Source of the DNA: a virus
DNA: 24,723 bases
Reading direction: 5' to 3' (one strand)
IMG/VR virus record: IMGVR_UViG_3300048800_000246
Coordinates: 1-24,723 of that record
Made by a program: the position numbers and the translations under genes. The first letter of the stretch is position 1; each line of letters opens with the position of its first letter. This document shows positions 1 to 24,723 of this stretch, piece by piece. The notes under the pieces were generated by a model that was not told the origin of the DNA, ran no database searches, and was given only the letters and a program-made list of their open reading frames with translations.

Positions 1-3000
1 CTATTTGAGTAGCTCACCAAGTTTTGGCCGCAATCCCCGGTAATTATTGGGCAATCCTCCGAGAACAGCGTTCCCACCCAACGGATCCAGCAACGCACTC
101 AGCTCAGCGCAGGTGTGGACTTCGCGTCCATCGGACAGTGAGAAGACGGCGCGCCCCTGGCCTAAGGTTGCATAATCAACCCCCACATGAAATCCGAAGC
201 GCAGCATCAATAATAACCTGGACGCGTCGGGTACCGATCGACTTTCCAAGACCTGGCACATAAACTGACGGCTTGCCAGAATGTCAATGAGGGCTCGGGC
301 CGCAAAGTGGCCCGAAACTACTGCCCCCGCCAGGAGACGTGTGAGGTCACCGAAGATTTCTGGCGGCGCGCCCAGTTTCAACACACGGTAGGCTGCCCAA
401 CGGCTTTCGGGATCCGTTTCAGACTCGACCATCAGTAACAAACGCAGTGCGGTCTGCCGGTTCAGTTCGCTATGTGCATCGAGCGTCGGCGGTACGCGGT
501 TCAAGAGGAATGCCGCCGCGTGCCGCTCGTGCGCATGGCCGGCTGTTGCAGACCCAATCAGTTGCTCAATCAATCGAACGTCTGTCAGGTTATCTTGTCC
601 TTGCGTTGCCGCATTGGTCGACGGACTCAATGGAATGTCACGAGCCTCCAATTGCTCGAACCGGCCGATGACATACCCGCGCGACATCTGCGCACTCGAC
701 TCCGCGAGTGTTTCAGGTATGGCCTCGTCGCCCATGGTCAGCAAAAAGAATCGCGCTACAGGCTCCCGCATCGTGCGCAAGATCCGCACAAGCCACTTTC
801 GCTGGGCTTCAGCCGCGGTCGAGACGAGATCGCGCAGGGCAATAATGCCGTCGGAACATGCCAATTTACACAGCGCCCTAATGGCTTCGGCGCAAATTTC
901 CTCGGCATTATCCGTACTTCTAGCCGCGCTCGCCAGCGCCACTGCAGCATCCCTGCTGGCGAACCACCGCAGTTGCCGTATCAAGACAAGTCGTTCGGCC
1001 GGATACAAGTCCGTGTGGTCAGCCAGGCACTCCCGACAATAGGCAAGCGCTTGTTGCGAGCCGAGAGCGGCCAATGCGCGGCCGATCAATAGTTGTTCAT
1101 TGACAAATGGACAGGCTCGCAATGTGGCGAACAGTTTCTGCTCCAGTACGCTCCGGGTGGTTTGTGCCCAGTGGGTTTGAGCATTGCCCGTGGCGAACTG
1201 TGCAAGCAGTTCGGCCAGAAAAAGCATCCACTCCAGATGAGTATGTTCGCGCGGATTGCGGTAGTTGCCGATGACTTCCTGCAGCGCGGCCGCTCGCCCG
1301 TGCGTTTGCGCCGAAACCCATGCCGCGAACCTCAAAACCGCGCGGTTCTCGAGAGAGGTAAGCTCCAAAGCAAACTCGGGCTGGCGCACAATCGCTTCTG
1401 CCGCGAGTATTCGCTGCAGCCAAGGATTGGCAAACGCGACGGTATGCATCTCCGTTTCGTGGATGATGCCACTGCGTTGTGCGAAGTTTAGCCGCTGGAT
1501 CAGAGGAACGGCCGAATAAGACAATGGTTGGGACGAAAGGGCAGGGGGCTCAAGCAAACTAGAAGGGATATGCCACAGAGTGTCGTCCTTCCGGCGTTTC
1601 ATAGAGGGCGGCGCGCCCCAGAGCATCCACAACGCCAGCTGCGCCAGCCATTCGCGGACCGCCGACCTCATGGATGACGATGCGCCTCCCGGCACGCGAA
1701 CGTTGGCCAGAGAGCGATCGATTACGTGCCACAATACCTCCGCCGCCGGCACCGCCTGGCGGCGGTCGCGCGTCAATGCGAGCGCAATGGCCAGGACCAG
1801 AGGCTTACTCCCATTCAGTTCGGCGATCGCGTCTTGTGTCAGCAGGTCAAGGATGATGACCGCCTGCGCTTCACTGAATTTACCCTGGGTGACCTTCAGC
1901 AGTGTGTACAGCCACCCCGCAATTTCTTCGTTGCTAGGATCCAGCAGCGCCAAATGGACATCGTGTGGGGGATGACTTATAGCAGGGCAGGGGGTGTGAC
2001 AGAAATAGACGTACCGCTCAAAACTCGACAATTCCTCTTTGAGGCCGGCCGAATCGGTTTCCATCTCGTCCCAGCCATCCAGAATAAGATTCAAACTATT
2101 GTGCGAAGTTGCTTTGTGAAGCAATTGCTCGAGTAGCGGCGCTTCCTCCGGCTGGGATTTACCCCAAAGATCGTGGACAAACGTGTGGAGCAAACCGTTT
2201 GTGGCCACAGCAGCACCATGGCTTGCAAGCGAGAGCATGATGGTCAGGTGTGTGTCGTCGCTCGTGAGCTCCCGGGCCATTTGGGCAGCCAGAGTAGACA
2301 ACCCGCCGCCCAGGGGCGCGCTGACAAGCACGTGCGCATATCGCTGCACGACTGCATCTGCACGCACGGGCCCGCGTTCCTCAGACGTCAGCAGCACACC
2401 CAGCCGTGGGATCGAGGCCTCAATGGGCAGGCGACCAAATACGGTATCAAACGATGAGCACTGCTCGCGCGTCGCCTCCAACACGCGATGCCATAGGTCA
2501 GCCTCCTCTGGCGATAAAGTGAGTGAACCGATCTTAATGCTCGCGTTCGATTTCGCGATCGGGGAGTCCGACGCGGCCGCTCGGCCATTCCCGAAGATTT
2601 CCGTAGTGCATGTATCGTGCAGCCGGCTGAGCGCGCGCCGGACCGAGCGCTCAAATGTGTCTCGCGATACGGGTCCGTGAAGTTCCGTGATCAATTCCTC
2701 CGGGTGAACCGCAGCTAGCTCTGGCACTTTTTCGGCGACCCTGCTGAGTAATTGTTCGGCCATAGGTCGCGCACCGTAAAGGGAGCTGCCATGGCTTTCA
2801 TCCCGCAGCCGTTTTTCCAGCGTGGCCGCGCTGTAGTATTCGCCGAGAAAGGCCTGGGCGTAGAGACGACAGGCATCGATCAAGCGCTCAGTCGGAGAGG
2901 AGCCAACAACGGCCCGGCGAATCAGGGTGAGGCATCGTTCTTCCAGGAAAGTGAAAAATGCCCGCTCGCGGGTCCATTCGTCAGCTTCTGACTTGGCCGC

Positions 3001-3117
3001 CAACCTTGTACCCGCACAGCATAACTGGAAGAACGGATTCTTGCGCAATCCTTCCCAATTGCCGTCGGCAGCGTCCTTGACCGCGGCACGGAAGTGCTTG
3101 AATGTGTGGTTGCTCAC
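1..3117 (-). CDS. STAND/NACHT-type NTPase with C-terminal HEAT-like repeats, degenerate P-loop
   Basis: Seen: about 1038 aa from a GTG at 3117, which has GGAG five bases upstream; the frame stays open to 3264, but no better start is visible there. A helical N-terminal region of about 240 residues matches nothing I know. At about residues 266-275 lies APLGGGLSTL, a NACHT-like P-loop in which the usual Lys is Leu. NLILDGWDEM, a good NACHT Walker B, is at about 343-352. The C-terminal half is leucine/alanine-rich helical repeats of HEAT type. Known: NACHT-HEAT proteins are signal-transducing ATPases, and many bacterial ones are anti-phage sensors. Inferred: a defence-type sensor, perhaps one that no longer hydrolyses ATP. 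No N-terminal nuclease or protease effector is recognised. The gene lies next to mobile DNA, divergent from a recombinase, and ends in TAG at the window edge. The NACHT call is good; the role is uncertain. Confidence 0.75.
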   Translation of the reverse strand: MSNHTFKHFRAAVKDAADGNWEGLRKNPFFQLCCAGTRLAAKSEADEWTRERAFFTFLEERCLTLIRRAVVGSSPTERLIDACRLYAQAFLGEYYSAATLEKRLRDESHGSSLYGARPMAEQLLSRVAEKVPELAAVHPEELITELHGPVSRDTFERSVRRALSRLHDTCTTEIFGNGRAAASDSPIAKSNASIKIGSLTLSPEEADLWHRVLEATREQCSSFDTVFGRLPIEASIPRLGVLLTSEERGPVRADAVVQRYAHVLVSAPLGGGLSTLAAQMARELTSDDTHLTIMLSLASHGAAVATNGLLHTFVHDLWGKSQPEEAPLLEQLLHKATSHNSLNLILDGWDEMETDSAGLKEELSSFERYVYFCHTPCPAISHPPHDVHLALLDPSNEEIAGWLYTLLKVTQGKFSEAQAVIILDLLTQDAIAELNGSKPLVLAIALALTRDRRQAVPAAEVLWHVIDRSLANVRVPGGASSSMRSAVREWLAQLALWMLWGAPPSMKRRKDDTLWHIPSSLLEPPALSSQPLSYSAVPLIQRLNFAQRSGIIHETEMHTVAFANPWLQRILAAEAIVRQPEFALELTSLENRAVLRFAAWVSAQTHGRAAALQEVIGNYRNPREHTHLEWMLFLAELLAQFATGNAQTHWAQTTRSVLEQKLFATLRACPFVNEQLLIGRALAALGSQQALAYCRECLADHTDLYPAERLVLIRQLRWFASRDAAVALASAARSTDNAEEICAEAIRALCKLACSDGIIALRDLVSTAAEAQRKWLVRILRTMREPVARFFLLTMGDEAIPETLAESSAQMSRGYVIGRFEQLEARDIPLSPSTNAATQGQDNLTDVRLIEQLIGSATAGHAHERHAAAFLLNRVPPTLDAHSELNRQTALRLLLMVESETDPESRWAAYRVLKLGAPPEIFGDLTRLLAGAVVSGHFAARALIDILASRQFMCQVLESRSVPDASRLLLMLRFGFHVGVDYATLGQGRAVFSLSDGREVHTCAELSALLDPLGGNAVLGGLPNNYRGLRPKLGELLK

Positions 3118-3604
3118 GGATGCTCCGCAAAGCATAGCCATCGGCACCTGCGGCAAAACTGCGGAATTCTTGCGCCGTGCGTGCGGCAAATTCGTTGTGC
3201 CTTGCTGCGCGGTATGGTAGGGTATGGCCGGGAATTGCACTCGCTCATGGCGGCAGTATAGCACGAAGATATTCGGACTTGTAGCCCCCCCCCCATGCTA
3301 TTTCGCTAAGCCACGCGGGAGATTCTTGAGATTCGGACGGCGGGGTAATCGACCGCGCGGTGGTCCTTCCGGCCCCAGCTGTGCTCAGTTCATTGCGGCG
3401 CTGCAAATGTAAGCTACAGCCCAGAGCGCTTTAGCGCGCGCTGCTGGATACAAAATACGGGGCATCGGTGGTTGGGGAAGAGCCGTAGGGGCTGGTTGAT
3501 GAAGAGCATGACGACCACTACTTCGAGTTCGATGCATATCGAGGTGAGGCGAGACCGAATAGCTTTGAACTGGATGATTCTAACGAATAGGACGGTTCGA
3601 ACAT
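3118..3604. other. Intergenic region between NACHT gene and recombinase operon
   Basis: No convincing gene lies here. It holds the leader of the minus-strand NACHT gene, a run of ten C at 3285-3294, and a GC-rich hairpin-like stretch near 3423-3445. Two short overlapping plus-strand frames at about 3490-3611 have weak starts and ordinary composition, so they are not called as genes. Confidence 0.5.
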
Positions 3605-3633
3605 TTGGATAGCACGGATGTTCGCTCTATAAT
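3605..3633 (+). promoter_or_regulatory. Candidate sigma70 promoter for recombinase 1 operon
   Basis: A perfect -10 hexamer TATAAT lies at 3628-3633, with TTGGAT 17 bases upstream at 3605-3610 as a poor -35. Transcription would begin near 3640. If so, the TTG at 3605 cannot start the downstream small ORF, and a GTG at 3665 becomes more likely. Confidence 0.35.
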
Positions 3634-3805
3634 AAAGCACGCACGCGGCGGGCGGCCATTAAAGGTGATCGCGCAGCCGGCCAAACATGCGCGCACCAGC
3701 GACGAAGCGCTGATCGACTTCTTCACCACCGTCTTACTGAAAGCCGTCGAGCGCGGCGCGTTCACGCTGGAATCCAGTTACGGGAGCGGTCCGGATGAGC
3801 AATAG
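3605..3805 (+). CDS. Small unknown protein upstream of and overlapping recombinase 1
   Basis: The open frame encodes up to 66 aa from a TTG at 3605, or 46 aa from a GTG at 3665. From about 3660 onward, codon use is strongly GC-biased at third positions, as in real genes nearby. The first codons (including two ATA) look less coding and overlap a TATAAT box, so the shorter form is favoured. The stop lies 11 bp inside the recombinase gene, which suggests translational coupling. The sequence includes SDEALIDFFTTVLLKAVERG, a probable amphipathic helix. No family is recognised. A small accessory to the recombinase, such as a directionality or expression partner, is possible from position alone. Confidence 0.4.
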   Translation: MDSTDVRSIIKHARGGRPLKVIAQPAKHARTSDEALIDFFTTVLLKAVERGAFTLESSYGSGPDEQ

Positions 3806-5396
3806 CCCCTTCAAAGCAGGCTCGCGCGTAGTCACGTATCTTCGCCACTCGCCCGGCGACCAGCAGTCCATCGATTCGCAAGAGCACGCCGTGCGCCAGT
3901 GGTGCGCGCAAGAAGGATTGGCGTTGCACCGGCTGTACAAAGACGAGGCGCGCTCGGGAACGACGCTCGTGGGCCGCGATTCGTTCCTGCAAATGATGAC
4001 CGATCTGCAAGGCAAGGACGGGACCTCGGGCGTTGTCCTGTGGTCCCTTTCTCGTTTCGGGCGCGACTACGACGAGGCCGACTATCATATGGCGCTCTTG
4101 CGCAAGCGCGGCTACGATATTTACTCGATGACCGACGACGTGCCAACGGGCCGCTTCGGGCGCGTCATGGAAGCGGTGCATCTGTGGAAGGCCGAGGAAG
4201 ACAGCGTGCGCATCGGTAAGGACGCCCAGCGCGGATTGCGCTGGCTCGCCGAGCAGGGTTTCGCAGCGGGAGGCTTCCCACCGCACGGCTACAAAAAGAG
4301 CGAGCCGGTCGAAGTGGGCAAACGCAAGAATGGCACGACACGCCTGGCCTACCGCTGGGAAATAGACTCCGAGCAGGAAATTTTCGTACGGCAGGCGTGG
4401 CGCATGAAGCTGGAAGGCCATAACAATTGGGACATTCATCATGCGACCAAACTGTTCAAATCCCTTAATTGCTGGACGCATTTCTTTGATAATGAAACCT
4501 ACACCGGCACGCGGCTGTGCGGCGACCTGAAGGTGCCCGGCGCGCATCCTGCTTATGTCTCACGCGCCGACTTCGATCGCGTGCGGGCGGTAAAGAAGCC
4601 GGCGCGCATTCGGGGCGGCGAATGGTCAGAGACCCAGCACCCTATGCGTCAAAAGTCAGACAGCCCGTACTACCTCTCCGGTCTCCTGCGCTGTGGCTAC
4701 TGCGGCGCGGCGATGGTTGGCAGTAACGGTCCCGACCAGACGTATTACTATCGCTGCGGCAACCGGCAGCGCCAAGGTCAGGAAGTATGCGTGCAAAAGT
4801 CTATCGTCGCCCACCACCTGCACTCCGTCCTGTTCGACTGGATTGCTCACGAGATTTACTGTTTCGAGAATCTGGTGAAGTGGCGCGACGAGCTGGATGA
4901 GTCTCTCTCACGCTACAAGGGGGACTTCGTAACCGAGCGCCTTGCGCTCATGCGGAAGCAGGGCACGCTGCGCAAAAAGATCGCCAATCTGCTGAACCTT
5001 TATGAGAATAATCCCTCTCAGGACGCGTCAGACCGGCTGACGCTGCGCCGACAGGAGATGGCGTCGCTGCAAGCGGACATCGAGCGCGTGCGAGGACTGA
5101 TTCAGGTAAAGCCGACGCCCCTGAGCGACCTGGAGTTGCGGGCCGCGTCAGAGGCGTTTGCTGAGTTGCTGGCGGGGAGCGAGCGTCCCCTCATCCGTCA
5201 GGGAGTTAAGACAGTCATCGCGGGAGCCGAACTGTACTCTGACCGCATGATTGTGCAGTATTTTCCGCCAATCTGTGTTAGCAAGTCAATGCCCCCACGG
5301 GAAGGTGGGGACTTAATTGGCGCTACGCAGGCTTCACACTCGGGACCGCGGCGAGCCGGCTGCAGTCCTGGAATATTGCGCGCACCCAATCTCTGA
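3795..5396 (+). CDS. Large serine recombinase (resolvase + recombinase + zinc ribbon)
   Basis: This 533-aa protein has the three parts of the large serine recombinases, which catalyse site-specific integration and excision. The N-terminal resolvase domain (about 11-150) opens with VTYLRHSPGDQQSIDSQ, where Ser19 is the expected nucleophile, and contains LWSLSRFGRD. The recombinase domain follows (about 160-290). A zinc ribbon uses C300, C303, C321 and C332. A coiled-coil segment of about 370-440 ends the recognisable protein. The last 30 or so residues, after the FPP near 5270, look unlike the family. They are encoded by a GC hairpin and by the tail of the opposing recombinase gene, so the natural C-terminus may have been replaced. 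The ATG at 3795 overlaps the small upstream ORF. The family is certain; the element it mobilises is not. Confidence 0.9.
   Translation: MSNSPFKAGSRVVTYLRHSPGDQQSIDSQEHAVRQWCAQEGLALHRLYKDEARSGTTLVGRDSFLQMMTDLQGKDGTSGVVLWSLSRFGRDYDEADYHMALLRKRGYDIYSMTDDVPTGRFGRVMEAVHLWKAEEDSVRIGKDAQRGLRWLAEQGFAAGGFPPHGYKKSEPVEVGKRKNGTTRLAYRWEIDSEQEIFVRQAWRMKLEGHNNWDIHHATKLFKSLNCWTHFFDNETYTGTRLCGDLKVPGAHPAYVSRADFDRVRAVKKPARIRGGEWSETQHPMRQKSDSPYYLSGLLRCGYCGAAMVGSNGPDQTYYYRCGNRQRQGQEVCVQKSIVAHHLHSVLFDWIAHEIYCFENLVKWRDELDESLSRYKGDFVTERLALMRKQGTLRKKIANLLNLYENNPSQDASDRLTLRRQEMASLQADIERVRGLIQVKPTPLSDLELRAASEAFAELLAGSERPLIRQGVKTVIAGAELYSDRMIVQYFPPICVSKSMPPREGGDLIGATQASHSGPRRAGCSPGILRAPNL
5283..5314. repeat. GC-rich hairpin inside 3' end of recombinase 1
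   Basis: CCCCAC (5293-5298) and GTGGGG (5305-5310) form a perfect 6-bp stem around GGGAAG. Outer arms AAGT (5283-5286) and ACTT (5311-5314) also pair. Such AAGT..CCCC..GGGG..ACTT hairpins resemble the subterminal palindromes of IS200/IS605-type elements. No transposase is nearby, so this would be a remnant. It could also act as a bidirectional terminator between the two convergent recombinase genes. Confidence 0.4.
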
Positions 5397-6882
5397 CCAC
5401 CATTTTACTGATTTGCCCCGTTAAGTCAACCTCGATGCGCTCGAAGAGATCAGCGATCGCGCGCCGCTGTTCCTTCGGCGTGCCATGCGCCAGGATATCG
5501 GCGAGGCTGTCAAGCTCCTGAAACACCGCGTCGAGGCTCAGTGGTCGCGGATCCAGCTTGCCCCGCAACTCGTCGAGCGCCGCCGACGTCGCCCGCTTCT
5601 GCTGATCATACTGCGCCCGGTCGATATCGCCCTCGATGTAGAGCTGCTTCATGCGTTCCCGCTTGGCTTCCAGGTTGCGCATGGCTGCGACCGCGTCGGC
5701 GTGCTCCGGCGCCGCATGCAGCCGATCCTCGACGCGCCGGCGCAGATCCTCGCGCGCCTCGGGCGACAGTCTCAGCGTGGCCAAGCTGTCCAGCACTTGG
5801 CGCTCGATCGCCACGGCGTCGGGTCGGCGGGCGCGCCGCATGCACACCCGCCCGCGATGCACGTAGATCGGCCGGCCGTACTTCAGCAAACCCCGCATCG
5901 GTTCCCCGCACGCCGCACAGACAAGCACCGGCACGAGAATGTAGTCACGCCGTTCCTGGCTGCCGTGCGGTTTCATCATGGCACGCCGGGCCCGGACCAC
6001 CCGCTCAGCGAGCTCGCGGCTGATGAATGGCGCGTGCTGTCCCTTGCCGGCGCCCACACGCTCGGCGAGTGCTACGATCATGTCGCCGCGTTCGTCCAGG
6101 TCGAATGGCAGCGTCATCGCCTTGCCGTGTCCGCGCACAATGAAGCCGGCGTATGTCAGCACGTTTGAGATGATCGAGCGCACTGAGTAGCGGTCGAACG
6201 GCGCCGGCTGATGCGCACGATCGCGGAAGCGCAGCCCCTGGGCATTGAGAAAGAATGGTAGGTTATAGATCGAATACTTGCCGGTCGCGTAGGCTTCAAG
6301 GACGATCCGGCATGCCGGCCAGTCGTCGGACTCGACCAGGATGCCGGCCTCGTCGCGCTTCGTGCCATACGGCGCATTGCCGACGTGCTTGCCTTGCTCG
6401 CGCTTAAAGCCAATGGCGACGGTCGCACGCTCGCTCGTTATTTCTCTCTCCCAGGCGGCGAAGATCAACGAGATCCCCAGCATGGCGCGCCCGTTGGCCG
6501 TGGTCGTGTCGATCTGCTGCTTCAGCGAGATGAACTGGACGCCGCGCTTGTTGCACTCGTCGAGGAAGTTGTAGAAGTCGCGCGGCGATCGCGATGCGCG
6601 CGCCAGGTCGGCGACGATCACCGCGGCCACGTCGGGCCGGCCCAGCTGCGCCTTCAGCCGGCGCCACTCCGGACGATGCTTCTCGCTGCCGCCGCTGCGG
6701 TGGCCTTCGGCGTCGACAAACGTCTCGGCAAGCCAGCCGTGCACCTTGGCAGCCTCGGCGCACATCGTCACCTGGCGCTCGGGCGAGATTTCGTCGCGCT
6801 TAGTTTTGACGACGCTCTTGCGCGCGTAGATCAACGCGACGCGGCGCGAGCTGGTCGGGCCCAGAGGGCTTGTGCGGTTCAC
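5323..6882 (-). CDS. Large serine recombinase, convergent with recombinase 1
   Basis: This 519-aa protein begins at a GTG at 6882. The resolvase domain (about 14-155) has ALIYARKS with Ser23 as probable nucleophile, then ISPERQ and VIVADLARASRSPRDF. The recombinase domain includes GNAPYGTKR (about 168-176). The zinc ribbon is less regular than in the neighbour: C322 and C325, then a Y-V-H-R-G-R-V-C stretch with only one further Cys, so a His may be a ligand. A charged coiled-coil of about 395-450 follows. Its stop lies 74 bp inside the end of the opposing recombinase gene. It is only distantly similar to recombinase 1, so this is not a duplication. Inferred: it is the integrase of the element extending to the right, with the attachment junction near 5.3 kb. 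Confidence 0.9.
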   Translation of the reverse strand: MNRTSPLGPTSSRRVALIYARKSVVKTKRDEISPERQVTMCAEAAKVHGWLAETFVDAEGHRSGGSEKHRPEWRRLKAQLGRPDVAAVIVADLARASRSPRDFYNFLDECNKRGVQFISLKQQIDTTTANGRAMLGISLIFAAWEREITSERATVAIGFKREQGKHVGNAPYGTKRDEAGILVESDDWPACRIVLEAYATGKYSIYNLPFFLNAQGLRFRDRAHQPAPFDRYSVRSIISNVLTYAGFIVRGHGKAMTLPFDLDERGDMIVALAERVGAGKGQHAPFISRELAERVVRARRAMMKPHGSQERRDYILVPVLVCAACGEPMRGLLKYGRPIYVHRGRVCMRRARRPDAVAIERQVLDSLATLRLSPEAREDLRRRVEDRLHAAPEHADAVAAMRNLEAKRERMKQLYIEGDIDRAQYDQQKRATSAALDELRGKLDPRPLSLDAVFQELDSLADILAHGTPKEQRRAIADLFERIEVDLTGQISKMVVRDWVRAIFQDCSRLAAVPSVKPA

Positions 6883-6973
6883 GTGGCCTGTCAGTTATAA
6901 GGCGGCTGCTGATGATCTCGGCCAGCACCTCGAGCAGATCATCCTTTGCCGCGTCCAGAATTTCAGTGCTCAT
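6800..6973 (-). CDS. Small ORF overlapping the start of recombinase 2
   Basis: This is a 57-aa frame beginning MSTEILDAAKDDLLEVLAEI. The ATG at 6973 has AGGA four bases upstream, a better ribosome-binding site than that of the recombinase. The acidic first half looks helical; the second half is basic and overlaps the recombinase gene by 83 bp in another frame. No family is recognised. Recombinase 1 also has a small ORF overlapping its start, so both recombinases may be expressed by coupling to a short upstream gene. It could be a leader ORF rather than a functional protein. Confidence 0.45.
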   Translation of the reverse strand: MSTEILDAAKDDLLEVLAEIISSRLITDRPREPHKPSGPDQLAPRRVDLRAQERRQN

Positions 6974-7278
6974 TCAATCCTATCGTTTCCGCGCATCATA
7001 TCCCGAACCGGGCGCCGGCGTTACAAAATCCTTCCAACTTCCTTCCAGAATCACTCCAACGCGATCGTCGCTCTGCTGACTTGCCCGATCCACGGCGACT
7101 TACCTTGATTGGCGACCGTCATGGCATTCCAAATAAACCACACACGGGCTCCAAATTCAATCCACAAAATGCGCCGTTCCATTTTGTACCTGGCCTCGCC
7201 GGCAGTTCTGGGGGCCTTCAGTCAGGCGCGCGGTCGACGGCGACCGTGATGCGACAGCCGGCAGCCAGCTGCTGTCAG
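6974..7278. other. Intergenic region upstream of recombinase 2
   Basis: No convincing gene is seen. A possible -10 (TATGAT on the minus strand, near 6990) lacks a good -35. The stretch is moderately AT-richer than its surroundings and contains repeated CTTCC words near 7030-7045. Confidence 0.4.
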
Positions 7279-7704
7279 TCACGGTTTCCTCCACTTGCCA
7301 ATGACGCGACGCCCGACCTCTGAAGTTATCTCAATTACGCCGTGTTCCGCCAGCGTTCGCATGGCACTCGCGTATGCAGACAGAGCCACGCTATCCAGTT
7401 CTCCAGATGGCATTGTGCATGCCTGGTTGGTCACGTCTGCCAAGGCTTCGAGGAGGTCGCGTCGCTTTGCGCGCTCATGCTTAGCGGCGCGTTTCCACGC
7501 GGCGGCGAACTGGCGGGCCGCGTTGCGGTCGCGCATGAGATTCTCGATCGCCATGCGTTGCATATACTTTGGCCCTCTCGCGTACCCGTCTGCGCCGTGG
7601 CGCCTTTTTGCGGCGTACACGGGCAGCGCGCCCGTGTCCTTCTGTGCCCGTCTGACGGCTTTGGCTGGCTGTCGCGCCGGCACGCGGGATTTCGTGCGGC
7701 TCAC
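7279..7704 (-). CDS. Unknown basic protein, possibly DNA-binding
   Basis: This 141-aa protein starts at a GTG at 7704 that overlaps the stop of the 34-aa ORF upstream by four bases (GTGA), a typical coupled arrangement. The first 45 residues are rich in Lys and Arg and probably disordered. The rest is helical, with a C-terminal segment (about 105-140, ending GRRVIGKWRKP) that could be a small winged-helix. No family is recognised. The position between two recombination genes suggests a role in element control or excision, but only by context. Confidence 0.6.
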   Translation of the reverse strand: MSRTKSRVPARQPAKAVRRAQKDTGALPVYAAKRRHGADGYARGPKYMQRMAIENLMRDRNAARQFAAAWKRAAKHERAKRRDLLEALADVTNQACTMPSGELDSVALSAYASAMRTLAEHGVIEITSEVGRRVIGKWRKP

Positions 7705-7805
7705 GGCTGCTTCTCTTCGAGCAGCCGGCCGAGCTCCGCGGTCGCGCTCAGTGCTTCATAGCGCGAAGTAGATTTCGGGAATTGACGGCTACAACATTTT
7801 GGCAT
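7701..7805 (-). CDS. Small 34-aa protein coupled to the 141-aa gene
   Basis: The ATG at 7805 opens a frame beginning MPKCCSRQFPKSTSRYEALS and ending ELGRLLEEKQP. Its TGA overlaps the next gene's GTG by four bases. The start codon sits in a small palindrome (GGCACTTAATGCC on the minus strand). The ribosome-binding site is weak. The N-terminal Cys pair and charged helical C-terminus look like a real small protein, but no family is recognised. Confidence 0.45.
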   Translation of the reverse strand: MPKCCSRQFPKSTSRYEALSATAELGRLLEEKQP

Positions 7806-8242
7806 TAAGTGCCCCGAAACTAACTTGAAACTGACCAAAAGAGGGCGAGCATATATATACATACAAACATGATCTAGAAGTCATCAAGATCATCGTGAGC
7901 TTGAGGAACAATCTCAACACACAAGCACACTCAAGCAGTCTTGCAGCTTGTGGGTATAGCTTCGAGCTTCAACAGATGAACCTGAATGCCCATGATCACT
8001 GTAAGCCTGCGATGCTTCGAAGACAAGACCCCCTTAGTGATCAAAGGACTCAGTACGTAGACTCACAATCATCATCGAATATTGATGGTAAATGTATTGG
8101 TATAGAACGCCATTCGAGTTTTATTCACGACAGCCCACGTTTCCTGAGCGATTCTCACGCCGCAAGAAATCTTGGCACTTGGCGAAATTCCATTTACCAC
8201 TTACGCGCCGGCCTCCGGAGCAGGTACGTACGTGCCGCCCCG
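7806..8242. other. Non-coding, inverted-repeat-rich region next to integrase (candidate attP/control region)
   Basis: The stretch is markedly richer in A and T than the flanking genes. A plus-strand frame at 7895-8359 runs through it but lacks coding bias and collides with the integrase gene. Inverted repeats include TGATCACT (7993-8000) with AGTGATCA (8036-8043); ATGATCT with AGATCAT near 7868-7893; TTGAG with CTCAA near 7902-7918; and TTTTGG (7797-7802) with CCAAAA (7835-7840). GAAACT is repeated at 7816 and 7827. Next to an integrase gene, such clusters suit an attachment region or a set of operators. Confidence 0.45.
8197..8214. repeat. 18-bp direct repeat, copy 1 (possible att core)
   Basis: CCACTTACGCGCCGGCCT is found here, 29 bp beyond the integrase stop, and again identically at 10556-10573. 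The two copies bracket the integrase and DUF4417 cluster. The GC-rich half contains the octamer GCGCCGGC, which is abundant in this window, so chance has not been excluded. Confidence 0.4.
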
Positions 8243-9248
8243 CTACTTCCGACCAAACGCGGCGCGCACCGCGCTCATGGCGCCCAGGCCTGCATCCTGG
8301 ATGTAGCCGCGCATCACGGCCTCCGACTGGTGGCCGCTCTGCGCCATGATGTCGCGTGAGAGCTCGCCGGCGCTGGCGGCCTCCGTGATGAACCCGCTGC
8401 GCAGTGAGTGGCCCGCGAACTGGCTCTCCTCAAAGCCGGCACGCGTGGCAGCGTTCTTGACCACCCGCGCGACCGTCTTATCCGTCAGCCGGCCGTCGCG
8501 CACGTGGCCCCAGCGGTCTATGGGCCGGAAGAGCGGGCCGCTCTGGATCTCAGCAGCTTTCAGCCAGGTGCGCAGGGCCTGGACCGGGCAGAGCGGCCCC
8601 TCGATCGGCGGTATAAATTTGCTCGTGCCTTTCTTCGCCTGGTCGGTCTTGCTCTGGCGCACGCGGATCGTCAACATCAAGCCGATCTGCGCGTCGGCGA
8701 CGTCGAGCGCCACGAGCTCCGAGCGGCGGAAGGCGCCGGCGTAGCCCACCAAGAGCAGTGCGCGATCACGTCGGCTCATGAGGCTGTCGCCGGCGAGCGC
8801 GCCGATCATTGCCTCCAACACTGCCAGGCGGACCGGTGCCTTCTTCTGCGCTGCAGTGCCCAGCTTATATCGAATCCCTTTCATCACGACCCGCACGTGC
8901 TCGTCGTTGGTCGGATCCAGCTGGCCGTCGAGACGATGGTAGGCCGCGATCGCTGCGAGGGCGCGCTCCAGTGTCGAGATGCTCTTACGCGCTTCTGCCA
9001 GCAGCAGGAGATAGGCCACGATCACCACAGGCGACGCTGGCAGGGCGCAAACCTGGCGCTCGATACCAGAATGCCTCGAAGGCCTCGCGCGATGTAGCGT
9101 AGGCCCGTTTGGTGCTTGCCGCGTAGGAGTCTCGGGCATAAGCGCGGGCTTGCTGCTGTTCTATGTCCGATAACGTCCCTTCGCGGACATCAGCCGGCGC
9201 CACGACCATGGCCACCTGGCGCCGGCGCGCCCCGGCGGTTGCTTTCAT
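8243..9248 (-). pseudogene. Tyrosine recombinase/phage integrase, frameshifted
   Basis: The catalytic domain is intact in one frame (8243 to about 9057): an Arg in GAFRRSEL, Lys in RQSKTDQ, the HxxR box GHSLRSGF, SGHQSEAVMRGY with the second His, and the nucleophilic Tyr. The N-terminal SAM-like core-binding segment (ARDSYAASTKRAYATSREAF) lies in a different frame that starts at the ATG at 9248, preceded by AGGAG five bases away. Skipping one base near 9050 (for instance one C in GCGCCAGG) joins FEAFWYRA to QVCALPASPVVIVAYL, as in family members. The span of 1006 nt is one more than a multiple of three. Known: such enzymes integrate and excise phages and islands. A sequencing error would restore a working gene. 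Confidence 0.8.
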
Positions 9249-9345
9249 AGGGTCTCCTCGCCTTCGTAGGCTCTCCAACGCCTTGAAGAAGCACGCGCAC
9301 CGCGCTTGCAATTGCATGGCGTGCGGTCATTAGCTCGGCTGCGTG

Positions 9346-9477
9346 TCACTTCTTCCGCTTCGGCTTGGCGCCGGTTTGCTTCAAGCCTCGACCACCGACC
9401 TGCGCCCAATCCTTCATCTTCGGCGCCCGAACCCCGCGCCCTTTTCGGCCGCCACCGCCGCTCGACTTACTTGCCAT
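9346..9477 (-). CDS. Small basic glycine-rich protein (43 aa)
   Basis: The frame begins MASKSSGGGGRKGRGVRAPK and ends GAKPKRKK. The ATG at 9477 overlaps the stop of the DUF4417-like gene by 11 bp and has a strong GGAGGGGG a few bases upstream, so it is probably translated. It is highly basic and likely disordered, suggesting nucleic-acid binding. No family is recognised. Confidence 0.55.
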   Translation of the reverse strand: MASKSSGGGGRKGRGVRAPKMKDWAQVGGRGLKQTGAKPKRKK

Positions 9478-10204
9478 AGATTCCCCCTCCGAATTTCCCT
9501 TTCGCGACGTCGCGCTGCTCGGCGATCCATGCCCAGCAACGCGTCATGCACAGCTCGCGCACCTGCCGGCCGCCGCCAACGACCAGGAAGAGAATCGCCG
9601 ACGTGCCGGCGCGCTGACAGGCGATATCATGCTCGAACAGCATTTCATCCAGTCTGGCCGTGCAGCCCCGCGTCGCCCACGCCCGCCAGCCATGCGGGAC
9701 GCCGAGCAGGTTCAGGTCCTGGTGCTCGGGCGGCACATTCAGGTCGACGAAGATCCGGATGCCATGGCCGGCCCACCAGCGCGACAGCCAGCGTTTGCGG
9801 TAGACCTGGTGCAGCGCGACCGCCCTCGGCATCTGGACGAAGATGCTGAAGTTCGGCTCGACGGCGCTGACAACTCCGGCATTGACGACCGGCGCCGGAT
9901 TGCGCCAAAGCGCGTTGAACCGCTCGTCGGCCGTGTAGAAGTGGACGGTGCCGCCCTGCCAGCTCCGGCGGCCGCGGCTGCCCCAGCCCCACACTGGCAA
10001 GTCGAGCGCGTCAGCCTGGCACTCAAGCGGCAGCGCCGGCACGTCCCAAATGTTGTCCGATGGCCAGAGCGCATCGGGCACCCCAGGCGCTTGCAGCCAG
10101 AGCGAATGGCCTGCAATTTCCGCGAGCGGCTGCAACGCCCTCCGGCTCGACGTCGGCGCCGCCGGCGCAACCGCAAGATTCATGGTGCCCGCGATGGCCG
10201 TCAT
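9467..10204 (-). CDS. DUF4417-like protein
   Basis: This is 245 aa from the ATG at 10204, whose first base is shared with the TGA of the 24-codon ORF upstream; the frame is open further upstream but that part is non-coding in character. The region TVHFYTADERFNALWRNP, followed by VSAVEPNFSIFVQMPRA and the segment with KRWLSRWWAGHGIRIFVDL, resembles the DUF4417 family found in phages and mobile elements (HFY.DD.RFE.LW.NP, a P-D-F-S/DMP motif, then a stretch around I.V.P). The gene uses a weak ribosome-binding site, so translation probably depends on coupling. The family assignment is from memory of motifs and should be tested by profile search. The function of DUF4417 is unknown. Confidence 0.6.
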   Translation of the reverse strand: MTAIAGTMNLAVAPAAPTSSRRALQPLAEIAGHSLWLQAPGVPDALWPSDNIWDVPALPLECQADALDLPVWGWGSRGRRSWQGGTVHFYTADERFNALWRNPAPVVNAGVVSAVEPNFSIFVQMPRAVALHQVYRKRWLSRWWAGHGIRIFVDLNVPPEHQDLNLLGVPHGWRAWATRGCTARLDEMLFEHDIACQRAGTSAILFLVVGGGRQVRELCMTRCWAWIAEQRDVAKGKFGGGIYGK

Positions 10205-10278
10205 CACACGCTCGCCCCGGCCGCACGCAGCGCGGTTACGATCTCTGGCTGATTGGCATCGATGCGCTTGGCGCTCAT
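10204..10278 (-). pseudogene. N-terminal stub of a nuclease-like phage gene (24 codons)
   Basis: The ATG at 10278 has a perfect AGGAGG seven bases upstream and overlaps the stop of the 62-aa gene (ATGA). The peptide contains RIDANQPEIVTALRAAG. This is the characteristic opening of small phage VRR-NUC/Holliday-resolvase-like proteins, which normally continue for about 100 residues with a conserved CPDLLVG motif. Here a TGA follows at codon 25, and the DUF4417 ORF begins on its last base. Nothing resembling the nuclease core follows. Inferred: a deletion removed the body of the gene and left its strong start to drive the downstream gene. Confidence 0.5.
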
Positions 10279-10463
10279 TCAAGATCCTCCTGGTAAACCC
10301 AAGCGTGCTTTTCTCCGTCAATGTCAGTACACTCATAACGAACGACGGTTGCATATGCTGCCACGCTCTCAATCTTGACCATAGTGCCTGATGGGAGCGC
10401 TGGCGGGATGTAGCGAACGGTGGTTGCAAACTGCCCAACCTTGAATCTCGGCTTGCGGCTCAT
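10275..10463 (-). CDS. Small unknown protein (62 aa)
   Basis: It starts at an ATG at 10463 (MSRKPRFKVGQFATTVRYIP) and ends EKHAWVYQEDLE, overlapping the next ORF by four bases (ATGA). The frame is open back to 10505, so a longer start is possible. Predicted to be mostly beta, with a pattern (KVGQFATTVRYIPPALPSGTMVKIESV) like small SH3-like or KOW-type barrels; this is an impression only. It sits in a tightly packed run with ATGA and TGATG junctions, which points to a single transcript. Confidence 0.6.
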   Translation of the reverse strand: MSRKPRFKVGQFATTVRYIPPALPSGTMVKIESVAAYATVVRYECTDIDGEKHAWVYQEDLE

Positions 10464-10573
10464 AGTTTGCTCGCGTAATCGCTCCATGTGTTTTGCTGCG
10501 CCCACTTCGAAAGCCGGCTAAGATCAATGTCCAATGCCGATGGTCGAAGCGCCGCCCACTTACGCGCCGGCCT
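10460..10573 (-). pseudogene. 3' fragment of a lost gene upstream of the 62-aa ORF
   Basis: The frame ends in TGA overlapping the ATG at 10463. The encoded end, DIDLSRLSKWAQQNTWSDY followed by ASKL, looks like real protein and has GC-biased codons. The frame has no good start: it is closed by a TGA inside the palindrome at 10584-10595. The only start is a TTG at 10534. The simplest reading is the C-terminus of a gene whose front was removed at the repeat junction near 10560-10600. Confidence 0.35.
10556..10573. repeat. 18-bp direct repeat, copy 2
   Basis: Identical to 8197-8214. It lies between the tape measure stop and the DUF4417 cluster, beside palindrome block A. Together the copies could be the ends of a 2.4-kb insertion carrying the integrase. 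Confidence 0.4.
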
Positions 10574-10583
10574 TCTTATGGGA

Positions 10584-10603
10584 TTGACTTGTCAATCGCA
10601 TAG
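10584..10603 (-). repeat. Palindrome block A (TTGACNNGTCAA), after tape measure gene
   Basis: On the minus strand it reads CTATGCGATTGACAAGTCAA; the palindrome is TTGACAAGTCAA, with an extra A/T pair giving 14 bp. It shares the consensus CTATGSSRTTGACWWGTCAA with blocks at 13684-13703 and 15847-15866. It starts 4 bp before the tape measure stop codon on the plus strand. Confidence 0.6.
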
Positions 10604-10606
10604 TCG

Positions 10607-13174
10607 CTAGATTCCTGCCAGCGAGCGGATGAGCATATAGTTCATCGACAGGGATGCTTCGCCGCCCTGCGCCTGGTTGACGGTCAGGCTCATGTTGTTG
10701 CTGTTGACAATACTTGAAGCGCCGCCTATTACTGTGCTTGCCATCGAGGCGCTTGCGCCTGCCACGCCGGCCGCGCCCTGGCCCATGCCCATCTGCAAGC
10801 CGCGTGCAATGTCGCGGCCCATGCCTGCCATGAGCTCGGAAGGCGAGCCTAGCTGCAGATGAAAGTTAAAGCGGTCGGTGATGTTGGTCTTGATGAAATC
10901 GTCAAGCATCGACTGCAGTTCGCCCGCCTTATCCTGAATGCCTCTTATGAAGCCGTCGATCACGTCGCCGCCCCAGCGCAGCGCGTCATCCTTCAGGCCG
11001 GCGAACCATCCGCCGATGTTGCCCAGCAAGTCGCCAAGCGCGTGCAAGATCAAGTCGCCACCCAACGACCAGATGCGCTGCATGTCAGTCCACAGAGTAT
11101 CAGTCGTGTTCTTCAGGTCCACGCCAAGTTGATCCCAGTTGCCAGTAAGAACGTCCAGCAGCATATTGGCGACCCCGCCCAGGAAATCCGCGCCCTGCTG
11201 CCATATCGCGCTGATGAAGTCCCACGCCCACGTCACAACCGCCACGATCTGTTCGCCATGATCTTTCCAGAATGCTTGAATGGCAGCGAGCCACGTCTCA
11301 GTAGCCTGCGCGAGGCGCGCCAAGCCTGCCTGTATCGAGCCCGTCATGTCGCTGAAACGCTCGGCCAGTGAATTCGTCGTGGCGCTCGTCGCTGCGAAGC
11401 CCTGCTGCGCGCTGCCGAGCCAGCCGGTCAGCTGCGTGACGAATGCCTGGATCTTCGGCCCATACTCGACGAATGCCTTTTGAAACGACGTGGCGACAGT
11501 GCCGACCTGCTTGATAAATTCGTCTATCTGTGGCTTATGCTCGGTAAACGCCTTTTGCAACTCTACGCCGACGGCCTGAATGTCATGGCCCAGATCTTGC
11601 ACATTCTTCGTTGTCGCATCATTGCCAAAGGTTTTAATCAGCCAGTCCGTTGCGCTTTGCAGGGTGGGCAGGAACGCGGTCACCAGAGGCTCGGTCAAGT
11701 CAACGAGCTGGTTGTGGAGCCGCTCTAATTTCCCGCTTGTGGTATCGCCCATCGCCGCTGCCAGGCCGCCAACTTTGGCTTCCACCGCCGCCAGGACAAC
11801 CGCTTGCGCGCCGGCGATGTCGTTGTGCTTCTGCATCGTTTTGATGGAGGTAATTTGCTCTGCTGTCAAGTAGATTTGCGCCCTGCGCAGTAAGCCCATA
11901 TTTTTGATTGGGTCTTCCAGTACCCGGCCCAGCATGTCTACTGCGGGTGTTAGCTCCATGCCCGTTTTTGCTGCAAAGTCCTCCCCGGCCTGCATCAGCG
12001 CCGGCATAGTATCTTTGCCGATCGTCTCGAAAGTAGAAGCCATCATCTCTGCTTGGATGATCTGTTCTTTCGAGTAGGTCGTGACCTTACTGATCGAGGT
12101 CGCCAGATCCACAAGCGATTTTCCGCTCATGTGCTCGATCGTCTGTGTCACCGCCGGTGAAAAGCCAAGTGCCACGTCCCCCCACGTTGCCTTAATTTTG
12201 GCCGCCTGTTTCTCGTAGGCCGCTGTCGTCTTATCCAACTGTTTGGTCTCGGCCTCTTGCATCTTTGTCTGCATCGCCGTGTAAGACGCCAATTGTTTGG
12301 TGTGTGCTTCATCGGCGATCTTAACTTCTTTGTCGTAGCGCACCTGCGCGGCGACGGTTGCTTTGTCGAAGGCTTTATTTTCTTTTTCGATTTGCCGCTC
12401 GATGGCTTGCAGCCGCCTGTCTTCCTGCTTCTTGGCGGCGGCCTCGGCTTTTGACTCTTGCAGCTTGGCGGCGTCCTCTTGTGCCGTGGTGGTTTTGTCC
12501 AACGCTTCAAGCTCTATCTGGAGCCGCGCGTACTCTGCGGATGAGTGCGTTGCTGCCATCTTTTCGAGGATGGACGTGCGCTTGGTATTCGACGTGGTTT
12601 CGATGCCGGCCAGCTTGTCAGCGAGGTTCTGCTGCCGCTGCTCTTGCGCATCGGCAAAGTCGGACTTCACCGTGTCCATTGCTTCGTTGAGTGATGCGAT
12701 GCGGTCGGCGTGAGAGGCTTCCATGTTGTTCAGTTGGTCGTTGAAGGCGCTCGCCTTATCGGCCATCTTCGAGAGAAAATCTGTGTTCGACGTTTCGATC
12801 TGTTGCGTCATGGCGGCCACCTTTTCGGCGGTCGCCGTTGAGAGGTCGCTCATCCGCTGATTGTAGGAGTCGGTCAGCTCGCTCATCTTGGCGATGGCAT
12901 CAGCGTTGGCCCCAGTGACGATCTCGGTCGTCGCGCCGATGTTGCCCGTGATGACATTCAGCCGCGTCAAAACGTCTTCAAATCCCATTGCGTTTGAAAC
13001 CGCGTCGCCCAGGCCGCCGACAAACGCGGCGATGCCATCGACGAGTGCCAGGATCGGAACTAGGGCGGAGCCAGCAGCGCCCTCCATACCTCCGAGGAGT
13101 CCTGTGAAATTCTGGATGATGTCGCTGCCCATGTCATCGATCGAAAGCGCGCCTACAATATCTAGGTCACCCAT
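10607..13174 (-). CDS. Phage tail tape measure protein
   Basis: This is 855 aa from the ATG at 13174, which overlaps the stop of the upstream gene by eight bases; the frame is open to 13366 but that part belongs to the neighbour. The N-terminal part is Gly/Ala/Ile-rich and hydrophobic, followed by a long charged coiled-coil rich in Lys, Gln and Ala (about 90-350). A middle region with KSLVDLATSISKVTTYSKEQI resembles tape measure core domains. Hydrophobic Trp-rich segments follow, and near the end comes GSPSELMAGMGRDIARGLQ, a signature of tape measure C-termini. Known: the protein sets tail length and assists DNA ejection in siphoviruses and myoviruses. No tail-tip, baseplate or fibre gene follows, so it is probably orphaned. 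Confidence 0.88.
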   Translation of the reverse strand: MGDLDIVGALSIDDMGSDIIQNFTGLLGGMEGAAGSALVPILALVDGIAAFVGGLGDAVSNAMGFEDVLTRLNVITGNIGATTEIVTGANADAIAKMSELTDSYNQRMSDLSTATAEKVAAMTQQIETSNTDFLSKMADKASAFNDQLNNMEASHADRIASLNEAMDTVKSDFADAQEQRQQNLADKLAGIETTSNTKRTSILEKMAATHSSAEYARLQIELEALDKTTTAQEDAAKLQESKAEAAAKKQEDRRLQAIERQIEKENKAFDKATVAAQVRYDKEVKIADEAHTKQLASYTAMQTKMQEAETKQLDKTTAAYEKQAAKIKATWGDVALGFSPAVTQTIEHMSGKSLVDLATSISKVTTYSKEQIIQAEMMASTFETIGKDTMPALMQAGEDFAAKTGMELTPAVDMLGRVLEDPIKNMGLLRRAQIYLTAEQITSIKTMQKHNDIAGAQAVVLAAVEAKVGGLAAAMGDTTSGKLERLHNQLVDLTEPLVTAFLPTLQSATDWLIKTFGNDATTKNVQDLGHDIQAVGVELQKAFTEHKPQIDEFIKQVGTVATSFQKAFVEYGPKIQAFVTQLTGWLGSAQQGFAATSATTNSLAERFSDMTGSIQAGLARLAQATETWLAAIQAFWKDHGEQIVAVVTWAWDFISAIWQQGADFLGGVANMLLDVLTGNWDQLGVDLKNTTDTLWTDMQRIWSLGGDLILHALGDLLGNIGGWFAGLKDDALRWGGDVIDGFIRGIQDKAGELQSMLDDFIKTNITDRFNFHLQLGSPSELMAGMGRDIARGLQMGMGQGAAGVAGASASMASTVIGGASSIVNSNNMSLTVNQAQGGEASLSMNYMLIRSLAGI

Positions 13175-13604
13175 TCGGCCACCGCCTTTTCCCGACAGCT
13201 TTTGCTGCCGGTCCAAACAGCGCCACCATTTTGATGGCGAGTGCAAGCCTCTGCTTAAACGACAGATGCGGGAGTGCTCGAAGGCGCGAACTCTCTTGGT
13301 TGAGAGCTTCAGCCATTCGCTCGTGCAAACCGAAAAACAATCGCCAGAAATCCTCTTCACTAGCATCCCGAACGTCGGCTACGGTGAACCCACACAGAAC
13401 GGCGATCATTGGGCCTAGTTCATCCCTGGTTTTCGCCAGCGCAGGTCTCAATGCAACCACCCTCACCCGGTCAACCGTGAGGCGCTGGACGATGAAGAGG
13501 TAGTGCTTATTCCCGAGCAGCCAATCACGTTCCTGCTCAGTCGGAACACGAAAATGCGCAAGCCGGCCTGTTGACAGTCGAAGTGTGAATGTTTCAGATC
13601 CCAT
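13167..13604 (-). CDS. Putative tail assembly chaperone
   Basis: This 145-aa protein has a good start at 13604 (GGAGGG seven bases upstream). It ends eight bases inside the tape measure gene. The N-terminus is a beta-type segment (FTLRLSTGRLAHFRVPTEQERD), the rest helical (EDFWRLFFGLHERMAEALNQ). Sequence alone does not identify it. In tailed phages the gene just before the tape measure is usually the tail assembly chaperone, often expressed as two forms by frameshifting. I see no obvious slippery site leading to a second frame, so this is a positional call. Confidence 0.5.
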   Translation of the reverse strand: MGSETFTLRLSTGRLAHFRVPTEQERDWLLGNKHYLFIVQRLTVDRVRVVALRPALAKTRDELGPMIAVLCGFTVADVRDASEEDFWRLFFGLHERMAEALNQESSRLRALPHLSFKQRLALAIKMVALFGPAAKAVGKRRWPNG

Positions 13605-13608
13605 GTCT

Positions 13609-13701
13609 CTACCCTCCGTCGATCATTCGTGGCCTCACGGCGTAGCGTGTGGCCGGCCTCGCGCAACCCACGTGGTTATAATCTTGACATGTCAATGCCA
13701 T
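13609..13701 (-). CDS. Short ORF (30 aa) spanning palindrome block B
   Basis: The ATG at 13701 has AAGGA four bases upstream and lies 14 bp past the large terminase stop. The peptide begins MALTCQDYNHVGC; its TAG lies four bases before the start of the next gene. The start region coincides with the palindrome TTGACATGTCAA. It could be a coupling or leader ORF, or chance. The palindrome blocks at 15847 and 10584 also open short frames, MALTCQWYGRG and MRLTSQSHKKAGA. Confidence 0.3.
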   Translation of the reverse strand: MALTCQDYNHVGCARPATRYAVRPRMIDGG

Positions 13702-13703
13702 AG
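13684..13703 (-). repeat. Palindrome block B (TTGACNNGTCAA), between terminase and tail genes
   Basis: The minus strand reads CTATGGCATTGACATGTCAA, with a 12-bp perfect palindrome. It lies in the gap of about 110 bp between the large terminase and the tail chaperone, where head genes would be expected in a complete phage. Confidence 0.6.
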
Positions 13704-13714
13704 CATCCTTGCCC

Positions 13715-15457
13715 CTACCACCCCCGGCGCTGCGCCGCCGCCAGGCGCGGATCGTAGCCGGGTGGCAGTTGCGGCGCTGCCTGAAATGCAGCGCCCCGCG
13801 CGAAGTCCGCGATCTCGGCGTCGAGTCCGCTCAGACCCTCTTCCAGGTCCGCGCGGGCCGGCACCCTGCCACCTTCTGGATCCGCTTCAAGCGGCGGCGC
13901 TTCGAGCGGCTCACCCGGCTTTGCAAACCCTTCGCCTTTTGCCCAGAGAGCCATGTCTTCATCGCTCGGCGCCGCGCCGGCGGGAAGCAGGAGCTCCGTC
14001 CACAAAAAAACGAACGAATCGAGTCTTCCTGGGCTCTTCGCTGAGCCAGCGGTGTAACCGCACAGCTCGCCTTCGAGCTTGTCAAAATGCCCCATGTGGT
14101 GGATTTTTTTCTGCTCTGAAAGGGCCGCCACTGGTTCGGCTCTCGTGATCTTTCCGCGTGAGGCATGAATGAGCTTGACGGGCGGAGCGCCTTTCACCGT
14201 CCCTATCGTGACTTTCACCATCTCTCCGCCATTATTTGACTCCGCGACCATCCGGTCACCCCTGTATTTGTTATACGCGCCGACGGCGATGCTTGCCCAC
14301 ACTTCCGGCGACGCAATCTGCGACAGGTCTTCGAGCAGGAAGCCGTGAATCTCAGTGAACCCCTTGCAGCGGCACGGCCCGATGCCGCCCACGACGATGC
14401 CCGCTTCGTCGCTGGTCGCGTTGCCCGTCGCCGATGGGTCAATCGCCACAGCGATACGAGTAAGCTGCGGGATCGTCGTCACGCGCAGCGCGTCGATGTC
14501 CGTCTGGATCCAGAGCCCGCCTTGTGCAATCACCACATCCTGCTGGCATTCCCGAACGAAAGCCCGCGAGCCCCAAGTCTTAACGAAACCCAGGCACTCA
14601 ACGAGGCCCTGCCCTGCCCATGTGGGCGTGCCCTCGATAACCAATTCTCCGTTTTCGCTCTTGATCGCGAAATCCTCCAACGCTTTGTACGGACCGCTGA
14701 CGATTCTGTCGGCCAGGAAGTCCGCGCGACCGTCCGCCAGCCTGGCAAAGACACCGTTCGGCAGCACCAGGTTCTGGATGGCCAGCACCGCGCAGTCTGG
14801 GGAACCCACCGGCAGCACCGTCGCGGTCAGGGTGTCGATCTTCTTGGTCGTCGCCGCCGGCGAATCTTGCAAGTCGTCAATGTCGTCGAGCACCATCAGA
14901 TCCGGCCGATCCGCTTCAACCTTGATCCCTCGCGTGGCCGTGTCCAGGCCCAGCGCGTCGATAGTGTAATTTGCTGTGCGCAATCGGTTGCGTCTCCAGC
15001 CCTTCGACATTCCATATTTGTTGACGGCCCGGTCTACTCCGCACGATTCCAGCATGGCCGCAATCGTTGCGACGTGCTTGTCAGCCTGGTCCTGCGTTTC
15101 GCTGATGTACACCGCGTACCGACGGATGCGCCGCTCGCAGAGCGCCACGACCATCAGCTCCGCACTTGTTGACTTGGCGCCGCCACGCGGCCAGATAGCC
15201 ACAAATGGGCGTGGGCGCTCCGCGGGCCGGATGGACCAGACCCACTCCCAGAAGACGACATGCCGCTCAGCGAAGCCAGCGACGACGTATTTGTCAAAGA
15301 GTGAGCGCAGCCAGGCTTGCCAGCCTAGTGCGGCCAGTCTCTCACTGGTCGAAGTCGGTTTGCTCAGTGCCGGCGCCTGCGGTGGTGACGCCAGCCCGAT
15401 TGTCGCTGGCGTCAGACTGAATCCTTGCGACGGTTTCCGATGGAATAAAGCTGCCAA
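13715..15457 (-). CDS. terL: Phage terminase large subunit
   Basis: This 580-aa protein is the packaging ATPase-nuclease. Walker A is at about residues 88-97 (AIWPRGGAKS), Walker B at 187-193 (LMVLDDID). The C-terminal nuclease domain has AVAIDPSATGNATSDEAG (Asp340), RMVAESNNGGEMV (Glu406) and RLDSFVFLWTELL with a third acidic residue. The C-terminal 60 residues are acidic and disordered. The only start before the conserved part is a TTG at 15457 inside the small subunit gene, with GGCGGTG upstream. The 116-bp overlap is long, so the start is uncertain. Powers DNA translocation into the prohead; no prohead genes are present here. Confidence 0.92.
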   Translation of the reverse strand: MAALFHRKPSQGFSLTPATIGLASPPQAPALSKPTSTSERLAALGWQAWLRSLFDKYVVAGFAERHVVFWEWVWSIRPAERPRPFVAIWPRGGAKSTSAELMVVALCERRIRRYAVYISETQDQADKHVATIAAMLESCGVDRAVNKYGMSKGWRRNRLRTANYTIDALGLDTATRGIKVEADRPDLMVLDDIDDLQDSPAATTKKIDTLTATVLPVGSPDCAVLAIQNLVLPNGVFARLADGRADFLADRIVSGPYKALEDFAIKSENGELVIEGTPTWAGQGLVECLGFVKTWGSRAFVRECQQDVVIAQGGLWIQTDIDALRVTTIPQLTRIAVAIDPSATGNATSDEAGIVVGGIGPCRCKGFTEIHGFLLEDLSQIASPEVWASIAVGAYNKYRGDRMVAESNNGGEMVKVTIGTVKGAPPVKLIHASRGKITRAEPVAALSEQKKIHHMGHFDKLEGELCGYTAGSAKSPGRLDSFVFLWTELLLPAGAAPSDEDMALWAKGEGFAKPGEPLEAPPLEADPEGGRVPARADLEEGLSGLDAEIADFARGAAFQAAPQLPPGYDPRLAAAQRRGW

Positions 15458-15842
15458 GTAAGATCACCGCCTCGAGTGCGGCCCTCCATGATGTAGGACG
15501 TATCTTCTCGTTGCTGAGCGCGGCGACCGTCTTCTCCGAAGCCAGTTTCAGCGCGTTCAGGAAGTTGATCACCGTCTCGCGCCCGACCTCGGTGAGCATC
15601 TGCACGTCCCACGCGCTCGCCCTTGCCGGCCAATCAAATTGCGCGCTGTCTTTGGTCCACTGCCCTGAGACCTGCTGATTGTTACCCTGCTGCTTTTTGT
15701 TGCGTTTCGTTGCTTTCGGCTCGACGACCTGATACGCCGCCACGAGCGACCGCGCCGGCCCGAGGCTGCGATAGATCAGGAAACGGACATAGGCAGCGTC
15801 GCTCTCGTCTTCGCGCTGCTCCCATAGATCACCCACGGCCAT
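15342..15842 (-). CDS. Putative terminase small subunit
   Basis: This 166-aa protein has the pattern WEQREDESDAAYVRFLIYRS, then LGPARSLVAAYQVVE, and later SGQWTKDSAQFDWPARASAWD. This matches a common phage protein encoded just before large terminase (W-E.-PGES..A...F..YRD.GP.RS, ending W..RA.A.D), taken to recognise DNA for packaging. A Lys/Asn/Gln-rich linker (about 43-60) separates the two parts. The ATG at 15842 is the only upstream start and has no Shine-Dalgarno motif. Palindrome block C lies five bases before it, so initiation may be coupled or regulated there. Confidence 0.7.
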   Translation of the reverse strand: MAVGDLWEQREDESDAAYVRFLIYRSLGPARSLVAAYQVVEPKATKRNKKQQGNNQQVSGQWTKDSAQFDWPARASAWDVQMLTEVGRETVINFLNALKLASEKTVAALSNEKIRPTSWRAALEAVILLGSFIPSETVARIQSDASDNRAGVTTAGAGTEQTDFDQ

Positions 15843-15846
15843 ACCA

Positions 15847-15866
15847 TTGACAAGTCAACGCCATAG
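15847..15866 (-). repeat. Palindrome block C (TTGACNNGTCAA), before small terminase
   Basis: The minus strand reads CTATGGCGTTGACTTGTCAA. It occupies the position where the small terminase ribosome-binding site should be. A protein bound to the DNA here would sit at the head of the packaging operon; at RNA level the arms could form a short hairpin. Confidence 0.6.
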
Positions 15867-15883
15867 CGAGCGGCCGCCGGCAG

Positions 15884-16015
15884 TCAAACACGTGATGCCT
15901 CCACGATGCACGCCTGCGCCAACTCGGCCGCGGTCGACAGCACGCGCGGAAGCTGATCGGCGCGTGCTGCCGACCATTCAGCGCCACAGACGGCACAGGT
16001 GCAGGTCATAGCCAT
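15884..16015 (-). CDS. Small zinc-ribbon-like peptide (43 aa)
   Basis: The ATG at 16015 is two bases after the primase stop, with GGGGAG six bases upstream, so it is well placed for coupled translation. The peptide begins MAMTCTCAVCGAEWSAARAD, giving a Cys-x-Cys-x-x-Cys group that could bind a metal with another ligand. The rest is a short helix. It could be a phage DNA-binding or regulatory peptide. No family is recognised. Confidence 0.5.
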   Translation of the reverse strand: MAMTCTCAVCGAEWSAARADQLPRVLSTAAELAQACIVEASRV

Positions 16016-16017
16016 CA

Positions 16018-17184
16018 CTAGCTCCCCACTCGCTCATACTGCGCCAGGTTGTCCAAGAAGCGCTGCAGCGGCTCTTCGTATTGCGGTCCGTCCTGTAGTG
16101 CGCGCCAGTCCGCGTCGAGACGGGCCCGGAGATCGTCTTGAGTGTGGTCCTGGGAAGCGCCCGGATTAATCATTGACACTTTGGCCAGCACGCCACACTC
16201 AACCCATGCACGCAGCGCAGACGGGTCGCTGAGCATAGCGGCTGGATCGTCCCAGAACGGGCGCCAGCGTCGGGCAATAGTCGGGCCGAGGCGCTCAATC
16301 CACCACGCACTTGCATCTTCGCCGGCCCCGTTCGGATCGTTGTCGAACGCAACCAACACTACCGGCGCCAGGGCAAGCAGGGACAGCCAGCGCATGCGGC
16401 GAGCACCCGTCGTGGTGCCGGTCGCCACGACCGAAACGAGATCACGCGCGACCTGTTTCACGGCGAGCGCATCCAGGACACTTTCAACGATCATCACCGG
16501 CACGCCTGGCTTCAGCTCGTCAACGCCATAGAGGCAATTCGCGCTTCCAGGTATCTCAACCCACTTGCGGCCATCATGCGCTTCGATGCGCCGCATATTT
16601 ACTTTGGCGATCTGACCATCCAAGAACCACGGGCAGATGATGCTGCGCTCGGGCATCCAAACCTTGCGATCGTCCGCGAGCCCCAGCGTTTTTGAAAGAG
16701 CCGCCGATGTGCGGACACCGTTCGCCGTGTAGCCCAGCCCGGCGCCGCGGATAGTTGCGTCCTCAAAGCCGCGACCCTGCAGGTAGGACATGCCCGCCGC
16801 GCCGGCGTCCGATCGGAGCGCGGTTTGCGCCTTGGCAATATAGCGCGATAGTGCCCGCGTCCACTCCGGCGCCGGCAGCTCTACCGTCGTCGGGGGCGCG
16901 GGCTCTCGCTCCGACTCGGCCGTCAGCAGCGGGCTTTGACCTGCTCGATCACACGCTTCGCGAAAACTCATGGTGTAGTAATCCCGGTAGAACTGAATCT
17001 CATCACCCGAACGGTTGCAGACACGGCACCAGTAGCGCGGCTGCCCGGTGCTTGGGCTCGGCCACACCAGGAATCTATCTGTGCCTGCCGAGCAGAAAGG
17101 ACAGGAGCCGCTCCACTCTCCACCGTTGCTACTGGACTTCCGTGTCAGGCTCGTGACTTCCTGAACCGCTTCGAGAATTGACAT
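16018..17184 (-). CDS. DNA primase with CHC2 zinc finger and TOPRIM domain
   Basis: This is 388 aa from the ATG at 17184 (GGGGA six bases upstream). A CHC2-type finger near the N-terminus uses C28, C31, C53 and C56 (GSCPFCSAG, YWCRVCNRSGD). A DnaG-like middle part follows (YLQGRGFEDATIRGAGLGY). The TOPRIM site has the catalytic Glu in PVMIVESVLDAL (about 234) and the DxD in VAFDNDPNGAGED (about 281-283). Phage primases of this layout make RNA primers and usually work with a helicase, here probably the upstream DUF3987-like protein. It is shorter than cellular DnaG and lacks its helicase-binding tail. Confidence 0.85.
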   Translation of the reverse strand: MSILEAVQEVTSLTRKSSSNGGEWSGSCPFCSAGTDRFLVWPSPSTGQPRYWCRVCNRSGDEIQFYRDYYTMSFREACDRAGQSPLLTAESEREPAPPTTVELPAPEWTRALSRYIAKAQTALRSDAGAAGMSYLQGRGFEDATIRGAGLGYTANGVRTSAALSKTLGLADDRKVWMPERSIICPWFLDGQIAKVNMRRIEAHDGRKWVEIPGSANCLYGVDELKPGVPVMIVESVLDALAVKQVARDLVSVVATGTTTGARRMRWLSLLALAPVVLVAFDNDPNGAGEDASAWWIERLGPTIARRWRPFWDDPAAMLSDPSALRAWVECGVLAKVSMINPGASQDHTQDDLRARLDADWRALQDGPQYEEPLQRFLDNLAQYERVGS

Positions 17185-17200
17185 AAGCAATCCCCATCGT

Positions 17201-17309
17201 GGTTTCGGGGTATTGGGTTTCGTCCTGGCACCCCCAAACCTATGCTATTTACCAGTTACTTTCATATAGTTATGGGGTATATAAAGACAATACTAAATAC
17301 CCCGAAACC
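17201..17309. promoter_or_regulatory. 14-bp inverted repeat flanking an AT-rich core; candidate operator or origin
   Basis: GGTTTCGGGGTATT (17201-17214) and AATACCCCGAAACC (17296-17309) are perfect reverse complements 81 bp apart. A third partial copy, GGGGTAT, is at 17274-17280. The interval is AT-rich and separates the putative helicase gene from the primase gene. A minus-strand promoter for the primase may lie inside (TTGTCT, 16-17 bases, then TATATG). Repeats around AT-rich DNA beside replication genes suggest initiator or repressor binding. Confidence 0.5.
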
Positions 17310-17312
17310 TCA

Positions 17313-18893
17313 CTATGCTCGAGCTATTCGAAAACGCTCGGTTGGACGTCCCCCCTTGGGACCGGGCTTCGATGGCACGCGTACGATTTCGCCGGCCACT
17401 TCCATTTGCCGAAGCGCGTCTTCGATATCGTCCACCGATTGATCGTTATGACCCTTGCACAGATCCCGCATGGTTTCCCCCTGTGGCTCTGCCCGCGCAA
17501 TCGCAGCGTATAGTCGCAGCTGGAGTTTCTTCACGCTCGTTCGCGTCGCAACCCGCAGAGTGCGGTGCGCGCTTGCCCGCCAGTCTTCGACGATGTGGAT
17601 CGCTCGCGCCAGGTGTATCATCGCAATTATGGGTGCCGGGCCTTCCTTCCAGTCAAGCGCTACCAATATCATCGCCACTTTGAGCACTTGAGCGGCCAGT
17701 CGTCCGTAGGCTCCCCACAAACGCTCATCGAGCTCCGACGTAATCAGGTCAAAGCTGGTCGCTTTGTTGTAACGCCCCCACGCCTCGTGCACCCCAGGAC
17801 CCAGTACGACCGACCGAGCGCTAACGGGCTCGGGATACGTAGGTGCTCCTAGTTGCGCGTCCAAGGTTCGGATGCGGTTCGGGATCCTGCTGGAGATCTC
17901 CGCGTGCCGCGGCTCAACCCATGCGGGCCTTTCGTCTTCGGGTGATAGCAATGCAAAGCGGGGCCACCATCCGTTGGCCCAGAGCGACTCTCCCCGCACG
18001 TGAGGGGCAACTGCCGATGGCGTGGAGACGCCAAGCATGCTGAGGCTGGCGTTGCGAACCGTGATGCGACCCTGTCCGCGCGTTGAACGGACGTAGTGCG
18101 GATCACAATCGTAAAAGCGCATGAGCGCTTCGATTTGCCCGGCCTGATAGTCGCGACCGGCGCCGTTGAGCAGCGAAGACATCTCATCGAGGAACATGCC
18201 CTTCTGCGCGGCGTAAACTCGCTCGCGCAGCCATTCGTCGCGCTCGCGGTCGTCGAAGCTGTCCACGTTAGTGGGTTCGCGACCGGCCATATCGGCGATT
18301 AGACTTTCAGGTGTGGCATCCTGTGAGGCGAGCAGGTGTGGAATGGTCTCGCGGGCAATTGTGCGGACCTTGGAATAAGCTGTGGTTTTGCGATACAGCG
18401 TCGTGGGCGCGATCCAGGCCACGAATAGATTTGGGAACACGTCCCCGAAGGGCATGGGGAGCTTCAGGCGGCGGGCAATGGTCATTGAGCCGAGCACGAT
18501 GCCCGCGCTTGTGAGAAAAGTAGCCGGTGTCATGGGAGAAACTGCGACCAGGTATTCGTAAGTCTCGTCTACGAAGTCGCCGTACGAATTGCCGATGTCA
18601 AAGCGGGGACGTGCGGAATCTGGAAGGGCCGGCACATCACTTCGTTCCGCAGTGTCCGGCACCTCGGCCTCTTCGCTGGCCATTGCCGCCGCGAGCTCGG
18701 GTTGCGCCTTCGCTTGCACCGACCAGACACGGCGCACGCCGGCTGTATCATCCGCCTTGTGTGCTGCATGCCACGTCTCCACCATCTCCTGCCAGCCGTC
18801 GAACTCGGCGAGGTCTCGCGTAGGCTTGGCGCCGTTGAGAAGATCCTGAAGGTACGCTTTCGGAAAGGGTTGAGTTATCGTCACTGTCGCCAT
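17313..18893 (-). CDS. DUF3987-like putative replicative helicase/primase partner
   Basis: This is 526 aa from the ATG at 18893, with GGGG just upstream. The core follows the DUF3987 pattern: an introductory helical region (TPATFLTSAGIVLGSMTIARR), a P-loop-like APTTLYRKTT (about 163-172) that retains Lys-Thr but lacks the glycines, a Walker B (GMFLDEMSSLL, about 232-242), then ASLSMLGVSTPSAV and a GWWPRFALLSPE segment typical of the family. The C-terminal 90 residues look like a winged-helix with a basic tail. Known: DUF3987 proteins accompany primases in phages and islands and are thought to be helicases. The last bases of the gene run into the inverted repeat before the primase. Confidence 0.65.
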   Translation of the reverse strand: MATVTITQPFPKAYLQDLLNGAKPTRDLAEFDGWQEMVETWHAAHKADDTAGVRRVWSVQAKAQPELAAAMASEEAEVPDTAERSDVPALPDSARPRFDIGNSYGDFVDETYEYLVAVSPMTPATFLTSAGIVLGSMTIARRLKLPMPFGDVFPNLFVAWIAPTTLYRKTTAYSKVRTIARETIPHLLASQDATPESLIADMAGREPTNVDSFDDRERDEWLRERVYAAQKGMFLDEMSSLLNGAGRDYQAGQIEALMRFYDCDPHYVRSTRGQGRITVRNASLSMLGVSTPSAVAPHVRGESLWANGWWPRFALLSPEDERPAWVEPRHAEISSRIPNRIRTLDAQLGAPTYPEPVSARSVVLGPGVHEAWGRYNKATSFDLITSELDERLWGAYGRLAAQVLKVAMILVALDWKEGPAPIIAMIHLARAIHIVEDWRASAHRTLRVATRTSVKKLQLRLYAAIARAEPQGETMRDLCKGHNDQSVDDIEDALRQMEVAGEIVRVPSKPGPKGGRPTERFRIARA

Positions 18894-18933
18894 GCCCCTT
18901 GTCAATTCTCGAATCTGTGGTAGAGTGAGCTGT

Positions 18934-18955
18934 CGCTGGGTTTCGTCGCCCAGCG
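18934..18955. repeat. Hairpin upstream of the DUF3987-like gene
   Basis: CGCTGGG and CCCAGCG form a perfect 7-bp stem with an 8-base loop in the gap between the ribbon-helix-helix gene and the putative helicase gene. No T-run follows on either strand, so it is not an ordinary terminator. Confidence 0.4.
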
Positions 18956-18999
18956 CCTTGCCCCGCCGCCGCGCAGCTCGTCACTGCCGGCGGTTCTTT

Positions 19000-19182
19000 T
19001 TATGCACGTGCTCCAGCTTCGAGCTTGGCCCTATCGCTCGGCTTTGACTCCAGCTCCTTCGCCTTCTCAACGATCAACCAGCGAATGACCTCGGCACGAG
19101 TCCGGACCGTGTCACTGCTTATCCGTGCAAGTGCGCGAGACACGTCCTTGTCTAGTCGAATGGAATAGATAGAGACTTTCAT
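19000..19182 (-). CDS. Ribbon-helix-helix (CopG/Arc-like) regulator, 60 aa
   Basis: The ATG at 19182 has GGAGG four bases upstream. The N-terminal strand MKVSIYSIRLDKDV is followed by two helices (VSRALARISS and RAEVIRWLIVEKAKELES), the layout of MetJ/Arc-type dimeric DNA-binding proteins. A 27-bp near-perfect palindrome lies 45 bp upstream, as expected for an autoregulated repressor. No toxin gene partner is adjacent. It probably controls the replication genes or itself. Confidence 0.65.
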   Translation of the reverse strand: MKVSIYSIRLDKDVSRALARISSDTVRTRAEVIRWLIVEKAKELESKPSDRAKLEAGARA

Positions 19183-19226
19183 CGGTCCTCCAGCAAATAA
19201 AAATGCGCCGGTCTGAGGTCGTCTCC

Positions 19227-19253
19227 CGCCGAAAACACTAAGTGTTCTCGGCG
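19227..19253. promoter_or_regulatory. 27-bp near-perfect palindrome at the end of the 116-aa gene
   Basis: The half-sites CGCCGA-A-AACACT and AGTGTT-C-TCGGCG differ at one position and meet at 19240. On the minus-strand RNA it folds into a 12-bp stem with a 3-base loop and one G-U pair. It overlaps the stop of the 116-aa gene and precedes the ribbon-helix-helix gene. No T-tract follows, so an operator or RNA-processing hairpin fits better than a terminator. Confidence 0.5.
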
Positions 19254-19588
19254 AGGTAGTTTCCGACCCCGGAACGGCGCAAGGTCAGCGCGGCGAGCGC
19301 TGATTCATGGCCCAGTGATAAAAATAGTGGTGAAGTTCTACGACAATAATACACCGCATTACAGCCGTTTGTCAACCGTTCGCAGCTCAAGGCCAGATTC
19401 TCGATCGCGCGTCGAATGGTCGTGTGCCCGAATGCGTTGGCAAGATCCCCCCGCTTATACGCAGCTTCCTCGCGCGCGGTGGCCTGATCGATCAACGAGC
19501 TCAGCGAAAGAGATAACGGGCGTTTCCCGGTCCGGTCTCGTTCAAGCGCCTGATGCTCCGCGCATCTGGTTATTATAGGTTTCGTCAT
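19238..19588 (-). CDS. Unknown protein (116 aa)
   Basis: The ATG at 19588 has GAGGA a few bases upstream. The middle is helical and charged (SLIDQATAREEAAYKRGDLANAFG, broken here into a continuous helix), and the C-terminus has a few Cys (LSCERL, YYCRRT). No family is recognised. It lies between two ribbon-helix-helix genes and ends inside a strong palindrome, so it is likely part of the same control region. Confidence 0.5.
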   Translation of the reverse strand: MTKPIITRCAEHQALERDRTGKRPLSLSLSSLIDQATAREEAAYKRGDLANAFGHTTIRRAIENLALSCERLTNGCNAVYYCRRTSPLFLSLGHESALAALTLRRSGVGNYLAENT

Positions 19589-19646
19589 ATGTCCTCGTCA
19601 CCCGTCGTGTTCCGCCCGCCAGGTTCCCGCTTGGCGGTTTGGCTTC

Positions 19647-19838
19647 CTACGTGCTCGCTCCTGTTGGCTGTATCGCCGGTTGCTGTGATTCGCTCGACTT
19701 GGCCAGCAGTTCGCGCGCAGCCTCTTTTACAACCCAGCGAACAGCGTCCGACTCGGTGCGCTGTAGGCGTGCGGCGAGTGCTGCAATAGCCTGGCGCTCA
19801 TCCTGGTTGCACTTGAATGTGAAAACAAAACTTCGCAT
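19647..19838 (-). CDS. Second ribbon-helix-helix-like protein (63 aa)
   Basis: The ATG at 19838 has GGAGG five bases upstream and is preferred to the in-frame ATG at 19856. The sequence MRSFVFTFKCNQDERQAIAA begins with the expected beta strand, followed by helices containing LAARLQRTESDAVRWVVKEA. It parallels the 60-aa protein at 19000 (strand, helix, TRAEVIRW vs TESDAVRW), so the two may be paralogues. A promoter and an 11-bp inverted repeat lie directly upstream, fitting autoregulation. Confidence 0.6.
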   Translation of the reverse strand: MRSFVFTFKCNQDERQAIAALAARLQRTESDAVRWVVKEAARELLAKSSESQQPAIQPTGAST

Positions 19839-19860
19839 TCTTTCCTCCGATCTCAAAGCA

Positions 19861-19903
19861 ACTGGGGCATGAAAGCGCTAATTGCGCTCAACATGCCCCC
19901 AGT
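19861..19903 (-). promoter_or_regulatory. Inverted repeat in the leader of the 63-aa regulator
   Basis: ACTGGGGCATG (19861-19871) pairs with CATGCCCCCAGT (19892-19903), 11 bp with one bulged C; inside it AGCGC and GCGCT form a second stem. It lies just downstream of the predicted start of transcription and 23 bp before the gene, a place for an operator or an RNA leader structure. Confidence 0.45.
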
Positions 19904-19913
19904 CTAACAAAGT

Positions 19914-19943
19914 GTATAAGATTGCGTAACGTCAGCAGTGCAA
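19914..19943 (-). promoter_or_regulatory. Candidate promoter for the 63-aa regulator
   Basis: On the minus strand, TTGCAC (19938-19943) and TTATAC (19914-19919) are 18 bases apart. The -35 overlaps another small inverted repeat, GCAAGG-TTTGA-CCTTGC (19940-19956), which could be a repressor site. Confidence 0.4.
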
Positions 19944-19963
19944 GGTTTGACCTTGCGTTTGTG

Positions 19964-20509
19964 TTAGGTGTCTACACAGCACTCCTCAGCGCAGCCCGCA
20001 TGAAGCTGCCTTAGGTAGCTCCAAGAAAATCCGCCTTCCTTCGCGATTACCTTCAGGTCGGTAGCCAGACCAGCCGCTTTCAGCGCGTGAAAATATGCGA
20101 TCCAATCCTTGCCAGATCCTCCTTGATCGTGAGCAGCAGGCACTGGTGGCCGAATCACTGCATCTGCCTTCATCAGTCCTTCCGGCTCGGGCAGTACGGT
20201 GGCAAAACATCCACGCCGTTGCAGGTGGGAATAAAATCGATCCCACAGCGGCTTCGAACTCTGCCAGAGGTCTTCATTCGCGTACACGGTGATCCAGCAG
20301 CCTTCCGGCACCCGGTCAGCGCGAGCGGTCACAAATCCAGGACCTTCTTTTCCGGTTAGCATGATGGTTGCCGAGGGTTGACCCGCTATGATCGGCTCTC
20401 CGTGCCAAATGCTACCCCTGTCGCCTTCTGGTGACTGGTAATTTTCTGCGCGTGAAGCAAAATCTTCAGGCGCTAAACGAAACAGTTCCGGCACTTCAAA
20501 CTCCATCAT
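19964..20509 (-). CDS. Unknown protein (181 aa)
   Basis: Two adjacent ATGs at 20509 and 20506 follow GAGGGCGG; a TTG at 20524 would add five residues. The protein is mixed alpha/beta with Trp-rich stretches (GCWITVYANEDLWQSSKPLW, DRFYSHLQRRGC). The last part, KVIAKEGGFSWSYLRQLHAG, looks like a helix-turn-helix recognition segment. No family is recognised. The start lies 25 bp after a terminator-like hairpin, so expression may be attenuated. It fits an early-region phage protein. Confidence 0.55.
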   Translation of the reverse strand: MMEFEVPELFRLAPEDFASRAENYQSPEGDRGSIWHGEPIIAGQPSATIMLTGKEGPGFVTARADRVPEGCWITVYANEDLWQSSKPLWDRFYSHLQRRGCFATVLPEPEGLMKADAVIRPPVPAAHDQGGSGKDWIAYFHALKAAGLATDLKVIAKEGGFSWSYLRQLHAGCAEECCVDT

Positions 20510-20533
20510 ACCGCCCTCGCTCAAAACAGAAAT

Positions 20534-20563
20534 CGCCGGCGCGCTCTTGACGTCGCGCCGGCG
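20534..20563 (-). terminator. Terminator-like hairpin in leader of the 181-aa gene
   Basis: CGCCGGCGCG and CGCGCCGGCG form a perfect 10-bp stem with a 10-base loop. On the minus strand it is followed by ATTTCTGTTTTG, a T-rich tail. It lies just 25 bp before the start of the 181-aa gene, so it would end transcripts arriving from upstream or act as an attenuator. A 27-codon frame (ATG at 20604, TGA at 20521) runs across it and could be a leader peptide. Confidence 0.5.
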
Positions 20564-20711
20564 AGGTGATACGATGCCGGTGTCGATGTGTCTTCGTCAC
20601 GCATTGGCCGAAAGCCGCGGGTGCTGCTAACACTGCGCGGCAACGACCACGGTAGGAACTGCCGACAGTGCCTGCGTCGGCCCTGATAAGGTTAACCTTC
20701 CAACCGTATAG
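20564..20711. other. Structured gap between the 181-aa and membrane-protein genes
   Basis: Several potential stems are visible: GCCGCG with CGCGGC near 20611-20642, GCCGAC with GTCGGC near 20660-20681, the palindrome AAGGTTAACCTT (20688-20699), and CCAACC-GTA with TAC-GGGTTGG at the end of the membrane-protein gene. No known RNA family is recognised. Confidence 0.35.
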
Positions 20712-21815
20712 TTACGGGTTGGCTTGCAGGTATACGAGCGAGAGTCGGCTGCCTTCGATAGTATCTTTGCATGTCGCAAGGTCGTCCCTGGTTGCTGCGA
20801 GCTCCTTCGCGTTCTTAGCGAACGCGACTGCGAGAATTGCTTTATCGCAAAAGTCCGCCGCGTTCCATAGGTCCCTTCTACCGCGTTCGATCTGCGATTC
20901 CGTTACAGGGGCCTTTGCAACAACGTCCTTTGCGCTGGCGATCTGGGCCTCTTGGTGAATGACTGCCTGGGCCCAGACCTGGCCCTTTACGTCTATGCCA
21001 AACTGGGGGGCATCAGCCAGGGTCTCGGTTGCCGCGATTGCCTTTTCGATTGTTAGCACGCTCGTATTCAGAATCGCGAATGCTGTCAGGTCGTTGGCCG
21101 TCCATGCAGACGCGGGGGCCGCTGGCTGCGCGGCGGGGGCGGGGACGGCTTGCAGGGTTACGAGCGCCTGCCGTCGAGCTTCGATAGTAACTTTGCATGT
21201 CGTAAGGTCGCCCCTGGTTGCTGCGAGCTCCTTCTCGTCTTGCGCGTTCGAGACCACGCCCGTTACTATGACGCAAAACTCTGCCGCAGTCAGTAAAAGA
21301 TTTCTACCGCGTTCGATCTGCGATTCCGTTACAGGGGCCTTTTCAACAACGCCCTTTGCGCTGTAGATTCGGGCCGATTGGACACTGACTGCACTGTACC
21401 AGGCCTGTCCCTTTGCGTCTGCGCCCAACTGGGGGGCATCAGCCAGGGTCTCGGTTGCCGCGATTGCCTTTTCGATTGTTAGCGCGCTCGTATTCAGAAT
21501 CGCGAACGCTGCCAGGTCGTTGGCCGTCCATGCAGATGCGGGGGCCGTGACTTGCGTGGTGGGGGCAGGGCGCGCGATTGGCCTCGGAGTATTGACCTGC
21601 GGCGCGACCCCCGTCGCTGTAGCGGTTGGCCGTGGAGCACTTGTTGGCGCGGCGTCTGCCTGAGTAGTAGTCGTACGCGTCGTGGGTGTTGATGATAGCG
21701 CAATGCCGCACACGGCGCACACTACACACACCCCGGCGAGCACACCGCCGGCTCCGAGCACCAGGAATAACTTCGCGAGCGGCCCGGACTTCCAGAACTG
21801 TTGGAATGTCTTCAT
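20712..21815 (-). CDS. Membrane-anchored protein with two tandem 142-residue repeats
   Basis: This 367-aa protein starts at an ATG at 21815 with GGAGG about seven bases upstream. Residues 14-41 form one transmembrane segment (LAKLFLVLGAGGVLAGVCVV and on), preceded by positive charge, so the rest should be outside the cytoplasm. A low-complexity Thr/Pro/Ala stalk covers about 42-90. Two copies of a helical domain follow at about 91-225 and 233-366, offset by exactly 142 residues with no gaps (both contain SAWTANDL, FAILNTS, APVTESQIERGR, ELAATR, DL.TCK). Each has two conserved Cys that could form a disulphide. No family is recognised. It could be a surface or superinfection-related protein carried by the prophage; this is inference. 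Confidence 0.65.
   Translation of the reverse strand: MKTFQQFWKSGPLAKLFLVLGAGGVLAGVCVVCAVCGIALSSTPTTRTTTTQADAAPTSAPRPTATATGVAPQVNTPRPIARPAPTTQVTAPASAWTANDLAAFAILNTSALTIEKAIAATETLADAPQLGADAKGQAWYSAVSVQSARIYSAKGVVEKAPVTESQIERGRNLLLTAAEFCVIVTGVVSNAQDEKELAATRGDLTTCKVTIEARRQALVTLQAVPAPAAQPAAPASAWTANDLTAFAILNTSVLTIEKAIAATETLADAPQFGIDVKGQVWAQAVIHQEAQIASAKDVVAKAPVTESQIERGRRDLWNAADFCDKAILAVAFAKNAKELAATRDDLATCKDTIEGSRLSLVYLQANP
20718..21119 (-). repeat. Internal tandem duplication, copy 2
   Basis: Encodes residues 233-366. It is close in DNA sequence to 21141-21545, with near-identical stretches such as 21013-21100 against 21433-21520. The unit is 426 bp in frame. Confidence 0.7.
21141..21545 (-). repeat. 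Internal tandem duplication, copy 1
   Basis: Encodes residues 91-225 of the same protein. The middle of the unit has diverged far more than its ends, which hints at different selection on the two domains or at gene conversion. Confidence 0.7.
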
Positions 21816-21861
21816 GGCGATCCTCCCGCTGTCATGCGTAACATGCGCGGCCTTGTTGTTT

Positions 21862-22344
21862 CTACGCCTTCAACTTTCGCCTGGCGCCGGTCGCTGCGCC
21901 GTTGCTGGGTGCTTTCTTCGCAGCGCCTCGGGGCTGGGCGGCAGCATGCCGCTTTGCGGGCGTCTCGGCCGACTTGCCCACAGCCCCCTTGCTACCGTTC
22001 TTCCTTGGTACCAGCCGCACCTCCAGCCGCGCGTCCAGCGCGTCGGCCACGCGCCGCACGAAGTCCAGATTCCTTATCGCACGCGTAGACTCCATGCGCG
22101 CGATGCTCGGCTGCGGTGTGCCCATGCGCTCGGCCAATTGCCGCTGGCTCAGCTTGCGCTTCAGGCGCAGCGCAATAATCTGCGAGACGAGCTCAAACTC
22201 TGGAGCGAGCTCCGCGTCGGCTTTGGCAAATTCCGGGTCCTGCATCTGTTTGGCAAAGTAGTCGTCGATCGGCACACTGGCCGGCACCCGTCTGGCTGTG
22301 CCGTTGCTCTTGTGCGCCATCGCTGCATGATTCTGTTTGTCCAT
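21862..22344 (-). CDS. HigA-type antitoxin, XRE-family helix-turn-helix
   Basis: This 160-aa protein starts at 22344 with GGAGG seven bases upstream, inside the end of the toxin gene; only three bases separate the two genes. The helix-turn-helix (about 54-110) has ALRLKRKLSQRQLAERMG, then TPQPSIARMESTRAIRNLDF. After it come a short strand (LEVRLVPRK) and a 45-residue Ala/Lys/Arg-rich tail that is unusual for HigA and resembles histone-like tails. Known: such antitoxins bind the toxin and repress the shared promoter. The palindromic operator upstream of the toxin gene is its likely target. Confidence 0.8.
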   Translation of the reverse strand: MDKQNHAAMAHKSNGTARRVPASVPIDDYFAKQMQDPEFAKADAELAPEFELVSQIIALRLKRKLSQRQLAERMGTPQPSIARMESTRAIRNLDFVRRVADALDARLEVRLVPRKNGSKGAVGKSAETPAKRHAAAQPRGAAKKAPSNGAATGARRKLKA

Positions 22345-22347
22345 CGT

Positions 22348-22716
22348 CTAACCTCCCTCAGATTGGCGCGCGATATAGTCGGCCATGCGCCGCTCTGCCG
22401 CCTCCATCTCGCGCGCCGGCGTCTTGTCAGTCCGCTTGCTGAACGCATGCAGCAGGATGAAGCGCTGCCCGGCCGTTGCGAAGTAGAGCACCCGGTAGTC
22501 GCGTTTCCCCGACGGGATGCGCAACTCAAACAACTTGCCGCGCAGGTGGCGACAGTGCGGCATGGCGAGCTGCGTACCGTGCGCGGCCAACAACCGGAAA
22601 TACCCCCAGATGCGCCGGCGGTCCGTGGCGTCCAGAGTGTCTAACCACTGCTCGACCGGACGCTGCTCCTTCGCATCCTGGTAGAAGGAAACTGCCCAGC
22701 GCGCCGGTTGGCTCAT
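22348..22716 (-). CDS. HigB/RelE-like toxin, phage Gp49-like family
   Basis: This 122-aa protein has the features of the Gp49-like HigB family: WAVSFYQDAKEQRPVEQWLD, then LRGKLFELRIPSGKRDYRVLYFA, and ILLHAFSKRTDKTPAREMEAAERR. Known: these toxins are ribosome-dependent mRNA endonucleases. The Arg, Lys and Tyr residues of the conserved core are present. The ATG at 22716 is chosen over 22725 because the -10 box covers 22724-22729. The predicted transcript would begin at about 22717, so the message would be nearly leaderless. The toxin is first and the antitoxin second, the usual order for higBA. Confidence 0.8.
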   Translation of the reverse strand: MSQPARWAVSFYQDAKEQRPVEQWLDTLDATDRRRIWGYFRLLAAHGTQLAMPHCRHLRGKLFELRIPSGKRDYRVLYFATAGQRFILLHAFSKRTDKTPAREMEAAERRMADYIARQSEGG

Positions 22717-22723
22717 TCCATTC

Positions 22724-22752
22724 ATGATAACATTCCTGTTATGGGGTGTCAA
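22724..22752 (-). promoter_or_regulatory. Promoter and operator of the toxin-antitoxin pair
   Basis: On the minus strand TTGACA (22747-22752) and TATCAT (22724-22729) are exactly 17 bases apart. The palindrome ATAACA-GGAA-TGTTAT (22727-22742) lies between them and overlaps the -10, so a bound antitoxin would block polymerase. Transcription should begin near 22717, adjacent to the toxin ATG. Confidence 0.65.
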
Positions 22753-22764
22753 GGTGTGGACCGA

Positions 22765-22794
22765 CTGCGGACTCTTTCAGCGTTTCGTCCGCAG
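22765..22794. repeat. 8-bp hairpin between the toxin promoter and the SprT gene
   Basis: CTGCGGAC and GTCCGCAG pair across a 14-base loop. It lies between the SprT stop and the toxin-antitoxin promoter on the same strand. There is no T-run, so it is not a classical terminator, though it may still separate the two transcripts. Confidence 0.35.
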
Positions 22795-22829
22795 CCGACA
22801 GCGCACGCAATTCTTGTGTGCCGCATGAC

Positions 22830-23387
22830 TTATTCCCTTCGCGGTATGAGGCCTCTTCGCTCATACCCTTTTCGGATCTTGTTAATCCTGTCGGCATTAC
22901 GAACAGCAATGCGCCATGCACCCCGCAGCCATGGCACGTGCTTCAGAGCGGTATCACCAAATTGGGTTTTGGCATAGCGGACAATTTGACTCCACTTCGG
23001 TCGCGGCTCATGCATAGCGAATGTATCGAGATCCGATCTAAACTCGCGAATCGTTTGATTCCAGTTCGGCCCCGAACTGTACGACCCGATCTGTACTTTG
23101 GCCCATGTTTCGCCGCGATCCGCGAGATATTGAAGACGCTCCTGAAACTTGCGGCCGTGAGACATGCAGCCGATATGGAGCATTTCATGTAAAAGAACCT
23201 CACGCAGCTGTTTGCCTTTGAGGTTGGAGCGCAGGTAGATGGTTCGTCGCTTTGGCACGCATTCGCCCTGGAAGTCACCCAGCTTTTGGTATCGAGCGAG
23301 GCTGGAAAACTTGACTCGGTAGCGCGGCTTCCTCCCATTCCAGAATTGCTCGTTCAATTCATCAAACAGTTCGGATAGTTGGCTCAT
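22830..23387 (-). CDS. SprT-like zinc metallopeptidase
   Basis: This 185-aa protein starts at an ATG at 23387 (AGGAGG eight bases upstream); the frame is open to 23699, with another ATG at 23459. It opens with LSELFDELNEQFWNGRKPRY, the usual SprT beginning, followed by the HExxH site in LLHEMLHIGCMSHGRKFQERL (His67, Glu68, His71, with His77 as the probable third ligand). A C-terminal segment of about 75 residues (WNQTIREFRSDLDTFAMHEP and on) has no zinc ribbon. Known: SprT/Spartan-like proteases cut proteins bound to DNA. Phage and island copies are common and their targets are unknown. Confidence 0.8.
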   Translation of the reverse strand: MSQLSELFDELNEQFWNGRKPRYRVKFSSLARYQKLGDFQGECVPKRRTIYLRSNLKGKQLREVLLHEMLHIGCMSHGRKFQERLQYLADRGETWAKVQIGSYSSGPNWNQTIREFRSDLDTFAMHEPRPKWSQIVRYAKTQFGDTALKHVPWLRGAWRIAVRNADRINKIRKGYERRGLIPRRE

Positions 23388-23487
23388 GGCTTCCGCCTCC
23401 TGTGGTGGACAAGATATGATTGCCCCGCCGGCAATCGTAGGCTCGTATTGTAGGAGCATTTGGCTTACCCCGCCTCCTCCCTTACGC

Positions 23488-23712
23488 TCAGCCGGCGCGA
23501 TGCTGCCGAGCCGCGGCGTCAAAGCCTTGCGTGTATGCCTCGATCGCACGGCGGCCCTGATGCCTGTGGAAGTCGTCGCCGTATGTGTACTGGCGCTCGC
23601 CCTTCTGACCATCTTGCCAGCCCATGACAAAAAGGGAAAGAAGGTTATACGAGCGAATGAATCGCTTGGGAACTTCAACGCCTTTGGGCAGCTGGTCAAG
23701 AATGTTAGGCAT
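23488..23712 (-). CDS. Small unknown protein (74 aa)
   Basis: The ATG at 23712 overlaps the stop of the double LuxR-HTH gene by eight bases and has GGAG nine bases upstream. The sequence starts MPNILDQLPKGVEVPKRF; the middle is FVMGWQDGQKGERQYTYGDD, and the end RAIEAYTQGFDAAARQHRAG. The FxxGWxDG..G pattern recurs towards the end as YTQGFDAA, suggesting two copies of a short motif also seen in small phage proteins. No family name can be given. It is probably in one transcript with its neighbours. Confidence 0.6.
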   Translation of the reverse strand: MPNILDQLPKGVEVPKRFIRSYNLLSLFVMGWQDGQKGERQYTYGDDFHRHQGRRAIEAYTQGFDAAARQHRAG

Positions 23713-24565
23713 TTCTGATTGCTCCTTCCGTTTCCGTCATGCAGACTACTGCCGGCGCGACCGCTTCACCCTCCTCGAACAATTCGCGGTGCTGCAGCAG
23801 CTCGGCGACACAGTGCACTCGCAGCCGCTTGTAGATGTTTGCCCGGTGTGCCCTTGCTCTGACAAATGGAATCTTCAGCGCCTCGGCGATCTGTTCATTA
23901 GACTTGCTGACCGCGATCAACCTCGCGACTTCCTTCTCGCGCAAGGTCAGCGGCTCGGGGTCAGTTGGCGCCGGGTTGGCGCGCAGCCAAGTGGTCAGCG
24001 GCTCGGGGTCAGTTGGCGCCGGGTTGGCGCGCAGCCAGGTGGTCAGCCCCTGCGCGTCGATCACTCCGGTCTTGAAGAGAATCATGCCTCTATGCGTCAT
24101 GACCGTCGTCTTGTCGAGCCTGAGCGCTTCGGCGAGCTCGCGGCTGCTTTGTCCTGCGGCGATGCATTCGGCGACCTCGCGCTCCTCTGCTGTCAGCGGC
24201 CGCTGTACAATCGTTGAAAGTTCGGCGGCAGGCTGCAGGCTCTCCGGCACTCCGGCAAGGGCACTGGAGCAGGCGACCACACCCCCGCCAAGAGCGCGGG
24301 GCAGGTGAGCGGGTCGCGGCGCTGGTATTGCTTTTGTCCCCCAATCTTGAACTGTGAGGGGCGCGCCCAACAGCATCGGCGCGAATTCCGCGCGCAGCCC
24401 CAGCCCCAGCGCCACAGCCGTCAATACATCGCTCGCGCCCGCCTGGTAAGCGCGCCGCTCATCCGGATTTCTGTACGCTCTCACGCTCATCACGACTGCG
24501 GCGCCGCTGACTGCGGCAAGGACGCCGCTAATATGCTCCGCGACGACTTCGGCAAGTGGCTTCAT
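23705..24565 (-). CDS. Protein with two LuxR-type HTH domains
   Basis: This 286-aa protein starts at an ATG at 24565 that overlaps the preceding stop (ATGA). The first 120 residues are Ala/Leu-rich and fit no known sensor domain. HTH 1 (about 123-178) runs from PLTAEEREVAECIAAGQSSR through ELAEALRLDKTTVMTHRG. HTH 2 (about 206-262) runs from LTLREKEVARLIAVSKSNEQ through IAEALKIPFVRARAHRANIY. The linker holds two perfect copies of TTWLRANPAPTDPEPL. A tandem pair of LuxR HTH domains in one chain is uncommon and could bind two half-sites without dimerising. There is no receiver or autoinducer domain. It is likely a transcription regulator of the element. Confidence 0.7.
   Translation of the reverse strand: MKPLAEVVAEHISGVLAAVSGAAVVMSVRAYRNPDERRAYQAGASDVLTAVALGLGLRAEFAPMLLGAPLTVQDWGTKAIPAPRPAHLPRALGGGVVACSSALAGVPESLQPAAELSTIVQRPLTAEEREVAECIAAGQSSRELAEALRLDKTTVMTHRGMILFKTGVIDAQGLTTWLRANPAPTDPEPLTTWLRANPAPTDPEPLTLREKEVARLIAVSKSNEQIAEALKIPFVRARAHRANIYKRLRVHCVAELLQHRELFEEGEAVAPAVVCMTETEGAIRNA
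23947..24042 (-). repeat. 48-bp in-frame tandem repeat in the HTH linker
   Basis: Two copies of a 48-bp unit differ by one base (CAAGTGG against CAGGTGG). Each encodes 16 residues. Slippage would change the spacing between the two HTH domains without breaking the frame. Confidence 0.75.
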
Positions 24566-24723
24566 GGCTGTTTGCCTTTCGCCACCGGCGGCCGCAGCGA
24601 GAAGCCGGCTTTCTCGGCTTCATCCACAATGCGCCAGGTCAACCATTGGCGCGCGCGTTTGGAAAGTCTGCCGATCAACTCGACGGCATGCGAGACTGCT
24701 TTGATGTCCGCGGACATTGTCAT
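24562..24723 (-). CDS. Small unknown protein at window edge (53 aa or longer)
   Basis: The visible frame begins with an ATG on the last base of the window (MTMSADIKAVSHAVELIGRL) and ends KAGFSLRPPVAKGKQP, with its TGA overlapping the next ATG. The true start may lie outside. It is helical and basic (SKRARQWLTWRIVDEAEKAG), of the size and kind of small phage early proteins. No family is recognised. Confidence 0.5.
   Translation of the reverse strand: MTMSADIKAVSHAVELIGRLSKRARQWLTWRIVDEAEKAGFSLRPPVAKGKQP

Follow-up and report, generated by a model that had tools for sequence, protein, structure and literature searches.

The minus-strand open reading frame (ORF) at 23705–24565 of the virus record, whose 24,723 bases were analysed as a whole (the window), encodes a 286-aa protein from an ATG start. 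The protein is best explained as a phage- or prophage-encoded transcription regulator that carries two diverged LuxR/GerE domains in one chain. It comprises an orphan N-terminal part (residues ~1–117), a first HTH domain (HTH1), two 16-residue units, a second HTH domain (HTH2) and an acidic tail. The N-terminal 120 residues (24206..24565, minus strand) include a mildly hydrophobic stretch at residues ~7–30, and a tblastn search with them against phages and plasmids returned no match at E ≤ 1.

The regulator is the second ORF counted from the right edge of the record. Its ATG overlaps the TGA of an upstream 53-aa ORF (24562..24723, minus strand; ATGA), which starts at the record edge, and its end overlaps by 8 bp a downstream 74-aa ORF (23488..23712, minus strand) that has no Pfam match. 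With these two overlaps the regulator looks like part of an operon, which suggests that it shares one with the upstream 53-aa ORF. Elsewhere, the record encodes a phage terminase large subunit, a tape measure protein, a DnaG-type zinc-ribbon protein and a DUF3987 protein, as well as a tyrosine integrase (8243–9139) and two serine recombinases, which are convergent with overlapping ends (3795–5396, plus strand; 5323–6882, minus strand). The interval between the genes for the terminase large subunit and the tape measure protein (13167–13715) holds no recognisable portal or capsid gene; its sole minus-strand ORF of at least 120 aa, one of 145 aa, has no PHROG match. A tRNA-Phe call at 13747–13832 lies antisense within the terminase frame and looks spurious. 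On the minus strand at 21862–22752, a Gp49-like protein lies beside an HTH protein, a pair that we take to be HigBA-like toxin–antitoxin, and an SprT-like protein adjoins at 22830–23699. At the left edge of the record, a 1087-aa ORF (1–3264, minus strand) has a weak HEAT-repeat match below the cut-off and no NCBIfam or PADLOC match at E ≤ 0.01.

The Pfam GerE family (PF00196) matches the regulator twice, with an E-value of 2.4e-20 for the whole protein. HTH1 (24041–24199, minus strand; residues 123–175 by Pfam) scores 39.1 bits and HTH2 (23798–23953, minus strand; residues 205–256 by Pfam) scores 39.3 bits, so that each domain alone exceeds the curated cut-off of 23.5 bits, bearing out the observation of the earlier note that two different LuxR-type HTHs are joined in one chain. 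Alignment of residues 101–190 with residues 196–286 gave a score of 82, whereas 500 shuffles of the second stretch averaged 27.8 and reached at most 47. The accompanying statement that such domains normally occur once per protein is right as a generalisation, although plasmids supply other examples of tandem LuxR proteins.

Pfam detected neither a receiver domain nor an autoinducer-binding domain in the regulator at E ≤ 1, and its identification as a quorum-sensing receptor or as a NarL-type response regulator was rejected because these sensor domains are missing. Matches to PADLOC CARF models, whose best stretches fall within 115–164 (the HTH1 region), were taken as HTH similarity. The predicted HTH fold is common to the regulator and the NarL/FixJ-type response regulators (LiaR, VraR, DegU, NarL and ComA); these have one HTH and a receiver domain, whereas the regulator has two HTHs and no receiver that we could find. 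The phage LuxR-type quorum-sensing receptors are likewise LuxR-type regulators carried on phages and, according to the available text of PMC6456758, they bind autoinducers; unlike the receptors described there, the regulator has no detected autoinducer-binding domain.

HTH1 and both units were modelled from an alignment of seven rows (A3), six of them Alicyclobacillus domains. The model has a mean pLDDT of 72.9, with values of 78–87 across the domain, and comprises four helices, at residues 126–136, 141–148, 152–166 and 171–180 of the protein. The fourth of these (model residues 60–69) includes the first TTWLRAN motif, and the second TTWLRAN is predicted with middling confidence to form a further short helix at residues 190–196 (pLDDT blocks of 64–65). 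The 50 Foldseek matches listed for the model are LuxR/GerE-type regulators, as judged mainly from titles, with probabilities of 0.99–1.00; the E-values among those listed are at least 0.025, and none reaches 0.001. Comparison using VIA gave a Z-score of 8.4 with both LiaR (63 residues, 2.1 Å) and ComA (58 residues, 1.6 Å) and of 7.4 with DegU (64 aligned residues, model 9–72 pairing with DegU 161–224), and LuxR-type chains make up the VIA matches listed as well. At such values the tool cautions that helical folds may match by chance and that the Z-score by itself does not settle the matter. Sequence and predicted fold nonetheless agree that HTH1 is a four-helix LuxR-type HTH. The model of the whole protein is poor (mean pLDDT of 47; HTH2 blocks of 54–72), and the fold of HTH2 is therefore assigned from its sequence match.

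The pairing of the HTH1 model with DegU fixes the residue numbering for a comparison of DNA contacts. In DegU, as described in the available text of PMC9263151, DNA is contacted by R168, K194, K197, N198 and R212; R168 contacts the DNA backbone, its replacement by alanine gave the worst DNA binding among three mutants, and its position is occupied by Arg or Lys throughout GerE sequences. The equivalent residues in HTH1 are E127, T153, M156, T157 and A171, so that none of the five contacts is kept, and those in HTH2 are, in the same order, Arg209, Val235, Arg238, Ala239 and Val253. For comparison, an eight-seed profile was used to gather LuxR domains from 46 sequences (the window and 45 loci), giving 49 rows and 38 distinct domains; this is not a random sample and includes the two domains of the window, 16 from tandem genes and five from Alicyclobacillus. 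Across the collection the positions of K194, K197, N198 and R212 vary, and only R168 provides a strong test. Its position is Arg in 37 of the 38 distinct domains, with Arg209 retained in HTH2, and the exception is HTH1, which we do not class as a competent DNA reader because of Glu127.

Net charge separates the two domains in the same direction. Over 50 columns, with one of the 38 rows omitted for an early gap, HTH1 has a net charge of −2, the lowest of the 37, compared with +1 to +7 in the other 36 rows and +6 in HTH2. The recognition-helix stretch of HTH1 has a net charge of +2, at the bottom of, though still within, the 2 to 5 found in the other domains, which leaves room for some DNA contact. 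Judged by these residues, HTH2 is probably the main DNA reader and HTH1 a weak partner. HTH2, too, could be impaired, as it lacks residues that are otherwise nearly invariant: the position of DegU G179 is Gly in 37 distinct domains, HTH1 among them, and Ser220 in HTH2, and the first residue of the recognition helix, again Thr in 37 of 38, is Arg236 in HTH2.

These substitutions bear on how the domains might pair. According to the available text of PMC9263151, helix 10 is the main means by which LuxR domains pair; in DegU, the LuxR-type domain forms a dimer with that of another chain, and G179 lies at the dimer interface in a sharp turn. By analogy with DegU, two chains of the regulator could form a homodimer through HTH2 (or HTH1), leaving the other domain spare or in contact with a partner protein, for which an acidic HTH1 would be well suited. 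We regard this arrangement as possible but rather doubtful, as Ser220 of HTH2 replaces the canonical Gly of the DegU interface, and a linker of ~24 residues (eight with a single unit) would favour contact within the chain. The reading that we prefer is that one chain would provide both halves of the usual LuxR dimer.

The domains are joined across a tandem duplication. As the earlier note had it, two adjacent 48-bp copies are present; they are identical at 47 of 48 positions, and their single difference is synonymous (ACC/ACT, Thr). Tandem Repeats Finder reports a period of 48, 2.1 copies and 98% matches (score 199). Copy 1 (23996..24043, minus strand; residues 175–190) covers the end of the fourth helix of HTH1 and a proline-rich linker, and copy 2 (23948..23995, minus strand; residues 191–206), the duplicated segment, adjoins HTH2. 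In the whole duplication (23945..24047, minus strand), the 7-bp word GCTGACC occurs three times, once at each edge and once midway, with minus-strand starts at 24047, 23999 and 23951, 48 bp apart. When the window was matched against itself at offsets of 6–599 with at most one mismatch, the longest matches were 80 bp (offset 426) and 55 bp (offset 48), followed by 16 bp, which excludes chance as the source of the 48-bp repeat. The longer match corresponds to an in-frame 426-bp tandem duplication (20753–21570, 84% matches) in a 367-aa ORF at 20712–21815 (minus strand) that has no family match.

The linker had been described as being made of the two copies, but the opening residues of the first unit are predicted to form the end of the last helix of HTH1. 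With the first TTWLRAN inside that helix in the model, one unit's worth of sequence would be wholly extra. The spacing between the domains is 82 residues and, by subtraction, would be 66 with one unit. A change in unit number would shift this spacing in frame, as proposed, one unit being 16 residues. The duplication probably arose once, by a single slippage between two of the 7-bp GCTGACC words in a one-unit ancestor, which is the simplest history and would have taken the spacing from 66 to 82 residues; the added 16 residues would relax or lengthen the tether between the domains.

The repeat had also been called slippage-prone, a label that we infer from two units in one sequence. A near-perfect two-unit repeat can contract or expand; two copies are weak evidence for a contingency locus. 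If both domains bound DNA, gain or loss of units could reset their spacing and hence the operators bound, and such a tunable regulator would be in keeping with a near-perfect unit whose length is a multiple of three and with the second in-frame tandem duplication in the record. It is nevertheless improbable: only two units are present, no other number is documented from a relative or a read, and a proline-rich linker need not serve as a ruler. Moreover, the earlier note had set two things together against its own proposal, a repeat number fixed in all relatives and one domain without DNA-contacting residues, and the second is largely what HTH1 proves to be. We infer instead, as the best reading of the duplication, a linker extension that the protein tolerates, with no switch. 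That the second unit is absent from the real DNA and was introduced during assembly is very hard to credit, even for a sequence that comes from a virus record without reads, since the copies differ at one base, which plain doubling would not yield. Assemblers also collapse repeats more often than they invent them, which again counts against an artefact.

Searches of IMG/VR contigs with the whole protein, its HTH part or an alignment (A1), and with the terminase and the DUF3987 protein of the record, yielded no confirmed relative; these searches rely on short exact peptide seeds, which can miss distant kin. In species genomes (seed-based), phages and plasmids, nothing homologous to the whole protein was found either, and the whole window had no megablast match among 50,697 records of phages and 72,556 of plasmids. 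The peptide WLRANPAP, searched for as a degenerate DNA pattern, occurred in 11 stretches, and tblastn with 15 window proteins, including the regulator, found no match at these loci. At each of the six loci obtained from the species-genome search, one HTH was matched. A species-genome locus whose ORF was read whole (L002) looks like an ordinary response regulator, and the best match in the phage collection, a 201-aa ORF with one HTH (L008), was read in the same way.

Within the phylum to which the Alicyclobacillus genome belongs, 26 of 299 genomes were matched by a one-unit HTH query at E ≤ 1e-6, and the eight listed matches that span most of the query have one HTH each (ORFs of 218–282 aa), none of them tandem. 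A profile (A2) matched 287 of 398 genomes of the same phylum at E ≤ 1e-10, with no tandem pair among the matches listed; these are part of a longer list, for which at most ten candidates per genome were scored, and do not amount to a census. In the literature, mostly outside subscription journals, the titles and abstract openings listed include no two-HTH LuxR protein, and no LuxR protein with two HTH domains is described in the available text of PMC3246441, PMC8068269, PMC8228715, PMC11784139 or PMC5727362.

Tandem LuxR proteins are, however, not unique to this record, as plasmid precedents exist. Ten loci were fetched from tblastn matches to plasmids; one of them (L012) was read as a single-HTH response regulator and excluded from the tandem counts, and a further match on a Paraburkholderia plasmid (H77) lies outside the fetched set. 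Both domains are in one frame at four of the nine remaining loci: L010, on a Niveispirillum cyanobacteriorum plasmid (201 aa, with ~60 residues from a GTG before HTH1), L022, on a Cupriavidus campinensis plasmid (151 aa from a TTG), and the nearly identical L023 and L024, on Paraburkholderia plasmids (141 aa). The domain spacings of these genes are 78, 74, 73 and 73 residues, respectively, and the 82 residues of the regulator lie just above this range. Three of the four were compared with Pfam, and each contains two GerE stretches. At the other five loci (L011, L013, L021, L025 and L026), the two domains are in different frames, the second at an offset of +1 and a distance of 73 to 82 codons; these loci are from Cupriavidus, Paraburkholderia and Azotobacter, and overlapping genes, frameshifting or decay would all fit. 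Near the tandem gene in L023 and L024, PLSDB predicts a VIM-type beta-lactamase (629–1063, 435 bp).

Like the products of the in-frame plasmid genes, the regulator has its two GerE domains encoded in a single frame and separated by a linker. It differs from them in its repeated unit, which the plasmid linkers lack, in its orphan N-terminal part, where L022–L024 have almost nothing before HTH1, and in Glu127 at the R168 position, which is Arg in the plasmid HTH1s. In a tree of the 38 domains (56 columns), eight plasmid HTH1s form one group (94/89) and eight plasmid HTH2s another (93/80), neither of them starred, and both domains of the regulator fall outside these groups, on long branches (1.67 and 1.51, versus a median of 0.32). 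AU tests on these 56 columns only gave p values of 0.51 for HTH1 with the plasmid HTH1s, 0.49 for HTH2 with the plasmid HTH2s and 0.32 for the two domains of the regulator together. As none of the three groupings is rejected, independent fusion, common descent and internal duplication are each compatible with the data.

Long end branches, the loss of near-invariant residues from both domains, and a record without a recognised portal or capsid gene between terminase and tape measure could also point to a decaying gene, in which the duplication is neutral and the fused regulator, only weakly selected, is heading to loss. Against this, the 286-aa frame is intact and overlaps tightly with both neighbours, and both domains still exceed the Pfam cut-off; we consider decay unlikely.

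LuxR-type domains are textbook dimers, and the working that we propose for the regulator would supply the dimer from a single chain. HTH2, which is basic and has the Arg expected to contact the backbone, would read the DNA. HTH1, which is predicted to fold and has lost the contact residues, would act mainly as a partner through its last helix, its own DNA binding being weak or absent. We give about an even chance to this account as a whole, in which HTH2 reads DNA, HTH1 is its in-chain partner and a single slippage extended the linker with no switching. A bolder version is rather unlikely: the protein would be a natural single-chain LuxR heterodimer, with HTH1 a charge-reversed non-reader and HTH2 the reader, requiring no dimer assembly, and with its reach set by unit slippage. 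Judging from the plasmid tandem genes, the architecture may be a small class of its own, open to separate study. For LuxR-type regulation more generally, a pair in one chain with one domain apparently disabled for DNA contact would be a natural test of the need for two equal subunits.
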